Shown piece after piece: positions 1-64,000 of a DNA stretch of 64,000 bases (positions are counted from its first letter, which is position 1; each line of letters starts with the position of its first letter). The translations under genes and the position numbers were made by a program. Source of the stretch: an uncultured Latescibacterota bacterium (lineage in GTDB: Bacteria; Latescibacterota; UBA2968). Under the pieces are notes generated by a model. It saw nothing but the letters and a program-made list of their open reading frames with translations. It was not told where the DNA came from and did not search any database. Location: contig OY282377.1 of the NCBI GenBank assembly GCA_958295785.1, positions 5,210,896-5,274,895 of the forward strand. The letters run 5' to 3'.

Positions 1-2
1 AA

Positions 3-383
3 TACATTGCGGCGTATATCGAACAAAAAAGGGAAGAACTGGCGCGGTTCAACGATGAACAAGCGATGGATGAATCGAGGCTGGGGAATGGTCGGCGAAT
101 GACCAATAGCGGCACGTTTCGGGCTTATGTGGTTGCGTATTTGAAACATCATCCGAAAATCAATCGGGACATGACGTTTTTGGTGCGGCAACTGGCGCCT
201 GGGGAAAACGGCTTGCCGATTGAAATTTGCGTTTTTTGCAGCGACACGGCGTTGGAGCAGTACGAGGCGATTCAGGCGGATATTTTCGATCACCTTCTCG
301 CGGTGGTGCCCGAGTTCGATCTCCGCGTATTTCAGGCGCCGACGGGAAGTGATTTTAAGAAACTGTCTCAATTTGTCCCCTAA
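3..383 (+). CDS. Mechanosensitive channel, YbdG/MscM type, C-terminal part (5' end outside window)
   Basis: The reading frame is open from the window edge and ends with TAA at 381-383. It holds the last ~126 residues of a MscS-superfamily channel. The run TNSGTFRAYVVAYLKHHP followed by DMTFLVRQLAPGENGLPIEI and FDHLLAVVPEFDLRVFQAPT is the cytoplasmic C-terminal alpha/beta domain seen in E. coli YbdG, a miniconductance channel of the inner membrane that opens on osmotic downshift. The transmembrane and pore helices lie upstream of the window. No operon partner is visible; the next gene starts 77 bp downstream with its own ribosome site. Confidence 0.85.
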   Translation, partial: YIAAYIEQKREELARFNDEQAMDESRLGNGRRMTNSGTFRAYVVAYLKHHPKINRDMTFLVRQLAPGENGLPIEICVFCSDTALEQYEAIQADIFDHLLAVVPEFDLRVFQAPTGSDFKKLSQFVP

Positions 384-460
384 CCCTAAAGGGTCGGGGG
401 TTCACGGGCTATTTTGATGATTGGAAATCGCTGGCGAAAAATAAAAGTGAGGAGAACACG

Positions 461-1321
461 TTGGTAGCCAAAGCAATTGAAACCCATGTCGCGCAACTCA
501 AAGCCGAGGGGTGGTGTCTCGTTGAGGGTGTGATTCCCGAAGATCGGATCGAGTATCTCCGCGCCCATGTGATGCAAGGGCACGAGAAGGCCCTGCGAGA
601 TTACGAGGCGCGGGGTGGGTCGCTCGCGTTTCAGGCCGAGGCAAACGGAGAGCCGAGCACCAATGCGGTGGCGTATGTGCCCGATCTCGCGCCGTATTTT
701 GGCGATGCGCGCGTGGTGGGCGTGGCAAAGGCGATGTTGGATCCGCATGTGCGTATTGCACAAACCGAATTTAAGACGCGACCGCCGGGGGAGAAAAATA
801 TTCACCGCCGCGGCTTTCACTCGGATTGGCCGCACGATATTCTGGATCGGGATTGTGCGGGCGCGATTCGCATGCCATTTCCCAATGTGATCATGGGCCT
901 CACCGCGTTGTGGATGCTGTCGCGGTTTTCGGCTGAAAACGGGGGCACATGGGTTGTGCCGTGCAGCCATTTGGACGTCCGCAATCCGCGCAGCCATCTC
1001 GATCCGCGCAACTCGCCGGCCATGCACGACGGCATCGATCCCAGCGCGCCCATTCCCGGCGAGATCCAATTGCAGGGACAGGCCGGAAGCGCGTTGATGC
1101 TGGACAGCCGAATATGGCATTCGACAGCGAGCAACCCCAGCGATGCGCCTCGGGTGACGGTGTTGACGCGGTATTCGCCGTGGTGGATCAGTCTCGAGTT
1201 CGGCGGGCGGAATCGATCCCTCGTGCCGCGGAATGTGTTTGAAAAATTTCCGGACGAGGTCAAGGAGTTGTACCGGCATCGGGTTGCGGGAGAAGATGAT
1301 CCGATTCGGAAGCATTCGTAG
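461..1321 (+). CDS. Phytanoyl-CoA dioxygenase (PhyH) family Fe(II)/2-oxoglutarate oxygenase
   Basis: 286 residues starting at TTG, chosen because AGGAG at 450-454 sits 6-7 nt before it and no ATG is nearby. The double-stranded beta-helix ligands are visible: H120-x-D122 (GFHSDWPHD), distal H220 (RIWHSTASNP) and R231 for the 2-oxoglutarate carboxylate. The family hydroxylates small organic substrates in the cytoplasm; the substrate here cannot be read from sequence. The sensor kinase gene begins 11 bp after the stop, so this enzyme, the kinase and possibly the response regulator are probably co-transcribed, hinting that the oxygenase is controlled with or by that two-component system (inference). 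Confidence 0.85.
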   Translation: MVAKAIETHVAQLKAEGWCLVEGVIPEDRIEYLRAHVMQGHEKALRDYEARGGSLAFQAEANGEPSTNAVAYVPDLAPYFGDARVVGVAKAMLDPHVRIAQTEFKTRPPGEKNIHRRGFHSDWPHDILDRDCAGAIRMPFPNVIMGLTALWMLSRFSAENGGTWVVPCSHLDVRNPRSHLDPRNSPAMHDGIDPSAPIPGEIQLQGQAGSALMLDSRIWHSTASNPSDAPRVTVLTRYSPWWISLEFGGRNRSLVPRNVFEKFPDEVKELYRHRVAGEDDPIRKHS

Positions 1322-1332
1322 CGGATAGGTCC

Positions 1333-2502
1333 ATGCGATCTCAAACCGATCAACTCAAACAGCGCAACCGCGAACTCTCGATCCTCAACGCGATAGCCCG
1401 CGCGCTCAACCAGTCTGTCGATCTCGATCAGGCGTTGGAAACGGCCCTTGAAAAAGTCGCGGCACTGCTCCATTTGAACACGAGTTGGATCTGGCTGATG
1501 CGCGAGGAGACGGGCGAACCCTATCTGGCGGCAGCGCAGAATTTGCCCCCTGTCTTGCGCGACAATCCGACCAAAATGGGCGGCTGGTGCTATTGTTTGG
1601 ACACGTATCAAAAGGGCGATTTGAAGGGCGCTGCAAATGTGAATGTGGTGGCGTGTAGCCGGCTGAAGGGAATCGTCGAGGGCACGGACGGATTGCAGTA
1701 TCACGCGAGCATCCCGCTGTACGCACAGGACAAAAAGGTGGGCGTGCTGAATGTGGGCAGCGCGGCGTGGCGCGAACTGTCGGATGAAGATTTGCGCTTG
1801 CTCAATACCGTAGGCGATTTGATGAGCATTGCCATTGAACGTGCGCGTTTGTACGAAAAGAGTGTTGCTATCGGCGCGGCAGACGAGCGGTTTCGCCTCG
1901 CGCGGGAAATCCACGATACGCTCGGACAAAATTTGGCGGCGATTCTCATGCGCTTGGAGACCTTGGACGCGCTGATAGAGGGCGAGGCAAATCGCCAAAA
2001 ATTGTCTGCAACCGTGCGCGATGCCATGGTGTTGGCGCGTGACAATTTGGAAGATGCGCGTCGCGCTGTGCTGGATTTGCGCGCGGCCCCGCTCGAAAAT
2101 CGCACCTTGGTCGAGGCGTTGAAAGCTCTCTGGGAAAAAATAGGACGCGGGGCAACGCTGCGCGTCAAAAGTGTTGGCGAACATCCCTTGTCCGTGCGGA
2201 TGGAAGCGAGTTTGTACCGCATGGCACACGAGGCATTGCACAATGTCGCGCAGCATGCAAACGCAAAACAAGTGCTCATTGAACTGGTTTCAACGCCCAA
2301 ATACGTCCGACTTAGGGTTGAAGATGACGGACGCGGGTTCGATCCCGAAAGCGCGCCTGCGGGACGATATGGCCTCATTGGGCTGAATGAACGGGCGCGC
2401 TTGCTCGGCGGTTCATTGACTATCGAAAGCGCGCCCGAGCGCGGTACGCGTTTGGACATTCACATTCCTTTAGAACGCAAGAAAGCGGCCAGTGATCAGT
2501 AA
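1333..2502 (+). CDS. GAF-domain sensor histidine kinase, NarL/DegS class (HisKA_3)
   Basis: 389 residues with no transmembrane segment, so a cytoplasmic sensor. Residues ~20-175 form a GAF domain containing several cysteines (C86, C88, C109), which could bind a cofactor or ligand. The HisKA_3 dimerisation motif REIHDTLGQN has the phospho-accepting H194. The ATPase domain shows the N box EALHNVAQHANA (~300-311) and G box DDGRGF (331-336), ending GLIGLNERARLLGGSL. It signals by autophosphorylation and phosphotransfer to the LuxR-type regulator encoded 139 bp downstream. The signal is unknown. Confidence 0.9.
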   Translation: MRSQTDQLKQRNRELSILNAIARALNQSVDLDQALETALEKVAALLHLNTSWIWLMREETGEPYLAAAQNLPPVLRDNPTKMGGWCYCLDTYQKGDLKGAANVNVVACSRLKGIVEGTDGLQYHASIPLYAQDKKVGVLNVGSAAWRELSDEDLRLLNTVGDLMSIAIERARLYEKSVAIGAADERFRLAREIHDTLGQNLAAILMRLETLDALIEGEANRQKLSATVRDAMVLARDNLEDARRAVLDLRAAPLENRTLVEALKALWEKIGRGATLRVKSVGEHPLSVRMEASLYRMAHEALHNVAQHANAKQVLIELVSTPKYVRLRVEDDGRGFDPESAPAGRYGLIGLNERARLLGGSLTIESAPERGTRLDIHIPLERKKAASDQ

Positions 2503-2564
2503 AAAGCTATTTTAAACCCGCAACGGGCAGGGGAGATGTTCTTCCTCCCTTGCGTCTTGCATTT

Positions 2565-2592
2565 TCGGGCGGGCACGGGGGCACCGCCCCTA
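2565..2592 (+). repeat. Dispersed GC-rich palindromic element, copy 1
   Basis: Reads CGGGCGGGCACGGGGGCACC then GCCCCTAC. GGGCGG and CCGCCC can pair as a hairpin. It lies in the 139 bp between kinase and response regulator, where it could act as an attenuating hairpin in their transcript. At least fourteen more copies occur only between genes, at about 21591, 24675, 25776, 25840, 28768, 39065, 40795, 42488, 42606, 42705, 48681, 49597, 52271 and 62354, in both orientations. Confidence 0.85.
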
Positions 2593-2641
2593 CATTCCAC
2601 GTCTCGATTGATTTTTCACATTCCCTTGGAGCGCGAGAGAA

Positions 2642-3262
2642 ATGCCCAAACCCATTCGCATTGTGGTTGCCGATGATCACCCGGTTGTGCGCGATGGCCT
2701 GATTGCCATGCTAAACACGCAATCCGATTTTGAAGTGGTGGCAGAGGCGAGAAATGGCGCAGAGGCATTGCAGCAAATTGCGACATACCAGCCCGATGTG
2801 CTGTTGCTCGATTTGGAAATGCCGGAGGTGGATGGGATTGAGACGCTTCGGCGATTGGGAGAACAAAAAGCCGGGGTGCGCGTGATTGTGTTTACGGTAT
2901 TCGATACGGACGAGCGCATCGTGTCGGCGATGCAGGCCGGTGCAAAGGGCTATTTGCTCAAGGGCGCGCCCCGAGATGATGTGTTTCGCGCCGTGCGCGT
3001 GGTGAATGCAGGCGGGTCATTGCTCGAACCCCTGGTCGCTTCCAAGCTGTTGGACCATGTGAACAACCCCGATGCGCTGACAGCGCGTCAAAAAGAAGTG
3101 TTGCACTGGGTCGCAAAGGGACTGTTGAACAAAGAAATCGCCGATCAACTTCACATTTCTGAACGCACCGTGAAATTTCATGTAAGCGACATTCTGGGCA
3201 AACTCGGCGCGGGCAATCGCACAGAGGCAACGGCGATAGCAACGCGGCGCGGGCTGATCTAA
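2642..3262 (+). CDS. NarL/FixJ-type response regulator (REC + LuxR HTH)
   Basis: 206 residues. The receiver domain has the acidic pocket D11-D12, phospho-acceptor D57 (DVLLLDLEMPEVDG) and the conserved Lys in GYLLKGAPRDD. The C-terminal LuxR/GerE helix-turn-helix is clear: LTARQKEVLHWVAKGLLNKE followed by ERTVKFHVSDILGKL. It is the natural partner of the histidine kinase just upstream and would be a DNA-binding transcription activator. Targets are unknown; the neighbouring oxygenase is a candidate. Confidence 0.93.
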   Translation: MPKPIRIVVADDHPVVRDGLIAMLNTQSDFEVVAEARNGAEALQQIATYQPDVLLLDLEMPEVDGIETLRRLGEQKAGVRVIVFTVFDTDERIVSAMQAGAKGYLLKGAPRDDVFRAVRVVNAGGSLLEPLVASKLLDHVNNPDALTARQKEVLHWVAKGLLNKEIADQLHISERTVKFHVSDILGKLGAGNRTEATAIATRRGLI

Positions 3263-3436
3263 GTCGCGTTGACATTTGAGATATTTTGCCTATCCTATGT
3301 GTATGTCAAAAATGACCCGCTGAGGCATCAAAACAACGCCCATCCGAGTCGCGCAAGCGATTTCAGATTGCTTTACACAGGCGTACATTGTGCCTATTCT
3401 CGTCTGCCCAGTTGCATTCCCCACCATGAGGCAATT

Positions 3437-4462
3437 ATGAAACTATTGCAATTCGCACAACCCGGAAAAGGTGCTCGCTTGGGGCTTGTCGAAGGTAGCG
3501 ATGTTTTAGACCTGACCGCCTGCGGCCCGCATCCGGCGTCGCTTCACGACCTCTATTACCGCCACGGCGGAAACGAAAATGGCATCGCATCCGCCGTGCA
3601 GGCGATCAACACCCGCGATGCGCCGCGCCTCTCGCTCAACGACCTGTTGGACAGCGCGGGCGATTTCGACCAACCGCACCTGATCAGCCCGGCCACGGCG
3701 CCGAGGGATGCGCCGCACAAATTGCGGATTTGGCTGGCCGGCGTCACCCATGAAGACAGCGCGAAATTGCGCGAAATAGAAGCCAAACAGGCCACGGGTG
3801 AGACCGTCAATGTCTATGATCAAAAATACCGGGAATGCGCCCAAGGCGGCATGCCCGAACTTTTTGCCAAAAACGACAGCGTGGCCCTGGTCGGTCCCGG
3901 CGGCCCCATCTCGCGTCCAAACAACACCCGTCGCCTCGTGCCCGAAACCGAACTCGTCACCCTTTACGGCCTCAACGCCGCAGGTCAAATTGACCGGTTG
4001 GGATACACGGGCGGCAACGATTACACGGACAATGGCATCGAAGCCGAAAACCCGCTCAACTTGCCGCAGGCAAAAAACTGGTCTTATGGTTGCGCGAGCC
4101 TCGGCCCGTTGATGGTCGCGGATTCGGCCTACGACAGCCGCAGCGTGGTCGTCTCTTGCAAGGTGATTCGCAACGGGATGTGCATTGCCCACAAAGAAGG
4201 GCGCACCGGACAGAATCACCTCAACATGCCCGACGGCCTTTTTCACCTCGAGCGGTCGCTCTTTTCCCGCTTGCCCCTCGAGCCCGACACCCTGCAAATT
4301 CTCTATTGGGGCACGCCCATTGTGTTTTCCGACCGCGACCTCGAAACCGGTTTGCGCGAAGGCGACCGCGTGTGCATGGCGTTTGAAGGCATTGGCCCCC
4401 TCGAAAACCTCATCGTCCCGTTTCCACACACGGATCAACTGCAATGGCTTGAGAGGCAGTAG
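3437..4462 (+). CDS. Fumarylacetoacetate hydrolase (FAH) superfamily enzyme, AraD1/GguC-like
   Basis: The start at ATG 3437 (MKLLQFAQPG) gives 341 residues; the open frame reaches 3269 but the extra N-terminus is low-quality and lacks homology. The N-terminal region MKLLQF...GARLGLVEG and the central LPQAKNWSYGCASLGP, plus PETELVTLYG and YTGGNDYTDNGIEAENP, match the FAH fold with its metal-binding acidic residues. Family members cleave or dehydrate 2-keto-3-deoxy sugar acids and related beta-diketo acids; the GguC/AraD1 branch is tied to pentose oxidation. No sugar-acid pathway partners are adjacent, so the substrate is left open. Confidence 0.75.
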   Translation: MKLLQFAQPGKGARLGLVEGSDVLDLTACGPHPASLHDLYYRHGGNENGIASAVQAINTRDAPRLSLNDLLDSAGDFDQPHLISPATAPRDAPHKLRIWLAGVTHEDSAKLREIEAKQATGETVNVYDQKYRECAQGGMPELFAKNDSVALVGPGGPISRPNNTRRLVPETELVTLYGLNAAGQIDRLGYTGGNDYTDNGIEAENPLNLPQAKNWSYGCASLGPLMVADSAYDSRSVVVSCKVIRNGMCIAHKEGRTGQNHLNMPDGLFHLERSLFSRLPLEPDTLQILYWGTPIVFSDRDLETGLREGDRVCMAFEGIGPLENLIVPFPHTDQLQWLERQ

Positions 4463-4592
4463 TCAGTGGTCAGTCCATCATCGGTTCTCCCTTTCGCGCC
4501 TTTCGTCGTTGTCCGTTGTCAGCCCCAACCCCCAATCCCCGGTCCCTCCAAGCGTTCAGCCATCGATCATCTCGCATTAAAAGGAGAATCTC
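4463..4592. repeat. Intergenic spacer with AGTGGTCAGT/CGCGAAAGGG-family repeat
   Basis: Right after the stop codon comes AGTCAGTGGTCAGTCC, then CGGTTCTCCCTTTCGCGCC and TTTCGTCGTTGTC. Very similar word order recurs at ~22737-22825 and, inverted, at ~24617-24665 and ~40725-40780. No open frame with coding character is present. Function unknown. Confidence 0.6.
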
Positions 4593-4982
4593 ATGCAACG
4601 CCCCCTTCTCATCGCGCTCGTTCTCACCCTCGGCACCCTCATCGTCATCGGCACTGCGTCTTTCGCCCAAATTCCCGACACCTACACCAACTTGAAGGTG
4701 TTGCCCAAAGACATCAAAAAGGCGCAACTCATGCAGCGCATGAAAGAATTTAGTCGCGCGCTTGGCGTGCGCTGTCACTTTTGCCACGTCGGGGAAGAAG
4801 GCAAACCCCTATCCACGTATGACTTTGCATCCGACGAGAACCACCACAAAGACATTGCCCGCCTCATGATCACCATGACGCAAAAGATCAACGGCGAAAT
4901 CCTCAAAGACTTCAAAGACGGACAATTCACCCAAGTCTCCTGCCAGACCTGTCACAGAGGGAAGAAAGAACCGGAGGAGTAA
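4593..4982 (+). CDS. Small secreted di-haem c-type cytochrome (reaction-centre cytochrome-like fold)
   Basis: 129 residues with an N-terminal signal or anchor helix (residues ~4-25, LLIALVLTLGTLIVIG) ending in an Ala-rich cleavage region. Two CxxCH haem sites are present: CHFCH at 61-65 and CQTCH at 117-121, with Met residues (LMITMTQ) between as possible axial ligands. Layout and the phrase LKVLPKDI.KAQLMQRMKEFSRALGVRC resemble the half-size relatives of the photosynthetic reaction-centre cytochrome subunit that are common in non-phototrophs. It should carry electrons in the periplasm; the partner is unknown. AAAAGGAG lies just before the ATG. Confidence 0.85.
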   Translation: MQRPLLIALVLTLGTLIVIGTASFAQIPDTYTNLKVLPKDIKKAQLMQRMKEFSRALGVRCHFCHVGEEGKPLSTYDFASDENHHKDIARLMITMTQKINGEILKDFKDGQFTQVSCQTCHRGKKEPEE

Positions 4983-5052
4983 TATCTGCCGAAAATCGCC
5001 TTTCCTTCGCAGCTGAAAGGGATGGTGAAACGATAACATATACGGATGAAAA

Positions 5053-5421
5053 ATGAAGACCCAAACCAACGACTTATGCGAGATCGTCTCGCGCCTTTTG
5101 ACTTTTGATCCCTATCGGATCGTGCTTTTCGGATCCCAGGCTTCGGGGACAGAGAACGCGGACAGTGATATCGATCTGCTGGTCATCCTCGACTCTGAGG
5201 CTATCTCACAAACATATCGGGAAAGGATGCGGCGGCGGCTTATGGTGCGGGACAGACTCCGCGAAATCAATAGGCGAGTTCCCATTGATCTGCTCATCTA
5301 CACCAAGGCAGAGTACGAACTCTTGCGGCGGCACGGCACTTGTTTTTTTTTCGAAATCGAAAGTTCGGGAAAGACGTTGTATGAGAAGACGAACAAAAGC
5401 GTGGCTGGATTCGGCTCGTGA
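5053..5421 (+). CDS. MNT-type minimal nucleotidyltransferase (antitoxin-like)
   Basis: 122 residues. The catalytic pattern GSQASGTENADSDIDLLVIL (G-S-x10-D-x-D) is intact and places it in the pol-beta nucleotidyltransferase superfamily. It overlaps the following HEPN gene by 41 bp, the usual arrangement of MNT/HEPN modules, in which the nucleotidyltransferase counteracts the HEPN partner, in characterised cases by adenylylating it. Whether this pair is a toxin-antitoxin module or a substrate-binding pair is not decided by sequence. Confidence 0.85.
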   Translation: MKTQTNDLCEIVSRLLTFDPYRIVLFGSQASGTENADSDIDLLVILDSEAISQTYRERMRRRLMVRDRLREINRRVPIDLLIYTKAEYELLRRHGTCFFFEIESSGKTLYEKTNKSVAGFGS

Positions 5422-5707
5422 CGATCTGGAAGTTGCAGAGGAAATCATCAACCGTGACGACCTGACGCACATGGTTGCTTTCCACTGCCAGCAAGCGATT
5501 GAGAAATCGTTCAAAGCCGTCCTCGAAGAGCATGTGCAAATCGTGCCAAGAGTCCATGACCTGAACACGCTCCGCAATCAGGCTGAGAAGTATATCAAAC
5601 TCGAAATGGGGTCGGATCTGTTGAACCAATTGAATGAACTGTACATCGATGCGAGGTATCCCGCCGATTTCGGACTGCTTCCAAGTGGGAAACCACCGAA
5701 GAAATGA
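5381..5707 (+). CDS. HEPN domain protein, partner of the MNT gene
   Basis: 108 residues from ATG 5381 (MRRRTKAWLDSARDDLEVAE), inside the end of the MNT gene. The HEPN (PF05168-type) signature is visible: SARDDL near the N-terminus, AFHCQQAIEKSFKAVLEEH in the middle and YIDARYPADFG near the end. The RNase motif R-x4-6-H of toxic HEPN proteins is not seen, so RNase activity is doubtful; the RYP motif is the form found in the non-ribonucleolytic branch. The IS element begins 54 bp downstream. Confidence 0.8.
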   Translation: MRRRTKAWLDSARDDLEVAEEIINRDDLTHMVAFHCQQAIEKSFKAVLEEHVQIVPRVHDLNTLRNQAEKYIKLEMGSDLLNQLNELYIDARYPADFGLLPSGKPPKK

Positions 5708-5760
5708 TCTCAAAAGATGTACCATTTCGCGCAACAGATATACGAGACAATAGAACAAAA

Positions 5761-6852
5761 TAGGACTTACGCAATCACCATTGGAATATGAGGTGCTTTG
5801 AGTTGTTGTCTCAAGAAGTCAGCCAGCCCTCGGTATTTGACTTGATAAATGGTTTGTCCTGTTTGATAGGCCACCTGCTCGAGTCTTATCCAAACGAACA
5901 TCGCACACCCAATATGATTTCGTACAATGCGTGCCAACCGGCATGGACACTTTTCAAGCCCGGTCACCTGTTTGACTTCGCGGTGAAATTGCTCAATTTT
6001 CCATCTTTGGTGACACACCTGTTGTACCCCTGAAGAATCGTTTTGAGCATGGTCGTTGGTCACGACATACGCCGTGCGTCTATCAGAAGACGCCACCCGG
6101 AATAATTTCACTTTGTGGTCTTTGGGAAACCCTCTGATTTTAATTAGCTTGCCTTGTTTGCGTTGCGCTTGAGTCCAAGTTAAGCTATCTACGCGCTGGT
6201 AGGGGGTTGTGCCTGCCTACTCGTCCACGCGCCGGTTCGTCTTGAGGGGACAGTAATAGGTTTTTTGCATCTGCTCTATGTGTAGCATGACCGTTTTGGT
6301 CGCATACCAACTGTCCATCAAGACCCCAGTAAAAGGAAGGCGCTTCTGATAGACCAACCCAGAGAGCATGTCCTTGAGATGATCCAATTTGGTTTTGCCA
6401 TCGCCTTGCGGGTCATAAATCCGATAATCAATCAGCCAGAACCGATCCTCTTGCGGATTGACATAGACACATGTGACCACCCCAATGCCATTGATGACGC
6501 CTTGGGCGTTGCCGCTATATTGACGACGCACTCACGCGATCTTGCGGGCGTGTCGCTTGTCTAAAACCGTGTCATCAAAGATCACATAGCCTTCAGGCGT
6601 CAACGCGATGTGGTCTTTGACGTGTTCCCACACCAAGCGGGGGGGGATACGATCACCGGCGAGATAGCGGTTGATCATATCATGACTGAACCCTTCGCTC
6701 TGGTCGGCGAAAGGGGTCAGGGTATCGTTGAGGGGACTGCTAAGCAGATACTGACAGTAATCCAAACGCGTCGGTCGGTCCATTGACACCTCCTCAAAGT
6801 GATTCATTTTACGGAATTGCACCCTTTTTTAACTCAGCATGCGTAAGTCCTA
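5761..6852 (-). mobile_element. Complete IS701-like insertion sequence (1092 bp)
   Basis: Bounded by perfect 13-bp inverted repeats: TAGGACTTACGCA at 5761-5773 and its complement TGCGTAAGTCCTA at 6840-6852. The pentamer CAAAA abuts both ends (5756-5760 and 6853-6857), a target-site duplication showing that the element arrived by transposition. One transposase frame fills it on the minus strand. The family call comes from the transposase; a 5-bp duplication is a little longer than the 4 bp I expect for IS701, so 4 bp plus chance is possible. Confidence 0.9.
5767..6783 (-). pseudogene. IS701-like DDE transposase with two in-frame stops
   Basis: Reading from ATG 6783 (MDRPTRLDYCQYLLSS) the frame runs 338 codons to 5767 without any frameshift, but is broken by TGA at 6532-6534 (after DKRHARKIA) and TAG at 6217-6219 (after PLKTNRRVDE). 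Sequence on both sides of each stop continues the family: RRQYSGNAQGVINGIGVV, VLMDSWYATKTVML (DDE core), AGTTPYQRVDSLTW, KDHKVKLFRV and QRWKIEQFHREVKQVTGL. An upstream in-frame ATG at 6822 is less likely. As written it cannot make a full transposase, so the copy should be immobile unless helped in trans. Confidence 0.88.
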
Positions 6853-7003
6853 CAAAACTTACTCGGGGTGTGAAATGCCCCGTACTGATGATAAAAGTCA
6901 ATGTCCCTCCTAATTCCCAATTCGCCGTACATTTGACAAAAATCAATGTCCCCCGTAAATTCTAAATCCCAAACAGATACGCATATTCAAAGGGGTTTTT
7001 ACT

Positions 7004-9709
7004 ATGGCCTATTCCGTTGTACCCAATGCCGTTTGCGATATCGATCCCATCGAAACCGAAGAATGGATCGAATCACTGGCTTATGTGCGGCAACACGCAG
7101 GGCCCGACCGCGTGCGCTATTTGCTCGACCGCTTGGAAGAAGAAGCGCGGGAAAGCCTGGGCGTCGACATTCCCTTCACGGCGAACACGCCTTATATCAA
7201 CACCATCCCGTGCGACAAGCAATTGCCCTATCCGGGCGACCGCGAAATTGAGCGCCGCATCAAAAGCCTCGTGCGCTGGAACGCGATGGCCATGGTGACC
7301 CGCGCGAACAAAGAAGCCGATGGCATTGGCGGTCACATCTCCACCTTTGCATCGGCTGCCACGCTGTATGAAGTCGGGCAAAATCACTTCTTCAAAGCGC
7401 CCAATAGCGAGTGCTCGGGCGATCAAGTCTTTTTTCAGGGCCACGCCTCGCCCGGCATGTATGCCCGCGCCTTTCTCGAAGGCCGGCTAACCACCGAACA
7501 CCTGGAAAATTTCCGGCGCGAACTCCGCAATCCCGGCGGCCTGTCTTCCTATCCGCATCCCTATCTGATGCCCGACTTCTGGCAATTTCCCACAGTCTCG
7601 ATGGGCTTGGGCCCTCTGGTGGGCATTTACCAAGCGCGTTTCAACCGCTACCTCGAAGACCGCGGACTCAAATCCACGCGCGATTCCAAAGTCTGGGTCT
7701 TTGTGGGCGACGGCGAAACCGACGAACCCGAAACCCTGGGCGCCATCAGTTTGGCGACCCGCGAACAACTCGACAACCTCATCTTTGTGATCAATTGCAA
7801 TTTGCAACGCCTGGACGGCCCGGTGCGCGGCAATGGCAAAATCATTCAAGAACTCGAGCAAGTTTTTCGCGGCGACGGTTGGAATGTCATCAAAGTGATC
7901 TGGGGAGACGATTGGGACGCGCTTCTCGAACGAGACACACAGGGCCTGCTCCAACAGCGCATGGAAGAAGTGGTAGATGGTCAATACCAGAAATACACGG
8001 TCGAATCCGGCGAATACATCCGCCGCGACTTTTTCGGCACCCATCCCGACCTGCTCAAAATGGTCGAACACCTTTCGGATGAACAACTCCAAAAACTGCG
8101 GCGCGGAGGTCATGACCCTGAAAAAGTGTACGCCGCGTTCAAAGCCGCTGTCGCACACAAGGGCGCGCCCACTGTTATTTTAGCCAAAACCATCAAGGGC
8201 TATGGCTTGGGCGAAGCCGGCGAGGGGCGCAACATGACCCATCAGCAAAAAAAGCTCGAAGAAGACGAGATGCGCGAATTTAAGCGGCGTTTTGACATCC
8301 CCATCTCGGACAGCGAAGTGGGCAAGGCTCCGTTTTATCGCCCGCCAGACGACAGCCCTGAAATGCAGTATTTGCAGCAACGCCGGCGCGAACTCGGCGG
8401 GTATTTGCCCAGGCGCAGGGTTCGGGCCACCCCCATTCAAATGCCATCGCCCGACACCTTCGACGAAGCCCTCAAAGGCACGGGCGACCGACAGGCTTCA
8501 ACGACGATGGCTTTTGCGAGGCTGTTTGCCAAACTCGCCCGCGACAAAGACATCGGCAAGTTGCTCGTGCCCATCATTCCGGACGAAGCGCGCACATTTG
8601 GCATGGATTCCCTGTTTCGGCAACTGGGCATCTACTCGCACTTAGGCCAGATCTACGAGCCGGTTGACGCGGGCAACATCAGCTATTACCGCGAGGCAAA
8701 AGACGGTCAAATCCTCGAAGAAGGCATCAACGAAGCCGGCGCCATGTCCTCGTTTATCTGCGCGGGCACGGCATACTCCACGCACGGCGTGAACACCATT
8801 CCGTTTTACATTTACTATTCCATGTTTGGGTTCCAGCGCGTGGGCGACCTCATGTGGCTCGCCGGCGACATCCGCTGCAAGGGCTTTCTCTTGGGCGGCA
8901 CGGCTGGGCGCACCACGCTCAACGGCGAGGGCCTCCAGCACGAAGACGGGCACAGCCACATTCTCGCGTCGTCGGTTCCCAACTGCATCGCGTACGATCC
9001 CGCTTACGCGTACGAAATCGCCGTCATCATCCAAGACGGGATCAGGCGCATGTACCACGCGCAACAAGACGTGTATTACTACATGACGCTGGGCAATGAA
9101 AACTACGAACACCCGCCGATGCCCGAAGGCGTCGAGGAAGGCATCATCAAGGGCATTTACCCGCTCAAGGCGCACGAAATGCAACAGGGCCAACACAAGG
9201 TTCAACTCTTTGGAAGCGCGTCCATCCTCCGCGAAACCCTGCGCGCCCAAGAAATCCTCGCCGCCGAATACAATATTTCCGCCGACGTGTGGAGCGTCAC
9301 GTCCTATAAGGAATTGCGGCGCGACGCCCTCGAGGCCGAACGGTGGAACATGCTCCACCCCACCAGGCGGCGCAAAAAACCGTACCTCGCCAAAGTGCTC
9401 GAAAAAGCCGATGGCCCCATTGTCGCCGCATCCGATTACATGAAAGCCCTACCCGAAATGATCCGCCCCTGGGTGCCCGAAGACCTGATCGCGCTCGGCA
9501 CAGATGGGTTCGGGCGCAGCGACACGCGCCAAGCCCTGCGCCGGCATTTTGAAGTCGATGCCGAGTGCATCGCAGTCGCCGCGCTCTACGCCCTCGCCAA
9601 ACAGGGCAAAATCAAACGCGAGCAGGTCGCCACCGCCATCGACGAACTCGACATCGATCCAGAAAAAGTCGATCCCGTATCCGCAGGCCCGGTCACGACG
9701 TATTATTAA
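7004..9709 (+). CDS. aceE: Pyruvate dehydrogenase E1 component, homodimeric type
   Basis: 901 residues, matching the homodimeric AceE family (about 890). It decarboxylates pyruvate with thiamine diphosphate and passes the acetyl group to the lipoyl arm of E2 in the cytoplasmic complex. Visible landmarks: FQGHASPGMYARAFLEGRLT, the ThDP/Mg motif GDGETDEPE...NLIFVINCNL (about residues 235-265), NTIPFYIYYSMFGFQR and GRTTLNGEGLQHEDGHS. GGGG lies shortly before the ATG. Its E2 and E3 partners are 3.5 kb downstream, separated by accessory genes, and an IS lies 150 bp upstream. Confidence 0.97.
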   Translation: MAYSVVPNAVCDIDPIETEEWIESLAYVRQHAGPDRVRYLLDRLEEEARESLGVDIPFTANTPYINTIPCDKQLPYPGDREIERRIKSLVRWNAMAMVTRANKEADGIGGHISTFASAATLYEVGQNHFFKAPNSECSGDQVFFQGHASPGMYARAFLEGRLTTEHLENFRRELRNPGGLSSYPHPYLMPDFWQFPTVSMGLGPLVGIYQARFNRYLEDRGLKSTRDSKVWVFVGDGETDEPETLGAISLATREQLDNLIFVINCNLQRLDGPVRGNGKIIQELEQVFRGDGWNVIKVIWGDDWDALLERDTQGLLQQRMEEVVDGQYQKYTVESGEYIRRDFFGTHPDLLKMVEHLSDEQLQKLRRGGHDPEKVYAAFKAAVAHKGAPTVILAKTIKGYGLGEAGEGRNMTHQQKKLEEDEMREFKRRFDIPISDSEVGKAPFYRPPDDSPEMQYLQQRRRELGGYLPRRRVRATPIQMPSPDTFDEALKGTGDRQASTTMAFARLFAKLARDKDIGKLLVPIIPDEARTFGMDSLFRQLGIYSHLGQIYEPVDAGNISYYREAKDGQILEEGINEAGAMSSFICAGTAYSTHGVNTIPFYIYYSMFGFQRVGDLMWLAGDIRCKGFLLGGTAGRTTLNGEGLQHEDGHSHILASSVPNCIAYDPAYAYEIAVIIQDGIRRMYHAQQDVYYYMTLGNENYEHPPMPEGVEEGIIKGIYPLKAHEMQQGQHKVQLFGSASILRETLRAQEILAAEYNISADVWSVTSYKELRRDALEAERWNMLHPTRRRKKPYLAKVLEKADGPIVAASDYMKALPEMIRPWVPEDLIALGTDGFGRSDTRQALRRHFEVDAECIAVAALYALAKQGKIKREQVATAIDELDIDPEKVDPVSAGPVTTYY

Positions 9710-9743
9710 CCGATGTTACGCACGTTTAAAAGGATGGACAGCC

Positions 9744-10004
9744 ATGTTCACGACGGTTGAAGGCATGTATCGCGATGGCAAAATTGAACTCTCAGAAATG
9801 CCTTGCGATATGTGCGAAGGGACCTTCGTCCTCGTAACGTTTCTTCCATCTGATTCTACCGACTTACAAACGCGCGGCATTGACCGAGCACAGGCGGCGG
9901 ATTTGCGCCAACGCCTAGCGACCTTTGCCGAAGACTGGGAAAGCCCCGAAATGTGTATTTATGACGACTATGACGCAACCCAAGCCAATCTACAAACGCG
10001 GTGA
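9744..10004 (+). CDS. Small antitoxin-like protein
   Basis: 86 residues. The N-terminus MFTTVEGMYRDGKIELSEMP followed by VLVTFLPS has the shape of the short beta-rich DUF104/AF2212-type antitoxin-like proteins (xxVEGxYxxGxIxL), which sit before PIN or PemK toxins. It lies 34 bp after aceE and its 3' end overlaps the PemK-like stub by 35 bp, the normal spacing of an antitoxin-toxin pair. The toxin is truncated, so this is probably an orphan antitoxin. Family name is tentative. Confidence 0.6.
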   Translation: MFTTVEGMYRDGKIELSEMPCDMCEGTFVLVTFLPSDSTDLQTRGIDRAQAADLRQRLATFAEDWESPEMCIYDDYDATQANLQTR

Positions 10005-10065
10005 TGTCGTTTTAGTGCTTTTTCCCGATTCCGACTTGCTTACCGCATACCCGATCAGGATATGA
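9970..10065 (+). pseudogene. PemK/MazF-type toxin, N-terminal stub
   Basis: A 31-codon frame beginning MTQPKPIYKRGDVVLVLFPD and ending TGA. YKRGDVVLVLFPDSDL is the conserved opening of PemK/MazF endoribonucleases (normally ~110 residues, xxRGDIVLVPFPFSD). Everything after SDLLTAYPIRI is missing. It overlaps the upstream antitoxin-like gene and its stop is followed one base later by the DUF4926 start, which suggests that a deletion brought DUF4926 in. Confidence 0.6.
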
Positions 10066-10066
10066 A

Positions 10067-10297
10067 ATGTTTAAGGAACTCGACTGCATCGCACTCACAA
10101 CCGATATTGCCGAGGAAGGATTGAAAGCCGGCGACGCAGGCACGATTGTGCATATTTATTTAGGTGGTGATGCCTTTGTCGTAGAATTTCTAACGCTGGC
10201 CGGCAACACAGTAGCCGTTGCAGACATCTTGCCATCGCAGGCACGGCCCGTAACCGATACGGACATCACCCACGCCCGGAGGAAGGTGTCGGCCTGA
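10067..10297 (+). CDS. DUF4926 domain protein (antitoxin-neighbourhood family)
   Basis: 76 residues: MFKELDCIALTTDIAEEGLK then GDAGTIVHIYLGGDAFVVEF and LAGNTVAVADIL. This is the compact SH3-like beta-barrel family DUF4926, typically found beside DUF6883 or other TA-like genes. No partner of that kind follows; the next gene is a GmrSD-like nuclease. It may therefore be an orphan half of a lost module. Function not established. Confidence 0.7.
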   Translation: MFKELDCIALTTDIAEEGLKAGDAGTIVHIYLGGDAFVVEFLTLAGNTVAVADILPSQARPVTDTDITHARRKVSA

Positions 10298-10426
10298 GCG
10301 TGATAGACGCGGAGAACATTTCTGAATTGCCCCTCCAAGTCATTCACGCCCAACACATACCACTTCAACGACGGGCAACGCCCACCACAACGCAACACTT
10401 CTCCACATTTTGTAGGAGGAAACGCA

Positions 10427-12166
10427 ATGCCAGCAAAACTTGAAGCCAAAGAACGGTCATTGGTGAATATTTTTAATAATGACTATCTTTTTCAAATTCC
10501 CGACTATCAGCGTCCGTACGTTTGGACGACTGAACAGACGAGCGAATTGCTTGACGACCTCTTGGATATAACGGTCAAGGATGAGGAATTGGTTGACGAC
10601 CTCTTGGGTCCAATCAAGAATAATGACAATGAGACAGTGAATACACTGCTGAATAAACTGCCTCCTTATTTTTTTGGTAGCATCGTCATTATCAAGGGCA
10701 CCGAACCACACTCAGAAGTTGTTGATGGACAGCAACGCCTGACGACGCTTACCATATTGTTCTGTGTATTGCGTGAACTCTTCGACAAAGAGAACTATCC
10801 TAACTCAATTGATCAGCGCGTTCGTGAAATTAGCGACTTACAGGGTGGCACAACAGGCCAATTCAGGCTCAGTGTCCGAGATAAAGTTTTCTTTCAAAAA
10901 AATGTACAAGAGAAGAGCAAGTTGCGCCATTTTATTGAACATCCCCCTTCAGACCTATCTTATAGCCAGCAGAGAATGTTTGAGAATACCAAGCATTTAT
11001 GGCAGGAACTATCGAAATATGGTAGTGAGCGACTTGACATGCTTGCGAGGTTCATCATACAACGTTGCTATCTCGTTGTCGTCTCTGCATCTGACAGTAA
11101 CTCTGCCTATCGCATTTTCTCTGTTCTGAATGACAGAGGGCTGGATTTGTCCCCGACTGATATTCTGAAAGCAAATATAATTGGAGCAATGGACAATAAG
11201 AAGGAAAGAAAAAAATATAACGATGAATGGGAAAGCGTGGAGAATGAACTTGGTCGCGATGATTTTAGAGCTCTTTTTGCCCATATACGCATGATTTATA
11301 TGAAAGCCAAGGGTCGCAAAGAGTTGAGTGAGGAGTTCCGGGAAGGAGTCTTGAATCGCGTAAGTAAAGAGAATAAAAACTTCATCGACGATGTGCTCAT
11401 TCCTTTTAGCGACACCTATGAAATAGTATCCAGGGCGGCTTACGAAAGCCCAAGTGGTGCTGATGAGGTCAACTGTTACTTGAAGCACTTGAACAGACTT
11501 AATAACTCTGATTGGATTCCGCCGGCGATGGCATTTTTCAAGTGCAATAAGAGCAATACAAATGCGCTTATCCAGTTTACTCAAGATCTGGAAAGATTAG
11601 CCTATGGAATGTTCATCACGCGAAAGAACGTACATTATCGTATAAGTCGGTATGCGCAGGTTCTTCGCACGATAGAGAATAACGAGGATCGTTTGGGGGA
11701 CGACAGTCCCCTTCAGCTTTCTTCCAAAGAAAAGGAAGAAATTCTGCGAGTGTTGGATGGTCGAATTTATTCCCTGCCAAACGTACCCAGGCCGCTGTTG
11801 TTGCGACTCGACAGCCTGTTAGCTGAACAGGAAGTATCTTATGGTAATTCAGTAACTATTGAACATGTGCTTCCACAGAATCCCAAAGAAGACTCCGAGT
11901 GGATTAAATGGTTTCCGGACAAAGAGCAACGAGAGGAATGGACGCATAAGATTGCCAATCTCGTCCTGTTGTCCCGTCGTAAGAATACTCAAGCGAGTAA
12001 CTACGAATTTGACCGTAAGAAGCGCGAATACTTCCAGCAGAATGGCGTCACAACCTTTGCCCTGACCACGCAGGTGGTGAATGAAAAGGAGTGGACGCCC
12101 AAAGTTCTTGAGCGGCGTCAGGAAGAACTGATTGACAAGTTGAAAAAAGAATGGCGATTGGCCTGA
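10427..12166 (+). CDS. GmrSD-like type IV restriction nuclease (DUF262 + DUF1524 HNH)
   Basis: 579 residues. The N-terminal DUF262 (ParB/Srx-like) domain has IPDYQRPYVW at 24-33 and the catalytic VVDGQQRLTTL at 98-108. The C-terminal DUF1524 carries an HNH nuclease, IEHVLPQNP near residue 480 and HKIANLVLLSRRKNTQASN later. Single-chain GmrSD enzymes use NTP to cleave DNA with modified cytosines, mainly phage DNA. AGGAGG precedes the ATG closely. Base composition is visibly AT-richer than the flanking pdh genes, which supports horizontal arrival. The module sits inside the split pyruvate dehydrogenase locus. Confidence 0.88.
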   Translation: MPAKLEAKERSLVNIFNNDYLFQIPDYQRPYVWTTEQTSELLDDLLDITVKDEELVDDLLGPIKNNDNETVNTLLNKLPPYFFGSIVIIKGTEPHSEVVDGQQRLTTLTILFCVLRELFDKENYPNSIDQRVREISDLQGGTTGQFRLSVRDKVFFQKNVQEKSKLRHFIEHPPSDLSYSQQRMFENTKHLWQELSKYGSERLDMLARFIIQRCYLVVVSASDSNSAYRIFSVLNDRGLDLSPTDILKANIIGAMDNKKERKKYNDEWESVENELGRDDFRALFAHIRMIYMKAKGRKELSEEFREGVLNRVSKENKNFIDDVLIPFSDTYEIVSRAAYESPSGADEVNCYLKHLNRLNNSDWIPPAMAFFKCNKSNTNALIQFTQDLERLAYGMFITRKNVHYRISRYAQVLRTIENNEDRLGDDSPLQLSSKEKEEILRVLDGRIYSLPNVPRPLLLRLDSLLAEQEVSYGNSVTIEHVLPQNPKEDSEWIKWFPDKEQREEWTHKIANLVLLSRRKNTQASNYEFDRKKREYFQQNGVTTFALTTQVVNEKEWTPKVLERRQEELIDKLKKEWRLA

Positions 12167-12482
12167 TGCGCCTTCTCATTTCCAAGGAGATAGCCTTATC
12201 CGAGTACTGAGATTTATTGTGCAGGATGATGTGCAAGTGGGAGAATTACTGTGGGGGCGCACGAGTGGATCAGTCAGGAAGGGGTGACTCAGGCGGAACA
12301 TCTGTTGAAGGTGGGAGAAAAAAAAGAAACGCCCCTTGCGGGGCGTCGGCTCAACAATACTATTCGTTGAGGTGGTGAAAGAAATATATACAAGTGTGTC
12401 GTTTTGTCAACTTATTTTTTGTTATGTGCCCCTTGATAAAAAAATAGGGTCTTGATGAAAAAATAGGGTTAGGAACGCATTG
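12167..12482. other. Intergenic region with a GC-rich hairpin
   Basis: No gene seen. ACGCCCC-TTGC-GGGGCGT at 12329-12346 is a perfect 7-bp hairpin. On the plus strand it is preceded, not followed, by an A-run, so it would terminate minus-strand transcription (T-run at 12318-12326 in that sense); no minus-strand gene is present to use it. Short duplicated words AAAAAAATAGGGT occur at ~12438 and ~12457 just before the NYN gene. Confidence 0.5.
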
Positions 12483-13103
12483 ATGCAGCGCGTATTGGTG
12501 TACGTTGACGGATTCAATCTCTATTACGGTCTTAAGTCCAAAGGCTGGAGACGATACTATTGGCTTGACTTGGTGCGTCTAGCTGAAAAGTTGCTACGTC
12601 CCGGTCAACGTTTGGTGGCGGTCAGATATTTTACCGCAAAGATTCTGCATCAGGCTGACGACCCTAAAAAAAAGAGGCGGCAAAACACCTACTTGGAAGC
12701 CCTCGCTACGCTCCCAAATTTGCATATCCATTACGGGTACTATCGCGCAAATGACAGGACTTGCTCGCAGTGTGGAGCGATTTGGCAAACCTACCAAGAA
12801 AAGCTGACAGATGTGAATATTGCGGTTAAATTTCTCGGAGATGCTCAGGACGACGCCTTTGACACGGCAATCATTATCTCCGGCGATAGTGATTTGTCCG
12901 GTCTAGTAAGCTCTTTCCTTGAACGATACCCGGAGAAACGAGTGATTGTCGCTTTCCCTCCGGAGCGCAACTCTTCCCGGCTACGCCAAATGGCGACTGC
13001 ATCATTCACCATAGGACGCAAGAATCTCAGCGACAGTCAATTACCGGACCCGGTCATCAAGACCGATGGCTACATCCTTAACAAACCCTCAAAATGGCGT
13101 TAA
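12483..13103 (+). CDS. NYN-domain (LabA/DUF88-like PIN-fold) putative RNase
   Basis: 206 residues from ATG 12483 with AGGA at 12471; a TTG one codon earlier is possible. The NYN/PIN-like fold is shown by VYVDGFNLYYG (catalytic D10) and AFDTAIIISGDSDLSGLV (second acidic cluster), plus KLTDVNIAVKFLGDA. Between them lies CSQCGAIW, a half zinc-knuckle. NYN proteins are metal-dependent RNases or RNA processing factors. It follows the GmrSD gene and precedes aceF by 97 bp; it may belong to the same mobile cargo. Its target is unknown. Confidence 0.82.
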   Translation: MQRVLVYVDGFNLYYGLKSKGWRRYYWLDLVRLAEKLLRPGQRLVAVRYFTAKILHQADDPKKKRRQNTYLEALATLPNLHIHYGYYRANDRTCSQCGAIWQTYQEKLTDVNIAVKFLGDAQDDAFDTAIIISGDSDLSGLVSSFLERYPEKRVIVAFPPERNSSRLRQMATASFTIGRKNLSDSQLPDPVIKTDGYILNKPSKWR

Positions 13104-13200
13104 TGAGGAGAACCTGTTGCGCCCTTGCGTTACGCTTGTGCGTTGATGAACTGCTATCGTAGTTGTATCCCGTTCCGCTGGTTCACAGAAAGGACATCTC

Positions 13201-14463
13201 GTGGCAACTGAATTTAAGCTCCCCGATCTCGGCGAAGGCGTGGAAGCCGGCGATGTCGTCGGCGTGCTCGTCGCCGAGGGCGACATAGTTGAAATCGATC
13301 AGGGCGTAGTTGAACTCGAAACCGACAAAGCCCTCGTTGAAGTGCCCAGTAGCGTTGCGGGCACCGTCACAAAAATACACGTCAGCGCGGGCGATAGCGT
13401 ACCCGTGGGTCAGGTGTTGATCTCGGTGGAAGAAGGCGAGAAAGCCGAGGCCCCAGAACCCAAAGGAGAAAGCCATCCCGCGCCCATCGCCGAACCCGTT
13501 CCCAGTTCGGACACCGGCAGCGCGCCAACTTCTCTATCGGTCAATCCCGCGCCGCCTGTCTCTGCATCCAATGGCGACCCCATTCCCGCGGCGCCGGTCA
13601 CGCGGCGGCTCGCGCGGGAACTCGGCGTTGACCTCGCGCAGGTGGCCGGCTCGGGGCCCGGTGGGCGCATCTCGCAAGACGACGTCAAAGCCGCGGTACG
13701 CAACCGGCAAGCAGGGGGAGTTGCTCCCGTCGCGCCCTTGCCCGACTTCTCGAAGTGGGGTGCCATCCAACGCCAGCCCCTCAGCAAAATTCGGCAGATC
13801 ATCGCGCAGAACATGAGCCGTGCGTGGCAACAGGTGGCCCATGTGACGCAATTTGATCGCGTAGATGTCACGGACCTCGAGGCGTTTCGGCAGCGCAACA
13901 AAGCCGCCGCCGAAGCATCGGGCGCAAAATTGACCCCGACTGTCCTCGCCCTAAAAGCCATCATCACCGCGCTTAAAGCCTTCCCGCAATTCAACGCCAG
14001 CCTCGACGCCGCGGCCAATGAGCTCATTCTCAAACGCTATTACAACCTCGGCATTGCCGTTGATACAGAGCGCGGGTTGCTCGTTCCGGTCATCAAAGAC
14101 GTGGATCGCAAAGACATCTTGGAATTGGCCTGCGAACTCGGCGACATCAGCCAACGCGCGCGCACGAATAAAATTGGACTCGACGAATTGCAAGGCGGCA
14201 CCTTTACCGTGACCAACTTGGGCAGCCTAGGCGTGGGCGAATTTACCCCCATTGTCAATCACCCCGAAGTGGCAATTTTGGGCCTCGGGCGGGCGCGAGA
14301 AGAAGCGGCTGTACACAACGGGCGCATCGTCCCTCGCCTCATCCTGCCTTTGGCACTGTCTTACGACCACCGCGTTATTGACGGCGCCGATGGCGCGCGA
14401 TTTATGCGAAAAATCGTCGATGCACTCGAAAAACCGGAACTCATGTTGCTCGGCGGACCCTGA
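13201..14463 (+). CDS. aceF: Pyruvate dehydrogenase E2, dihydrolipoamide acetyltransferase
   Basis: 420 residues, GTG start with GAAAGGA about 10 nt upstream. One lipoyl domain (residues 1-77, lipoylated K43 in ELETDKALVEVPS), a Pro/Ala linker, the E3/E1-binding domain (VTRRLARELGVDLAQVAGSG, ~130-165), and the catalytic domain ending YDHRVIDGADGARFM with the His and Asp of the active site. E2 forms the core of the complex and moves acetyl from E1 to CoA. lpdA follows 11 bp later, so aceF-lpdA are one operon; aceE, normally adjacent, is 3.5 kb upstream. Confidence 0.96.
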   Translation: MATEFKLPDLGEGVEAGDVVGVLVAEGDIVEIDQGVVELETDKALVEVPSSVAGTVTKIHVSAGDSVPVGQVLISVEEGEKAEAPEPKGESHPAPIAEPVPSSDTGSAPTSLSVNPAPPVSASNGDPIPAAPVTRRLARELGVDLAQVAGSGPGGRISQDDVKAAVRNRQAGGVAPVAPLPDFSKWGAIQRQPLSKIRQIIAQNMSRAWQQVAHVTQFDRVDVTDLEAFRQRNKAAAEASGAKLTPTVLALKAIITALKAFPQFNASLDAAANELILKRYYNLGIAVDTERGLLVPVIKDVDRKDILELACELGDISQRARTNKIGLDELQGGTFTVTNLGSLGVGEFTPIVNHPEVAILGLGRAREEAAVHNGRIVPRLILPLALSYDHRVIDGADGARFMRKIVDALEKPELMLLGGP

Positions 14464-14474
14464 GGAGAACCAAA

Positions 14475-15887
14475 ATGGCAGAAACGCACAAAACCCAACT
14501 CCTCGTTATCGGCGGCGGCCCCGGCGGATACACCGCGGCCTTTCGCGCTGCGGACTTGGGCCTACAAGTCACCCTCATAGAAGCCGACGCCCACCTCGGC
14601 GGCACTTGTTTGTTGCGCGGGTGCATCCCGTCCAAAGCCCTGCTCCACGTTGCCGAACTCATCGCCGAAGCCCGCGAGGCCAGAACGTTTGGCCTCACCT
14701 TTGGCGATCCCAAAGTCGATTTGGACACCTTGCGCGGCTGGAAAAACAACATCATCACCCGCCTCTCGGGCGGCCTGTCTGGCTTGGTGCGCCAGCGCAA
14801 AGTCACGCACCTGACGGGTCGCGCACAATTTGAGAGTTCGCAACGCGCGTCTATCACGGGCCATGCGGATATCGACCGCGTGGAATTTGAACACACCATC
14901 ATCGCCACGGGATCGCGCCCCATTGTCCTGCCCACTTTTGCCCTGGACACGCCGCGCATTTTAGACTCGACAACCGCGCTCGACCTCGCGGACATTCCCA
15001 AAAGCCTGCTGGTCGTTGGCGGCGGGATCATCGGGCTGGAACTCGGCAGCGTTTATGCGGCGTTGGGAAGTGGCGTCACAGTGGTCGAAATGACCGACAG
15101 CCTCTTGCCCGGCACGGATCCCGATCTGGTCAAACCCCTCGAAAGCCGGTTGCGCCAGACCTTCCGCGCCATCCACACCCAAACGCGCATCACGCATATC
15201 GAAGAAGTCAACGCCGGACTCGAAGTCCACTACGAAGGCAACGCGCCTATGGCCTCTGAAACGTATGACCGCGTTCTCCTCTGCATTGGCCGGCGCCCAA
15301 ACACCGACAACATCGGCCTTGAAAACACGGATATCGAACCCGATGATCGCGGTTTCATCCCCGTCGATTCGCAGATGCGGACCCGCGACCCGCGCCTCTT
15401 TGCCATTGGCGACGCGGTTCCAGGCCCCGGGCTGGCCCACAAAGCCGCGCACGAAGGCAAAATTGCCGCCGAGGTTTTGGCCGGCGAACCCGCGGCTTTT
15501 GACGCTGCCATTCCCTCTGTGGTGTACACCGATCCCGAAATTGCGTGGGTGGGCCTGACGGAAATGGACGCCCGCGCACAAAACCGAAAAGTCGATGTCG
15601 CGCGCTTCCCATGGGCGGCTTTGGGCAAAGCCCATGCCATCGCCCGCATCGAAGGCATGACCAAACTCGTCATCGATCCCTATACCCAGCGCGTGCTCGG
15701 CATGGGCATTGTTGGCCCCCACGCGGGCGACCTCATCGCCGAAGGTGTGCTCGCCATTGAAATGGCCGCTGTCGCCGAAGACATTGCCCACACCATTCAC
15801 CCCCATCCCTCGCTGTCCGAATCCATCGCGCTCGCCGCTGAAATCCACCTCGGCTCTGCGACCGACGTGTACATGCCAAAAAAGTAA
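14475..15887 (+). CDS. lpdA: Dihydrolipoamide dehydrogenase (E3)
   Basis: 470 residues. FAD-binding GGGPGGYTAAFRAADLG at the N-terminus, redox disulfide in GGTCLLRGCIPSKALL (C-x4-C), NAD-binding VVGGGIIGLELGSVYAALG near 177, and the C-terminal catalytic HPHPSLSESIALAAE with the His-Glu pair. It reoxidises dihydrolipoamide on E2 and reduces NAD+. The disulfide loop reads LLRG in place of the common LNVG, seen in some bacterial E3 branches. A strong terminator follows within 40 bp. Confidence 0.96.
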   Translation: MAETHKTQLLVIGGGPGGYTAAFRAADLGLQVTLIEADAHLGGTCLLRGCIPSKALLHVAELIAEAREARTFGLTFGDPKVDLDTLRGWKNNIITRLSGGLSGLVRQRKVTHLTGRAQFESSQRASITGHADIDRVEFEHTIIATGSRPIVLPTFALDTPRILDSTTALDLADIPKSLLVVGGGIIGLELGSVYAALGSGVTVVEMTDSLLPGTDPDLVKPLESRLRQTFRAIHTQTRITHIEEVNAGLEVHYEGNAPMASETYDRVLLCIGRRPNTDNIGLENTDIEPDDRGFIPVDSQMRTRDPRLFAIGDAVPGPGLAHKAAHEGKIAAEVLAGEPAAFDAAIPSVVYTDPEIAWVGLTEMDARAQNRKVDVARFPWAALGKAHAIARIEGMTKLVIDPYTQRVLGMGIVGPHAGDLIAEGVLAIEMAAVAEDIAHTIHPHPSLSESIALAAEIHLGSATDVYMPKK

Positions 15888-15920
15888 AAGACATTCTAAA
15901 ATTGATTTGACCTCGCCATC

Positions 15921-15951
15921 AAAAAAAGCCACTTCTAAACGAAGTGGCTTT
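15921..15951 (+). terminator. Rho-independent terminator, aceF-lpdA (likely bidirectional)
   Basis: AAAGCCACTTC at 15925-15935 pairs with GAAGTGGCTTT at 15941-15951 around a 5-nt loop. The A-run on one side and T-run on the other suit both lpdA (plus) and the Fic gene (minus, ending 15975). Confidence 0.85.
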
Positions 15952-15974
15952 GTCGTGTTTTGCAATGGACGATC

Positions 15975-17204
15975 CTACCGGCGGCTCAACAATTGGGATA
16001 ATCTCGCCATCGCCGGATGGCGCGCCGACACAGCGGCCGGCATGTTTTCATACCGTTCCAACAATTCCGATTCTGAAAATTTCTGCGGCCACGCCAAGTT
16101 GACCTGGATTTGTTTGTCTTCAACCGCGATGGCTTTCAGGTCAATCAGCCCAATCACATCCCGAATCAGCGCGCGCTCAGGAAATTTGAGCGATCTGTAA
16201 TGCACCTCTGTCCGATGCAACAGGTCACTCAGCCCCATTGGGCCGCCCGTTAGCAAACCCTCGAGCAGGTGCAACTGGCGTTCCGCAATAACCCTGCGGC
16301 GGGGACTCCGCAACTGACCAAACAATGATCGGGCAAATTCGCGGAACAGTGCGCGCTTGTGGTTGACCACAATTTTTGCGGCGACTGCGCTGCATCGCTC
16401 TGCGACCGCCGGCAATGCAAACATGAGAAATGGCGTGAGGTCGTGGCCGCGTTGCCGCGATTCGTACAGTGCCGCCAAGTATGCGTCTTTGTGGTCATAG
16501 TAGTAAGTGGACAGGCTGACCATCACCAAGTCGTTGACGTTGGCTCGCCGCATCATAAACGCTTCCACGGCGCGGGCCGTGCGGCCATTGCCATCGCCAA
16601 AGGGGTGCATTGCGCCGATATGGTAGTGGGTGGCCATCGCTTGGACAATGCCATCGTGTTGCCGAAACGCTCCGGCAATGGCCCGACAAAGCGCGTCAAA
16701 AGCGGCGCGACAAGCATCGCCCCCTTCAACGCCGCGACACCGAGGCGTCCCAAAGCGCACGTCCCACGTCGCGCGCCGCAACGCGCCTGGTTCACATCGG
16801 GCATCGTCACAACCCGTCACAATGCGCCGGTGAATTTCCAAGATGAACTCGGCATTGACGGGCCGATCAGCCGGTTGCGAGCGCAGCCAGCGGTAGGTGC
16901 TCTCGGCGGCTCGCAACTGCCGTTGGGAATGGGTCAAGTGTAGCACGGGTGCGTCTGGAACCAGGGCTTCGGCCTGTTCGCGCTCGCTGAACTCGGCGCC
17001 TTCAATGCGCGAAGTGCCTGCGGCCTCCAGCCGCAATTGCTCCTCGTGTACTTCCTCAATCCACTGCGGCAGATAGGGCATTTGGCGCAGTACACCCGCC
17101 TCGGTTTTGGCGGCGACCAGCCGATCCAAAATGACCGCCTTATAGTAGCGTATCCACTGTTGTGGGACGGTATAGGGGCTTGTATTTTTCGCGTTCATTT
17201 CCAT
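15975..17204 (-). CDS. Fic-family protein (AMP-transferase), class II with N-terminal inhibitory motif
   Basis: 409 residues. The active-site HPFGDGNGR is at 200-208 (H200 catalytic, GNGR for ATP phosphates). An inhibitory helix motif (S/T)xxxE(G/N) is readable as TSRIEG at 64-69, so the enzyme should be auto-inhibited by E68 in cis. A Fic_N region precedes it and a winged-helix region may end the chain (GPMGLSDLLHRTEVHYRSLK). Fic enzymes transfer AMP to Tyr/Ser/Thr of target proteins; the target is unknown and no antitoxin gene is adjacent, consistent with built-in inhibition. Confidence 0.9.
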   Translation of the reverse strand: MEMNAKNTSPYTVPQQWIRYYKAVILDRLVAAKTEAGVLRQMPYLPQWIEEVHEEQLRLEAAGTSRIEGAEFSEREQAEALVPDAPVLHLTHSQRQLRAAESTYRWLRSQPADRPVNAEFILEIHRRIVTGCDDARCEPGALRRATWDVRFGTPRCRGVEGGDACRAAFDALCRAIAGAFRQHDGIVQAMATHYHIGAMHPFGDGNGRTARAVEAFMMRRANVNDLVMVSLSTYYYDHKDAYLAALYESRQRGHDLTPFLMFALPAVAERCSAVAAKIVVNHKRALFREFARSLFGQLRSPRRRVIAERQLHLLEGLLTGGPMGLSDLLHRTEVHYRSLKFPERALIRDVIGLIDLKAIAVEDKQIQVNLAWPQKFSESELLERYENMPAAVSARHPAMARLSQLLSRR

Positions 17205-17282
17205 TTCATTTCGCGTCTTTGCCCTTAAATCATGCTGTCTAACGAGATTTCACTAGATTTCATTTCCGGTTCATTTCCGCTT

Positions 17283-18686
17283 CTACTCATCCCCATACCG
17301 CGCTTGCAACCGCCGCAATTCGGCCTTCAAGTCTGCCGCCAAATCCGCGTATGCGGCATCTGTGTACACATTTCGCAACTCATGCGGATCTGTTTGCAAA
17401 TCGAACAACTCCCAGTAATCGCCCTCGGCGTAATATTCGATCAACTTGTAGCGGTCCGTGCGGACGCCGCGGTGCGGGCCAATGCGGTGCGGCGTAAAAT
17501 ATTGGAATGACGGTTCTGACATGGCCTCGGCGCCTTTGCCGTGCAACACCCACGAATCTTCAAAATAGGCGTAATAAACGGACTCGCGCCACTCTTCGGG
17601 TTCTCGGCCTTCGAGCAGGGGACGCAGGCTTTCGCCTTGCATGCCATCGGGAATTTCGACGCCGGCAAAATCGAGAATCGTCGGCGCGAAATCCACATTC
17701 ATCACCAGCGCGTCTGTCACATGCCCGCTGGCACCGGCGTTTGGATACCGCGCCACCAGCGGAATGCGGATGGATGGCTCGTACATGAATCGCTTGTCGT
17801 ACCAGCCGTAATCCCCCAAAAAATACCCGTGATCAGACGTGTAAATCACCAGCGTATCGCCCGCCTGATCCGTTTCATCGAGATAATCGAGCACGCGCCC
17901 TAAGTTTTCATCCACCCCGCAAATTGTGCGATATCGATCCTTCATAAACCGCTGATAGATCCAGTCCTTCTTCTCCTGTACATTCAACCCCTCGGGTAGA
18001 TCGCGGTAATCCGCGGCCAGGCTGATGTCGAACTTCATATCCGCGGCCAGCGCCGCAATTTTGCGCGTGGCAAAATCATCGCAATACGTCTCGGGCGCGG
18101 GAATCTCGACATCGTCAAAGAGATGCGCGTGTCGAGGCGCGGGCGCAAAGGGCCGGTGCGGCGCCTTGAACTGATACACCAAGCAAAAGGGTTGCTCGCC
18201 ATCCAAGGCTTTCAAAAACCCGAGTGCCATATCCGTGGTCACATCTGTGGCATACCCCTTTTTTTTTACTTCTCTGCCATTGTCGATGTACGTCGGGTCA
18301 AAATACACGCCCTGTCCGGGGTGAATGCACCACGTATCAAAGCCTCGCGGATCCTGCCGAATGTGATACTTGCCAAACAACGCAGTCCGATAGCCCGCCG
18401 CTTGAAGCAACTCGGGAAAGGTCGGCACATTCGGATCCAAATGCTCGATGGCGTCGGCGCGTTCCGAATTGCCCCGAATGCCGTGGACGTGCGAAAAGCA
18501 TCCGGTTAGCACTGTGCCCCGCGCGGGCGCGCACAGCGCGTTGGTCGAAAAACAACGGTTAAACCGCGTGCCCTCATTGCCGATGCGGTCGAGATTGGGC
18601 GTTTGCAAAATCGGATTGCCATAGCTGCTCATCTCGCGCGGCGTGTGGTCGTCGGTCATGACAAATAAGATATTGGGTCGCTTCAT
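17283..18686 (-). CDS. Sulfatase (formylglycine type)
   Basis: 467 residues. The sulfatase signature C-x-P-x-R is C52-A-P-A-R56 (LCAPARGTVLTG), the Cys needing conversion to formylglycine. Metal-binding TDDH at 11-14 and the second metal site TSDHGYFLGDYGWYDK are intact. There is no signal peptide, so it probably acts in the cytoplasm after sulfated substrate import, or is exported otherwise. The substrate is not evident. It is transcribed away from ilvD; the two share a 133-bp divergent region. Confidence 0.93.
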   Translation of the reverse strand: MKRPNILFVMTDDHTPREMSSYGNPILQTPNLDRIGNEGTRFNRCFSTNALCAPARGTVLTGCFSHVHGIRGNSERADAIEHLDPNVPTFPELLQAAGYRTALFGKYHIRQDPRGFDTWCIHPGQGVYFDPTYIDNGREVKKKGYATDVTTDMALGFLKALDGEQPFCLVYQFKAPHRPFAPAPRHAHLFDDVEIPAPETYCDDFATRKIAALAADMKFDISLAADYRDLPEGLNVQEKKDWIYQRFMKDRYRTICGVDENLGRVLDYLDETDQAGDTLVIYTSDHGYFLGDYGWYDKRFMYEPSIRIPLVARYPNAGASGHVTDALVMNVDFAPTILDFAGVEIPDGMQGESLRPLLEGREPEEWRESVYYAYFEDSWVLHGKGAEAMSEPSFQYFTPHRIGPHRGVRTDRYKLIEYYAEGDYWELFDLQTDPHELRNVYTDAAYADLAADLKAELRRLQARYGDE

Positions 18687-18699
18687 TTTTTCTCCTTTG

Positions 18700-18728
18700 T
18701 TGACAGAGTTCCCGCAATTCGCTTAAAT
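18700..18728 (+). promoter_or_regulatory. Candidate sigma-70 promoter for ilvD
   Basis: TTGACA at 18700-18705, a 17-bp spacer, then TTAAAT at 18723-18728. It is the only good match in the divergent region between the sulfatase and ilvD, about 90 bp before the ilvD start. Pattern match only. Confidence 0.45.
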
Positions 18729-18819
18729 TAAGTGGAGGGATGGCGGGCGGATGTCTTGCCTTTCTTCGCGCCCTCCGTGTTCTTCGTGGATTGTTTCACC
18801 TTTTAGAAAGGAAGTTTCG

Positions 18820-20520
18820 ATGTTGAATTTGTACAGCTCGCAAATCACGCAAAAAAAATCCCAAGGCGCGTCTCAGGCCATGCTCTATGCCACGGGCCTG
18901 ACGCGCGAGGATATGGACAAAGCGCAGGTCGGCATTGCCTCAATGTGGTATGAAGGCAACTCGTGCAACATGCACCTCAACGACTTGGCGGCTGACGTGA
19001 AAAAAGGCGTTGGCGAAGCCGGGTGCATTGGGATGCGCTTCAACACCATCGGCGTATCCGATGGCATTTCGATGGGCACGGATGGCATGTCGTTCTCCCT
19101 GCAATCGCGCGACCTGATCGCCGATTCTATCGAAACCGTCATGGCCGCGCAGTGGTACGACGCGCTCATCGCATTGCCCGGTTGCGACAAAAACATGCCC
19201 GGCGTGGTCATGGGCATGGGCCGTCTCAACCGCCCGGCCCTGATGATCTACGGGGGCACGATCAAACCCGGTTGCGCCACCATTGGGGGCGAAGAGCGCA
19301 AACTCGACATTGTCTCTGCATTTCAGAGCTACGGCGAATTTCTCGCGGAAGCGATCAGCGATGCAGAACGTCGAGAAATCGTCGAACACGCCTGCCCGGG
19401 CGCGGGTGCTTGTGGCGGCATGTACACCGCCAACACCATGGCCAGCGCCATTGAGTGCATGGGCCTCTCCTTGCCCTATTCTTCCTGCACGCCCGCCGAA
19501 GACCCGGACAAACGCGCCGAATGCGTGCGCGCCGGCCATGCGATTCGCGCCCTGATTGAAGCCGATCTCAAACCGCGCGACATCGTCACCAAACAATCTT
19601 TTCTCAACGCCATCCGCCTCGCCATTGTCACGGGCGGGTCCACCAACATCGTACTTCACCTCTTGGCTATTGCACGCGCATTTGATATAGACCTCGACAT
19701 CGACGAATTTCAGCAAATATCCGACGAAACGCCCTTTTTGTGCGACCTCAAACCCTCGGGCCGCTACGTCATGGAAGAGCTCCACAACATCGGCGGCACC
19801 CCCGCGCTGATGAAACGCTTGCTCGACGCGGATCTCATCGACGGTGGGCAGATGACGGTGACGGGCAAGACCATTGCCGAAAATCTCGCAGACACAACAT
19901 CGCTTCTCCCCTACGGCACGGGCGATAGACAGCAAGACATCGTGCGGCCCTTTGGCGATCCGATCAAGGCCACGGGACACCTGCAAATTTTGCGCGGGAA
20001 TTTGGCGCCCGAGGGTTCGGTCGGAAAAATCACGGGCAAAGAGGGCGAAGTGTTCAAAGGTGCGGCCAATGTGTTCGATTGCGAAGAAGACATGCTCGCC
20101 GCGCTCGAACAGGGCAAGATCGCAAAAGGCGATGTGATCATCATCCGCTACGAAGGCCCCAAAGGCGGGCCGGGCATGCCGGAAATGCTCACCCCCACGT
20201 CGGCATTGGCCGGCGCGGGCTTGGTGCAAGACGTGGCACTGATCACGGACGGGCGGTTTTCGGGCGGATCGCACGGCTTTCTCATCGGCCACGTCGTTCC
20301 CGAAGCCATTGAAGGCGGCCCCATTGCCCTCGTGCAAACCGGCGACCCCATCACCATTGACAGCAAAAAGGGGGAAATCAACGTGGACATCTCAGCCGCA
20401 GAACTCGCAAAACGCCGCGCAGCATGGACGCAACCGCCTTACAAAGCCACGCGCGGCACGCTTTACAAATACATCAAAAACGTGAAAACCGCTTCTGAAG
20501 GGTGCGTGACGGATGAGTGA
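18820..20520 (+). CDS. ilvD: Dihydroxy-acid dehydratase
   Basis: 566 residues from ATG 18820 ([20 protein letters not shown]); AAAGGAAG lies 7 nt before. The upstream extension to 18751 is not protein-like. Iron-sulfur cysteines are seen in [32 protein letters not shown] and [16 protein letters not shown], and the C-terminal substrate site in [19 protein letters not shown]. It dehydrates dihydroxy-isovalerate/methylvalerate in valine-isoleucine synthesis. It stands alone here, without ilvBC; a ThDP enzyme of the acetolactate-synthase fold is 8 kb away but is not clearly IlvB. Confidence 0.96.
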
Positions 20521-20529
20521 GGGACGCGC

Positions 20530-21357
20530 TTAAGGGCCACCTTCAACGAGTGCTTTGATGGGCACGTCTCGCGCTTGCGGGATGTAAAAACTGAGCGGGT
20601 CAGACACCGCGCCCAAGAGTTGTTTTTGAATTGGATTTGCACGGGCGAGGAGGTCATCGGGCATGTGGATGTAATCCATCGGTTTGACCCAGCGATACGC
20701 ATAGCCCATAAAAATGGTCTTGCGCGGAAAACCCGACCAGTTCTTGCCAATGCCGTGATAGGTGCGCTGTTCAAAAATGAATGCCGAGCCGGCCTTGACG
20801 TTCATGTTGACCGCCCCGCGCGGATGGCCCGTTGCCGGGTCAATGGCCGGGCGACCAAACAGCCGATTGCTTCCGGGCACGAGTTGCGTCGCCCCCGAGG
20901 CAGGATCGCGCTGGTCGCTGATCGCATAAGCGATTTTGAGCAAGATGCGCGGATGGGGTTCGGTCATTTCCCGAGAAGAAGAACCGCCATCGCGGTGATA
21001 CCCACCTTTGCGCTTTTCCTCTTCAGATGGCTCCGACATCGAGGGCAACACAATGAGGTGCGAGGTGATCATCTGGATATTCCAATTGAGAATCTGCCAC
21101 GCCAAGGGCGCAGTGGTCGGCCAGTCGAGCAGTTGGAGAAACGCATCGTGATGCACAATGCAGTTTCGCAAATTGAGCTTGCCATTTTTCTCCAAGCGAT
21201 CCGCAGCCTTCTCCAGGTCGTAAATTTCATCGACCGCCGCGTCGAGTTCCGCAACGACATCGGGGGGGAGCGCGTCTTCGACGACGAGATACCCATTGGC
21301 GTCAAAAAATTCGCGCTGTTCGTCCGAAAGAACAGTGCCATTGGATTGAATTGTCAT
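20530..21357 (-). CDS. Phytanoyl-CoA dioxygenase family protein
   Basis: 275 residues. Fe(II) ligands H121-R-D123 (GYHRDGGSS) and H201 (RTYHGIGKN) with R212 for 2-oxoglutarate. Substrate-side loops include SGATQLVPGSN, typical of PhyH enzymes acting on small carboxylates or secondary metabolites. Convergent with ilvD: the stops are 10 bp apart with no obvious terminator. It is not a close copy of the oxygenase at 461, sharing only the fold motifs. Confidence 0.87.
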   Translation of the reverse strand: MTIQSNGTVLSDEQREFFDANGYLVVEDALPPDVVAELDAAVDEIYDLEKAADRLEKNGKLNLRNCIVHHDAFLQLLDWPTTAPLAWQILNWNIQMITSHLIVLPSMSEPSEEEKRKGGYHRDGGSSSREMTEPHPRILLKIAYAISDQRDPASGATQLVPGSNRLFGRPAIDPATGHPRGAVNMNVKAGSAFIFEQRTYHGIGKNWSGFPRKTIFMGYAYRWVKPMDYIHMPDDLLARANPIQKQLLGAVSDPLSFYIPQARDVPIKALVEGGP

Positions 21358-21730
21358 TGTGATATCTCCTGAAAAATTGCAGAATTGGATTGCGAACCCT
21401 CAAATTTACGATCTGAAACCGCGAGAGGCAAGCGCAAGAAAACGAGAGGCGACAGGCAACCCCATAAGAACGCGGACTGGGGATTGTGGTGCGGGAACTG
21501 TGAGGTTAATCCGCGCAATCCCCTTCTCCGCGACAATCCGCGATCCAGACAACTGTAGAGATGTGGCCCCTGTGCCCGCCCGCAGTATGTGTAGGGGCGA
21601 TGCCCCCGTGCTCGCCCAAAGATACAAGGTGGCAGAACATCTCCCCTCCCCATTGCGGGAAGGGGCCGGGGGAGGGGTCATCTTTCGTTTTAAGACAGTT
21701 TCTAACAACTGCTTTCCCAAAGGAGAACCC
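21358..21730. other. 373-bp intergenic region with repeat elements
   Basis: Contains a partial palindromic element (21557-21577), a full minus-oriented copy (21591-21618, TGTAGGGGCGATGCCCCCGT) and a GC-rich stretch CCCCTCCCCATTGCGGGAAG at ~21644. A frame open from 21359 into the DUF1028 gene exists but has no protein-like sequence before 21731. Confidence 0.6.
21591..21618 (-). repeat. Palindromic element copy
   Basis: Reads GTAGGGGCGATGCCCCCGTG then CTCGCCC, the reverse orientation of the copy at 2565, with TG in place of the CC/GG centre. A degenerate partial copy precedes it by ~15 bp. Confidence 0.8.
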
Positions 21731-22726
21731 ATGAAACGCCTGATCCCATTTCTGAATGCCTGTTTGTTTGCCCTCCCGATTCAAGCTCAAGACCTGCCGC
21801 GCCGTCCTGTTGCCACCTATTCCATCGTCGCGCGCGATTCCACCACGGGGCAACTCGGCGTGGCCGTGCAATCGCATTGGTTCTCGGTTGGCCCCATCGT
21901 GCCATGGGCCGAACCCGGCGTGGGGGCCGTGGCGACGCAATCGCTGGCCGATCCCGCTTATGGGCCGCTCGGCCTGAATTTGATGCGGATGGGACGGACC
22001 GCGCCCGAAGCACTCAAAGCCCTCGTCTCGACGGATGAAGGCGCGGATGTGCGCCAGGTTGCGATGGTCGATGCGAAGGGCAATGTTGCGGCGCACACGG
22101 GCAAACGCGCCATTTTTGCGGCCGGGCATCAGATAGGCGCGCAGTATTCCGTGCAGGCCAACATCATGGAAAAGCCCACGGTTTGGGCTGCGATGGGCGC
22201 GGCTTATGAATCTGCGAAGGGCGACCTCGCCGAACGCATGCTCGTTGCCCTTGAAGCCGCAGAAGCCGAAGGCGGGGACATGCGCGGGCGGCAATCGGCT
22301 GCCATTCTCATCGTCGGTCCCGAAAACACACACAAACCCTGGGCAGACCGCCTGTTTGACCTCCGCGTTGAAGACCACCCCAATCCGGTTGCCGAGTTGC
22401 GCCGGCTCGTCACGTTGCAACGCGCCTATCTCAAACTCAACGAAGGCGACGAATGGGTTGGCAAAGGCGATATCGAAAAAGCCCTTGCCGCGTACCGCCA
22501 AGCCCTTGAGATCGTGCCGGACAAAGCCACCAATGGCGAGGCCGCGTTTTGGGTCGGCGTCACCCTCGCCGATACGGGCGATCCTGAGCAAGCCATTCCC
22601 TATCTCGTGCGGGCCTACAAACAGGACAAACGCTGGGCCGAACTCCTCCCGCGTCTGCCCGCGTCCAAGCTCCTGCCAGACGATCCCGCCCTTATTGACC
22701 GCCTCGTTCAAGCGATGAAGGAATAG
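21731..22726 (+). CDS. Secreted DUF1028 (Ntn-hydrolase-like) protein with TPR-like tail
   Basis: 331 residues from ATG 21731 with AAAGGAGAACCC before it. A signal peptide spans 1-20 (cut near IQAQ). The DUF1028 domain covers ~25-230: ATYSIVARDSTTGQLGVAVQ, GVGAVATQSLADPAYGPLGL and MRGRQSAAILIV. The last ~100 residues (GDIEKALAAYRQALEIVPD, FWVGVTLADTGDPEQAIPYL) form TPR-type helices. DUF1028 resembles Ntn-hydrolases, but activity is not well defined. Likely periplasmic. Confidence 0.9.
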   Translation: MKRLIPFLNACLFALPIQAQDLPRRPVATYSIVARDSTTGQLGVAVQSHWFSVGPIVPWAEPGVGAVATQSLADPAYGPLGLNLMRMGRTAPEALKALVSTDEGADVRQVAMVDAKGNVAAHTGKRAIFAAGHQIGAQYSVQANIMEKPTVWAAMGAAYESAKGDLAERMLVALEAAEAEGGDMRGRQSAAILIVGPENTHKPWADRLFDLRVEDHPNPVAELRRLVTLQRAYLKLNEGDEWVGKGDIEKALAAYRQALEIVPDKATNGEAAFWVGVTLADTGDPEQAIPYLVRAYKQDKRWAELLPRLPASKLLPDDPALIDRLVQAMKE

Positions 22727-22736
22727 ACGAACCCCA

Positions 22737-22828
22737 GTGGTCAGTTGAGGGTAGAGAGCGATGCGTTATCGGTGGTCAGCCCCCATCGGTTTTCCCTTTC
22801 GCTTCTTTCGTCGTTGTCTCTCGTCGAG
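22737..22828. repeat. AGTGGTCAGT / CCCTTTCGC-type dispersed repeat
   Basis: CAGTGGTCAGTTGAGG, then GGTGGTCAGCCCCCATCGG and TTTTCCCTTTCGCTTCTTTC, GTCGTTGTCTCTCG. The order of words matches the spacer at 4463-4592. Confidence 0.55.
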
Positions 22829-23290
22829 TTAATGCTCCGGTTCGGTCATCCACTCAAACATTTTATAGTGGTTGCCATCCATCCCCATCGCCCAATAAGT
22901 TTTTCGCGCCCGTTCATTCTCCCGCTCGACATAAAGCCTGAGTCCGCGCAAATCGACAGATTGTTCGACTGTTGTCTTTAACCTTTCATACATCGCCCGA
23001 AAAACGCCCTGCCGCCGCGCTTGGGGAATTACGTAAACCGAATGAATCCACACCACAGTCCCGTTGCGCCAATCGCTCCATTCGGGCACGGTCAGCAAAC
23101 AACCCGCGACTTCGCCATTGACCTCGGCAATCCAATACGCGCCCTTGCGCGGGTCGTCAAAAACCGCCTGCACGCCCTTTTCCACAGTGGGTTGATCCAG
23201 TGCAAATTGCTCTGTTTCCCACGCCAATCGGATCTGAAAATCCACAATATCGGGCGCGTCCTCTCGCCGCCCGCGACGGACCTCAATCAT
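22829..23290 (-). CDS. GNAT-family N-acetyltransferase
   Basis: 153 residues starting MIEVRRGRREDAPDIVDFQI; ATG 23290 chosen because AGGAAA sits ~6 nt upstream (an ATG at 23296 is too close to it and the longer frame to 23434 is non-homologous). The acetyl-CoA site is VYVIPQARRQGVFRAMYERL (V-x-x-x-x-R-x-x-G-x-A-like, with F replacing the usual small residue). ENERARKTYWAMGM is the family's C-terminal motif. Substrate unknown. Confidence 0.85.
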   Translation of the reverse strand: MIEVRRGRREDAPDIVDFQIRLAWETEQFALDQPTVEKGVQAVFDDPRKGAYWIAEVNGEVAGCLLTVPEWSDWRNGTVVWIHSVYVIPQARRQGVFRAMYERLKTTVEQSVDLRGLRLYVERENERARKTYWAMGMDGNHYKMFEWMTEPEH

Positions 23291-23371
23291 CGCCATTTCC
23301 TTTCTTGACACTCGGCATAGCGTTGGGTATTTTGGGGACGACACGACACTGCTCAACACAAGGAGGTTGCA

Positions 23372-23701
23372 ATGGCATTGGACACGTACAAAGCCGTAAA
23401 GAAGCTCAAAGAAGTCGGGTTCGACGAATCCCAAGCCGAAATGGTGATTAGAATAATCGGTGAGGCTTTTGACGATTCCGTAGCGACGAAAGCCGACATC
23501 GTGACTGTCCGCGCTGATCTATCGACACAAGGTGCTGAATTATGCGCCAAGATCCAGGATGTCCGCGCCGAGTTACGCGCCGAGGCCAAGGCGATTCGGG
23601 CTGAAATCCGCGATCTCGAACATCGCATGACGATCAAGTTGGGCGGCCTTCTCGTGGTCGCGCTTGGCTTGCTCACCGCCATTAACAAATGGCTTGGTTG
23701 A
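23372..23701 (+). CDS. Small coiled-coil protein with C-terminal membrane anchor (DUF1640/CCDC90-like)
   Basis: 109 residues. N-terminal helix AVKKLKEVGFDESQAEMVIR, then a long charged heptad region (~35-88, ADLSTQGAELCAKIQDVRAE) and a terminal hydrophobic helix (LGGLLVVALGLLTAINKW). The shape is that of bacterial CCDC90/DUF1640 relatives. Same coiled-coil-plus-TM design as the array at 44.5-46 kb and the gene at 55844, but with a different sequence. AAGGAGG lies before the ATG. Function unknown. Confidence 0.75.
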   Translation: MALDTYKAVKKLKEVGFDESQAEMVIRIIGEAFDDSVATKADIVTVRADLSTQGAELCAKIQDVRAELRAEAKAIRAEIRDLEHRMTIKLGGLLVVALGLLTAINKWLG

Positions 23702-23725
23702 CTAGCCGCTGGATAATTGCTTGAG

Positions 23726-23762
23726 AAAAGGGCTTGTGTCTGAAGAGATACAAGCCCTTTTT
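23726..23762 (+). terminator. Rho-independent terminator
   Basis: AAAAGGGCTTGT (23726-23737) pairs with ACAAGCCCTTTT (from 23750). Serves the coiled-coil gene on plus and rraA-like on minus. Confidence 0.85.
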
Positions 23763-23773
23763 GGTGGAAAGTG

Positions 23774-24511
23774 TTATTGTGCTGATTTCCATTTGCGATA
23801 CAGCGCGAATGTCTCCTCATCGGGCGGATAGTATTTGCCCGGCGAGAGGTTTTCGCTGTCCAAGCGTCTTCGGATCCATTCTTCGAGATCGTCGTATTCA
23901 ATCGCTTTGCGTGCGATTTCCGCAGCGACTTTGCGCGGGATGACCACCACGCCATCGTCGTCGGCCACGATGTAGTCGCCCGGCCTGACGAGCACGCCAT
24001 CGACCTGAACCCAGTCATTGGTCGCGTAGGGCGTTCCAACGCGGGTGCCGAGGTTGGATGTTTTGCCATATCCCCACAGCATCAGGTCATAGTCTTTGAC
24101 CGTGTGCATGTCGCGGATGCCGCCATCGCAGATCAAGCCATCTACGCTCCGCTGTTTTAAGCGCAAAAATTTAATGTCTCCGCCAATGGACATCAATTTG
24201 GTCCGCATGGATTCCATCACGATCACATCGCCCGGCCCGGCGAGTTCAAAAGCCGCGTATTCAGGTGAGGCTTCGCCGCCCGGTTTTTCCTCGTCGGCAT
24301 CGGGTCGCGCAGGCACAAATCGCACGGTGATCGCACGGGCTACCAATCGCTTTCCAGGATTCATGGTTTGCAAGTTGGGCATGTACGTATAACGCGCGTC
24401 GTATCCATTGCGGGCGAGCACATCGACCACAGCCGTTGTGTTCACGCGCTTGAGGGCCTCGCGCGTCTCGTCATCCAAAACGTGATCGGGGGTGGGTTGT
24501 AGGATTGCCAT
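23774..24511 (-). CDS. RraA-family protein (aldolase/demethylmenaquinone methyltransferase-like fold)
   Basis: 245 residues. RraA/HMG-aldolase landmarks: NTTAVVDVLARNG, LAGPGDVIVMESM (Gly-Asp at the active site) and GLICDGGIRDMHTVK, the D-G-G-x-R-D motif for Mg and oxaloacetate-type substrate. DDDGVVVIPRKVA closes the domain. Dicarboxylate aldolases or decarboxylases of this family act in aromatic or sugar-acid breakdown; true RNase E regulators are shorter. It lies in a minus-strand run with a UxuA-like gene, so a sugar-acid role is plausible. Confidence 0.85.
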   Translation of the reverse strand: MAILQPTPDHVLDDETREALKRVNTTAVVDVLARNGYDARYTYMPNLQTMNPGKRLVARAITVRFVPARPDADEEKPGGEASPEYAAFELAGPGDVIVMESMRTKLMSIGGDIKFLRLKQRSVDGLICDGGIRDMHTVKDYDLMLWGYGKTSNLGTRVGTPYATNDWVQVDGVLVRPGDYIVADDDGVVVIPRKVAAEIARKAIEYDDLEEWIRRRLDSENLSPGKYYPPDEETFALYRKWKSAQ

Positions 24512-24674
24512 ATTTTTTCCTGTGGATGAACGGACGAGACGCTTCCTAACTCATATCTCGGTGGATGTGAGGCAACAGGCGTCTCGGCTCTCGCTTTTGG
24601 GTGGTTGGGACTGACAGGTACGAAATGCGCGAAATACGCGAAAGGGAGAACCAATGGGGACTGACCATTGGTTT

Positions 24675-24703
24675 TGGGCGGGCACAGGGACCTCGCCCCT
24701 ACA
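24675..24703 (+). repeat. Palindromic element copy, variant centre
   Basis: GGGCGGGCACAGGGACCTCG then CCCCTACAC. It is flanked by an inverted relative of the AGTGGTCAGT family (GGGAGAACCAATGGGGACTG at ~24641 and CACTGACCACTGATT at ~24720). Confidence 0.7.
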
Positions 24704-24719
24704 CACTGCTCGTCTTTTG

Positions 24720-25724
24720 TCACTGACCACTGATTCTCGCCTCGCGCGCACACTCGTTTTCCACTGCTTGGATCAGCGCGATGATGTAGCCGAATTGAAA
24801 TGCCCATGCCTGGGTCACGCGGCTCGACACGCCTTCGGGAGCTATATCGTCGGGATGGCGGGGCGCGTGGTCGGGCATCAGCATGTACGGATAGCCTGCG
24901 CGATACAAAATTTTTACAATCTGGTACATATTGACATCGCCTTCGTCGGGCCATGTCTCGCAAAAGTCGTGCAAGCCGCCGCGGATATTTCTGAAATGCA
25001 CATTGAAAATTTTATTCTTTTCCGCGAAATATTGAACGATAGGCGGGAGTTCTTCGGCGGGATTTTCCAAGCCTTCGGCGGCCACGCCACAGCAGAAATT
25101 GAACCCGTGATAGGGGCTATCGACCAGTTCGCTGAATCGCTTTAAGCCCTCAAAAACGGGATAATTCCACTTTTCGATGCCGTTGAGCACGGGTGCTGGC
25201 GGGTCGTTGAGGTGGCACGCCATCTGAATATTGTATTCCTCGGCCACGGGCATCATGCGATTGAGAAAGTACGCGGCCCGTTCAAATGCCTCTTCTCGGC
25301 TCACGCGCCCGATTTCGGTGAGCGCGTCATTGTCGTATTCGGCGAGCGAGAAGGTGCTATACGTTGTGCCGCCGCGACCCGGGGTGCGCCCGGTGCGTTG
25401 TACGAGACCGCCCGATGGCGCGCGCAAGACGCAGAAGTTGTAATTCAAGCCGCGCAACCCGGCCTTGCTCGCGTTTTCGATGTACTGACAAAATGTGTCG
25501 ATGTCGCGGTCGCGCTGCGGGTCTTTTGCCATGGGGATGCTGTCTATCGGCGGAACGTGAACCATTTCGAGTTCAACCCCATAAGCGGCGGCTTCTTCTC
25601 TATGCCGCATCAGGGTTTCCGCGTCCATGCCATCGACTGTGGCGTCAAAATGGGTCACGCCATGCCGGACGAGAAATTCCATCTCGATCTTCGAGGTGCC
25701 AAAATACTGCGTGCCGACATACAT
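24720..25724 (-). CDS. Mannonate dehydratase (UxuA)-like TIM-barrel enzyme
   Basis: 334 residues. UxuA hallmarks: MACHLNDPPAPV (metal His), FCCGVAAEG (metal Cys), VHFRNIRGGLHDFCETWPDE (metal His and Arg) and MLMPDHAPRHP (metal Asp). UxuA dehydrates D-mannonate to 2-keto-3-deoxygluconate. The chain is a little shorter than E. coli UxuA (394), and distant members act on other sugar acids or are general xylose-isomerase-like enzymes. No kdgK/kdgA neighbour is present. Confidence 0.82.
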   Translation of the reverse strand: MYVGTQYFGTSKIEMEFLVRHGVTHFDATVDGMDAETLMRHREEAAAYGVELEMVHVPPIDSIPMAKDPQRDRDIDTFCQYIENASKAGLRGLNYNFCVLRAPSGGLVQRTGRTPGRGGTTYSTFSLAEYDNDALTEIGRVSREEAFERAAYFLNRMMPVAEEYNIQMACHLNDPPAPVLNGIEKWNYPVFEGLKRFSELVDSPYHGFNFCCGVAAEGLENPAEELPPIVQYFAEKNKIFNVHFRNIRGGLHDFCETWPDEGDVNMYQIVKILYRAGYPYMLMPDHAPRHPDDIAPEGVSSRVTQAWAFQFGYIIALIQAVENECAREARISGQ

Positions 25725-25775
25725 GATTGATTCCTTTCAAAAAATTGAACCCCTGTTTCATTGATCTCACTTTTT

Positions 25776-25802
25776 CGGGCGGGCACGAGGGCCGCGCCCC
25801 TA
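25776..25802 (+). repeat. Palindromic element copy
   Basis: CGGGCGGGCACGAGGGCCGC then GCCCCTA, 65 bp before another copy in the same orientation; the two may have arisen by local duplication. Confidence 0.8.
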
Positions 25803-25839
25803 CCTGCCTTTGTGGTTGCCTTTTGCCTTTCGTCTATGA

Positions 25840-25880
25840 CGGGCGGGCACGGGGCCGCGCCCCTACGTTTCTATCCTCGC
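25840..25880 (+). repeat. Palindromic element copy with extended 3' tail
   Basis: CGGGCGGGCACGGGGCCGCG then CCCCTACG, continuing TTTCTATCCTCGC. The same tail follows the copy at 28768, and its reverse complement precedes the copy at 39065, so the repeat unit is longer than the palindrome. Confidence 0.8.
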
Positions 25881-25934
25881 ATCTTTCTTCGTGTTCTTCG
25901 TGGATCCATGTTCTTGTGGGGTTGCTTTTGCTTC

Positions 25935-27062
25935 TCACGCCCCAATCTGCAACAGGGCCTCGTTGAGTTTTTGGACGGTGTGGTCGATGTTTTGAAGTTT
26001 GTCCAAGCCGAACAGGCCGATGCGGAATGTCTGAAAATCTTCCGGCTCGTCGCATTGCAGTGGAACGCCCGCGGCGATTTGCAAGCCCACATCCATAAAT
26101 TTTTTGCCGGTGTGGATGTCGATATCGCCTGTGTAACTCACGATGACGCCCGGTGCTTGGAAGCCCGGGGCGGCCACGCTTTTGATGCCTTTGCGGGTCA
26201 ACAGGCCGCGAACTTTATCCCCGAGTTTTTGTTGGCGTGTGCGCGCGTTATCAAACCCCAGGGCTTCGGTTTCTCGCATCGCATCGCAAAAAACCGCGAG
26301 GGCATCGGTCGGCATAGTCGCGTGATACGCATGCCCGCCACCTTCGTAGGCTTCCATAATTTGAAGCCATTTGTGCAAATCGCAGGCAAAACTCGTGCTG
26401 GTGGTGGATTCGATGCGTTCGAGCGCGGCGGCACTGAGCATGACCAACGCACAACACGCGGCGGCACTCCAGCCTTTTTGCGGCGCGCTGATCAGGGCAT
26501 CAACCCCGCAGGCTTCCATATCTACCCACATCGCACCGGAGGCAATGCAGTCCAACACCAGCAGGCCGCCAACGGCGTGTATGGCATCTGCCACAGCGCG
26601 GATGTAGGCGTCGGGCAAGATGATGCCGGAGGCGGTTTCAACGTGTGGCGCGAAAACAAAATTCGGTTTTTCAGCCGCGATGGTCTGCACGACTTCTGCG
26701 ATGGGCGCGGGTGCAAACGGGGCGTGTTTGCCCTCGCTCACGCGCCGCGCTTTTAGGACAATGGACTGGGATGGAATATCGCCCATTTCGAAAATTTGCG
26801 TCCACCGGAAACTGAACCACCCGTTGCGAATCACGAGGCATTTCTTGGCGGTCGCAAATTGCCGCGCCACGGCTTCCATGCCAAACGTGCCACTGCCGGG
26901 AACGACGACAACCGCTTTGGCGCGGTACACTTTTTTCAGCGTGGCGGAAATATCTCGCATCACGCCTTGGAAGGATTGCGACATGTGGTTGAGCGCGCGG
27001 TCCGTATAGACGACGGAGTATTCCAAGAGTTTATCGGGATCATTGGGATATGAGGTTGACAT
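25935..27062 (-). CDS. Class-V aminotransferase (serine/alanine-glyoxylate aminotransferase-like)
   Basis: 375 residues from ATG 27062 (MSTSYPNDPDK), preferred to 27080 since GGGGGC lies just upstream. PLP-enzyme features: VVVPGSGTFGMEAVARQ, LLVLDCIASGAMWVDMEACG (PLP-binding Asp) and the Schiff-base Lys in ISAPQKGWSAAA. The family transfers amino groups between serine or alanine and glyoxylate or pyruvate. It is the last gene of a minus-strand run (methyltransferase, GH43-fold protein, aminotransferase) with gaps of 9 and 27 bp, so probably one operon. Confidence 0.88.
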   Translation of the reverse strand: MSTSYPNDPDKLLEYSVVYTDRALNHMSQSFQGVMRDISATLKKVYRAKAVVVVPGSGTFGMEAVARQFATAKKCLVIRNGWFSFRWTQIFEMGDIPSQSIVLKARRVSEGKHAPFAPAPIAEVVQTIAAEKPNFVFAPHVETASGIILPDAYIRAVADAIHAVGGLLVLDCIASGAMWVDMEACGVDALISAPQKGWSAAACCALVMLSAAALERIESTTSTSFACDLHKWLQIMEAYEGGGHAYHATMPTDALAVFCDAMRETEALGFDNARTRQQKLGDKVRGLLTRKGIKSVAAPGFQAPGVIVSYTGDIDIHTGKKFMDVGLQIAAGVPLQCDEPEDFQTFRIGLFGLDKLQNIDHTVQKLNEALLQIGA

Positions 27063-27089
27063 ATTCGCCCCCAAGCGCAATGGGTTGAT

Positions 27090-28058
27090 TTACAATTCCA
27101 CCTCGGCGATGGCAATGCCGCTTTCGCCAGCGACGGCATACAGCAAATAAATGTGGTCGTCCTCGACAAAAATGGCGGGATCGCGCAACTGGTTGACGTG
27201 CCCATAAGCCACGCTGCGAATCGAGGCTTCCAAAGGCGCGTCTGCCCCTTCCCAGGGATATTCTGGGCGCAAGACCTCTATCCCGTCGGTTGCGCGCCAA
27301 TTTTGCCAGTCGCCCGAGAGGTCGATCTCACTGAGCAAAATGCGTTCGGGCACATCCCCCACCTGCGTCCAGAACACGTAGAGCGCGTGCCCTCGCTTTA
27401 ACAGCGCGGCGTGTCGCATGTTGCGGTTAAAGAGCAACGGGCCTTCTTCAAAATGAGAGAACCCATCCACTGACCGATAAAATTGACCCGGCATTGCCAT
27501 GCCGTAAAGTTGACCCGCGTGCCGAAAAACCCTGAGATAGCTTTTGGCAAAGGTCTGCGGTCGCGCCCGAAACGCGATGCCATCGTCAGATGTGGCGACG
27601 CGACTGACTTGTTGCCCGAGCCCTTCAAGCCCGTGAAAATACATGACAATGGTCCGCGTCGCGTGATCGACGTGTACATCGGGGGACGCAATATGCGGTG
27701 TGGTCACTTCTGTCAACAGGTCGTGCGACAGCTTTTGATCGCCTTTTTCCGCACGCCACTGCGCCCTGAGGTGCTCGAGGTCTTTTTCGGATGCGATCAG
27801 CGGCTGTGTGGGAAAATGCGAGTCCGCGAGTTGCAGCGCGCCAGGCGGATGGATTTGCCATGGCCCGCGCAGGTCGTCTGCATAAGCGAGGCGAATATAG
27901 CTGCCTTTGTGATCGGCAAAATACAGGTAATACGCGCCGAGCGGGTCGGCCACCCAATCCGGCACGCGGATCGGGGAAGGCCCCTGAATATTCTGCCCAA
28001 TGCTCGCGTGCAAATTGGGGGTAATAATGGGCGCGTCGCAAAGGCGCGTAACACGCAT
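27090..28058 (-). CDS. Five-bladed beta-propeller (GH43-fold) hypothetical protein
   Basis: 322 residues without a signal peptide. Repeated blade-like motifs: GAYYLYFADHKGSYIRLAYA, VMYFHGLEGLGQQVSRVATS, YVFWTQVGDVPERILLSEID and HIYLLYAVAGESGIAIAEVE. These W/Y-rich strands, each ending in a small-residue turn, resemble the GH43/GH32/GH130 furanosidase-like propeller. Catalytic acids of GH43 cannot be assigned with confidence, so enzyme activity is uncertain. Packed between methyltransferase and aminotransferase genes. Confidence 0.65.
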   Translation of the reverse strand: MRVTRLCDAPIITPNLHASIGQNIQGPSPIRVPDWVADPLGAYYLYFADHKGSYIRLAYADDLRGPWQIHPPGALQLADSHFPTQPLIASEKDLEHLRAQWRAEKGDQKLSHDLLTEVTTPHIASPDVHVDHATRTIVMYFHGLEGLGQQVSRVATSDDGIAFRARPQTFAKSYLRVFRHAGQLYGMAMPGQFYRSVDGFSHFEEGPLLFNRNMRHAALLKRGHALYVFWTQVGDVPERILLSEIDLSGDWQNWRATDGIEVLRPEYPWEGADAPLEASIRSVAYGHVNQLRDPAIFVEDDHIYLLYAVAGESGIAIAEVEL

Positions 28059-28067
28059 GGCGATTCC

Positions 28068-28715
28068 TCATTTGTAAATTAAAATCACATCCGCGCCGAT
28101 GAACTCGACCTTTGATCGCCAGAGATTGCCCAGCCATTCAAAGGTCGCTCGGGAAAAAAAACAAATGTGCGTGGGGTCTCTTTTGTAATGCCAATTTTCA
28201 AATGCGGCGCAATCGGTTGCGAGCTTGGTCATCGCGCCCAATATGCCGCCCGGTTTGACGAGGCGATAAAGCCTTTGCAACTCAAATTGGGGATCGCGCA
28301 AATGTTCGACGACTTCGGTCGCGGTGACAAAATCGTACGCACGCTGAAAGACCCGGGGATTGCGCGCATAAAATTTGTCGTATAGATCGACGACATAGCC
28401 GCATTCTCGAAACATAGCGGACAACGTGGGACCGGGGCCGCATCCAAAATCCAAACCGCACGCGCCCTTGCGAAGACGCGCTTGGAGCGGGTTGTAAAGC
28501 CGCGATAAAAATGCCCTGTATCGCGGATCAGCGGGATCGTTGTCGTGCAAATCGTACCGCTGTTTTTCTTTTTCATCCGACAGGTGAAACATTGCGGGCA
28601 CAAAGACCAGCGCGCATGTTGGGCAACTCAGATAGTCCCGAAATTGATCGCTGAAATAGGGCGTTGTGTTTTCGCCCTTGCAAAGCGGACAGATATTGGC
28701 TGGCGCGTTGTGCAT
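28068..28715 (-). CDS. Class I SAM-dependent methyltransferase with zinc-binding N-terminus
   Basis: 215 residues. The N-terminus has two CxxC pairs (CPLC at 9-12 and CPTC at 31-34), a zinc ribbon. The SAM-binding motif is GLDFGCGPGPTL, followed by DLYDKFY and FVTATEVVEHLRDP (motif III) and LYRLVKPGGILGAMT. This layout (zinc ribbon plus Methyltransf_23) is common in cell-surface or secondary-metabolite biosynthesis. First gene of the three-gene minus-strand run. Confidence 0.85.
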   Translation of the reverse strand: MHNAPANICPLCKGENTTPYFSDQFRDYLSCPTCALVFVPAMFHLSDEKEKQRYDLHDNDPADPRYRAFLSRLYNPLQARLRKGACGLDFGCGPGPTLSAMFRECGYVVDLYDKFYARNPRVFQRAYDFVTATEVVEHLRDPQFELQRLYRLVKPGGILGAMTKLATDCAAFENWHYKRDPTHICFFSRATFEWLGNLWRSKVEFIGADVILIYK

Positions 28716-28767
28716 CGGAATATTCGCCGATTACTCGCGGGGAGGAGGCCTCTATTATCTTGCCTTT

Positions 28768-28810
28768 TCGGGCGGGCACGGGGGCCGCGCCCCTACGTTT
28801 CTATCCTCGC
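28768..28810 (+). repeat. Palindromic element copy with extended tail
   Basis: TCGGGCGGGCACGGGGGCCG then CGCCCCTACG and the TTTCTATCCTCGC tail, nearly identical to 25840-25880. Confidence 0.85.
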
Positions 28811-28950
28811 GTTTCGCGGTTGGCGCGAAATCTCATTGTTTTTCACGCGGAAACAGAATATCATGAGGCGATGATTGTCGGCGGAACGGTCCCGCAAGCG
28901 TAAAGGTAACCATTTATTTTTTTTTTACAACCCCCAAAACGGAGGACCCC

Positions 28951-30579
28951 ATGACCGGTTACGACGCAATGGCAAAAGTGCTCAAAGCAGAAGGCGTCGA
29001 TTTTTTGGTCGCATTTCCCCATCAAACCCTCATTGAAGTTGCGGCAAAAGCGGGGATTACCCCCATTATTTGTCGGCAGGAACGCGCGGGCGTCAACATC
29101 GCGGATGGCTTCAGCCGGGTTTCCAATGGGCGAAAATTTGGCGTTTTCACCATGCAACAAGGCCCGGGCGCGGAAAATGCCTTTGGCGGCGTGGCGCAGG
29201 CGTATGCGGATTCGGTGCCGGTGTTGCACTTGCCCGGCGGGGAACCGCTCTCGCGGCAAGGCATTCACCCCACCTTTGAAGCCGTGCGGAATTACCGTCA
29301 CGTTACCAAATGGGCCGCGCAAATCTACGCGCCGGAAGACATTCCCGCGATGATGCGCCGTGCGGTCGTGCAGATGAAGAGCGGGCGTTTGGGGCCCGTA
29401 TTGTTGGAGATGCCCAAAGAGGCGATGGCCGTCGAATATCCCGCGGAGGATATTGCGTACACGCCGGTTCGGATTCGGCGTTCTGTCGCTGCCTCCGAAG
29501 ACGTGCGCGATCTGGTCGCACACCTCCTCAAAGCGTCGCGCCCGGTGATTGCCGCGGGGCAGGGCGTGTTGTACGCAGAGGCGAGTGAGGAGTTGATCGC
29601 ATTTGCCGAGTTGACCGACATTCCCGTGATGACGACCCTCGCGGGCAAAAGCGCGTTTCCGGAAACGCATCCCCTCGCGCTGGGCACGGGCGGATTGACG
29701 CGCCCTTTGATGGTCGTGCGTTTTCTCGATGAGGCGGATTTTGTGCTGGGCATTGGCACGAGTTTTACGCGCAACACTTTTACCACGCCGATGCCGGACG
29801 GGGTTCTCTTGGGGCAAGTGACGAATTGCGCCGAGGATATGGGCAAGGATTACGATGTTGTCGCAGGCGCGGTCGGCGATGCAAAATTGGTTTTGCAACA
29901 GTTGATCGAAGAGGCCAAGCGGCAGATCGGCGCGGGCGGACGCGATACGGGTGCGGCGGCGCGAGTCGCTGTTGTGCGCGATGAATTTGCCGCGCAATGG
30001 GAACCGCGCTTTGCGTCTGAGGAAGTGCCCATCAATCCCTATCGGGTCATTCGGGAATTGGAAAACGCGGTTGATGTTGCCAACACGATCATCACGCACG
30101 ACTCGGGCTATCCGCGCGATCAACTGGTGCCCATGTGGAAACCCATTGCCCCGCGCGGGTACTTGGGCTGGGGCAAATCGACCCAACTCGGATATAGTTT
30201 GGGCTTGTCGCTGGGCGCGAAACTGGCCGCGCCCGAGAAGCAGGTGATCAATTTGATGGGCGATGCGGCGTTTGGCATGGCGGGGTTGGATTTGGAGACG
30301 GCGGTGCGTGCGGAAATTCCCATTTTGACCGTTGTGCTCAACAACGGCGTGATGACCAAATACGACTCGCACATGCCTTATGCGTCAGACCGCTTTGGCA
30401 TCAACGAGTTGGGCGGCAACTACACCCAAGTCGCCAAAGGATTGGGCACGCACGCCGAGCGCGTGGATCTGCCCATTGAACTCGCGCCCGCAATTCAACG
30501 CGCCCTCGCCGCGAATCGCAACGGCAAACCCGCTGTCCTCGAAGTGCTGACCAAGGCCGAGGAAAATGTCCCGCGGTGA
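28951..30579 (+). CDS. Thiamine-diphosphate-dependent enzyme of the acetolactate-synthase/benzoylformate-decarboxylase fold
   Basis: 542 residues, three ThDP-enzyme domains. The catalytic Glu is in CRQERAGVNIADGFSR (~residue 49), followed by FTMQQGPGAENAFGG; the Mg/ThDP motif is GDAAFGMAGLDLETAV...LNNGVMTKY (~436-470). It is a stand-alone large subunit; no ilvN-type regulatory gene follows. Acetolactate synthase, glyoxylate carboligase or a 2-oxoacid decarboxylase are all possible; residues around the active site do not settle it. ACGGAGG lies 6-7 nt before ATG. Confidence 0.85.
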   Translation: MTGYDAMAKVLKAEGVDFLVAFPHQTLIEVAAKAGITPIICRQERAGVNIADGFSRVSNGRKFGVFTMQQGPGAENAFGGVAQAYADSVPVLHLPGGEPLSRQGIHPTFEAVRNYRHVTKWAAQIYAPEDIPAMMRRAVVQMKSGRLGPVLLEMPKEAMAVEYPAEDIAYTPVRIRRSVAASEDVRDLVAHLLKASRPVIAAGQGVLYAEASEELIAFAELTDIPVMTTLAGKSAFPETHPLALGTGGLTRPLMVVRFLDEADFVLGIGTSFTRNTFTTPMPDGVLLGQVTNCAEDMGKDYDVVAGAVGDAKLVLQQLIEEAKRQIGAGGRDTGAAARVAVVRDEFAAQWEPRFASEEVPINPYRVIRELENAVDVANTIITHDSGYPRDQLVPMWKPIAPRGYLGWGKSTQLGYSLGLSLGAKLAAPEKQVINLMGDAAFGMAGLDLETAVRAEIPILTVVLNNGVMTKYDSHMPYASDRFGINELGGNYTQVAKGLGTHAERVDLPIELAPAIQRALAANRNGKPAVLEVLTKAEENVPR

Positions 30580-30727
30580 ACGGGGCGAAGGACTCGTTTT
30601 GCCGATGGCTGAAAATCAACTTTTAGCCCTCAGTCCCCCGCTGGTCGCTTGGGAACTGAGGGCAGGGGATAACGCACACGGCAAAGCAGGGCGAGATAGG
30701 GAACGCACGAACCATGAGGCGAGCGAC

Positions 30728-31066
30728 ATGTTTGAAACGGCTATCCTCGACAGAACGCTAAAATCACAGCGCGAACTGAGAAATCAGGAGCGCGTCGCGT
30801 TGATTGGGCGGGTGGCCGTTGCGTTGCGCGTTTGCCGAGACGAGCATGGCCTGCGCGAGGCATGGATCGTTGGGTCGCTACTTTTTGCAGATCGATGGGA
30901 TGAGATGTCCGATGTCGATGTGGCGATTGGCGGGGCTTCGGATCGCGTTTTGGATGTGATGCGAATCGTGGAAGATGCCGTTGCGCGGGATGTCGATGTG
31001 ATTGACTTGGATTTGCACATGGCTGCGGACCGCTTTCGGCGGCGAGGAATGAAAATCTATGGATGA
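30728..31066 (+). CDS. MntA-like minimal nucleotidyltransferase (antitoxin)
   Basis: 112 residues from ATG 30728; the longer frame from 30566 is spacer. The catalytic segment AWIVGSLLFADRWDEMSDVD keeps G-S and D-x-D but with 11 rather than 10 residues between, a slight departure from the MntA pattern GSx10DxD. The third acidic residue is likely in VDVIDLDLH. It overlaps the HEPN gene by 8 bp (ATGGATGA). In MntA/HepT pairs the nucleotidyltransferase silences HepT by AMPylating the Tyr of its RNase motif. Confidence 0.82.
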   Translation: MFETAILDRTLKSQRELRNQERVALIGRVAVALRVCRDEHGLREAWIVGSLLFADRWDEMSDVDVAIGGASDRVLDVMRIVEDAVARDVDVIDLDLHMAADRFRRRGMKIYG

Positions 31067-31526
31067 AGCCCGATACGCCCTTTTGAAGGCCGATGTGGAT
31101 GATCTCTGCCAGCAGGTCGATCAGGTGTATGCGCGCATTGAGGCGCGGCGTTCCCAGTTTGTCAATCGGGCTGAAAGCCTCGACAGCATGGGCTACCAAC
31201 TCCACAACCTCTATTGCGCCTTTGAGCAGGTGTTTGAAGTGATCGCCCAGTTTTTTGAGAATCATATCGCGGGCGAACGCTATCACACGGATTTGTTGCG
31301 CCGAATGCGCCTGACGATTGAGGGCATTCGCCCGGCATGGATATCCGAGGAGGCATTTATCCTCTTGGATGAATTGCGCCGATTCCGCCATTTTTTTCGA
31401 CATGCGTACGTTTTGGAATTGCAATTTGAAAAACTCGCGCATCTCGTGGAAGTTGCCGTGCAGTTGCGGGACGTTTTCCGACATGACCGCGAACTATTTT
31501 TTGCAAAATTGAAGCCATCAAAATGA
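31059..31526 (+). CDS. HepT-like HEPN ribonuclease toxin
   Basis: 155 residues. Near residue 110 the segment RFRHFFRHAYVLEL contains R-H-F-F-R-H-A-Y, an exact R-x4-H-x-Y motif of HepT toxins, with the Arg and His as RNase residues and the Tyr as the AMP acceptor. The preceding LDELRRF helix and the N-terminal coiled region fit the all-helical HEPN fold. Paired with the MNT gene just upstream; together they make a plausible functional TA or abortive-infection module. Confidence 0.82.
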   Translation: MDEARYALLKADVDDLCQQVDQVYARIEARRSQFVNRAESLDSMGYQLHNLYCAFEQVFEVIAQFFENHIAGERYHTDLLRRMRLTIEGIRPAWISEEAFILLDELRRFRHFFRHAYVLELQFEKLAHLVEVAVQLRDVFRHDRELFFAKLKPSK

Positions 31527-31548
31527 ATCGGTTTGATGGCTTTGCTTT
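31512..31548 (+). terminator. Hairpin terminator overlapping the hepT-like stop
   Basis: AAGCCATCAAA at 31512-31522 pairs with TTTGATGGCTT at 31532-31542 and is followed by TGCTTTTC. The left arm lies inside the last codons of the HEPN gene. It separates the TA pair from the AAA gene that starts 16 bp later. Confidence 0.7.
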
Positions 31549-31563
31549 TCTCGAGGCGACCCC

Positions 31564-32844
31564 ATGTATTATTTCTATGATTTCAAAGGATTCAAACAGG
31601 TCGGCATTGACCTGTTGCGGCCGTTCACACTTCTGATTGGGCCAAATGGGTCGGGGAAGACCAACGTCATCGAAGCAATTGAGTTGCTTTCCTTTGTCGC
31701 ACGGGGTCAGTCCCTCTATGAAATTGCCGATGTCGGTCACGCTGCGACGGGTCTCCAGATCCGAGGAGGCCTTCAGGCTTGTGGCCGAACGGGCCTGGAT
31801 ATTTTTAAGCTGAGATTCAAGGCTAGCGTAAAGCTCGACAGTGCGTTCAAGCCCGTCGCCTACGAACTTTACATTTGCACCAAACCGCATCCTCAGATAC
31901 TGCGCGAGGAGTTGATATTCGATGGCCGCACAATCTACGAAACGTTGCCCAAGAATCCCAAATCAGCATCGCGTGACTTAGCGGTGCGATATGACAACTT
32001 TGCTCGTGGCGGCAGAAAACCTCAAACAGCGGCTTCATCAGAGCGTTCTGTCCTATCTCAGTATCGAGAAATCGCAGAAAAAAATCTCAACCTCAAAAAG
32101 TGCGTTCAGTTGGTGCGTATCATCACGCACCACTTGCAGGCTTCATTCGTATTTGATCCCAATCCAAAGTTAATGCACGGCTACGAGCGGATCGGCAACA
32201 GCGTTCTCTCGCGGGATGGCGCGAACCTGTCGGCGGTGCTTTACGCGCTTTCCGTTGGAGACGAAGCCGAGCGAGAATCGTTGGCTCGGCTACTATCTCA
32301 AATCCGTCAGCTTCCAGACGAGCCGTACGAAGATTTCAACTTTACGACTACCGATCTCGGCGATGTGATTTTCGGTCTGCGCGAAAGAACGGGTTACATT
32401 GTGGATGCCCGATCATTGTCAGATGGCACCTTGCGAACGCTCGCTATTTTGACGGCCTTGGAGACAGTCCAAAAAGGTTCGCGTGTTATTGTGGAAGAGT
32501 TTGACAATGGACTTCATCCAAGTCGGGTCGGCATTTTGACCTCCGCAATAGGGGAAGTGATCAAACGCCGCAACCTGCGCGTACTCGTTACAACCCATAA
32601 TCCTGCGACCATGAACAATTTGACTGCTGAACAGATAAAGGGGGTCGTTCTCTGTACTTGGAGTAAGGAAAAGGAAGCCGCTGATCTGGTGGATTTGATG
32701 AGCTTGCCGAGATCCGATGAACTTCTCGAGCGCGGGCAATTGGGGGATCTCGTGTCGCGCCGCGTCCTCGAGCAATATCTCGCGCCAGAGTTTGAGGAAC
32801 GGCGACGTCAAAAGATGCTGGCGTGGGTTGAGGCTTTGCCATGA
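31564..32844 (+). CDS. AAA ATPase (AAA_15/AAA_21, RecF/OLD-like), first gene of an ATPase-PIN pair
   Basis: 426 residues. Walker A GPNGSGKTN (~29-37), ABC-type signature SLSDGTLRTLAIL (~285-297), Walker B VIVEEFDNGLHPSR (~310-323) and H-loop VTTHNPATMNN. This is the SMC/RecF/OLD-like ATPase architecture with a short helical insert and no TOPRIM or nuclease domain of its own. Such ATPases in defence loci sense invaders and control a separate nuclease; the PIN gene 98 bp downstream could be it. The association with PIN is inference from adjacency. Confidence 0.85.
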   Translation: MYYFYDFKGFKQVGIDLLRPFTLLIGPNGSGKTNVIEAIELLSFVARGQSLYEIADVGHAATGLQIRGGLQACGRTGLDIFKLRFKASVKLDSAFKPVAYELYICTKPHPQILREELIFDGRTIYETLPKNPKSASRDLAVRYDNFARGGRKPQTAASSERSVLSQYREIAEKNLNLKKCVQLVRIITHHLQASFVFDPNPKLMHGYERIGNSVLSRDGANLSAVLYALSVGDEAERESLARLLSQIRQLPDEPYEDFNFTTTDLGDVIFGLRERTGYIVDARSLSDGTLRTLAILTALETVQKGSRVIVEEFDNGLHPSRVGILTSAIGEVIKRRNLRVLVTTHNPATMNNLTAEQIKGVVLCTWSKEKEAADLVDLMSLPRSDELLERGQLGDLVSRRVLEQYLAPEFEERRRQKMLAWVEALP

Positions 32845-32942
32845 ATGCGTTGCAGGTTGAATAAGACTACGAAACACGCGGAGCGGTTTTCAACGTGTCG
32901 CTGTCCAGACACGTTCAATACGCGAAATTGAGGAACTATAAC

Positions 32943-33440
32943 ATGAATGCGCCGCAGGTTTATGTGATCGATACGAGCTACTTACTGGAACTGTTTGCCG
33001 TTCCCGGTTGCTCTACCAAAGAAGCGGTTGATGAGATAAGAAGCCGCTTCGCCGACGCGGTCAAGCGTAGCGCACGGCTATACCTTACTGTGCCATCTAT
33101 ATACGAGTTGGCAAACCACATTTCCCATGTCCCTAACGGCAACGTGCGGTTGTCATTGGCCAAGCGGTTGCGAGATGACGTCTTATCTAGCCTTGAAGAA
33201 GGTGTACCGTGGACGATTGTCCCCTCCCAACAACTCAGTGCTTTTAAGAAATTGGTCGTGAGCTTTGTGGACAATCACATCCTTGGAGGCATTGATTTAA
33301 GCGACAGCACCTTAATTGACGAAGCCCGCAGACTCAAGGACACCACCTATCGGAGTCCGTGGCGAGTGCATATCTGGACCAAGGACAAGAGACTGAAAGC
33401 GAGGGAGCCTGACAGTGAGCCTCGGGCTTACCTCGGATGA
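32943..33440 (+). CDS. PIN-domain nuclease-like protein
   Basis: 165 residues from ATG 32943 (MNAPQVYVIDTSYLLELF). PIN acidic residues are readable: D in YVIDTSYLL, E in VPSIYELANHI, D in LIDEARRLKD and D in WTKDKRLKA. Length is longer than VapC (~130), nearer to stand-alone PIN nucleases. No small antitoxin gene precedes; the upstream neighbour is the AAA ATPase. RNase activity needs Mg; target unknown. Confidence 0.75.
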   Translation: MNAPQVYVIDTSYLLELFAVPGCSTKEAVDEIRSRFADAVKRSARLYLTVPSIYELANHISHVPNGNVRLSLAKRLRDDVLSSLEEGVPWTIVPSQQLSAFKKLVVSFVDNHILGGIDLSDSTLIDEARRLKDTTYRSPWRVHIWTKDKRLKAREPDSEPRAYLG

Positions 33441-33546
33441 ACGGTATAACAACAACAGGATTCTATGAACCAAAAGACCATCTTTTTTGGGTAATCGAGA
33501 CAATCTGTCGATTATTCAGTTACGTACCGCCAATAACCTGTACACC

Positions 33547-33605
33547 CCAATTCCTCATTCCTCCCTGATGGGAGGCAGGATACGGACAACTTGAAAGCAA
33601 ATTGG
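33547..33605 (+). repeat. Left arm of ~58-bp inverted repeat flanking glnK-amtB
   Basis: Begins CCAATTCCTCATTCCTCCCT and ends CAACTTGAAAGCAAATTGG. The reverse complement recurs at 35718-35777 with about two differences. Each arm also has its own short hairpin, CCTCCC-TGAT-GGGAGG, and CCAATT...AATTGG ends. Confidence 0.9.
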
Positions 33606-33645
33606 TATAACTCCCAACTCGCGTCCGGCCCTACAGCCCTACAGC

Positions 33646-33753
33646 GTGAAACTCCTCCTCGCCGAAAACCTCAGCTATCGGCTCGTGGCACACCTCAAGG
33701 AAGTCGTTCCCGGCACCGTAAGTGTCGCGCTGATGGTGCTCGGCACGGCTTGA
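33646..33753 (+). pseudogene. DUF5615 (PIN-like) protein, N-terminal stub
   Basis: A GTG-started 35-codon frame reading VKLLLAENLSYRLVAHLKEV then PGTVSVALMVLGTA and TGA. This is the diagnostic start of DUF5615 PIN-like proteins (MKLLLDENLS...L...FPGS.HV), normally ~110-120 residues and paired with DUF433. The rest, and any DUF433 partner, are absent. Confidence 0.75.
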
Positions 33754-33791
33754 GAGGTGTTGCCGCTGGCTTTCCGCGTAAATGCGCTATA

Positions 33792-33824
33792 AAAAAAGCG
33801 GGCACTATATGTACCCGCTTTTTT
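33792..33824. terminator. Bidirectional Rho-independent terminator
   Basis: AAAAAAGCGGG (33792-33802) pairs with CCCGCTTTTTT (33814-33824), loop CACTATATGTA. Its main user should be amtB on the minus strand, whose stop lies at 33850. Confidence 0.88.
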
Positions 33825-33849
33825 CGTTTTGCTATGCGTGCTGACTCGT

Positions 33850-35175
33850 CTAATAATTGTAGCCCCGCTCATCGTGGAGCGCGATATCGAGTCCTTCTGT
33901 TTCATCGGTTTGTGAGACGCGCAGGCCGATGATGGCATCGACAATTTTGAGCAGGATGAAGGACAGGACCGCGCAATAAGCAATGGTAAAGACCACGCCG
34001 ACGAGTTGGACGAAGAATTGCCCGCCTATCGAATCGGCACTGAGTCCTTGCCCGCCGAGGCTTTCAGCGGCAAAGATGCCCGTGAGCAACGCGCCCACAA
34101 TGCCGCCAATGCCGTGAACGCCAAAAGCGTCGAGGGAATCGTCATACCCCATTGCGCGCTTGAGACTGGTGGCTGCCCAGAAGCAGAGAATGCCAGAGGC
34201 CAGCCCAACGACAATCGCGCCCATCGGCCCTACGCTCCCCGAAGCCGGAGTGATGGCGACGAGACCGGCAACCGCGCCCGTGACCGCGCCCAAGATGCTG
34301 GGTTTGCCGAGTTTGATCCATTCGGCGAACATCCAACCCAATGTCGCAGATGCAGTGGCAACTTGCGTGACGAGCATCGCCATGCCCGCCGCGCCATCGG
34401 CCGCGACCGCGCTACCCGCATTGAACCCAAACCAACCGACCCACAGCATCGCGGCGCCGATAACAGTAATGGTCAAACTGTGCGGGGCCATCAGCGTATC
34501 GGGATAGCCCTGGCGTTTGCCAATGACAATGCAGGCGACGAGTGCGGCAACCCCCGCATTGATATGCACGACCGTGCCCCCTGCAAAGTCGAGCACGCCC
34601 ATGTCGCCAAAGAAGGACCCCTCACCGCTCCACGCCATGTGACATATCGGTGCATAGACAACGATGGACCAGAGAACCGAAAACGCGATCATGGCCGAAA
34701 ATTTCACGCGCTCTGCAAACGCGCCGACGATGAGGGCCGGGGTGATGATGGCAAACGTCATTTGGAAAGTGATGAAGACCGTTTCAGGAATGGTGCCCGA
34801 AAGGCTGCTGGCTGTCACCCCGGACAAGAACATGGTGCCCAAACCGCCGACAAACGAATTGAGGTTGAGTTTACCGGCTTCCATGCCATCTGTGTTGAAG
34901 GCAAGGCTATAGCCAATGATGACCCACACCAGCGTCATAATGGCGGTGAGGGCAAAACACTGCATGAGCACAGACAAGACATTTTTGGTACGCACCAGGC
35001 CGCCGTAAAAGAGCGCGAGGCCGGGGATGGTCATAAACAGCACCAATGCCGTTGAGGTCAGCATCCAAGCAGTGTCGCCTGAACTGAGTTCGTCTTCAGC
35101 AAAGGCGATGTTGGGCAAGGCCAGCAACAACGCCGTGCCGACGAGCAGGGTAAAGATGTTATGGCGTTTGATCAT
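33850..35175 (-). CDS. amtB: Ammonium transporter
   Basis: 441 residues, an N-terminal signal-like helix followed by eleven predicted hydrophobic helices. Family landmarks: DTAWMLTSTALVLFMTIPGL, LFYGGLVRTKNVLS, the DFAGGTVVHINAGVAALVAC segment with a pore His, and FGVHGIGGIVGALLTGIFA with the second pore His. It moves ammonium across the inner membrane and is shut by the P-II protein encoded immediately upstream (34 bp), so glnK-amtB form one nitrogen-regulated operon. Confidence 0.96.
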   Translation of the reverse strand: MIKRHNIFTLLVGTALLLALPNIAFAEDELSSGDTAWMLTSTALVLFMTIPGLALFYGGLVRTKNVLSVLMQCFALTAIMTLVWVIIGYSLAFNTDGMEAGKLNLNSFVGGLGTMFLSGVTASSLSGTIPETVFITFQMTFAIITPALIVGAFAERVKFSAMIAFSVLWSIVVYAPICHMAWSGEGSFFGDMGVLDFAGGTVVHINAGVAALVACIVIGKRQGYPDTLMAPHSLTITVIGAAMLWVGWFGFNAGSAVAADGAAGMAMLVTQVATASATLGWMFAEWIKLGKPSILGAVTGAVAGLVAITPASGSVGPMGAIVVGLASGILCFWAATSLKRAMGYDDSLDAFGVHGIGGIVGALLTGIFAAESLGGQGLSADSIGGQFFVQLVGVVFTIAYCAVLSFILLKIVDAIIGLRVSQTDETEGLDIALHDERGYNY

Positions 35176-35209
35176 TGTGTATTCTCCTAATAGTTAAGGT
35201 GGTGGCATT

Positions 35210-35548
35210 TTACAGCGCGTCTGGCCCGGTTTCTCCTGTCCGAATGCGAACGGCCTGTCCCAAATCCGTAACGAAAATTTTCCCATCGCCCACATTGCCC
35301 GTCTTGGCGGCATTCTCAATCGCATCGATGGCGCGGTCGACATCACCTTCATCGATGGCGATTTCCAGCTTGACTTTGGGCAAAAAATCGACGACGTATT
35401 CGGCACCGCGATAGACTTCTCGGTGTCCTTTTTGGCGTCCAAAGCCCCGCGCCTCCGTGACGGTCATGCCTTGAATGCCGATGTCGCCAAGTGCTGCACG
35501 CACATCGTCCAGCTTGTGCGGCTGGATGACTGCTGTGATGAGTTTCAT
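35210..35548 (-). CDS. glnK: P-II nitrogen regulatory protein
   Basis: 112 residues, the exact P-II length. The T-loop has the uridylylation Tyr in YRGAEYVVDFLPKVKLEI, and the C-terminal signature GNVGDGKIFVTDLGQAVRIR is intact. It senses ATP/ADP and 2-oxoglutarate and blocks AmtB. Linkage to amtB identifies it as GlnK type. Upstream leader has no clear TGGCAC-N5-TTGCA sigma-54 site that I can find. Confidence 0.96.
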   Translation of the reverse strand: MKLITAVIQPHKLDDVRAALGDIGIQGMTVTEARGFGRQKGHREVYRGAEYVVDFLPKVKLEIAIDEGDVDRAIDAIENAAKTGNVGDGKIFVTDLGQAVRIRTGETGPDAL

Positions 35549-36453
35549 ACTGAACTCCTCCCTGAAATGGTTGGGGTGGCGTAAATTGACGATGAAATAT
35601 ATCGGGCGTATATTTCTTTTCCGTTTCTTGCCTGTTAAATATGTATTACAGGTAGTGGTTAGTTACCCCGCCCATCCACCCGGCCCAAAGGCAAGAAGCG
35701 AGAGGCGAGACGTAATACCCATTTGCTTTCAAGTTGTCCGTATCCTGCCTCCCATCAGGGAGGAATGAGGAATGGGGAACAGACTTACGTAAAGCGGTTG
35801 GTTCTGCCTCCTTGTGGGTTGCCTTCGATGCGTTGGCTACGCCTGTGCCTACGGCGTGCGGCGTCAACCGCTCAAATTATTCGCGTTTTCATCCTTTTTT
35901 TCAACAACAAAAAAAAGTAGGCGAGCGGGGTACAACTGCCTTAGCAGTTCAAAAATGCCGCTCTCATGCGCCGAGGGGTGCTCTGCACAGCGCAAATCGC
36001 TTCGTTGCATACACGACATGCGTTGGCCTGCAAGGTGGGTTGCAAGATGAATGTGGGTTGCGAGATGGCCTTGCGCGCTGTGCGCGCTGGCTTTATTGGA
36101 GGGTCTTGTGGGATGGCATTTTTGCAATGGCTTCTCTGAATGCCTGTGTAAGGTCAAGGGAATCATTTGCGGGTAGCATATCGCATCACATGAGGACAAC
36201 AGCAATTCAATCTGGTATTATATGTTGCGGATATCGATTTATCCACCTGTCGCATCGGCGACATAGACGCCCGTTTGTGGACCGATGTCAATGACCGCGG
36301 CTTTGTCGATGAACGAGGGGCGTTTTGCACGGGTGCTGGTTTTTATGTGCCCGTGCATCTCCTCGTAGATCAAGCGGGCGATCCCGTGCTTTCGGGGAAT
36401 AATCTGGGGTTTGAATGGGAAGTGATTCTGATTAAGCGTGGATCGCGCTGTTT
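35549..36453. other. ~900-bp intergenic/decayed region
   Basis: Holds the right arm of the long inverted repeat (35718-35777), a 16-bp word GAGCGGGGTACAACTG at 35923-35938 that recurs exactly at 42437-42452, and a protein-like fragment at 36226-36462. Open frames covering 35734-36294 have no recognisable domain and are Arg/Cys-rich, so are not called. Confidence 0.55.
35718..35777 (-). repeat. Right arm of ~58-bp inverted repeat flanking glnK-amtB
   Basis: ATTTGCTTTCAAGTTGTCCG then TATCCTGCCTCCCATCAGGG and AGGAATGAGGAAT: the reverse complement of 33547-33605. The two arms enclose 2.1 kb with the DUF5615 stub, amtB and glnK. Confidence 0.9.
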
Positions 36454-36462
36454 TTACAACTG
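36226..36462 (+). pseudogene. C-terminal protein fragment, family unknown
   Basis: A plus-strand frame without a proper start reads VADIDLSTCRIGDIDARLW, then DVNDRGFVDERGAFCTGAGF and LVDQAGDPVLSGNNLGFEWE, ending RGSRCFYN and TGA. Composition is protein-like (varied, acidic) and it ends 9 bp into the 3' end of the neighbouring oxidoreductase on the other strand. I do not recognise the family; it may be the tail of a deleted gene or chance. Confidence 0.3.
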
Positions 36463-37926
36463 AATCGATTTTTTTAGTTCCTTGAGCGCGGTGCCTTCGG
36501 GGGATTTTTTGTAGTAGGGATCCAGTGGGAAGCAGCCCGAGATCATGCCATTTCGAGGGGCCGTGGTGCAATCGCTGAAGGTGCGGCAGAATTTGCGTCT
36601 GGCGGTTTCGCCCTTGTGGAGCACGTCTGCGGGCAAGTCGGGATAGGACAGCACCATGCGCCCGAGGCCGATGAAATCGACCATGCCATCGCGCACGAGC
36701 GGTTGGGCAACATGGGGCAGAAATTCTTGCAGATAGGAATAGGCCGTGCCCACGATGAGCAGGTCGGGAAATTGTTTTTTGATTTCGGCGACCATGTCCA
36801 CTTGGCGGGCAACGCCCACGAGCGGATCTTCAGGGGGTTGGTAGCCATCCGAAGGCGGGAAATAAGCCGGGCGTTGGATGTGGGGGTTGTAGTAGGGGCT
36901 GCCGGCAGAGAGGTTGACGAGCGCGATGTCGAGTTCGCGCAGCAGGTCGAGGAAGCGGCAGGTCTCGGCGAGATTGGCGGCGGTGGGATCGTTTTCGTCT
37001 ATGCCAAAGCCGTACTTATAGGGCAGGCAGTCGGCAAAATTTTCGGGAATGCCCGGGCCGAGTTTTTTGCCTTCGGATTGATCGGGGTCTGGATAAAAGG
37101 GCGCAAAATCAAACGCGCTGAGGCGCACGCCAATTTGGAGATCGGGACAATCGGCGCGAATGCCCGCGACGATTTCTCGGAGGAAGCGGGTGCGGTTTTC
37201 AAAACTGCCGCCATAGGGGCCTAGACGGGTGAACGCGCTCAAAAATTCGTGACCGAGATAGCCGTGGCAGTGTTTGATATCCACGAACTGATAGCCGAGG
37301 TCATGTGCCATGCGCGCGGCGTTGTGATAGTCGTCAATCAGGCTTTTGATGTCGCTGTCGGACAGGATGGGATCGTCTGAGTCAATGCCAAATTTGTGGT
37401 CGAGGATCGGATGGCGATAGACGATGCGGGGTTCGAGTTTGACTTTGTCATTCGGCCTGCAAAAGCGGCCCGAATGCGTCAGTTGAAGGCCGACGAGCAG
37501 GTCGTCGGTGTCGCCGATGTGTTTGCGGTGTGCGGATAGGAGTTTCTCGCGGAGTTGGCCCAAGCCGGCTTTGGTGTGTTCGGCGGCAAAGAGTTGGTTG
37601 GGGTTTGCGCGGCCTTCAGGGCGCACGGCAACCGCTTCGCCCCCCCAGATCAATTTGGCGCCGCTCAGGCCAAAATTGTGCCATCGGCGCAGGGTGTATT
37701 GCGAGGGGTTGCCATCGGGTTCGCCATCCCAGCCTTCCATGGGGTGAATGCAGAAGCGATTGCCAATGCGAAACCCCTGGCAGTTGATCGGTTGGGCGAG
37801 CGGCGATTCGGGCGCGGTGAGAATTTCCCCATCGCATGGCAGGTCGAGACCCAGGCTTTTGACGTGTGCTTTGAATGAATCGACAGTTTTGTGATGTCCG
37901 ATGCGCTGGTACTTTGCCAGAGGCAT
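36454..37926 (-). CDS. Old-yellow-enzyme-type NADH:flavin oxidoreductase
   Basis: 490 residues from ATG 37926 ([13 protein letters not shown]), with AAAGGAGTGCC before it; the longer frame to 38073 is not homologous. FMN barrel landmarks: [70 protein letters not shown] (catalytic His pair and Tyr) and [13 protein letters not shown] with C-terminal [14 protein letters not shown]. There is no Fe-S/NAD domain of the 2,4-dienoyl-CoA reductase kind. Reduces enones or related compounds; substrate unknown. Divergent from the dehydrogenase at 38030. Confidence 0.87.
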
Positions 37927-38029
37927 TGGCACTCCTTTGGCGATAAATGGGTTGCGTTGAACGGCACAGAAAGCTATAAATATACCAAAGGATGTTTTGT
38001 CAAGCAATGTTTCTGAAAGGAAGGGCAAA

Positions 38030-38992
38030 ATGGAGGAGCGCGTGCAGATTGTAGTGCCGGGCGATGAACCCATGCAGATCGCGGGGTCGCCTCATCTCGA
38101 TAAATTGCAACCTTATGGCGATGTGGTGCTCTACGATACGCGCCCTGCGTCATTGGAAGAGAAAATCGCACGGGTGCAAGACGCCGATCTGATCATGAAC
38201 ACGCGCGGCGCAGTCACATGGGGCGAGGCCGAGTTTTGCCACTTGCCAAATTTGAAGATGATCACAACCTGTTCGATTGGCACGGATATGTTCGATTTGG
38301 AGGCCGCAAAAACGCACGGGATTGTGATTTGCAACCAGCCGGGCAGAACCGCTCCGGTGGTGGCAGAGCACATTTTCGGGCTGATGTTCGCCGTTGCAAA
38401 ACGCGCGGCGTATTTCACCGCAGCGATGAAAAAAGGGGGCTGGCCTCGGATGGACAATGCGATGCTTCAGGGCAAAACCCTGGGGATCATCGGCATGGGC
38501 AATACCGGTGCGGAGATGGCGCGCCTCGCGCGGGCCATTGGCATGGAGGTGATCGCGTGGACCTTTCACCCATCGCTTGAGCGGGGCGAAAAACTCGGCG
38601 TGCGATTCGTCGAATGGGACGCGCTGCTCGAAACCGCCGATGTGATCAGCTTACATGTGGCACTGACAGAGGAGACAAAAGGGATGATCGGGAAGGCCGA
38701 GTTGGACAAGATGAAAACGGGCGCGTTGTTATTGAACGGGGCACGCGGCGCGATTGTCGATACAGACGCGCTCGCGGACGCGCTACATCGCGGGCATATC
38801 GGCGGGGCGGGCATCGATGTGTACGAGGAAGAACCCACGCCATCCGATCATCCCCTTTTTGCGTGCGAACAAGTGGTGCTCACGCCGCATTGTGCCGATA
38901 TGACCCCCGAAGGCGTGGATTTGCTCAACAGCGGCGCAGTGGAAAATGTGATCGCATTTTTGGAAGGCCGCACGCAGAATGCGGTGGTTTAA
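38030..38992 (+). CDS. D-isomer-specific 2-hydroxyacid dehydrogenase
   Basis: 320 residues from ATG 38030, with AAAGGAAGGG 6-8 nt upstream. The NAD-binding Rossmann motif is [20 protein letters not shown] (about 143-162). Catalytic residues: Arg in [13 protein letters not shown], Glu in DVYEEEPTP and His in [11 protein letters not shown]. The family includes phosphoglycerate and glyoxylate/hydroxypyruvate reductases; lack of an ACT domain argues against a regulated SerA. Substrate uncertain. Confidence 0.9.
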
Positions 38993-39064
38993 CGCAGTGG
39001 TCAGTGGTTAGTTCCCGCCCAACCCCGCAACCCAAAGGTGAGAGGTAAGATGCGAGGATAGAAA

Positions 39065-39090
39065 CGTAGGGGCGGTGCCCCGTGCCCGCT
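39065..39090 (-). repeat. Palindromic element copy with tail
   Basis: GCGAGGATAGAAACGTAGGG then GCGGTGCCCCGTGCCCGC, the reverse-complement of the 25840 form, in the 134 bp between the dehydrogenase and asd. It is preceded by CAGTGGTCAGTGGTTAGT (38996), so both repeat families occur side by side. Confidence 0.8.
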
Positions 39091-39126
39091 CCAGGAGTCA
39101 ATCCCTCAAATCCCGTCAATCCCGAA

Positions 39127-40203
39127 TCAAATATATCCTTCTCGCGTCAAGAGTTCGGCCATGAGGACTGCGCCGCCGGCTGCGCCGCGCACGGTGTTGT
39201 GGCTGAGGGCGATGAATTTGTAGTGAAAAATGGGGTCTTCGCGCAGGCGCCCAAGGGTAATGCCCATGCCATTTCCCGCGTCGCGGTCCAAGCGCGTCTG
39301 CGGTCGGTCATCGCCTTTGAGGTACGCGAGAAATGTTTTGGGCGAGGAGGGCAGGCCCAATGCTCTGGGGTCGCTTTTGAAATTCTGCCAACGTGCGAGG
39401 ATGGCTTCGGCTTTGGGCTTTTTGTCGAACGAGACAGAGACGGCGGCCATGTGTCCATCGGTGACCGGAACCCGAACGCATTGGGCAGAAATGACGGGCT
39501 TGCGCGTGGGCACAATTTCGCCCTTGACGATGTGGCCCCAAATTTTGTGGGGTTCGCTCTCGCTTTTTTCTTCTTCTCCGCCGATATAGGGGATGATGTT
39601 GTCCATCATTTCCGGCCATGATGCAAAGGTTTCTCCCGCGCCGGAGATGGCCTGATAGGTGCATACAGAGGCTTTGGACGGGCCAAATTCTGACAAGGCG
39701 TGCAAGGCCGGGACGTAGGGCTGAATGGAGCAGTTGGGTTTGACGGCGATAAAGCCGCGTTGGACGCGCAGGCGTTTGCGCTGCGCCGGGATGATTTCCG
39801 CGTGCAACGGGTTGATTTCCGGCAAGAGCATGGGCACATCCGGGGTCCAGCGGTGCGCCGAATTATTGGAAATGACCGGGGTTTCCGCTTTTGCGTAATT
39901 TTCTTCGAGGGGGCGGATATCCTCTTTTTCCATGTCGAGGGCGCAGCAGACAAAATCGACCTGAGACGCAATGGCGTCGATTTCCCGCACGTTTTGGACA
40001 ACGAGGTCAGAGGCCGTTTGGGGCACGGCAACATCGGGTTGCGTCCATCGGCCTGTTACAGCTTCGCGGTACGTTTTGCCAGCGGAACGCGGACTGGCTG
40101 CCACCGCGGCGATTTCAAACCAGGGATGATCGGCGAGCAAGGTGACAAAGCGTTGCCCGACCATGCCGGTCGCGCCGAGAACGCCAACTTTGAGCTTGGA
40201 CAT
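39127..40203 (-). CDS. asd: Aspartate-semialdehyde dehydrogenase
   Basis: 358 residues from ATG 40203 (MSKLKVGVLGATGMVGQRFV), AAAGGAAAA upstream. NADP motif GATGMVG (10-16), catalytic Cys in AVKPNCSIQPYVPAL, and substrate residues in ISGAGETFASWPEM with HKIWGHI. Its length and KPNCSIQ motif match the archaeal/eukaryotic-type Asd clade. It reduces aspartyl phosphate toward lysine, threonine, methionine and diaminopimelate. It is preceded by a lysine riboswitch with a terminator, so transcription should fall when lysine is abundant. Confidence 0.95.
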   Translation of the reverse strand: MSKLKVGVLGATGMVGQRFVTLLADHPWFEIAAVAASPRSAGKTYREAVTGRWTQPDVAVPQTASDLVVQNVREIDAIASQVDFVCCALDMEKEDIRPLEENYAKAETPVISNNSAHRWTPDVPMLLPEINPLHAEIIPAQRKRLRVQRGFIAVKPNCSIQPYVPALHALSEFGPSKASVCTYQAISGAGETFASWPEMMDNIIPYIGGEEEKSESEPHKIWGHIVKGEIVPTRKPVISAQCVRVPVTDGHMAAVSVSFDKKPKAEAILARWQNFKSDPRALGLPSSPKTFLAYLKGDDRPQTRLDRDAGNGMGITLGRLREDPIFHYKFIALSHNTVRGAAGGAVLMAELLTREGYI

Positions 40204-40334
40204 CGGTTTTCCTTTCTGCGGATCTGAAATGCAACCACCTGAGAACACAGATAGATAAACACAAATAAATACGGATGGTTAGGCGTTTGTCCGTTCTGCA
40301 TCGCATCAGGAGTTGCAGGTGAATTTTGTTGCGA

Positions 40335-40377
40335 AAATAAAAACAGCCGGTGAGCCAAGGTAAAGGCCCGCCGACTG
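40335..40377 (-). terminator. Attenuator terminator of the lysine riboswitch
   Basis: In the asd sense, CAGTCGGCGGGCC (40377-40365) pairs, with G-T wobbles, with GGCTCACCGGCTG (40356-40344), followed by TTTTTATTTT (40343-40334). The loop contains most of the 3' strand of the aptamer P1 helix, giving the expression platform that links lysine binding to termination. Confidence 0.85.
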
Positions 40378-40571
40378 CCATGCGGAGACCACCCTCAAGA
40401 GAGCGCTTCACGGGATCATCGCCCGCGACAGTCCAGCAGATGTTATCTGCTGCCCCAGCCAAAAGCCCAGCGGAGGGACATTTGGCTTCGGCATCCCATC
40501 CCTTTCACCTGACTTACAGATCCGCTTTCTCGTGCCAGATTACTGATGATGGGACGCGCCTCTACCCTTGG
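40355..40571 (-). promoter_or_regulatory. Lysine riboswitch (L box) upstream of asd
   Basis: Reading the minus strand: P1 is CCAAGGGTAGAG pairing with CTTTACCTTGG (12 pairs incl. G-U). The conserved core follows: AGAGGCGCG, CAGTAATCTGGCACGAG, GTCAGGTGAAAGGGATG, GATGCCGAAG, TTTTGGCTGGGGCAGCAG and TCTTGAGGGTGGTCTCCGC. The GGTGAAAGGG, GCCGAAG, GGCTGGGG and GAGGGTGGTCTC blocks are L-box hallmarks. Aptamer of about 217 nt, normal for the class. It lies 150 nt before the asd start. Confidence 0.93.
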
Positions 40572-40630
40572 TGGAGAAAAACGTCACATATTCCCCATAT
40601 TTTGTCAACTTGAAAATGCGCGGTCGGTTG

Positions 40631-40659
40631 TTGACACGCGGGAAATTGTAGCGTATTGT
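40631..40659 (+). promoter_or_regulatory. Candidate sigma-70 promoter
   Basis: TTGACA at 40631-40636, 17-bp spacer, TATTGT at 40654-40659. It could start the transcript of the sulfatase homologue at 40999, leaving a 330-nt leader. Pattern match only. Confidence 0.35.
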
Positions 40660-40794
40660 AATACGCTTGCGAGGTAATTAGCTTTCAGCCCCCACCTAAC
40701 CGCCCAAAGCGATGTATGGGCTTACCGCTGACCACTACGAAAGACGCGAAAGGGCAAACCGATGGGGATTGGCTCCTGACCCCTGCTTTTCGCT

Positions 40795-40823
40795 TCGGGC
40801 GGGCACAGGGGCCGCGCCCCTAC
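40795..40823 (+). repeat. Palindromic element copy
   Basis: CGGGCGGGCACAGGGGCCGC then GCCCCTACG; 39 bp later the microsatellite begins. Confidence 0.8.
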
Positions 40824-40861
40824 GGTTTCACATCTCGATTTTAGGGGTGGTGGGGTGGACT

Positions 40862-40924
40862 GACTGCTGACTGCTGACTGCTGACTGCTGACTGCTGACT
40901 GCTGATCGCTGATCGCTGATCGCT
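40862..40924 (+). repeat. 7-bp microsatellite, 9 units
   Basis: Six exact copies of GACTGCT (40862-40903) followed by three of GATCGCT (40904-40924). The two unit types differ by a swap of adjacent bases, so the array likely grew in two steps. It lies 75 bp upstream of the sulfatase homologue. Confidence 0.95.
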
Positions 40925-40998
40925 AACCTACGAGAAGCCCTTCACCTGAAGGCGGTGGTCAGTCCGATCAATTATTTGAATCAAACGAGGAGGACATC

Positions 40999-42405
40999 AT
41001 GAATATGGTGGTGATTTGCTGCGATACATTTCGCGCGGATATTGTTGGCGAGGGCAAAAAGTTGAGCCATGTGAAAACCCCGCATTTGGATCAACTCGCT
41101 TCTGACGGACTGGTTTTTGACCGCTGTTTTGCCGAAGGCTTGCCAACGATTCCGTTTCGGCGGTGCGTGTTCACGGGTATCCCGTCTTTTCCGTGGCGAT
41201 TCAACACGCCGAATGAAGGGCTTCAGCCCGCAGGCCAGGGCTGGCATCCCATCCCGCCAGAGCAAGATACATTGGCAGAACGCCTGCACGATGCGGGCGT
41301 TGTCCCGGGCTTGGTCGCAGACACGTATCACATGTTTAAGCCCACGCAGAATTTCACCCGGGGCTTTTTGTCCTGGCGATTTATTCGCGGGCAGGAACAA
41401 GATGGATATCGCTCAGGCCCCCTGTCGCGCATCGATCTCGCCGCGCATGTGCGGGATGGCGATGCCGATCCCAAAAAGCACGCGGTGATCGTGCAGTATT
41501 TGCTCAATATGCTGGACAGGCAAGAGGGCGAAGAAAATTATCTCGCCGCACAAGTGTTCCGCGAGGCGTCGCAATGGGTGGAGGACAATGCGCGAAACAA
41601 GCCGTTTTTTTTGTGGATCGACAGCTTTAGCCCGCACGAGTTGTGGGATCCGCCCCGGCAGTATGCCGATGCGTATTTTTCCGATCCTTCGGTGAAGGAT
41701 TACATCCACCACAGCGCGTTGCATGTGCCCGAGGCCACAGATGCGGAAATCGAGCGTACAAAGGCGTTGTACATGGGTTATGTCACCTTTGTGGATCGCT
41801 GGATAGGGCATTTGCTGGAGACCATTGATCGGCTGAATTTGCGAGACGATACTGTGGTGATGTTCATTTCTGATCACGGCACGCAACTGATGGACAAAGG
41901 GCGGTTTGGCAAGGGGGGCAACGCGCTGTTTCCCTTTAATACGCAGATCAACTGGATCGTTCGGCATCCGGATGGGCCGTGCGGGCAACGCACGGATATC
42001 TGGACGCAAAATCAGGACATCACCCCGACCATTCTCAATTTGCTTTCCGTTGACCATGACGCGATAGATGGGTTCGATGCGTGGGCTTGTGCGACAGGTG
42101 GGGCCGAACCCGCTCGGGATTATATTACAACGGGCTGGGGCACGAATTTCAATGTGCGGGATGATCGCTTCAGCGTTCACATGGATGTGGGGACAAGCGA
42201 TCTAGAGGTTGTGGTTCACGATCTGCACGCCGATGCCGACGAAGCACATCCCCTGACCGATCCGCCCAATGAGGTGGTCGTGCGAGCCATAGAACGAGCG
42301 CGTTCCACAATTGGCGATTTCCCCGATGTATTCAGCCAATACAGACAGCGACACGCAGCGCGGGCCATGCGAACGTTTCTGAGCAAATACAATTTGGGTG
42401 GATAA
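40999..42405 (+). CDS. Sulfatase-superfamily hydrolase with Thr in the nucleophile position
   Basis: 468 residues; CGAGGAGG lies 8 nt before the ATG. Metal site CCDTFRAD (D9) and FISDHGTQLMDKGRFGKGG near 290 are typical of the superfamily. The nucleophile motif, C/S-x-P-x-R in sulfatases, reads T50-I-P52-F-R54 (GLPTIPFRRCVFTG), so no formylglycine can form there. Thr is the nucleophile in related phosphodiesterases (NPP branch), so phosphate- or phosphonate-ester cleavage is a possibility. No signal peptide. Its transcript may start far upstream behind the microsatellite. Confidence 0.8.
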   Translation: MNMVVICCDTFRADIVGEGKKLSHVKTPHLDQLASDGLVFDRCFAEGLPTIPFRRCVFTGIPSFPWRFNTPNEGLQPAGQGWHPIPPEQDTLAERLHDAGVVPGLVADTYHMFKPTQNFTRGFLSWRFIRGQEQDGYRSGPLSRIDLAAHVRDGDADPKKHAVIVQYLLNMLDRQEGEENYLAAQVFREASQWVEDNARNKPFFLWIDSFSPHELWDPPRQYADAYFSDPSVKDYIHHSALHVPEATDAEIERTKALYMGYVTFVDRWIGHLLETIDRLNLRDDTVVMFISDHGTQLMDKGRFGKGGNALFPFNTQINWIVRHPDGPCGQRTDIWTQNQDITPTILNLLSVDHDAIDGFDAWACATGGAEPARDYITTGWGTNFNVRDDRFSVHMDVGTSDLEVVVHDLHADADEAHPLTDPPNEVVVRAIERARSTIGDFPDVFSQYRQRHAARAMRTFLSKYNLGG

Positions 42406-42487
42406 AACGAGATGGAAGTTTAGCCACAAAAGGCACGAGCGGGGTACAACTGGCGATAGCCCGTTCAAAGGCACAAAAGGCGCGTGT

Positions 42488-42514
42488 GTGTAGGGGCGAT
42501 GCCCCGTGCTCGCC
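42488..42514 (-). repeat. Palindromic element copy
   Basis: TGTAGGGGCGATGCCCCGTG then CTCGCCC; close to the copy at 21591, including its AAAGATACAAG right flank, so flanks were duplicated too. Confidence 0.8.
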
Positions 42515-42605
42515 CAAAGATACAAGAAGCAGTGGTCAGTGGTCAGTGGTCGGTCCACTCACAACCACCCCAAAGGCAATCATGGATGAAATGGATTGCC
42601 CGGAA

Positions 42606-42634
42606 TGTAGGGGCGGTGTCCCCGTGCCCGCCCG
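42606..42634 (-). repeat. Palindromic element copy
   Basis: TGTAGGGGCGGTGTCCCCGT then GCCCGCCCG. Confidence 0.8.
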
Positions 42635-42704
42635 AAGCGAAAAGCAATCACATAAGAACACAGATGAAAGGCGAGAGGCAAGTGCAGAGGGCAAAAAAAT
42701 AAAA

Positions 42705-42732
42705 TGTAGGGGCGTTGCCCCCGTGCTCGCCC
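42705..42732 (-). repeat. Palindromic element copy
   Basis: TGTAGGGGCGTTGCCCCCGT then GCTCGCCC; it ends 16 bp before the CsiD-like start, so its hairpin could affect that gene's translation start region. Confidence 0.8.
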
Positions 42733-42748
42733 GTGGAAAGGAGAGACA

Positions 42749-43639
42749 TTGAACTATGCGATTGAACAACATCTCGATCACCATCGCCTGCATCACATCA
42801 CCATTGGCACCGATGCCGCGGCGAGATTTGTGCGCGAGGTCGCAGATTTGTCTGAACAGCGATTGACATACATGCCCTATTTGCGATTGATCGCCGCCGA
42901 TAGCCTGCAACAAATCGTCGGCGTGGATTTTGCCGTGCAAATCAACGCGCTGGTGAGAGACCGCGCAACGGGCGGGTTCACCCTTGCGGTCGAGGGCGGG
43001 TTCGAGACGATGGATCAGCGCGTGGCATTTGGCACAGCGGTTTCGCACCTGATCGGGATGCCCAATTTTGACGATATGACCGGGAATTATTACGCCTGTT
43101 TTGAGGTGCGGGATACGGACGACAGCGATTCGTATTTGCGCCAAGCCTATCGCCTGTTCACGCTCCACACCGATGGCACGTACATCCGCGAGCGCACCGA
43201 TTGGATTTTGATGATGAAGATGGCCGAGCGCGATGCGGTGGGTGGCGAATCGCGCCTGCTACATTTGGACGATTGGGAGGCGTTGGAGCACTATGCCCGG
43301 CATCCGCTGGCCGCGTTGCCCATGACCTATCAATCGCCGCCGAGTAAGAATTATCCCGTAGTGATGGAGAAGCCGACGTTCTACGAACATCATGGCAAAG
43401 CCTGCGTGTGTTTTATCGATCAATTTGTGTATCCCAAAACCATCTCTCAGGCCCGATACCTGCGCGATCTGTCCGATTCGATGGAAGCGTCGTCTGGGGT
43501 AGTCTCGTTGCCCTTGCCGCCCGATCACCTCGTAGTGCTCAACAACCATTTCTGGCTACACGGGCGCGAGGCGTTTGAAAAACACCCCGACCTCTACCGC
43601 CTGTTGATGCGGCAACGGGGCTATTTTAGAGAGGAATGA
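42749..43639 (+). CDS. glaH: CsiD/GlaH-family glutarate 2-hydroxylase (Fe(II)/2-oxoglutarate)
   Basis: 296 residues, TTG start with AAAGGAGAGAC before it. CsiD landmarks run through the chain: VSHLIGMPNFDDMTGNYYA, SDSYLRQAYRLFTLHTDGTY with H140-T-D142 iron ligands, TDWILMMKMAE, LLHLDDWEALEH, FIDQFVYPKT and NNHFWLHGREAF with distal H271. GlaH hydroxylates glutarate to L-2-hydroxyglutarate in lysine catabolism. The usual partner lhgO and upstream gabDT genes are not in the window, so the pathway is elsewhere or the enzyme works on another diacid. Confidence 0.85.
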   Translation: MNYAIEQHLDHHRLHHITIGTDAAARFVREVADLSEQRLTYMPYLRLIAADSLQQIVGVDFAVQINALVRDRATGGFTLAVEGGFETMDQRVAFGTAVSHLIGMPNFDDMTGNYYACFEVRDTDDSDSYLRQAYRLFTLHTDGTYIRERTDWILMMKMAERDAVGGESRLLHLDDWEALEHYARHPLAALPMTYQSPPSKNYPVVMEKPTFYEHHGKACVCFIDQFVYPKTISQARYLRDLSDSMEASSGVVSLPLPPDHLVVLNNHFWLHGREAFEKHPDLYRLLMRQRGYFREE

Positions 43640-43687
43640 CTGGACGAATTGTTAGGGCTTGTTTTTATGGACAAAAAGGATATTTTA

Positions 43688-44005
43688 ATGGGACCGGGAC
43701 AAAGGGAAGGAAAATTAAAGGAAACAAATGAATATATCGGATGGTTTGATGGTTTGCGGGATGAAAGGTAAAAGGGGCTATTCGGGCAAGGGTTCGTCAG
43801 GTTTCGATGGGAAATTGGGGAGATTGGAAACATGTAGGAGAGGAGGTTTTTGAGTTCCGTATTCATCGCAGGCCCGGTTATCGGGTATATTTTACTTTGC
43901 ATGGGGGGCATTAGTTTTGCTTTTGGGGGGTACGAAAGGGGCGAGAAGGGTACACAAAAGGATATTGGAAAGGCGCAGGAATTGGCGCGTGATTTGAGGA
44001 GGTAG
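43688..44005 (+). pseudogene. HigB/RelE-type toxin (Gp49-like) with three -1 frameshifts
   Basis: Homology is spread over three frames: KETNEYIGWFDGLRDER, then GAIRARVRQVSMGNWGDWKH and VGEEVFEFRIHRRPGYRVYF, then LVLLLGGTKGA and TQKDIGKAQELARDLRR with TAG at 44003. The shape matches the ~100-residue addiction-module toxins of the RelE/HigB superfamily. Each frame change is cured by adding one G to a run of Gs (near 43768, 43907 and 43948). Either the gene is dead or the runs are consensus errors. The antitoxin-like gene starts 2 bp later. Confidence 0.7.
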
Positions 44006-44007
44006 AA

Positions 44008-44310
44008 ATGGCAAAAACACAGACGAGGCCGTGGGACCCGATTAGGGGGTTGGATACGGCAGAGGAAATTGTTGGGTATATTGATGAGGCTTTGGCGTTG
44101 GACGATTTGCAATTGTTTGAGGTTGTTTTGAAGGATATAGGGTGTGCTGTTGAGCGATATAAAGTTCAAAAGGAAGATATTATTCGAGTCGTTGAACATG
44201 TTGCTATTGAAAGTGAGAAGGTTCAAAAGCATAAGGACCGTATTGTTGAGGCATGTGTTGGGCGTAAAGGGATTTTGAATGTTGTGCAGTCTTATACTAA
44301 GAAGCCCTAA
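44008..44310 (+). CDS. HigA-like antitoxin candidate
   Basis: 100 residues. The N-terminus TRPWDPIRGLDTAEEIVGYI with DEALALDD is the opening of HigA/DNA-binding addiction antitoxins (WDPxxxL...I..YL..AL..DD). The usual following helix-turn-helix (IARxTGLSREsLYK) is not seen; the C-terminal ~55 residues are Lys/Val-rich and unlike the family, so the end may be altered. The plus strand here is strikingly poor in C. Adjacent to the broken HigB-like gene. Confidence 0.55.
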   Translation: MAKTQTRPWDPIRGLDTAEEIVGYIDEALALDDLQLFEVVLKDIGCAVERYKVQKEDIIRVVEHVAIESEKVQKHKDRIVEACVGRKGILNVVQSYTKKP

Positions 44311-44475
44311 CAAAAGAAATCAAGCGTCTGAAACAGATGAGTGAACAGCCGATGGAGAGGAACGCCTCATGGATGTCCGCTCTGCGCTCGTCGCGCACCC
44401 GCAGTCGCGGAACTGGCGGAGCCAGGCCAGAGTCCGCTCAACGACCCACCGGAAGGAAAAAAAGAAAGGAAACGC

Positions 44476-44727
44476 ATGCCTATCCCCATCATTGACCCGT
44501 CACAAGCCACCACTAACGAAAGACTGACAAAGCTGGAAGCGATTGCCGAACAACACACACTCGCCCTTGCCGAGATCAAAGCACATATCGCAAGGGTTGA
44601 AGATCGCATCGCGAGGGTAGAAGATCACATGCAAAAGTCTTTTCGTTGGCTCGTTGGGATTCTCTTTACAATACTTCTCGCCATCTTGGGCGCGACAGTG
44701 ACTATTTTGCTGAACTTGCCCAAGTAA
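44476..44727 (+). CDS. Array unit 1: coiled-coil tail-anchored membrane protein, 83 aa
   Basis: Starts MPIPIIDPSQATTNERLTKL; the longer frame from 44341 is spacer. A conserved N-terminus (1-27), a helical coiled-coil segment (28-56) with one IARVEDR heptad module duplicated, then the helix WLVGILFTILLAILGATVTI (57-76) and LLNLPK end. Predicted to be a tail-anchored inner-membrane protein with the coiled coil in the cytoplasm. Function unknown. Confidence 0.85.
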   Translation: MPIPIIDPSQATTNERLTKLEAIAEQHTLALAEIKAHIARVEDRIARVEDHMQKSFRWLVGILFTILLAILGATVTILLNLPK

Positions 44728-44775
44728 CCCCCTCACCCCATCGCACATCCTGTATCCTCAAAAAAAAAGAAACGC

Positions 44776-45018
44776 ATGCCTATCCCCATCATCGACCCGT
44801 CACAAGCCACCACTAACGAAAGACTGGCAAGGCTTGAAGCGATTGCCGAACAACATAAGCAAGGCTTGATCAGTCTTGAAGATCGCATGGACAAGCGCAT
44901 GTCCAATATTGAAGATCACATGCAAAAGTCTTTTCGTTGGCTCGTTGGGATTCTCTTTACAATACTTCTCGCCATCTTGGGTGCGACGGTGACTATTTTG
45001 CTGAACTTGCCCAAGTAA
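44776..45018 (+). CDS. Array unit 2: 80 aa
   Basis: Same ends as unit 1. After IAEQH the 14-residue stretch found in unit 5 is replaced by KQGLISL (7), followed by the hendecad MDKRMSNIEDH. The only unit with a distinct coiled-coil sequence, so it may pair differently. Confidence 0.85.
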   Translation: MPIPIIDPSQATTNERLARLEAIAEQHKQGLISLEDRMDKRMSNIEDHMQKSFRWLVGILFTILLAILGATVTILLNLPK

Positions 45019-45076
45019 CCCCCTCACCCCATCGCCCCTCCCTGTGTATCCGTAAAGTAAAAAATAAAGGAAACGC

Positions 45077-45361
45077 ATGCCTATCCCCATCATTGACCCG
45101 TCACAAGCCACCACTAACGAAAGACTGACAGGGCTTGAAGCGATTGCCGAACAACACACACTCGCCCTTGCCGAGATCAAAGCACATATCGCAAGGGTTG
45201 AAGATCGCATGGACAAGCGCATGTCCAATATTGAAGATCGCATCGCGAGGGTAGAAGATCACATGCAAAAGTCTTTTGGTTGGCTCGTTGGGATTCTCTT
45301 TACAATTCTCCTCGCCATCTTGGGCGCGACGGTGACTATTTTGCTGAACTTGCCCAAGTAA
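45077..45361 (+). CDS. Array unit 3: 94 aa, longest coiled coil
   Basis: Carries both modules: heptad IARVEDR twice around the hendecad MDKRMSNIEDR. It is 18 residues (7+11) longer than unit 4. Reads FGWLVG rather than FRWLVG before the membrane helix, as does unit 5. Confidence 0.85.
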   Translation: MPIPIIDPSQATTNERLTGLEAIAEQHTLALAEIKAHIARVEDRMDKRMSNIEDRIARVEDHMQKSFGWLVGILFTILLAILGATVTILLNLPK

Positions 45362-45418
45362 TCTCCTTACCCCATCGCACATCCCTGTGTATCCGTAAGG
45401 TAAAAAAAAAGGAAACGC

Positions 45419-45649
45419 ATGCCTATCCCCATCATTGACCCGTCACAAGCCACCACTAACGAAAGACTGGCAAGGCTTGAAGCGATTGCCGAACAACACA
45501 CACTCGCCCTTGCCGAGATCAAAGCACATATCGTAAGGGTTGAAGATCACATGCAAAAGTCTTTTCGTTGGCTCGTTGGGATTCTCTTTACAATACTTCT
45601 CGCCATCTTGGGCGCGACAGTGACTATTTTGCTGAACTTGCCCAAGTAA
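45419..45649 (+). CDS. Array unit 4: 76 aa, shortest
   Basis: Minimal coiled coil HTLALAEIKAHIVRVEDHMQ without extra modules; one substitution (V for A) in the heptad. Its membrane helix and tail are identical to unit 1. Confidence 0.85.
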   Translation: MPIPIIDPSQATTNERLARLEAIAEQHTLALAEIKAHIVRVEDHMQKSFRWLVGILFTILLAILGATVTILLNLPK

Positions 45650-45696
45650 CCCCCTCACCCCATCGCACATCCTGTATCCTGAAAAAAAAGAAACGC

Positions 45697-45960
45697 ATGC
45701 CTATCCCCATCATTGACCCGTCACAAGCCACCACCAACGAAAGACTGGCAAGGCTTGAAGTGATTGCCGAACAACACACACTCGCCCTTGCCGAGATCAA
45801 AGCACATATCGCAAGGGTTGAAGATCGCATGGACAAGCGCATGTCCAATATTGAAGATCACATGCAAAAGTCTTTTGGTTGGCTCGTTGGGATTCTCTTT
45901 ACAATTCTCCTCGCCATCTTGGGCGCGACAGTGACTATTTTGCTGAACTTGCCCAAGTAA
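45697..45960 (+). CDS. Array unit 5: 87 aa
   Basis: Equals unit 4 plus one 11-residue module MDKRMSNIEDH. A longer frame from 45568 runs through unit 4 and its spacer and is rejected as a start. LEVIAEQH in place of LEAIAEQH. A strong terminator follows the array. Confidence 0.85.
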   Translation: MPIPIIDPSQATTNERLARLEVIAEQHTLALAEIKAHIARVEDRMDKRMSNIEDHMQKSFGWLVGILFTILLAILGATVTILLNLPK

Positions 45961-46013
45961 CTCCCTCACCCCATCGCCCCTCCCTGTGTATCCGTAAAAA
46001 AAAGAACCCCATA

Positions 46014-46054
46014 CCAAAAGGTCTCGTTCCAAATGCCGGAATGAGACCTTTTGG
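46014..46054. terminator. Bidirectional terminator after the array
   Basis: CCAAAAGGTCTCGTTCC (46014-46030) pairs with GGAATGAGACCTTTTGG (46038-46054), 7-nt loop. Between the array (plus) and the beta-helix protein gene (minus). Confidence 0.85.
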
Positions 46055-46081
46055 GCATTAAAAACACCCCTGACCACTGCT

Positions 46082-48613
46082 TTAATTCGGCGTGGGAAAA
46101 GGTGGGAGCGGCGTATTGCGGAGGGTATCCCATTGTGTGCGGAGGGCGTTGAGCCATGGGGGAAGGGTTTGAAGGCGCGATTCGAGTTGGGCTTCAAAGA
46201 GCGATTCCGGCTCAACTGGGCTACCATTGGATTCGAGCACTTGGAGCGCGCCTGTGTTAAACGTGGCGGGGTCCCCGTGAAAGCCGACGATGATGGGTTG
46301 CACAAACCGGTCGCGCGCATTGCCCGGCCGCCAAAAATCGTAGTGCGTCAGATTGCCCCGATGGTTGAAATTCCAGAGGACGTAATGCTTGAGGTGATTG
46401 GGAAAATTGGCGATAGACGCGCCGCTGCCATACAAAATCCCGCCGTTGACGCGGTCGAGCAAGTTGGCATAGGGTTGGGCGCCGTGCGCGTCGATGCGCT
46501 GATCGGGTTGCATGTCATAACGCCAATACACCGTGCCGACCGAGCGGCTGCTCGTGCCCGGCCCGTGCCAATGGCCCGATCGGTCTTCTGATAGCCCGAT
46601 CCACACGCCGTAACCGCCATTGCTGGCAATGGACGAATGCCCCCTGTTGCCGGCTTGCGTGACGTGATAGACCGATACGGCAGAACTCGACCCGATGTGC
46701 AGGGCGCGGTTGCAGTTGATGAAAGAAACGCGCCGAATCCAGGAATTGACGCATCGGTTGAGCTGGAGCAAACTCCAGCCGCCGTCGTGGATGGCGTCTT
46801 TGTGGTGGACAAATTCATCCAACCACGATCCGTGAAAGCCGATGTCCTCTATGCCGATTTCCGCGAGGTGCTGATATTCGCGCACGGTCCAGTTGTAATT
46901 GCGATTGACGTTTGTGTGCAGGGGTTCGTTGAGGCGAATCCGATTGCCCTGAATGTCGGCAATGCTGTGCTTTTCGCGCACTTGAATCCCATTGGCGATC
47001 ATGGTCGTCCAGATCGATTCCGCTCGGTGTGGCGCGAGGAACTCGGGAATTGCTGCGGTGCTGTTTGTATAAAGCGTAATCCATTGTCCGGGCGTGAGGT
47101 TGGAAGCGTTGTCTAAAATGAGATCAAAGGTTTCGCGGGCCGCGTTTTCCGCGATGTTCGCCAAGCGTCTGTCGCTCGTATTCGCGGGTTGGAAGATGAA
47201 CATGTAGGGCGATGTCCACAATTGATCGGGATTGGTCGGCGGCATGTGGTTGACCTGCCGGATGATGGTGCCCCTCGCTCGGCTGCCGCTTCCTCTGAGG
47301 ACGATGTTGTTGCCGCGGATGTAGATGGACTGGTTGTTGTCGGCGTCGGTATTGACCAAAAATTCCCCGGGCGGAAAGAAGACAATGCCGCCGTTGTTTT
47401 GCTCGGCAGCGCGAATGGCGCGTTGAATGGCGGGTTGGTCAGACAGGCCGTCATTGGGAATGGCGCCGTAATCCGCGACATTGAATACGTCGGCGCGAAT
47501 GTCGGGAACGGGTTTGCCGAAATAGTGATAGCCCGCGTAGGAAAAATCGGGCAAAATGGGTTCTGTGTTGTTCTGTTTGGCGGTTACAAATTGTTGCCAG
47601 GTGCGCGACTGGCCGGTTTGCGGGACGTAAGAAGTCCACTTGTTGCGCGTTTGGACAGAGCCCGCAACCTGCGCCCAAATTGGGATCGGGTAGGTCTCGG
47701 TTTGATCGCGTCCGGCGAGGAGCGTCTGGGGGATGGGCACGCGAATTTGCGTCGTCCCCGCGGGGACGGTGTGCGTGGATAAAATCTGCGCGTCGGCTCC
47801 CACCTCGATGATCAACGAGTCTGCGGTGTGATTTTCAAATGTGATGGGGATGTGCCACGCGTTGCCGTGCGATTCGAACCCGGCGGCGAAGACGAGAAAA
47901 TCGCCAAAACCAATGGCCCCGTCAGCATCGAAATCATAGGCCGGGTCGTAGGCCGGGTTGCCCCGCGCTGCGCCGAATTTCTTTCTAAAGAGAATGAAAT
48001 CGCCAAAGCCGACGGTGGCGTCGCCATCGAAATCGAGGCGGGCACTGCCGTCTGTTCCTTGCACGGGCGCATCGACTCGCCATGAAAAGGTCTGATCAAC
48101 CGTTGCGATGTGATCGATGAACAGGCGCGTCGTTGAATTTTGACGGGTGACGGTTCTAAATGTGATGTACCGCTTGTTGTAATCGGGTTGCCCTCCCCAG
48201 TCGTCGTATTGCGGTTTGCCCAGTTCCACAACCGCGAGTTGCCAACTCCGCGGCGGCGTTTGCCCCTCCCAGATCGTATAAACCGCTTCCATGCCCCCCA
48301 CCAACGGGTAGTTGCGAACCTTGATTTTCAAATCTTGCAGGCCAGTGCCCTCTGCTTTCCACCAGAAACTCAGGCTGTATTTGTCCGCGATGTTTTGCCC
48401 TGTCTGGCGGAAGTCGTAGGTCAAAAATCCGGTGCGGCCCGCTGGCATGGACGCCGCAATGGCAAAACGCCCCTCTGACGCATCTTTGGACAACTGGACA
48501 CTGCGGGGCCATCCCGATAGGCTTTCGCAACGGGTCAAGGTGTGAACGGGATCACTGGCAAAACAAGCGCGTGTCCACAAAAATGTAAGGGTGAGTATTA
48601 GGGTTAATCGCAT
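46082..48613 (-). CDS. Secreted beta-helix (pectate-lyase-superfamily, DUF4955-like) protein with dockerin-like repeats
   Basis: 843 residues from ATG 48613 with GGAGG 7 nt before. Signal peptide 1-20 (MRLTLILTLTFLWTRACFAS). Residues ~25-180 look like a carbohydrate-binding beta-sandwich. Two Asp-rich dockerin/EF-hand-like repeats follow: RLDFDGDATVGFGDFILF and DFDADGAIGFGDFLVF. The pectate-lyase-type start FNVADYGAIPNDGLSDQPAI (~390) opens a right-handed beta-helix with GGIVFFPPGEFLV and DIGFHGSWLDEFVHH. It probably binds or cleaves an acidic polysaccharide outside the cell. The catalytic residues are not identified. Confidence 0.82.
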   Translation of the reverse strand: MRLTLILTLTFLWTRACFASDPVHTLTRCESLSGWPRSVQLSKDASEGRFAIAASMPAGRTGFLTYDFRQTGQNIADKYSLSFWWKAEGTGLQDLKIKVRNYPLVGGMEAVYTIWEGQTPPRSWQLAVVELGKPQYDDWGGQPDYNKRYITFRTVTRQNSTTRLFIDHIATVDQTFSWRVDAPVQGTDGSARLDFDGDATVGFGDFILFRKKFGAARGNPAYDPAYDFDADGAIGFGDFLVFAAGFESHGNAWHIPITFENHTADSLIIEVGADAQILSTHTVPAGTTQIRVPIPQTLLAGRDQTETYPIPIWAQVAGSVQTRNKWTSYVPQTGQSRTWQQFVTAKQNNTEPILPDFSYAGYHYFGKPVPDIRADVFNVADYGAIPNDGLSDQPAIQRAIRAAEQNNGGIVFFPPGEFLVNTDADNNQSIYIRGNNIVLRGSGSRARGTIIRQVNHMPPTNPDQLWTSPYMFIFQPANTSDRRLANIAENAARETFDLILDNASNLTPGQWITLYTNSTAAIPEFLAPHRAESIWTTMIANGIQVREKHSIADIQGNRIRLNEPLHTNVNRNYNWTVREYQHLAEIGIEDIGFHGSWLDEFVHHKDAIHDGGWSLLQLNRCVNSWIRRVSFINCNRALHIGSSSAVSVYHVTQAGNRGHSSIASNGGYGVWIGLSEDRSGHWHGPGTSSRSVGTVYWRYDMQPDQRIDAHGAQPYANLLDRVNGGILYGSGASIANFPNHLKHYVLWNFNHRGNLTHYDFWRPGNARDRFVQPIIVGFHGDPATFNTGALQVLESNGSPVEPESLFEAQLESRLQTLPPWLNALRTQWDTLRNTPLPPFPTPN

Positions 48614-48680
48614 GGTCAATCCTCCGTAACGGCTTACAACTTCGACAGGAGTTTATCCCGATCCGCCTTGTATCTCGCCT

Positions 48681-48712
48681 TTTCGGGCGGGCACGGGGGC
48701 ACCGCCCCTACG
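48681..48712 (+). repeat. Palindromic element copy
   Basis: TCGGGCGGGCACGGGGGCAC then CGCCCCTACG, identical in its core to the copy at 2565. Confidence 0.85.
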
Positions 48713-48971
48713 TTTTTATTTTCGCATCTTTTTTTTCCTTCGTGGATCAAATCATCCGCAATCTAATATACCCATCAAAGCATGGGTTGGACAAGTGTTT
48801 TGCCAGATTGTCTGCTTGGGGACAGGCAGGCAGATCGGTCGGTGTCAAAATGGGCGGTTTTGTGGCGATATGTCAGCGGGGGCGTAGGGCATAAAATCAA
48901 AAAAAAGAAGTCAAAAATGTTAAAGCCTTAATTTACAGCGCGTTATGAAACACAAAAAAAATCACAAAGTT

Positions 48972-48987
48972 TGGCACGGGTGTTGCA
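48972..48987 (+). promoter_or_regulatory. rpoN-dependent promoter: Sigma-54 (-24/-12) promoter for hsp20
   Basis: TGGCACGGGTGTTGCA matches the consensus TGGCAC-N5-TTGCA at every conserved position, with GG and GC exactly 10 bases apart. It lies 58 bp before the hsp20 ATG, giving a ~45-nt leader. No enhancer site was identified upstream. Confidence 0.8.
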
Positions 48988-49045
48988 AAAGAAAAGGGGC
49001 GAGAGAAATCATCAATCGTTCCACAACTCACCAAGGAGGTAGGAG

Positions 49046-49465
49046 ATGGCGCTGATTCGTTGGCAACCCCGTGAGTCCTTCGCATTTCACCGCGAGTTGG
49101 GCAATTTGCTGGACACTTGGACGGGCTATGGCGCGGGTTGGCACCCCCGCGTGGATGTGGCCGAATCGGAGCATGACTTCACGGTTCACGCCGAACTGCC
49201 CGGGATTCGCAAGGAAGACATCCAGGTGACGCTCGAAGACAATACGCTCACCATCGAGGGCGAGCGGAAGTGCGAAGACGAGCAGAGGGACAAGCAGTTC
49301 TACCGCAGGGAACGCGCGTACGGGACCTTCAAACGTTCCTTTGGCTTGGGCACAGAAGTCGATACCGACAAAATTGCCGCGACTTACAAGGATGGGATTT
49401 TGACCCTGACCTTGCCCAAGTCCGAAGCGGCAAAGCCCCGCCAGATTGACGTCACAGTGTCTTAA
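49046..49465 (+). CDS. hsp20: Small heat-shock protein (Hsp20/alpha-crystallin)
   Basis: 139 residues with AAGGAGGTAGGAG before the ATG. The alpha-crystallin domain (~45-135) shows PRVDVAESEHDFTVHAELPG, IRKEDIQVTLEDNTLTIEGE, FKRSFGLG and the A-x-x-x-x-G-I-L-T-L motif AATYKDGILTLTLPKSE. A cytoplasmic holdase that passes clients to disaggregases; clpB follows 216 bp downstream. The sigma-54 site upstream suggests non-standard control. Confidence 0.96.
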   Translation: MALIRWQPRESFAFHRELGNLLDTWTGYGAGWHPRVDVAESEHDFTVHAELPGIRKEDIQVTLEDNTLTIEGERKCEDEQRDKQFYRRERAYGTFKRSFGLGTEVDTDKIAATYKDGILTLTLPKSEAAKPRQIDVTVS

Positions 49466-49596
49466 AGGCGGGAGATGTAAGAAGGGAGAAGGCCATCCGA
49501 CACCGCTCCAAGGCAAGGTATGGGCTTCCCGCAGGTAAGACGCGAGAGGATTGGGCGGATTGTTCACCTTTCGCGTCTTGCTTTTGGGGGTGAAGC

Positions 49597-49623
49597 GGAC
49601 AGGCACAGGGGCCTGTCCCTACG
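49597..49623 (+). repeat. Divergent palindromic element copy
   Basis: CGGACAGGCACAGGGGCCTG then TCCCTAC. Both arms changed together (GGACAGG with CCTGTCC), so hairpin pairing is kept although the sequence drifted: a compensatory change. Confidence 0.65.
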
Positions 49624-49681
49624 GGTGATGGGGGAGGGGCCGATAGCCGATAGCTGACTGCTTTTCGCTGGAGAATCAAAA

Positions 49682-52273
49682 ATGGACATGAACAAATTGA
49701 CCGAAAAATCGCACGAGGCCGTGCAGCAGGCGCAGGAGATCGCGTTGCGATATGGGCATTGGGAAGTGGATGGGGAACATCTGTTCGCCGGTTTGATCGA
49801 CCGAGAAGATGGCTTGCCGCGTCGCATGCTCTCGCGCATGCAAGTGCCATGCGATGCCCTCAAATCGGAGATTGAAAACGCACTGGCGCGGTTGCCCAAG
49901 GTCTCAGGCCCTGGCGTTGAGCGCGGCAAAATTTACGCGACGCCGCGTTTTCAAAAGCTGTTTTTGGCAGCCGAAGAGGAAGCGCGCAGGCTGAGGGATG
50001 AATACGTCTCGGTCGAGCATCTGTTGTTGGCCCTGATCGGCGAGGGCGATCAAACGCCGGCGGGGCGCATCTTGAAGCAGTACGACATCACGCGGGACAA
50101 TTTTCTGTCTGTGCTGATGCAGGTGCGCGGCAATCAGCGCGTGACGAGTGCCCATCCCGAAGTGGCGTATGAAGCCCTCGAAAAATACGGCGTTGATCTC
50201 GTTGCCGAAGCGCGCAAGGGCAAATTGGATCCCGTGATTGGGCGCGATAGTGAAATTCGCCGCGTGATTCGCATTTTGTCGCGCAAGACAAAAAATAATC
50301 CGGTGCTGATCGGCGAACCGGGCGTGGGCAAAACCGCGATTATCGAGGGCTTGGCACAGCGGATTGTGCGCGGCGATGTGCCCGAGTGGCTCAAAGATCG
50401 GTCGGTCTTTTCGCTGGACATGGGCGCGCTGATGGCCGGGGCCAAATACCGAGGCGAATTTGAAGAGCGGTTGAAAGCCGTGTTGAACGAGATCAAACAA
50501 AGCGATGGTCACATCTTGTTGTTCATCGACGAGGTTCACACCATTGTGGGCGCGGGCAAAACAGAGGGATCGACAGATGCGGGCAATATGCTCAAGCCGA
50601 TGCTGGCGCGCGGGGAATTGCACTGCATTGGGGCGACAACGCTGGATGAACACCGCCAATATCTCGAAAAAGACGCCGCGTTGGAACGCCGCTTTCAACC
50701 CGTGATGGTCGATGCGCCGTCTGTGGAGGATTCCATTTCGATTTTGCGCGGTTTGCGCGAGCGGTTCGAGGTTCACCACGGAGTGCGGATTCAGGACAAC
50801 GCGCTGGTCAATGCAGTGGTGTTGGCAGATCGCTACATTTCGGATCGGTTTTTGCCCGACAAGGCCATCGATCTCGTGGATGAAGCCTGCGCGACGGTGC
50901 GTACAGAAATCGATTCCATGCCGTCTGAGTTGGACGCCGTGACCCGCCGCGTGATGCAACTCGAAATTGAAGACGCCGCGCTGCAACAAGAAAGAGATCA
51001 GGCGAGCCGAGAGCGGTTGGCAGAACTTCAAAGGGAATTGGCCGATTTGCAGGAGCGGGCAGATGTCATGCGCGTGCAGTGGGAAAGCGAAAAGCGAGCC
51101 CTCGATGAGGTGCGGGGCTTGCGCGAGGAAATTGAACGGACCAAGCGCGAGGTCGAAGCGGCCGAGCGGCAGTACGATCTCCATCGCGCCGCCGCGTTGA
51201 AGCACGGTATCTTGCCCGGGTTGGAACAAAAACTCAAAGTTGCCGAAAGTCTGTCCACATCGGACAACCGCTTGTTGCGCGAGGAGGTGACAGAAGGGGA
51301 AATCGCCGAGACCGCGTCGCGGTGGACGGGTGTGCCGGTTGCGCGATTGGTGGAAGGCGAACGCAAAAAATTGCTGCGATTGGACGATATTTTGCACGAG
51401 CGCGTCATCGGGCAAGACGAGGCCGTGTCTTTGGTGGCCGATGCGGTGATTCGCGCACGCACGGGGATCAAAGACCCGCGTCGTCCCATCGGTTCGTTCA
51501 TCTTTTTGGGGCCGACCGGCGTTGGCAAGACCGAATTGGCGCGCACCTTGGCCCACGCGCTTTTCGACAGCGAAGACAGTGTGATCCGCATCGACATGAG
51601 CGAATACATGGAAAAGCACGCGGTGTCGCGGTTGATCGGCGCGCCGCCGGGGTATATCGGCTATGGCGAAGGCGGGCAGTTGACAGAGGCCGTGCGCCGC
51701 AAGCCGTATTCGGTGATTTTGTTCGACGAGGTCGAAAAAGCCCACTGCGATGTGTTCCATGTGTTGTTGCAGTTGCTCGACGAGGGTCGCCTGACCGATG
51801 CCCAAGGGCATGTGGTGGATTTTAAGAATACCTTGGTGATTATGACGTCGAACATCGGGTCGCCCTATATGCTCGAGGGCGTGACCGAGGCCGGCGATAT
51901 CCGTGCATCTGCCCGCGATGCGGTGATGGCGGAATTGCGACGGCATTTCAGGCCCGAATTTCTCAACCGCATAGATGATATCGCGTTGTTCAAACCCCTG
52001 TTGTTGTCCGAGATCGCGCGCATTGTGGATCTGCTGATTGCGGATTTGAACAACCGATTGTCCGACCGGCAAATTGGCCTCTCACTGACGGCGGATGCAA
52101 AGGCGTTTATCGCCCGCAGTGGATTTGATCCCATCTTTGGCGTGCGCCCCCTCAAGCGGTTCTTGCAACGCGAATTGGAGACGCGCATTGGCCGCGCCTT
52201 GCTCAGTGGCGATATCGCAGACGGATCGCAGATTGAAGTGGAGGTGGCAGATGGGGAATTGGTGGTAAAATAG
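49682..52273 (+). CDS. clpB: ATP-dependent disaggregase ClpB
   Basis: 863 residues, the normal ClpB length. Clp_N domain 1-150, first AAA module with Walker A GEPGVGKT (211-218), then the long coiled-coil M domain (~400-525, rich in Glu/Arg: [20 protein letters not shown]), which separates ClpB from ClpA/C. The second AAA module has GPTGVGKT near 610 and [11 protein letters not shown]. It rescues aggregated proteins with Hsp70 and small Hsps in the cytoplasm. It lacks a separate obvious promoter and could be read with hsp20. Confidence 0.95.
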
Positions 52274-52292
52274 GGGCGGCGCCCCCGCCCGT
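52271..52292 (-). repeat. Short palindromic element copy
   Basis: TAGGGGCGGCGCCCCCGCCC; its first bases form the clpB stop codon, so this element fused to the end of the gene. Confidence 0.7.
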
Positions 52293-52308
52293 CGTCTTCA
52301 GGTCGCTC

Positions 52309-52345
52309 AACCCCACAGAATGAATTGATTTTGTGGGGTTTTTTT
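52309..52345 (+). terminator. Rho-independent terminator after clpB
   Basis: AACCCCACA (52309-52317) pairs with TGTGGGGTT (52332-52340), followed by five more T. Confidence 0.9.
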
Positions 52346-52493
52346 GTGTACCGACGGTCCATCTTTGTACGCGCTTTCTCCAGAAAAACATTTGGTGCGT
52401 TTGAAAGCGCGTTGTATTTTTGAAAAAATAAATGCGAGATGTAAGGAGGCGAACCTCTCGCTTCTCGCTTTTTGCCGATGAAAGGAGTAAGCG

Positions 52494-53936
52494 ATGCGGA
52501 GAGCGAAAATTGTGAGTACGTTTGGGCCTGCCAGTTCGTCCGCGCAGGTGATCGAGCAATTGGTTGCGGCCGGGGTGGATGTTTTCAGGCTCAATTTTTC
52601 ACACGGCACGCGGGCCGAACACGCGGAAAATGTCGGGCGCATTCGGCAGATTGCGGACAAAATGCAGCGGCGCGTGGCGATTTTGCAGGATTTGCAAGGG
52701 CCGAAAATTCGGGTGGGAAAATTGGCAGAGGACGCCATTGAATTGCAGGCGGGCAACAAGCTGACAGTGACCACGCGAGAAACCCCGGGAGATGCCGCGT
52801 GCGTCTCGACGACCTACTCGGGATTACCCCGAGATGTGAAGCCCTCGGATCGCGTGTTGCTCGATGATGGGCATATTGAGTTGGTGGTGCGCGAGGTCTA
52901 TGGCACGGAGGTCGTGTGCGAAGTGGTGGTGGGTGGGGTGTTGAAATCCAACAAGGGCATCAATCTGCCCGGGGTGCGGGTCAGCGCGCTTTCTCTGACC
53001 GGCAAAGATCGAGACGATCTCGATATGGGCATTGCATTGGGCGTGGATTACGTCGCCCTGTCTTTTGTGCGAGAACCCGAAGATGTGCAGGAGGTTCAAC
53101 ACATTATTGCGCGGACGGGCAAAGCCATTCCCGTGATTGCAAAGCTGGAACGCGCCGAGGCTGTGGATCACCTCGAAGGCATTTTGGACGCAGCCGATGG
53201 GGTGATGGTCGCCCGAGGCGATTTGGGCGTGGAATTATCGCCCGAAGATGTGCCCGTGATTCAAAAGCGCGTGATTTCAGCGGCCAACCGCGCGGGGGTG
53301 TTCGTGATTACGGCCACGCAGATGCTGGAGTCGATGACCGATCATCCGAGGCCCACGCGGGCAGAAGCGTCCGATGTTGCCAATGCGATTTTCGACGGCA
53401 CGGATGCGGTGATGCTCTCGGGCGAGACCGCGATTGGCAAATATCCCGTGCAAACCGTGCAGATGATGGCCCGAATTATTGAAACGGCCGAGGCGAGCAT
53501 GGAACTCGCGCCGCCCATTTTGAATGCCCATGCCCCCCATATCAGCACGGGCTTGGACGCGTCGCGCTCGTTTTCCGATGCCATTGGACAGGCCGCAGCC
53601 GCGGTCTCTGCGGCGGTGTCGCCCAAAGCCATTGTCGCATTTACCCAATCGGGTGCCACAGCGCGTCTGATTTCAAAGCGCAGACCGCGCACGCCCATTA
53701 TTGCGTTTACCCCGAGTGAGCGAATCTGTCGCCAACTGTGCTTGTGCTGGGGCGTTGAACCCCGTCAAATCACGTTGATCGACGATACGGATCGCATGGT
53801 TGCCGAAGTGGAAGCGCGGTTGCTCGCCGAGGGCAATGTGCGCGTTGGGGATACGCTGGTGATTTTGGCCGGCGCGCCCATCACCGCAAGGGCCGAGACC
53901 AATTTGCTGAAATTGCACCGGATTGGGGCCGTTTAG
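52494..53936 (+). CDS. pyk: Pyruvate kinase
   Basis: 480 residues, AAAGGAG 7 nt upstream. Landmarks: RRAKIVSTFGPASSSAQVIE, FRLNFSHGTRAEH (K/Mg site region), ILQDLQGPKIRVG, LDMGIALGVDYVALSFVREP, VIAKLERAEAVDHL with the catalytic Lys, MVARGDLGVELS and ITATQMLESM. It converts PEP and ADP to pyruvate and ATP, feeding the pyruvate dehydrogenase encoded elsewhere in the window. The BamA-like gene starts 11 bp after its stop, an unusual operon partner. Confidence 0.97.
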   Translation: MRRAKIVSTFGPASSSAQVIEQLVAAGVDVFRLNFSHGTRAEHAENVGRIRQIADKMQRRVAILQDLQGPKIRVGKLAEDAIELQAGNKLTVTTRETPGDAACVSTTYSGLPRDVKPSDRVLLDDGHIELVVREVYGTEVVCEVVVGGVLKSNKGINLPGVRVSALSLTGKDRDDLDMGIALGVDYVALSFVREPEDVQEVQHIIARTGKAIPVIAKLERAEAVDHLEGILDAADGVMVARGDLGVELSPEDVPVIQKRVISAANRAGVFVITATQMLESMTDHPRPTRAEASDVANAIFDGTDAVMLSGETAIGKYPVQTVQMMARIIETAEASMELAPPILNAHAPHISTGLDASRSFSDAIGQAAAAVSAAVSPKAIVAFTQSGATARLISKRRPRTPIIAFTPSERICRQLCLCWGVEPRQITLIDDTDRMVAEVEARLLAEGNVRVGDTLVILAGAPITARAETNLLKLHRIGAV

Positions 53937-53947
53937 GGGATTGTGTT

Positions 53948-55699
53948 GTGATCATGCGTTACGCCAATTTTTTGTTATGTGCCGCAGTGTATGCGATCCC
54001 CATTCGCATACACGGACAGACCGCGCCAGACGCGCCCATTGTGAGGTGGCTCGATATTTCGGGCAATCGGGAGATTTCAACGGGCGAACTGAAGGCCCTG
54101 ATGGGCGCGCGCGCCTCGGCCTGGTACGATTTTTTGCCCTATATCCACGCGCGCAGATACGATCCCGCCATCTTTGCATCTGATCTGGCACGCTTGCAAA
54201 CGCATTACCGCGACCGGGGGTATTTGGATGCAGCGGTCGATTCCGCTATTGCACGCTTGAGCGAGGATGAGATCGGCCTGACCATACGCATCGCAGAAGG
54301 GCCGCTGACGCGCATTGACAAGGCGTCCGTGATGGGCGGTGAAGATGTCGAGAACGCTTTTGGACAACTCGAGGGCAAACCATTGTCGCGCGATCTCATC
54401 AGCCAAAGCGTTTCTCGCATCCTGAGCGCGTTGCGCGATAGGGGCTATGCGTTTGCCCGCGGCGAGGTCGAGACCGAGATTTTGGCACAACGGGCCGACC
54501 TGGTTCTCAATCTCGCGCCCGGCCCCGTGTGCAGCGTGCGTGCGGTTCAGATATCGGGCAACAAAGCCGTGTCTGAGCGGGTCATCATGCGCGGGTTGAC
54601 ATTCAAAGCCGGGGCACAATTCAAAGAACGGGCGTTGCAAAACAGCCAGCACCAACTCTACCGTGCGGGGGTGTTTCGCTCTGTGGCCTTGGGCGTTGCG
54701 GACAGTGTCGCGTCTAAAAATCGGGTGGATGTGAGCGTGCGCGTGTCCGAGCGGCCCTTTCGGGCGTTGCGCTTGGGCGCGGGATACGATACAGATGAAG
54801 ATTTTTGGGCATCGGGCGCGTTGACCCATCGCAATTTTGGCGGAGGCGCGCGCCAACTCCAGTTGTCCGGGCGAATTTCCGGGAAGAACCGGGAAGCGAT
54901 CCTGGGTCTGCGGCAGCCGTATTTTCTCGACAGTCGCAACTATTTGAATATCGGTGGGTTTGTGCAGCGCGAACGCCAAGCCGCGTTCACACAAGACGAG
55001 GTGGGGGGCAATTTGTCTGTGGCGCGCAATATCACCACGGCGACCAATCTGAACGTTCAGTTCAGCGGGGGCGTGGTGGATTTTTCAGCGGATAGCGCGT
55101 TTGCCGAAGCACAGGTCAGATGGCTTTGGGACACGCGAGACGATATTTTTGACCCACAATCGGGCGTGCTCATGCAGTTCACCGTGCGCGAACGGGGGCG
55201 GTTTTTCAGGGCCGATGGCGAGTTTTTGCAGGCGACAGCCGAAGGCCGATGGTTTCGCCCCATCCCGTGGCGAAGTGTGTTGGCGTTGCGCGTGCAGGGG
55301 GGCGTGATTTTTGAACTGGGCAAACCGGGCGGCGTGCCCAATGTCGAGCGGTTTTTTGCGGGCGGGCTGAACAGCGTGCGGGGGTGGCGGTTGAATGCGC
55401 TGGGGCCAAAAAACGCGCAGGGCGAGCCAACGGGCGGTTTGAGCCGCGCAGAGATGAGCTTGGAGATCAGGACGCAGATCATATCTTCTTGGGGTACGGC
55501 CATTTTTTTTGACGCGGGCAATGCCGATCCGGCCTTGGGCGCGTTCAATCTCTGGTCGCTCAAATGGGCGGCTGGCGCGGGCTTGCGCTATTTGAGTCCG
55601 ATTGGCCCGGTCAGGTTCGATGTGGGCTACCGATTGTCGGAAGACACAACCGCAGGCCGGCGCGTGCAGTATCACATCAGCTTGGGGCAGGCGTTTTAA
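53948..55699 (+). CDS. BamA/TamA-like outer-membrane beta-barrel protein with POTRA domains
   Basis: 583 residues from GTG 53948 (ATG 53954 equally possible). Signal peptide ~1-25 ending HGQ. Two to three POTRA domains follow (VRWLDISGNREISTGELKAL; VQISGNKAVSERVIMRGLTF). The C-terminal barrel carries NVERFFAGGLNSVRGWRLNA, the conserved lid-lock motif (VRGW in place of VRGF/Y), and ends with an aromatic F, the outer-membrane sorting signal. At 583 residues it is nearer TamA (577) than BamA (~800). It helps insert or export proteins at the outer membrane. Confidence 0.9.
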   Translation: MIMRYANFLLCAAVYAIPIRIHGQTAPDAPIVRWLDISGNREISTGELKALMGARASAWYDFLPYIHARRYDPAIFASDLARLQTHYRDRGYLDAAVDSAIARLSEDEIGLTIRIAEGPLTRIDKASVMGGEDVENAFGQLEGKPLSRDLISQSVSRILSALRDRGYAFARGEVETEILAQRADLVLNLAPGPVCSVRAVQISGNKAVSERVIMRGLTFKAGAQFKERALQNSQHQLYRAGVFRSVALGVADSVASKNRVDVSVRVSERPFRALRLGAGYDTDEDFWASGALTHRNFGGGARQLQLSGRISGKNREAILGLRQPYFLDSRNYLNIGGFVQRERQAAFTQDEVGGNLSVARNITTATNLNVQFSGGVVDFSADSAFAEAQVRWLWDTRDDIFDPQSGVLMQFTVRERGRFFRADGEFLQATAEGRWFRPIPWRSVLALRVQGGVIFELGKPGGVPNVERFFAGGLNSVRGWRLNALGPKNAQGEPTGGLSRAEMSLEIRTQIISSWGTAIFFDAGNADPALGAFNLWSLKWAAGAGLRYLSPIGPVRFDVGYRLSEDTTAGRRVQYHISLGQAF

Positions 55700-55843
55700 T
55701 CCGCAGATTACGCAACGGATGACGCGGATTAAGCGGATGAAATTGGCGAGGTATTGCATAGAGAAATAGAATTGGCTATACTCTGTGTGTAACTGCTAAT
55801 TTGTGCATCTTTCCGTGGCGGGAAGAAAAAGGAGGCGTTGACG

Positions 55844-56041
55844 ATGGAGAACCCAAAAACAATTGAACACGAGGGCCGCATCTCGCGGCTCGAAGAGATC
55901 ATTGAACAGTTGGGCGTGCGGATGGTGACCATTGAAACGCGCCTGACCTCAATTGAGCGCGGCATCGAGAGCATCAACCGAAAAATTTGGGCAGGATCGA
56001 TTATCATTATCGGCTTGTTGACCAAGATCGCGTTTTTTTGA
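55844..56041 (+). CDS. Small coiled-coil tail-anchored membrane protein, 65 aa
   Basis: ATG 55844 chosen with GGAGG at 55831-55835. Layout: Glu/Arg-rich heptads EGRISRLEEIIEQLGVRMVT then IETRLTSIERGIESIN, and a terminal membrane helix WAGSIIIIGLLTKIAFF. The same design as the five-gene array at 44.5-46 kb, with no clear sequence identity. Stands just before the methyltransferase; no known function. Confidence 0.75.
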   Translation: MENPKTIEHEGRISRLEEIIEQLGVRMVTIETRLTSIERGIESINRKIWAGSIIIIGLLTKIAFF

Positions 56042-56073
56042 GGTGGTGAAAATAAAAGCAACCTGAATGCATG

Positions 56074-56129
56074 TGCTGAACCCTGGCCAGGCTTGATTCA
56101 GTAACACAACTTCAGGCCAGGCTTCAGCA
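56074..56129. promoter_or_regulatory. Inverted repeat, candidate operator of the C5 methyltransferase
   Basis: TGCTGAACCCTGGCC (56074-56088) and GGCCAGGCTTCAGCA (56115-56129) are reverse complements with one mismatch, 26 bp apart. The region has three CCWGG words. It ends 19 bp before the ATG, where a repressor would block transcription or ribosome entry. Confidence 0.55.
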
Positions 56130-56148
56130 TATACTTGGAGGTGGTTGT

Positions 56149-57210
56149 ATGGACAAATTACACAATCGACCCAATGCACAAGTGTTCGATATGTTTTGCA
56201 GCATTGGCGGCTTGACCTACGGGTTGCAGCGGGCTGGCATCTCGGTCAACGCGGGGCTGGACATTGATGGTTCGTGCCGTTTCGCCTATGAAAAAAACTG
56301 CGAGGCGACTTTTATTGAAGCGGATATTCGGGAAATCTCTTTTGCGGATGTTGCAACCTATTTTAGTGATGCGGAATATCGCGTACTGGTCGGTTGCGCG
56401 CCTTGTCAGCCGTTCTCCAGCCATACGAAATTGAGGTCTTATCAAGCGGATGCGAGATGGAATCTGATCGATGAATTTCTGCGAGTAATCCTCGAGGGTC
56501 GGCCGGAGATCGTTTCAATGGAAAATGTGCCCCAACTCATGGGTAAATCTATTTACGATAAATTTAAGCGCGAGTTGACCGATGTGGGGTATAAAGTCTC
56601 TGATGGCGTTCTATCCTGTGCCCAGTTCGGCGTTCCGCAAAGTCGGTCCCGTTTGGTTATGCTGGCGTCTTTGTTGGGACAGATTGATATGCCGAACCCC
56701 ACAACCCATAGCCACCCAACAGTAAGACAGGTAATCGGGCACTTAGAGCCTCTCGAGCCGGGGCAATCAAGCGCGACCGATCCCCTGCATGTTTGCTCTC
56801 GATTAGCACCGATCAACCTAAAACGCATCCGAGCGTCAAAGCCTGGGGGGAGTTGGCGCGATTGGCCGGCGGAATTATTGCCCAATTGCTACAAAAAGGC
56901 CAGCGGCTCGACCTATGGAAGCGTCTATGGCCGTATGCAGTGGGACAAGCCCGCGCCGACGCTGACCACGCAGTTCTATCGCTATGGCACCGGACGCTAT
57001 GGGCATCCCGAACAAGACAGGGCCTTGAGCTTTCGGGAAGGCGCGATCCTCCAAACCTTTCCCGAAGAATATCAGTTTATCGCACCGGGCGAGAAAGCGT
57101 CCTTCTCGAAAATTGGCCGTCAAATCGGCAACGCGGTTCCGCCATCTTTGGGGGTTGCGATTGGCAAAACGATTATAGACCATCTGCGAAAGAGGAAAAA
57201 GAATGCCTAA
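56149..57210 (+). CDS. dcm: DNA (cytosine-5-)-methyltransferase
   Basis: 353 residues with GGAGGTGG before the ATG. Motif I FDMFCSIGGLTYGLQRAGIS, motif IV GCAPCQPFSSHTK with the catalytic Cys, motif VI ENVPQL, motif VIII QSRSRLVMLAS and motif X QIGNAVPPSLGVAIG are all present and in order; GSTYGSVYGRMQWDKPAPTL and RYGHPEQDRALSFREGAILQ lie in the target-recognition half. Recognition site unknown. It overlaps the MORC-like ATPase by 8 bp, forming one restriction-modification operon. Confidence 0.95.
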   Translation: MDKLHNRPNAQVFDMFCSIGGLTYGLQRAGISVNAGLDIDGSCRFAYEKNCEATFIEADIREISFADVATYFSDAEYRVLVGCAPCQPFSSHTKLRSYQADARWNLIDEFLRVILEGRPEIVSMENVPQLMGKSIYDKFKRELTDVGYKVSDGVLSCAQFGVPQSRSRLVMLASLLGQIDMPNPTTHSHPTVRQVIGHLEPLEPGQSSATDPLHVCSRLAPINLKRIRASKPGGSWRDWPAELLPNCYKKASGSTYGSVYGRMQWDKPAPTLTTQFYRYGTGRYGHPEQDRALSFREGAILQTFPEEYQFIAPGEKASFSKIGRQIGNAVPPSLGVAIGKTIIDHLRKRKKNA

Positions 57211-58915
57211 AGAATACACTTTGGACATTGACCTGAATGTGCTCAACCATTTGGGATTGAACCTGTATAGCAACGTCCCCGCTGTGTTGGCCGAACTGAT
57301 CGCCAACGCTTGGGATGCCGATGCCGCTCGGGTAGATGTATCCGTAAAAGAACCGGATGAGGGTAAGCAGATCGTCATTCAGGACAATGGTTGCGGGATG
57401 AATGACGCCGATTTGCGCGACAAATTTTTGGTCGTTGGGTATCAACGCAGAACAAAAGAAAGTGGGGATCTTACGCCGGGTAAGGGACGACCCGTTATGG
57501 GGCGAAAGGGCATTGGCAAGTTGTCTGTCTTGTCTATTGCCCAAAAAGTCCAAGTCTTCACGAAAAAAGAAACTGCCGCCCCTCTTGCAATTGAGTTAGA
57601 GGTCGCAGAAATCCAGAAAGCCATAACAAAAAAGAAAAAATATCATCCTCCCGCCATCTCTGTGCCGGAGACAATCGATCTTGGGCGTTCTGGCACGGCA
57701 ATCGTTCTGTCTGATCTCATGAAACGGGTGAACGCATCGCTGGATCGATATCTGCGCCAGCGCGTGGCACGCCGCTTTTCGGTTATTGGCGACGGCTTTC
57801 AAGTGCTCGTCAATGGCAGCGAGATAACGCTAAAGGATAGGAATTATTTCGGAAAACTGGAATACGCATTGGTCTATGGCGACTTCGACAAGTCTAAATT
57901 TAAGCACGATAAGAAATATGTCGTTCCACGTCCGAAAAATACAGTAGATGAGCAAAAGCGACATGCTGTGCGCGGCTGGATTGGCTTGGTGGAAAAATCG
58001 GGATCATTGCAAGAGGAAGAGGGCGCAGATAATCTGAACAAAATATCCATTCTCGCCCGAGGAAAGGTGGCATTGGAAGACATCTTGGATTCATACCGAG
58101 AGGGTGGGCTATATACAAAGTACATCATCGGCGAATTGGAGACGGACTTCTTGGACTTAACCGAGCAAGAGGACATTGCCACATCCAGCAGGCAGGATTT
58201 TATCCAGAGCGACGAGCGATTTGTGCAACTGCGAAAATTTGTCGAACGGGAACTGAAATATTTGGCAAGAGAACGGGCAAAACTGAAGAATGAAGAAGGG
58301 GCGAAGAAAGCCTGTGAAATCCCCGCGATTGAGGAGTGGTACGAGTCGTTGAAGGGAGATACGAAAACCGCGGCCAAAGAATTATTCGGCAGAATTAACC
58401 AAATCGCAACCGACGATGAACACAGAAAGACGCTGTATAAGTATGGCGTATTGGCGTTTGAGCGTCTGCGTTATAAAAAAAAGCTAAACGAACTGGATCA
58501 ACTCGATATCAATAATCTCGAGGCTACCGTAAAGCTCTTTTCCGAGTTGGACGATATAGAAGCATCGTGGTATTATGAAATTACCGAAGGTCGCTTGGAT
58601 GTCATTAAAAAGTTATCTGCTGATATTGACGAGGATGTGCTGGAAAAGATCATCCAACAGCATATTTACAACCATCTCTGGTTGCTGGACCCATCGTGGG
58701 ATAGGGCGACGGAAACGCCCAGCTTAGAGCAGTCTGTTACGACCAGCTTTGATAAAATTTCCGATAAATTGAGCAAGGAAGAAAAGCAGGGGCGTCTGGA
58801 TATTCGATACAAGAAAACGTCGGGCAAGCATGTGATTATTGAACTGAAAAGAGGATCTGTTCTCATTTCAAGCAATCACCTTATGGAACAAGTCGATAAG
58901 TATATGCTGGCATGA
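57203..58915 (+). CDS. MORC/MutL-like GHKL ATPase of an RM operon, cut short by an in-frame TGA
   Basis: 570 residues to the TGA at 58913-58915. GHKL motifs: N box AELIANAWDADAARVDV (~29-45), DNGCGM (61-66) and GRKGIGKLS (100-108), followed by an S5-like transducer. The C-terminal part ends with HVIIELKRG, the E-x-K of a PD-(D/E)xK nuclease fold. Prokaryotic MORC-like ATPases are known from restriction operons with C5 methylases. The same frame continues past the stop for 89 codons of family-like sequence, so this is a truncated product with much of its nuclease domain lost. Confidence 0.85.
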   Translation: MPKEYTLDIDLNVLNHLGLNLYSNVPAVLAELIANAWDADAARVDVSVKEPDEGKQIVIQDNGCGMNDADLRDKFLVVGYQRRTKESGDLTPGKGRPVMGRKGIGKLSVLSIAQKVQVFTKKETAAPLAIELEVAEIQKAITKKKKYHPPAISVPETIDLGRSGTAIVLSDLMKRVNASLDRYLRQRVARRFSVIGDGFQVLVNGSEITLKDRNYFGKLEYALVYGDFDKSKFKHDKKYVVPRPKNTVDEQKRHAVRGWIGLVEKSGSLQEEEGADNLNKISILARGKVALEDILDSYREGGLYTKYIIGELETDFLDLTEQEDIATSSRQDFIQSDERFVQLRKFVERELKYLARERAKLKNEEGAKKACEIPAIEEWYESLKGDTKTAAKELFGRINQIATDDEHRKTLYKYGVLAFERLRYKKKLNELDQLDINNLEATVKLFSELDDIEASWYYEITEGRLDVIKKLSADIDEDVLEKIIQQHIYNHLWLLDPSWDRATETPSLEQSVTTSFDKISDKLSKEEKQGRLDIRYKKTSGKHVIIELKRGSVLISSNHLMEQVDKYMLA

Positions 58916-59182
58916 GAAAAACAGTTACGTGTAGCTAATGAGACTGGGGCTATTGAAGCGGTTTGTTTGGTGGGTAGAGAACTCAGCGATTGGCAAACGC
59001 CAGAGAGGCGGCAAATATCAGAGAAATCCATGGAAGCAAGAAATATCCGCGTGATTACCTACCAACAACTCATCCGCGATGCAGAAGCGAGCTACCAACA
59101 GTACCTCGAAAAGAGCAAAGCGAAAGGTCGGATCAAAAAACTTTTGGATGAGATTGAAACTTATGATGATTCTCCATCCTAA
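58916..59182 (+). pseudogene. C-terminal remainder of the MORC-like ATPase/nuclease
   Basis: Directly after the TGA, in the same frame: EKQLRVANETGAIEAVCLVG, RELSDWQTPERRQ, EARNIRVITYQQLIRDAEAS and KAKGRIKKLLDEIET, stop TAA at 59180. The IRVITYQQLIRDA piece is the usual end of these PD-(D/E)xK-type chains. One base change (e.g. CGA to TGA) would explain the break. A TTG at 58967 could start a 71-residue fragment. Confidence 0.8.
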
Positions 59183-59240
59183 ATAAAACCCTGTCCTGAT
59201 TTCTCTATCCTTCCCTCCATCCACGCCAAAGGAGTTCCCC

Positions 59241-62200
59241 ATGCCGACCCTCGACTTCAAAGGCAAGCAACATATCTACGCCCACCATCTCACGGTGCAA
59301 GGAACTACTACAAACCATACACCTTTACATTTTCAAATGGCACTGAATGGTCGCCGCCGTCTGGCAGCTATCCCCGCTATTCGCAGGATAGGTTGCGTCA
59401 GATGGAGATTGATGGTCGCCTTGATTTTTCTGGCAATGAACCAAGAGCTAAGCGGTACTTGGCAGAGGTTCAAGAAGGGCAACCCCCAGATGCTGTCCTT
59501 TCGCCAGAGATAGTGGGATTCAATTTAGAAGGAACCCGCACGCTCAGCACGATCTTCGGACAGGGTGGAGTGTTCCCGCAACCTAAACCGGTAAAACTCG
59601 TCCAGTTCTTATTGGAAATACTACGCAACAAGGACGCCCTCGTCCTCGACTCCTTCGCTGGCTCCGGCACCACCGCCCACGCCGTGCTCGGCCTCAACAA
59701 AGAAGATGGCGGCAACCGCAAGTTCATCCTCGTCGAGTGCGAGGACTACGCCGACACCATCACCGCCGAGCGCGTGCGCCGCGTTATCAACGGCGTCCCC
59801 GACGCGTGCGACGAATCGTTGCGCGAGGGCCTCGGTGGCTCGTTCACCTACTGCACCTTGGGCAAACCGATTGAGATAGAGGGGATGCTCACCGGCGAGG
59901 CATTGCCGCCCTACGAATCGCTCGCCGCCCACTTGCTCTATACGACCTCCGGCGTCTCGGTCGGCGCCAGTGAATTAGAGCCGAAAAACGCTGATGGCCT
60001 CTTTCACAGCGACGACAAAACCAACTACTACATGCTCTATAAGCCCGACCTCGACTATCTATGCAGCAACGAGTCCATGCTGGACTTGGAACGGGCAGAG
60101 CGCATCGACGCCCAAACCAAAGCCGCCTTGTGGAATCGGGAACATCCCTATCGCCAAATGCTGGAGCGGGCGAGCGGTGGTCGCGTCAAAATGCTGGAAA
60201 AGGACGACCCGTTCAACCGCGACGACATCGCCAACTATCTGTGCGTGATGCTTCTGATGCTACCGGCGGCAAACCGGCGAAAGAGCCGAGAGTTTCTGCG
60301 TATGTTTCGGGATTCAGGGCGTTATCCGAGCTTTTTCCCCGACGATGACGATGTCTTCGGCGACGCCCGCATGATGCACGCCTATCCCGATCTCGAATGC
60401 CATTCTCAAGGCGGCGCGATCAAACACAGCCTATTCAACGTGTTCAAAATCCTGCGTCCGGTGGTCGTTCTCGACGAAGCGCACAAGGCTTACGGCGCGA
60501 AAAAGCGGGAGGCCAGCGAGGAATTTGCCCGCTCCATCAGCCGCCTCAACCCGCGCCTCGTCATCGAACTCTCGGCGACTCCGAACCGAGGCATCAGCAA
60601 CCTGCTCGTGGATATCGAAGGCCCGGACCTCAAAAAAGAGGAAATGATCAAGTTGCCCGTGCAGGTGACATCATTTCCCAATGCCGAGTGGCAATTGACC
60701 CTGAGCCAAGCGGTCGATGAACTCGAGCGTCTCCAAACAGAGGCCGCCGCACTCGAACACAGCACGAGTCGCTATATCCGCCCCATCGCCGTTGTGCGCG
60801 TCGAGAGAACGGGCAAAAACCAGCGCGATGGCGAGCGCGTTCACGCCGAGGATGTGCGGGAATATCTCGCGCAAAACCTCGGCGTGCCCGCAGACGCGAT
60901 TCGCGTCAAATCCGCTGAAAACGACGAACTCGGCCGGGAAAACCTGCTCTCCGAATTGTCGCAAGTCCGGTGGATCATCACCAAATCGGCCCTGATGGAG
61001 GGGTGGGATTGCCCGTTTGCCTATCTATTGGTGATGTTGGACAACACGCAGGCGCAGCGGGCCATTACCCAACTCGTGGGCCGGGTGATGCGGCAGCCGC
61101 ACGCGCAACGCACCGACCGAGAAGCCCTGAATCAGTGCTATGTCTATTGCAACAACACCGACGTCGGCACTGTGGTCGAGCAGGTCAAAAATGGCTTGGA
61201 AGCCGAAGGACTGACCGGCTTGGGCGACGAAGTGATGGGCGCATCGCAAGCCCGGCAACCGGGCGAAGTGCAACGGCAAACCGTGCAACGCCGCGCGCCC
61301 TTTCGCAATCGGGATATCTTTTTGCCGCTGGTGCTCCACAAGAACGGCAGCCGTTGGGTTCAACTCAATTACCAAGCGCACATCCTGCCGCATATCAACT
61401 GGTCGACCATTGAACCGCCCGACCCGCGAGCATCTGCCCCGGATGGCGTTATACGGCAATCGGCAGTGGTCGATGTCGGTCGCACATCGCCCATTTACCG
61501 CGCCGACAAAGAGCTGTACATCGACAAAGCGTTTCATGTAACCGACTTTGCCCGCCGCCTATCCGATATTGCCCCGAATCAGTGGCACGCCGCCCGCATT
61601 GCCCGTCGCCTGCGCGAACGGCTCAAAGCAGGCGGCAAAACCGACGCGGCTATCTATGACCGCCGCTCGTATCTGGCCCACCTCTTGCGGGAGCATGTCA
61701 AAAAGGAAGTGGAAAAGCAGGCCGAGCAACTCTTTCGCCAAAAACTGCACAACCGAGAAATCCGCTTTGATTTGGAGACGGATCAACCCAATTTTCGCAT
61801 GTTGGAACACTGCGAAATACAGGTGCGATCCGACGATAGACCGCTCCTAAAAAGGTATGGCGAGCCTTTGCAGTTGAGCCTGTTTGAACCGCTGTACGAT
61901 CGGTATTTCGACTCTGAATTGGAAAAGAAATTTGCCTATTACCTCGACGAGCAAAAGGCACTGCACGGGTGGCATCGGGTGGCGGTGCGTCAACAGGGCG
62001 AGTACTATGTGCAGGGCTGGAAACAGGAGCGCATTTATCCCGACTTTGTCGCCATGGCCGGCGAGAGTGCCGGAGTGCCGCAACTGCTGATCTTCGAGAC
62101 CAAGGGCGAACACCTGTGCGGCAACCCGGACACCGAGTACAAGGAGAAAGTATTGCAAACGCTCGAAGGCGCGTTCAACACCGCCGGCGCGATGAAGGTG

Positions 62201-62320
62201 TGCGAGGGGTCGGCCCAAAGCATCTTTCAGTTGGTATTCAGCGAACGCGAATTTGCGGAAATATCGGCGCGGTTGAAAGCGGGCTATAACTCTTCTGCGG
62301 GAGAGGCGGATCGCGGATGA
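59241..62320 (+). pseudogene. Collapsed type III restriction-modification locus: Mod fragments fused to Res C-terminus
   Basis: Starts as a Mod methyltransferase (MPTLDFKGKQHIYAHHLTVQ, 59241-59300) with AAAGGAG before it, then jumps frame at ~59301 into the middle of Mod (YYKPYTFTFSNGTEWSPPSG; DSFAGSGTTAHAVLGLNKED; CEDYADTITAERV). Motif DPPY is absent. From ATG 59393 a 975-residue frame passes in frame at ~60100 from Mod (LCSNESMLDLERAERI) into Res (QTKAALWNREHPYRQMLERA). Res keeps DEAH (361-364), SAT (394-396), QLVGRVMRQP (560-569) and the nuclease PDF...FETKG (~881-905), but lacks Walker A. Confidence 0.85.
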
Positions 62321-62353
62321 AACGGATTGCGCGGATGAAAGGCAAAAAGCGAG

Positions 62354-62384
62354 ATGTAGGAGAGTGCCCCTGTGCCCAGCCGAA
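62354..62384 (-). repeat. Degenerate palindromic element copy
   Basis: TGTAGGAGAGTGCCCCTGTG then CCCAGCC; pairing is partly lost. It sits just after the type III remnant. Confidence 0.5.
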
Positions 62385-62440
62385 TGGCCGAATAGACGCA
62401 CAGGCGTAGCCTACACGCATGGAAAGGCGCGAAAAAAATA

Positions 62441-62473
62441 AAAAAGGCCGATGCAGAGAACATCGGCCTTTTG
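62441..62473. terminator. Bidirectional terminator
   Basis: AAAAAGGCCGATG (62441-62453) pairs with CATCGGCCTTTT (62461-62472), 7-nt loop. Ends mtaB on the minus strand. Confidence 0.88.
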
Positions 62474-62490
62474 TTATGCGTGCAGGAGGA

Positions 62491-63846
62491 TTACGCACTT
62501 TGCACTTGTAGGAGTTCTCGGGCGCGGTGCGGGATTGTTCCACGCTCGAACCCCGTCAATTCGCCGATGACCACGCCATCTTCAATTCGCTGCAAGCGCG
62601 TATCTACGATCTGCTCGCACGCGGCACTGGGGCCTGGCGCGAGCACGCGAATGTAATTGTCTGTCAGCCCTTGTAAAAACTGCCCATTGCGGCGGTTTTC
62701 AAACAGCACGGGCAAGGGCTGTCCGAGAAACCGCGCTTGAAATGCGGATACCTTTTGCCGCCCCAATTCGCGGAGCATGGCACCGCGTTGCTTTTTCACT
62801 TGGGGATCGACCTGATTTTTCATGCGCGCCGCGGGCGTTTTGCCGCGCGGGGAATACGGAAACACATGCAAAAACGTCAGGGGATGCTCGGCGATCAAAT
62901 CGCGCGTATTTTGAAATGCTGCGTCCGACTCGCCGGGAAAGCCCACCATCACATCGCCGCCAATGCCCACATCGGGCATGCGGTCCGCGAGTTTTTCGAT
63001 CAGCGCGATATATTGCTCCCGCGTATAGGGGCGGCGCATCGCCTTTAACACCCCATTGTCCCCGCTTTGCAATGGGAGGTGCAAATGCCGGCAAAACTTT
63101 TGGCTCGACGCAAAAAAATCGATCATCTCATCGGTCACATACGTGGCTTCAATAGAACTGACGCGAAAGCGTTCCAACCCGTCGATCTGCTCGATGGCCT
63201 CTAGCACCTGCAACAAGTTGCCCGCATCCAAATCCGCGCCGTAATCCCCGATATGCACCCCGGTCAGCACCACCTCTCGGTACCCCGCATCCACCAGCTT
63301 TTTCACCTGCGACACCGTGCTTTGCAACGTGCGACTGCGGCTGCGCCCGCGCGCAAACGGAATAATGCAAAACGAGCAAAACTCGTTGCACCCCTCCTGA
63401 ATTTTGACAAAGGCCCTCGCCCGCCCGCCAAAATTGTAAATATCCATATCCTGAAAATCAGCCGTGCGACTGCGCGTGACAAACGTGCGGCCCAAAGAAC
63501 AGGTCTGATTTATCAAATCCAAAAGTTGCACGCGCTCGGCTGTGCCGACCACCAAATCGACTTCGGGCATTTGGGCGAGGGCGTCCGGATCGGTTTGGGC
63601 ATAGCATCCCGCGGCCACCACTGTGCCCTTGGGCGAAATCCGATGTGCTCGTCGCAATGCCTTGCGCGACTGCGCGTCCCCTTGCCCGGTCACGGTACAC
63701 GTATTGACCACCGTGACATCGGCCACGTCGCCAAAGGACACCTCGCGGTATCCCCGCGCTGCGAACTGCTCGGCATACCACTGCGTGTCGTAGGTATTGA
63801 GTTTGCACCCAAGCGTGTAAAACGCAACTGTCTTTTGATCGCGCAT
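62491..63846 (-). CDS. mtaB: tRNA (t6A37) methylthiotransferase
   Basis: 451 residues from ATG 63846 (MRDQKTVAFYTLGCKLN); a TTG 21 nt upstream is less likely. The UPF0004 domain has three cluster cysteines (LGCKLN, NTCTVT, GCYAQ), the radical-SAM domain has EGCNEFCSFCIIPFARGRSR (C-x3-C-x2-C), and a TRAM domain ends the chain. LGCKLN...SR, TGVHIGDYG and HLPLQSGDNGVLKAMRR are MtaB/MiaB landmarks; the GCNEFCSFC form and tail fit MtaB. It adds methylthio to t6A37 in tRNA-Lys. Confidence 0.94.
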   Translation of the reverse strand: MRDQKTVAFYTLGCKLNTYDTQWYAEQFAARGYREVSFGDVADVTVVNTCTVTGQGDAQSRKALRRAHRISPKGTVVAAGCYAQTDPDALAQMPEVDLVVGTAERVQLLDLINQTCSLGRTFVTRSRTADFQDMDIYNFGGRARAFVKIQEGCNEFCSFCIIPFARGRSRSRTLQSTVSQVKKLVDAGYREVVLTGVHIGDYGADLDAGNLLQVLEAIEQIDGLERFRVSSIEATYVTDEMIDFFASSQKFCRHLHLPLQSGDNGVLKAMRRPYTREQYIALIEKLADRMPDVGIGGDVMVGFPGESDAAFQNTRDLIAEHPLTFLHVFPYSPRGKTPAARMKNQVDPQVKKQRGAMLRELGRQKVSAFQARFLGQPLPVLFENRRNGQFLQGLTDNYIRVLAPGPSAACEQIVDTRLQRIEDGVVIGELTGFERGTIPHRARELLQVQSA

Positions 63847-64000
63847 AACAACCCATTGAAAAGGCAAAGCGTTGAGACGAATGAATGCCCCAACGCTTTG
63901 TCACCCTTCCCCCGGCCCCTCCTTGCAACGGGGCGTCCGGCTCCCACCATTTTTCGCAGGATTGGGGAATAGTTCCATAAATTGAAAACAGCTTCTAAAG
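63847..64000. other. Window edge, no gene seen
   Basis: Upstream region of mtaB with CGTTGAGACGAATGAATGC (63869) and a GGGGCGTCCGG stretch. No complete gene start is visible to the edge. Confidence 0.4.

Follow-up and report, generated by a model that had tools for sequence, protein, structure and literature searches.

The asd gene of the uncultured Latescibacterota bacterium studied here is likely controlled by a cis-acting lysine OFF switch, in which the loop of an intrinsic terminator would act as the antiterminator by pairing with the 5′ strand of aptamer helix P1 (this pairing is called P1′ in the following). Within this reading, we infer lysine binding, transcript start, termination and the direction of control. 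It also seems, on balance, that the clade has an expression platform of its own, with the loop as an invading antiterminator in both asd and dapA switches, and that this one genome has deleted its dapA switch and kept the promoter, which would leave lysine control to asd alone. The analysed stretch of 64,000 nt is referred to as the window, and its features are collected in Table 1.

The original prediction had placed a lysine riboswitch on the minus strand before asd and had set a significant RF00168 match beforehand as the test. Such a match was obtained over the full length of the model and, at 97.2 bits, exceeds the gathering score (30). Nothing else in the window reached the gathering score of an Rfam family, and a search of the whole genome (5.66 Mb, single contig) with RF00168 found no second lysine riboswitch. 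By aptamer homology, the window RNA is a lysine riboswitch of the known class and is predicted to bind lysine.

P1 closes the five-helix junction with 8 pairs and one bulged U, formed by CAAGGGUAG and CUCUCUUG. Across the 21 asd leaders of the clade, seven of these pairs are always formed, and the remaining one is formed in 20. Although 99.4% of the cells in these leaders are paired, covariation support for P1 is slight because only one pair varies (G-U/A-U). In the L2-L3 kissing interaction, two-sided changes occur in three of the six columns; 83.3% of the cells are paired across the asd leaders, and the four inner column pairs are present in 21/21.

Table 1 Features of the lysine riboswitch and the asd gene in the window
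Feature	Position	Strand	Evidence
-35-like element TTGACA	40603-40608	(-)	TTGAC kept at like distance in asd and dapA leaders
-10-like element GACGTT, poor match	40580-40585	(-)	Sequence
Lysine riboswitch (L-box) aptamer	40393-40572	(-)	RF00168, 97.2 bits, E 1.5e-24, model 1-182 of 182
P1 5′ strand CAAGGGUAG, common to P1 and P1′	40562-40570	(-)	Pair counts on 21 asd leaders; duplex with terminator loop
L2 strand AGCGGA, L2-L3 kissing interaction	40521-40526	(-)	Pairs with 40474-40469
L3 strand UCCGCU, L2-L3 kissing interaction	40469-40474	(-)	Pairs with AGCGGA
P1 3′ strand CUCUCUUG, adjoins the 3′ side of the aptamer	40396-40403	(-)	Invariant in 21/21 asd leaders
Intrinsic terminator hairpin (predicted), 36 nt, 8-nt loop UUUACCUU at 40364-40357	40343-40378	(-)	-23.2 kcal/mol
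P1′ 3′ strand GCCUUUACCUUGG, terminator loop plus inner arm bases (putative antiterminator)	40355-40367	(-)	Complementary to 40571-40558
U tract TTTTTATTTT	40334-40343	(-)	Sequence, terminator detector
asd, aspartate-semialdehyde dehydrogenase, archaeal/eukaryotic type, 358 aa	39127-40203	(-)	TIGR00978, NF006416, PF01118, PF02774

Control by transcription attenuation, as originally proposed, is supported by the predicted intrinsic terminator between aptamer and asd. From its U tract, it is about 130 nt to the asd ATG at 40203. A terminator hairpin with U tract was detected in 42 of the 43 clade leaders, and that of the remaining leader (L025) was set by hand. Upstream, the motif TTGAC lies 37–44 nt 5′ of the P1 strand in 21/21 asd leaders and 38–45 nt in 22/22 dapA leaders. 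Because this spacing is kept across the leaders, we place the transcript start at or just before P1, probably near 40573. The original prediction had named an asd start downstream of 40335 as contrary evidence, and the TTGAC motif instead points to the position near 40573. Neither of the two elements assigned here appeared in a generic scan for promoter and terminator consensus sequences; both assignments rest on conservation and folding.

The target gene was correctly predicted as an asd of the archaeal/eukaryotic type. It scores 335.5 bits with TIGR00978 (asd_EA; cut-off 301.2) and 456 bits with NF006416, over its cut-off, whereas the bacterial-type model TIGR01296 gives 88.3 bits, below its cut-off of 324.2. 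Besides lysine, the asd step feeds threonine, methionine and diaminopimelate. As TIGR00978 matches only this one gene in the genome, control of asd should touch all four products. The gene downstream of asd (38992-37997) is on the opposite strand, and hence asd looks monocistronic. As a target, asd is less unusual than had been claimed, since lysine riboswitches are known before asd-led operons in Staphylococcus pseudintermedius, Clostridiales and Thermotogae (PMC5584792).

Divergent from the riboswitch-asd unit is a sulfatase-family gene (PF00884; 40999-42405, plus strand). In at least four genus mates (L002, L006, L010 and L012), an ORF with the start of this sulfatase, MNMVVICCDTFRAD, also lies beside riboswitch and asd. 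The sequence that separates the sulfatase gene from the riboswitch promoter contains a perfect 7-bp tandem repeat, CTGACTG, with 6.6 copies and longer-period forms (40860-40924). Further along the plus strand, 2.5 kb from the riboswitch, is a gene for the glutarate dioxygenase GlaH/CsiD (42749-43639; NF002814, 393 bits, cut-off 333; PF08943); GlaH belongs to lysine breakdown. Four tandem ORFs (44341-45960, plus strand) encode similar short proteins beginning with MPIPIIDPSQATTNERL and having a hydrophobic stretch at the end; a 278-bp repeat unit occurs at 45242-45831 within this four-ORF stretch.

Among relatives, RF00168 was found in 23 of the 60 genomes searched, the window's own included. 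All 21 genomes of the window's order carry it, compared with 24 of 64 in the phylum sample. The named contigs with the nearest asd genes are filed under Latescibacterota, and some under Gemmatimonadota or as unclassified. By their downstream gene (tblastn), the 43 riboswitches of the clade fall into 21 before asd and 22 before dapA, with dapB next in several cases. The riboswitch of L153 precedes a dapA-like start, as judged by eye, and was added to the dapA set, which thus has 23 members; two of them, L003 and L153, come from another family of the phylum. Most genomes with riboswitches have one asd copy and one dapA copy, and the window genome has the asd copy only. G010 has a dapA-type riboswitch only, perhaps owing to an assembly gap, as this genome is in about 470 contigs; G047 and G092 have one riboswitch each, of the dapA type. 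In one family of this class, all 25 genomes (G022-G046) lack an RF00168 match, which points to gain or loss of the riboswitch inside the class. RF00168 was likewise absent from five named Latescibacterota, Gemmatimonas and Handelsmanbacteria genomes with a close asd (L041-L044 and L047).

The original prediction had described P1 as a 12-pair helix with its 3′ strand in the terminator loop. The long complementarity is real and amounts to 13 pairs with one bulged G, but this helix is P1′ and not P1: the P1 3′ strand CUCUCUUG follows right after the aptamer, and the 8-pair P1 that it forms in the asd leaders of the clade rules out the loop helix as P1. P1′ takes the P1 5′ strand plus the junction core AGAGG and hence cannot form alongside the folded aptamer. 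On its other side, it occupies the entire loop of the terminator together with bases of the inner arm, and should therefore hinder terminator closure. P1′ competes with P1 and is best read as an antiterminator. In the window, P1′ has p ~0.001 against shuffled loop regions; in a duplex-energy test on the whole platform, 10 of 200 shuffles were as good (0.05), a marginal value.

For comparison across leaders, we paired the 12-nt strand without gaps to the central 26 nt of each terminator and compared the best score with those from 1000 shuffles of these 26 nt. At p < 0.05, 18/21 asd leaders, 12/23 dapA leaders and 1/39 Firmicutes leaders passed, and all 18 passing asd leaders were at 0.005 or below. 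The three failing asd leaders are those of G012, G013 and G020, so that six of the nine genera pass, and 11 of the 23 dapA leaders gave no P1′ signal. An earlier anchoring, which had taken the wrong GAGG in some Firmicutes leaders, gave 18 asd leaders, 13 dapA leaders and 2/39 controls; the controls are thus close to chance under both anchorings. The 39 controls consist of 18 leaders minus L145, L146 and L149, plus 30 loci minus 6, with those dropped having no detected terminator; the 30 loci of this second batch were taken out of about 150 sites listed.

Uninterrupted Watson-Crick runs of at least 6 pairs in P1′ occur in 19/21 asd, 12/23 dapA and 0/39 Firmicutes leaders. With its own loop, the asd strand forms at least 9 Watson-Crick pairs in 18 of 21 cases, compared with 0.12% of the combinations when asd strands are set on Firmicutes loops. 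P1′ was counted by script; the leader alignment is out of register in the loop.

Position 5 of P1 discriminates between the two helices. Ten asd leaders have A there and 11 have G; with its partner in the terminator loop, this base forms A-U in 10/10 and G-C in 11/11. The P1 3′ partner of the same position is U in all 21 leaders and can pair with A or G. As this P1 partner is constant, the change in the loop tracks P1′ rather than P1. At least two changes of the position-5 label are forced by the starred branches of the asd protein tree. The window differs at this position from the other members of its genus; G014, from another genus, likewise has A-U. When strands and loops were exchanged, A5 strands formed 10 Watson-Crick pairs with A5 loops versus 7.9 with G5 loops. 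G5 strands formed 8.8 pairs with both loop types and showed no preference, because G also pairs with U when wobble pairs are counted. G047 and G092, from a distant family, have C at position 7, opposite a G in the loop. P1 seems to be changed there as well, and hence position 7 does not discriminate P1 from P1′.

We also calculated minimum-energy folds of growing transcripts for the 21 asd leaders. In these folds, P1 is present during the first half of the hairpin, P1′ forms once the loop is out, and the terminator forms when the hairpin is nearly complete. P1′ reaches at least 6 pairs in 20/21 leaders. For the window, it is present while 18–34 of the hairpin's 36 nt are out, and the terminator takes over from 35 nt on. 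In 10 of the 21 leaders, including several genus mates, energy alone does not let the terminator replace P1′, even with 6 nt transcribed beyond the hairpin, and in those leaders the outcome would have to be decided by the ligand. Among the Firmicutes controls, the 5′ strand formed at least 6 pairs with the terminator hairpin in the growing folds of 7/39 leaders (L144, L148, L157, L159, L160, L164 and L165). Switching by the P1 5′ strand may be wider than the clade. What distinguishes the clade within our sample is the loop-centred pairing site, not the use of the 5′ strand as such.

The proposed mechanism takes its ligand and its OFF logic from B. subtilis lysC (PMC6614840). The transcript would begin roughly where the P1 5′ strand begins. 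Lysine binding would lock the junction core and P1, formed by CAAGGGUAG and CUCUCUUG; the loop would then have no partner, and the terminator would close, stopping transcription about 130 nt before the asd start codon. Without lysine, the emerging terminator loop, which would mimic the P1 3′ strand, could invade the weak, bulged P1. It would then pair with the P1 5′ strand and AGAGG as the 13-pair P1′ and keep the terminator open, and asd would be transcribed.

At the second biosynthetic locus of this genome, the corresponding switch is missing. The dapA gene (G000:C1:3246681-3247709) has the same upstream gene as in the genus mates, 79–84% identical, and the sequence TTGACAGTCCGATTTGCGTTGGCTACCTT, nearly identical to the dapA promoter region of the mates, starts 74 nt 5′ of its ATG. 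Reading the leader directly (locus L129, G000:C1:3244000-3251000, minus strand, ~3710-3790), we found aptamer and terminator to be absent. When 7 kb around dapA were searched with every Rfam family at E values up to 10, RF00168 was not among the matches, which also rules out a degenerate sub-threshold riboswitch there. The dapA switch thus appears to have been deleted in this genome, with an assembly error as the alternative, and asd would consequently be its only lysine-riboswitch gene.

The absent dapA riboswitch, which 10/10 genus mates have, could be taken to mean that the asd copy is decaying as well and has lost lysine sensing. We regard this as very improbable, as the asd copy retains P1, the AGCGGA/UCCGCU kissing loops, the terminator and P1′, its 97.2 bits lie within the 78–109 bits spanned by the clade riboswitches, and the altered P1′ base pair in the window is matched on both sides. 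A lysine ON switch, or translational control, in place of lysine-induced termination is also quite improbable. ON logic has been stated for some lysine riboswitches (PMC2258182), and the leader of about 130 nt 3′ of the terminator could house further elements. However, the target gene is biosynthetic, which speaks against an ON switch, and P1′ uses the AGAGG core, so that it excludes the ligand-binding fold at the same time as it opposes the terminator.

A lysine OFF switch could also work in the classical way, with an antiterminator made when the 5′ arm of the terminator pairs with the P1 3′ strand or the nucleotides directly behind it, as in B. subtilis lysC (PMC5836843). The loop match would then be incidental, left for instance by an ancient duplication of P1. 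Watson-Crick runs of at least 6 pairs between the P1 3′ region and the terminator 5′ arm were found in 0/21 asd and 0/23 dapA leaders, but also in only 1/39 Firmicutes leaders, so that this test is blunt. The loop base opposite position 5 has changed together with the 5′ strand at least twice, and nothing would require this of a relic. Hence, we consider the classical arrangement unlikely here.

The preferred reading, an OFF switch with a loop-borne antiterminator, shares with B. subtilis lysC the full-length RF00168 aptamer and, by assumption, the logic of P1 and terminator versus antiterminator. In lysC, lysine-bound P1 lets the terminator form, and the ligand-free form is the antiterminator (PMC6614840). 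The 3′ half of that antiterminator also belongs to the terminator hairpin, where it lies in the stem (PMC5836843), whereas in the window it is the terminator loop, with bases of the inner arm, that is complementary to the P1 5′ strand and the junction core. As in the Thermotoga, Clostridiales and Staphylococcus cases, a riboswitch of the lysine class stands before asd as the first gene; those asd genes lead multi-gene lysine operons (PMC5584792), in contrast to the apparently monocistronic asd of the window. The ZTP riboswitch, an example of the strand-exchange riboswitches, similarly has an aptamer strand that the expression platform can take over. In that case, the aptamer is invaded by nucleotides further downstream when ligand is absent, and the terminator forms (PMC10907184), whereas here the invading loop is proposed to cause antitermination. 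In the literature searched, with the original structure papers outside its reach, we found no description of a lysine riboswitch whose terminator loop pairs with the 5′ strand of P1; the excerpts of PMC5584792, PMC2258182, PMC10907184, PMC5836843, PMC6614840, PMC10687018 and PMC11477304 do not describe it. The aptamer class is known and so is the kind of target; the expression platform is conserved in the clade, and we found no description of it.

These results document lysine riboswitches in a lineage for which a full-text search yielded just one paper, and that paper concerns another phylum. They provide a compact, testable case of one aptamer class wired to termination in a different way, and the natural A-U and G-C variants are ready-made compensatory mutants. 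With the dapA switch apparently lost here and kept in ten genus mates, this genome would represent a natural deletion experiment on the step of a branched pathway at which lysine control is required.

What the first reader, a model, noticed from the sequence alone, without database searches (positions are those of the whole stretch)
44455..46004. Tandem array of five coiled-coil membrane mini-proteins whose lengths differ only by heptad and hendecad modules
Five adjacent genes encode 83, 80, 94, 76 and 87 residues with nearly identical N-termini (MPIPIIDPSQATTNERL) and membrane tails. All length differences are +7 (IARVEDR), +11 (MDKRMSNIEDR/H) or +18; unit 2 differs by a 7-residue swap. Seven and eleven are the two periods that keep a coiled coil in register, so selection seems to allow growth only in whole coiled-coil turns. 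Ends are held fixed while the rod varies: a possible molecular ruler, hetero-oligomer code or surface-distance system. I know of no named system with this layout.
Basis: partly seen in the sequence, partly recalled or inferred. Interest (0 to 1): 0.85.

Follow-up and report, generated by a model that had tools for sequence, protein, structure and literature searches.

The report
Tandem coiled-coil membrane mini-protein genes
A sponge-associated bacterium carries five adjacent, nearly identical genes for tiny membrane-anchored rods whose lengths differ only by whole turns of the helix; the same rule holds in relatives across its class, which suggests that evolution guards the angle between rod and membrane anchor and leaves the rod's length free.

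Summary
Five tandem genes encode 83, 80, 94, 76 and 87 residues with fixed ends and rods that differ by 7- and 11-residue modules. The genome is one 5.66-Mb contig of a Latescibacterota-type bacterium. The family has no name of its own but is spread over the class (31 of 47 genomes). Its rod (head Glu to membrane-proximal Trp) takes lengths one helical turn apart: period 3.62, vector strength 0.88 against 0.24 expected, confirmed on members not used to set the rule. The strict '7 or 11' rule is too narrow, because +4 (7 to 11) also occurs. A second, unrelated array in a sister species has rods of 30, 37 and 48, and orthologues of it carry a single 30, 37 or 48. Length is free and helix phase is kept, which argues against a ruler. 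The window array sits in a 2.4-kb insertion between genes that abut in seven sister species, next to toxin-antitoxin and IS5 relics. Closest family: XhlA (PF10779), below its cut-off for all five units. Best reading: accessory, tail-anchored coiled-coil oligomers, expanded by recombination, with indels filtered by register. Cellular function is not established.

The parts
44476..44727 (+). unit 1, 83 aa, rod 37 (two heptads: IARVEDR 44587-44607, IARVEDH 44608-44628)
44776..45018 (+). unit 2, 80 aa, rod 34 (hendecad MDKRMSNIEDH 44887-44919; replaced and shortened segment before it)
45077..45361 (+). unit 3, 94 aa, rod 48 (IARVEDR 45188-45208, MDKRMSNIEDR 45209-45241, IARVEDH 45242-45262); AlphaFold2 gives one continuous helix, residues 13-90
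45419..45649 (+). unit 4, 76 aa, rod 30 (single heptad IVRVEDH 45530-45550)
45697..45960 (+). unit 5, 87 aa, rod 41 (IARVEDR 45808-45828, MDKRMSNIEDH 45829-45861)
46014..46054 (.). 17-pair hairpin (A-tract/U-tract stem), probable bidirectional terminator between the array and the convergent gene 46082-48619
   Evidence: -29.1 kcal/mol, z -6.2; not picked up by the simple scan
44337..44455 (-). relic of the C-terminal end of an IS5-type transposase immediately upstream of unit 1
   Evidence: NF033580, E 3.5e-4; the same end in multicopy IS5 copies
43640..46081 (.). accessory insertion holding toxin-antitoxin relic, IS5 relic and the array, between csiD (42749-43639) and the convergent 46082-48619 gene; in seven sister species these two genes are 12-15 bp apart
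55844..56038 (+). sixth, diverged coil-plus-membrane-helix mini-protein (65 aa) in the same window

Best explanation
The array is a recent, accessory expansion of a class-wide family of small tail-anchored proteins: a short disordered start, a helical rod that most likely faces the cytoplasm and forms a parallel coiled coil, and a membrane helix that continues the same helix. Shown: the class-wide family; one continuous predicted helix; heptad/hendecad core spacing; rod lengths quantised in helical turns; variable unit number and rod length among orthologues; insertion of the array into a conserved gene junction next to mobile-element debris. Inferred: the proteins self-associate through the rod and perhaps the membrane helix, so an insertion or deletion survives only if it keeps the hydrophobic seam in fixed phase with the membrane helix. 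New lengths arise by recombination between short repeats inside and between units. The most likely cellular role is a membrane-bound oligomeric adaptor or stress-type accessory protein whose rod length is not itself read out.
For: Family in 31 of 47 genomes of the class, 9 members of the MPIP subgroup in this genome. Rod lengths: best period 3.62, R 0.88 for 35 lineage-length combinations against null mean 0.24, maximum 0.55 in 5000; the N-terminal segment shows none (R 0.32, p 0.25). Out-of-sample projection 0.75 against -0.01 +/- 0.16, maximum 0.62 in 20,000. Core at head offsets +6, +10, +13, +17, +20, +24 and at -2, -6, -10, -13, -17 from Trp; small residues at Trp +3, +7, +11, +14 in about 90%; stalk phase relative to Trp with vector strength 0.96. 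One helix 13-90, mean pLDDT 85. Independent tandem loci: rods 30/37/48 and 45/34. Insertion into a junction that is empty in sister species. Nonsynonymous divergence does not exceed synonymous in any of the ten unit pairs.
Against: No interaction, localisation or expression data. No conserved partner gene was found in the flanks. The oligomeric state is untested, because AlphaFold2 was run on one chain. The hydrophobic periodicity of single units is weak; the signal is clear only over the family. The membrane-helix small-residue face lies well away from the rod's core face, so the two need not form one interface (inference). Two members are one residue off the series. Tail length also shows a mild periodicity (p 0.01), so it is not a clean control.
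Confidence: 0.6

Rival explanations
1. Length repertoire: the set of rods of different length is itself functional (ruler, spacing set or hetero-oligomer code), and the array is kept to supply several lengths at once.
For: Two independent arrays in different species each hold several distinct rods (37/34/48/30/41 in the window; 30/37/48 in G007), and a third locus holds 45/34. Ends are nearly invariant while rods vary.
Against: Sister species have one unit of 30, 37 or 48, and G006 has two units that are both 37. Spacer coiled coils are conserved in length. The window array is missing at this site in all nine sister species in which both flanking genes were found.
Confidence: 0.12
2. Purely mutational pattern: tandem DNA repeats of 21 and 33 bp expand and contract, and no selection on register is needed.
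For: Modules share GAAGATC(G/A)CAT; unit 3 looks like a recombinant of the two module types; many +7/+11 events are duplications of the neighbouring module.
Against: +4 changes that are not tandem duplications (MDGG in G017; others) keep the same phase, and unrelated subfamilies with different modules share one length series. The N-terminal segment varies without this period.
Confidence: 0.15
3. XhlA-type lysis or membrane-permeabilising protein, a domesticated or decayed phage function.
For: XhlA is the most frequent Pfam match over the family (17 of 30 members, best E 1.2e-7); one relative passes the cut-off (38.2 against 34.7 bits); PHROG hemolysin/holin profiles match weakly.
Against: The five units score at most 15.9 bits. 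Neighbours in the window are metabolic and housekeeping genes, with no endolysin or holin partner recognised. No phage record matches a family member. B. subtilis needs xhlA, xhlB and xlyA together (PMC5589764).
Confidence: 0.1
4. Type I toxin-antitoxin-like tandem repeats (compare the E. coli LDR and QUAD loci, from memory), regulated by antisense RNA.
For: Tandem near-identical small membrane-protein genes in a site that collects toxin-antitoxin genes.
Against: Proteins are 76-94 aa with a long soluble rod; no Rfam match here and no promoter-like site on either strand.
Confidence: 0.05

Closest known systems
Haemolysin XhlA family (PF10779)
   Same: Small protein, N-terminal coiled coil, single C-terminal membrane helix; one family member exceeds the Pfam cut-off.
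   Different: The five units are far below the cut-off, occur in tandem, vary in rod length, and have no holin or endolysin neighbours recognised.
Register-quantised coiled-coil linkers of phytochrome-linked diguanylate cyclases (PadC; PMC9587094)
   Same: Linker length differs by multiples of seven in 54% and by -4 in 38% of members: the same 7 and 4 steps, read as register conservation.
   Different: There the linker joins a sensor to an enzyme and has a known output; here the rod is free at one end and joined to a membrane helix at the other.
SMC coiled-coil arms (PMC5344682)
   Same: Function only in periodic length regimes, with a 3.5-residue component.
   Different: Long arms with a period near 91-100 residues; unrelated proteins.
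Coiled-coil molecular spacers (PMC5082667)
   Same: Simple rods with conserved ends.
   Different: Spacers keep length and lose sequence; this family keeps phase and changes length.
CCDC90-like family (PF07798)
   Same: Coiled-coil stalk with C-terminal membrane anchor (from memory).
   Different: Only one distant family member matches (E 4.6e-4); no match to the five units.

Membership tests
XhlA (PF10779) | score above the curated cut-off (34.7 bits) | tested here: not met
   best of the five units 15.9 bits; one relative, G003:C68, reaches 38.2
XhlA (PF10779) | N-terminal coiled coil plus one C-terminal membrane helix | tested here: met
   continuous helix 13-90; hydropathy maximum 2.57 in the last 24 residues; core spacing
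XhlA (PF10779) | located in a lysis cassette with holin and endolysin | tested here: not met
   window neighbours: csiD and sulfatase by Pfam; pectate-lyase-like, ClpB, pyruvate kinase read from the ORF list; no phage match
Register-conserving coiled coil (as in PadC linkers) | length differences restricted to whole helical turns (7, 11, 4 and sums) | tested here: met
Register-conserving coiled coil (as in PadC linkers) | oligomer formed through the coiled coil | not testable with these tools
   only single-chain prediction available
Molecular spacer or ruler | rod length conserved among orthologues | tested here: not met
   rods 30, 37 and 48 among orthologues in sister species
Type I toxin-antitoxin tandem repeats | antisense RNA antitoxin | tested here: inconclusive
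   no Rfam match to an antitoxin RNA in 38000-52000; no promoter-like site; transcripts not available
CCDC90-like (PF07798) | profile match | tested here: not met
   no match for the five units; one distant family member at E 4.6e-4

The most novel reading that the evidence does not exclude
Latescibacterota of this class use tandem arrays as a generator of rod-length variants: units recombine at module boundaries to yield a phase-matched set of membrane-anchored coiled coils of graded length, which co-assemble, so that the composition of lengths carries function.
Probability: 0.1. Interest if true: 0.75.

Novelty: new variant of a known kind. Interest (0 to 1): 0.5.

Why it matters
Register conservation is known from linkers and long arms. 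Here it appears in one of the simplest possible proteins, a helix with a soluble half and a membrane half, in many natural length variants with near-identical ends. That is a natural experiment on how far a coiled coil outside the membrane is phase-locked to a membrane helix, and it separates phase (kept) from length (free). It also describes an unnamed small-protein family with several copies per genome in this class of bacteria, and an insertion site that collects toxin-antitoxin genes and this array.

Tried and rejected
Pfam and NCBIfam give no match above cut-off for the five units, and PHROGs only weak ones. Solved-structure hits are generic coiled coils. Close relatives in the species-level genome collection and in viral contigs: none for the MPIP subgroup; phage records: none. 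Conserved neighbour genes across subfamilies: only orthologous contigs and the common sulfatase-type genes cluster, so no partner was found. Strain-level comparison of this very array was not possible (one genome per species; metagenome scans not available). Assembly artefact rejected as unlikely: single-contig genome, diverged units. The antisense ORFs over the array were dismissed as mechanical. A five-copy tail-only match proved to lie beside multicopy IS5-type elements.

Full report
WHAT IS THERE. Spacers between units are 48-58 bp, each with an A-rich leader before the start codon. The array is followed by a 17-pair hairpin at 46014-46054 (-29.1 kcal/mol, z -6.2), between it and the convergent gene 46082-48619. 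No promoter-like or terminator-like site lies between units by the simple scan, so one transcript is plausible but untested. AlphaFold2 predicts a single helix, residues 13-90 of unit 3, mean pLDDT 85: rod and membrane helix are one piece.

WHERE IT IS. The window lies in a single-contig genome of 5.66 Mb. Named records that carry family relatives are Latescibacterota MAGs and some labelled Gemmatimonadota (isolates RHO1-3). I take the organism to be a sponge-associated Latescibacterota (inference; one search shows that such sponge symbionts are described).

HOW THE ARRAY GREW. Spacers of one type lie after units 1 and 4, those of another type after units 2, 3 and 5. Units 3 and 5 share 3' coding variants, while units 1, 2 and 4 share the alternative. 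This mosaic points to duplication of multi-unit blocks and recombination among units. All modules end in GAAGATC(G/A)CAT, and unit 3 can be read as a recombinant that carries both module types. Nonsynonymous divergence is at or below synonymous divergence in all ten pairs, in one of them nearly equal; the counts are small.

THE FAMILY. The same genome has four solitary relatives of the MPIP subgroup (C1:2902901, 3255100, 3812801, 4641646). A profile finds the family in 31 of 47 genomes of the class and hardly outside it (two of 17 other genomes of the phylum).

THE LENGTH RULE, TESTED. I measured the rod from the invariant head Glu to the Trp before the membrane helix, without using the alignment of the rod. 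In 55 distinct members it takes 19, 23, 26, 30, 34, 37, 41, 44, 45, 48, 56, 63, 70 and 87. After reducing to one value per lineage and length (35 values up to 60), the best period is 3.62 residues, vector strength 0.88. Shuffles that move each value by up to five residues give mean 0.24, maximum 0.55 in 5000. The segment before the head shows no such period. I then fetched further members and tested the fixed period and phase: projection 0.75 against -0.01 +/- 0.16, maximum 0.62 in 20,000. Two values, 38 and 49, are one residue off. The period matches the natural turn of an alpha helix (about 3.63 in PMC4786415); 7, 11 and 4 are the heptad, the hendecad and the stutter described there. The core pattern is clean over the family: ILVMF at head +6, +10, +13, +17, +20, +24 and at Trp -2, -6, -10, -13, -17, and small residues at Trp +3, +7, +11, +14.

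OTHER ARRAYS AND THE RULER TEST. In G007 a different subfamily (module RYEEDQRAFVN, a pure hendecad) forms a tandem array with rods of 30, 37 and 48; a run of N in it means that the unit count is uncertain. Sister species G003, G008 and G009 have one unit, next to the same enolase-superfamily genes, with rods of 48, 37 and 48 (that of G003 read from its ORF, where the anchor Trp is Cys); G002 and G005 have a single 30; G006 has two units of 37. G046 has a tandem pair with rods of 45 and 34. Length and unit number thus change between species while phase is kept. A ruler or spacer should keep length (PMC5082667), so I rank that idea low. A set of lengths acting together cannot be excluded.

THE INSERTION SITE. 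In seven sister species csiD and the pectate-lyase-like gene are 12-15 bp apart. In this genome 2.4 kb lie between them: a RelE/ParE-type toxin relic split over three frames (TIGR02683 piece, E 1e-13), a 100-aa ORF that resembles its antidote only weakly, an IS5 transposase relic, and the array. In G005 and G008 the same site holds a different pair that looks like VapBC (read by eye). The array is therefore accessory DNA at a site that collects such modules.

FUNCTION. No partner gene is conserved. XhlA is the nearest family, but the units fail its cut-off and lack its lysis partners. My best reading is a tail-anchored, cytoplasm-facing oligomer whose interface phase is fixed relative to the membrane helix. 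Topology (charges) and oligomerisation are inferred. What the oligomer does in the cell remains open; an accessory adaptor or stress role is the guess that fits multicopy, partnerless genes in a mobile site.

VERDICT. Observation confirmed and extended; interpretation partly supported; a new variant of a known kind of constraint in an unnamed protein family.

Noticed in passing
window 43680-44005 (+) and 44008-44310 (+): Degraded RelE/ParE-type (HI1419-like) toxin gene spread over three reading frames, followed by a 100-aa ORF with only a weak antidote match.
   Followed up: partly
L230 and L231 (G005 and G008, csiD to pectate-lyase-like junction): The junction that holds the array here carries a different pair in two sister species, a PIN-type 121-aa ORF and a 62-aa ORF (VapBC-like by eye), and is empty in seven: an insertion hotspot.
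   Followed up: partly
G000:C1 about 1495535, 1502562, 1856400, 1882311, 3837091 (L088-L091): Multicopy element of more than 2.5 kb, mostly 90-96% identical, with an IS5-type transposase end directly followed by a tail fragment of this mini-protein family.
   Followed up: partly
L088 4003-5613 and 10559-11001: Long tandem array of about 126-bp units (42 residues) beside the multicopy element.
   Followed up: no
window 40393-40572 (-): Lysine riboswitch (RF00168, 97 bits) upstream of an ORF at 39127-40248 (-) that reads as aspartate-semialdehyde dehydrogenase.
   Followed up: no
window 40860-40924: Short 7-bp tandem repeat CTGACTG.
   Followed up: no
window 55844-62320 (+): A sixth coil-plus-membrane-helix mini-protein sits just before a cytosine methyltransferase, a GHKL-type ATPase and a restriction-type helicase ORF, read by eye as a defence-like cluster.
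   Followed up: no
L186 and L190 (G040): Members with many KIDATREALE-type hendecad repeats at contig ends, probably much longer rods.
   Followed up: no
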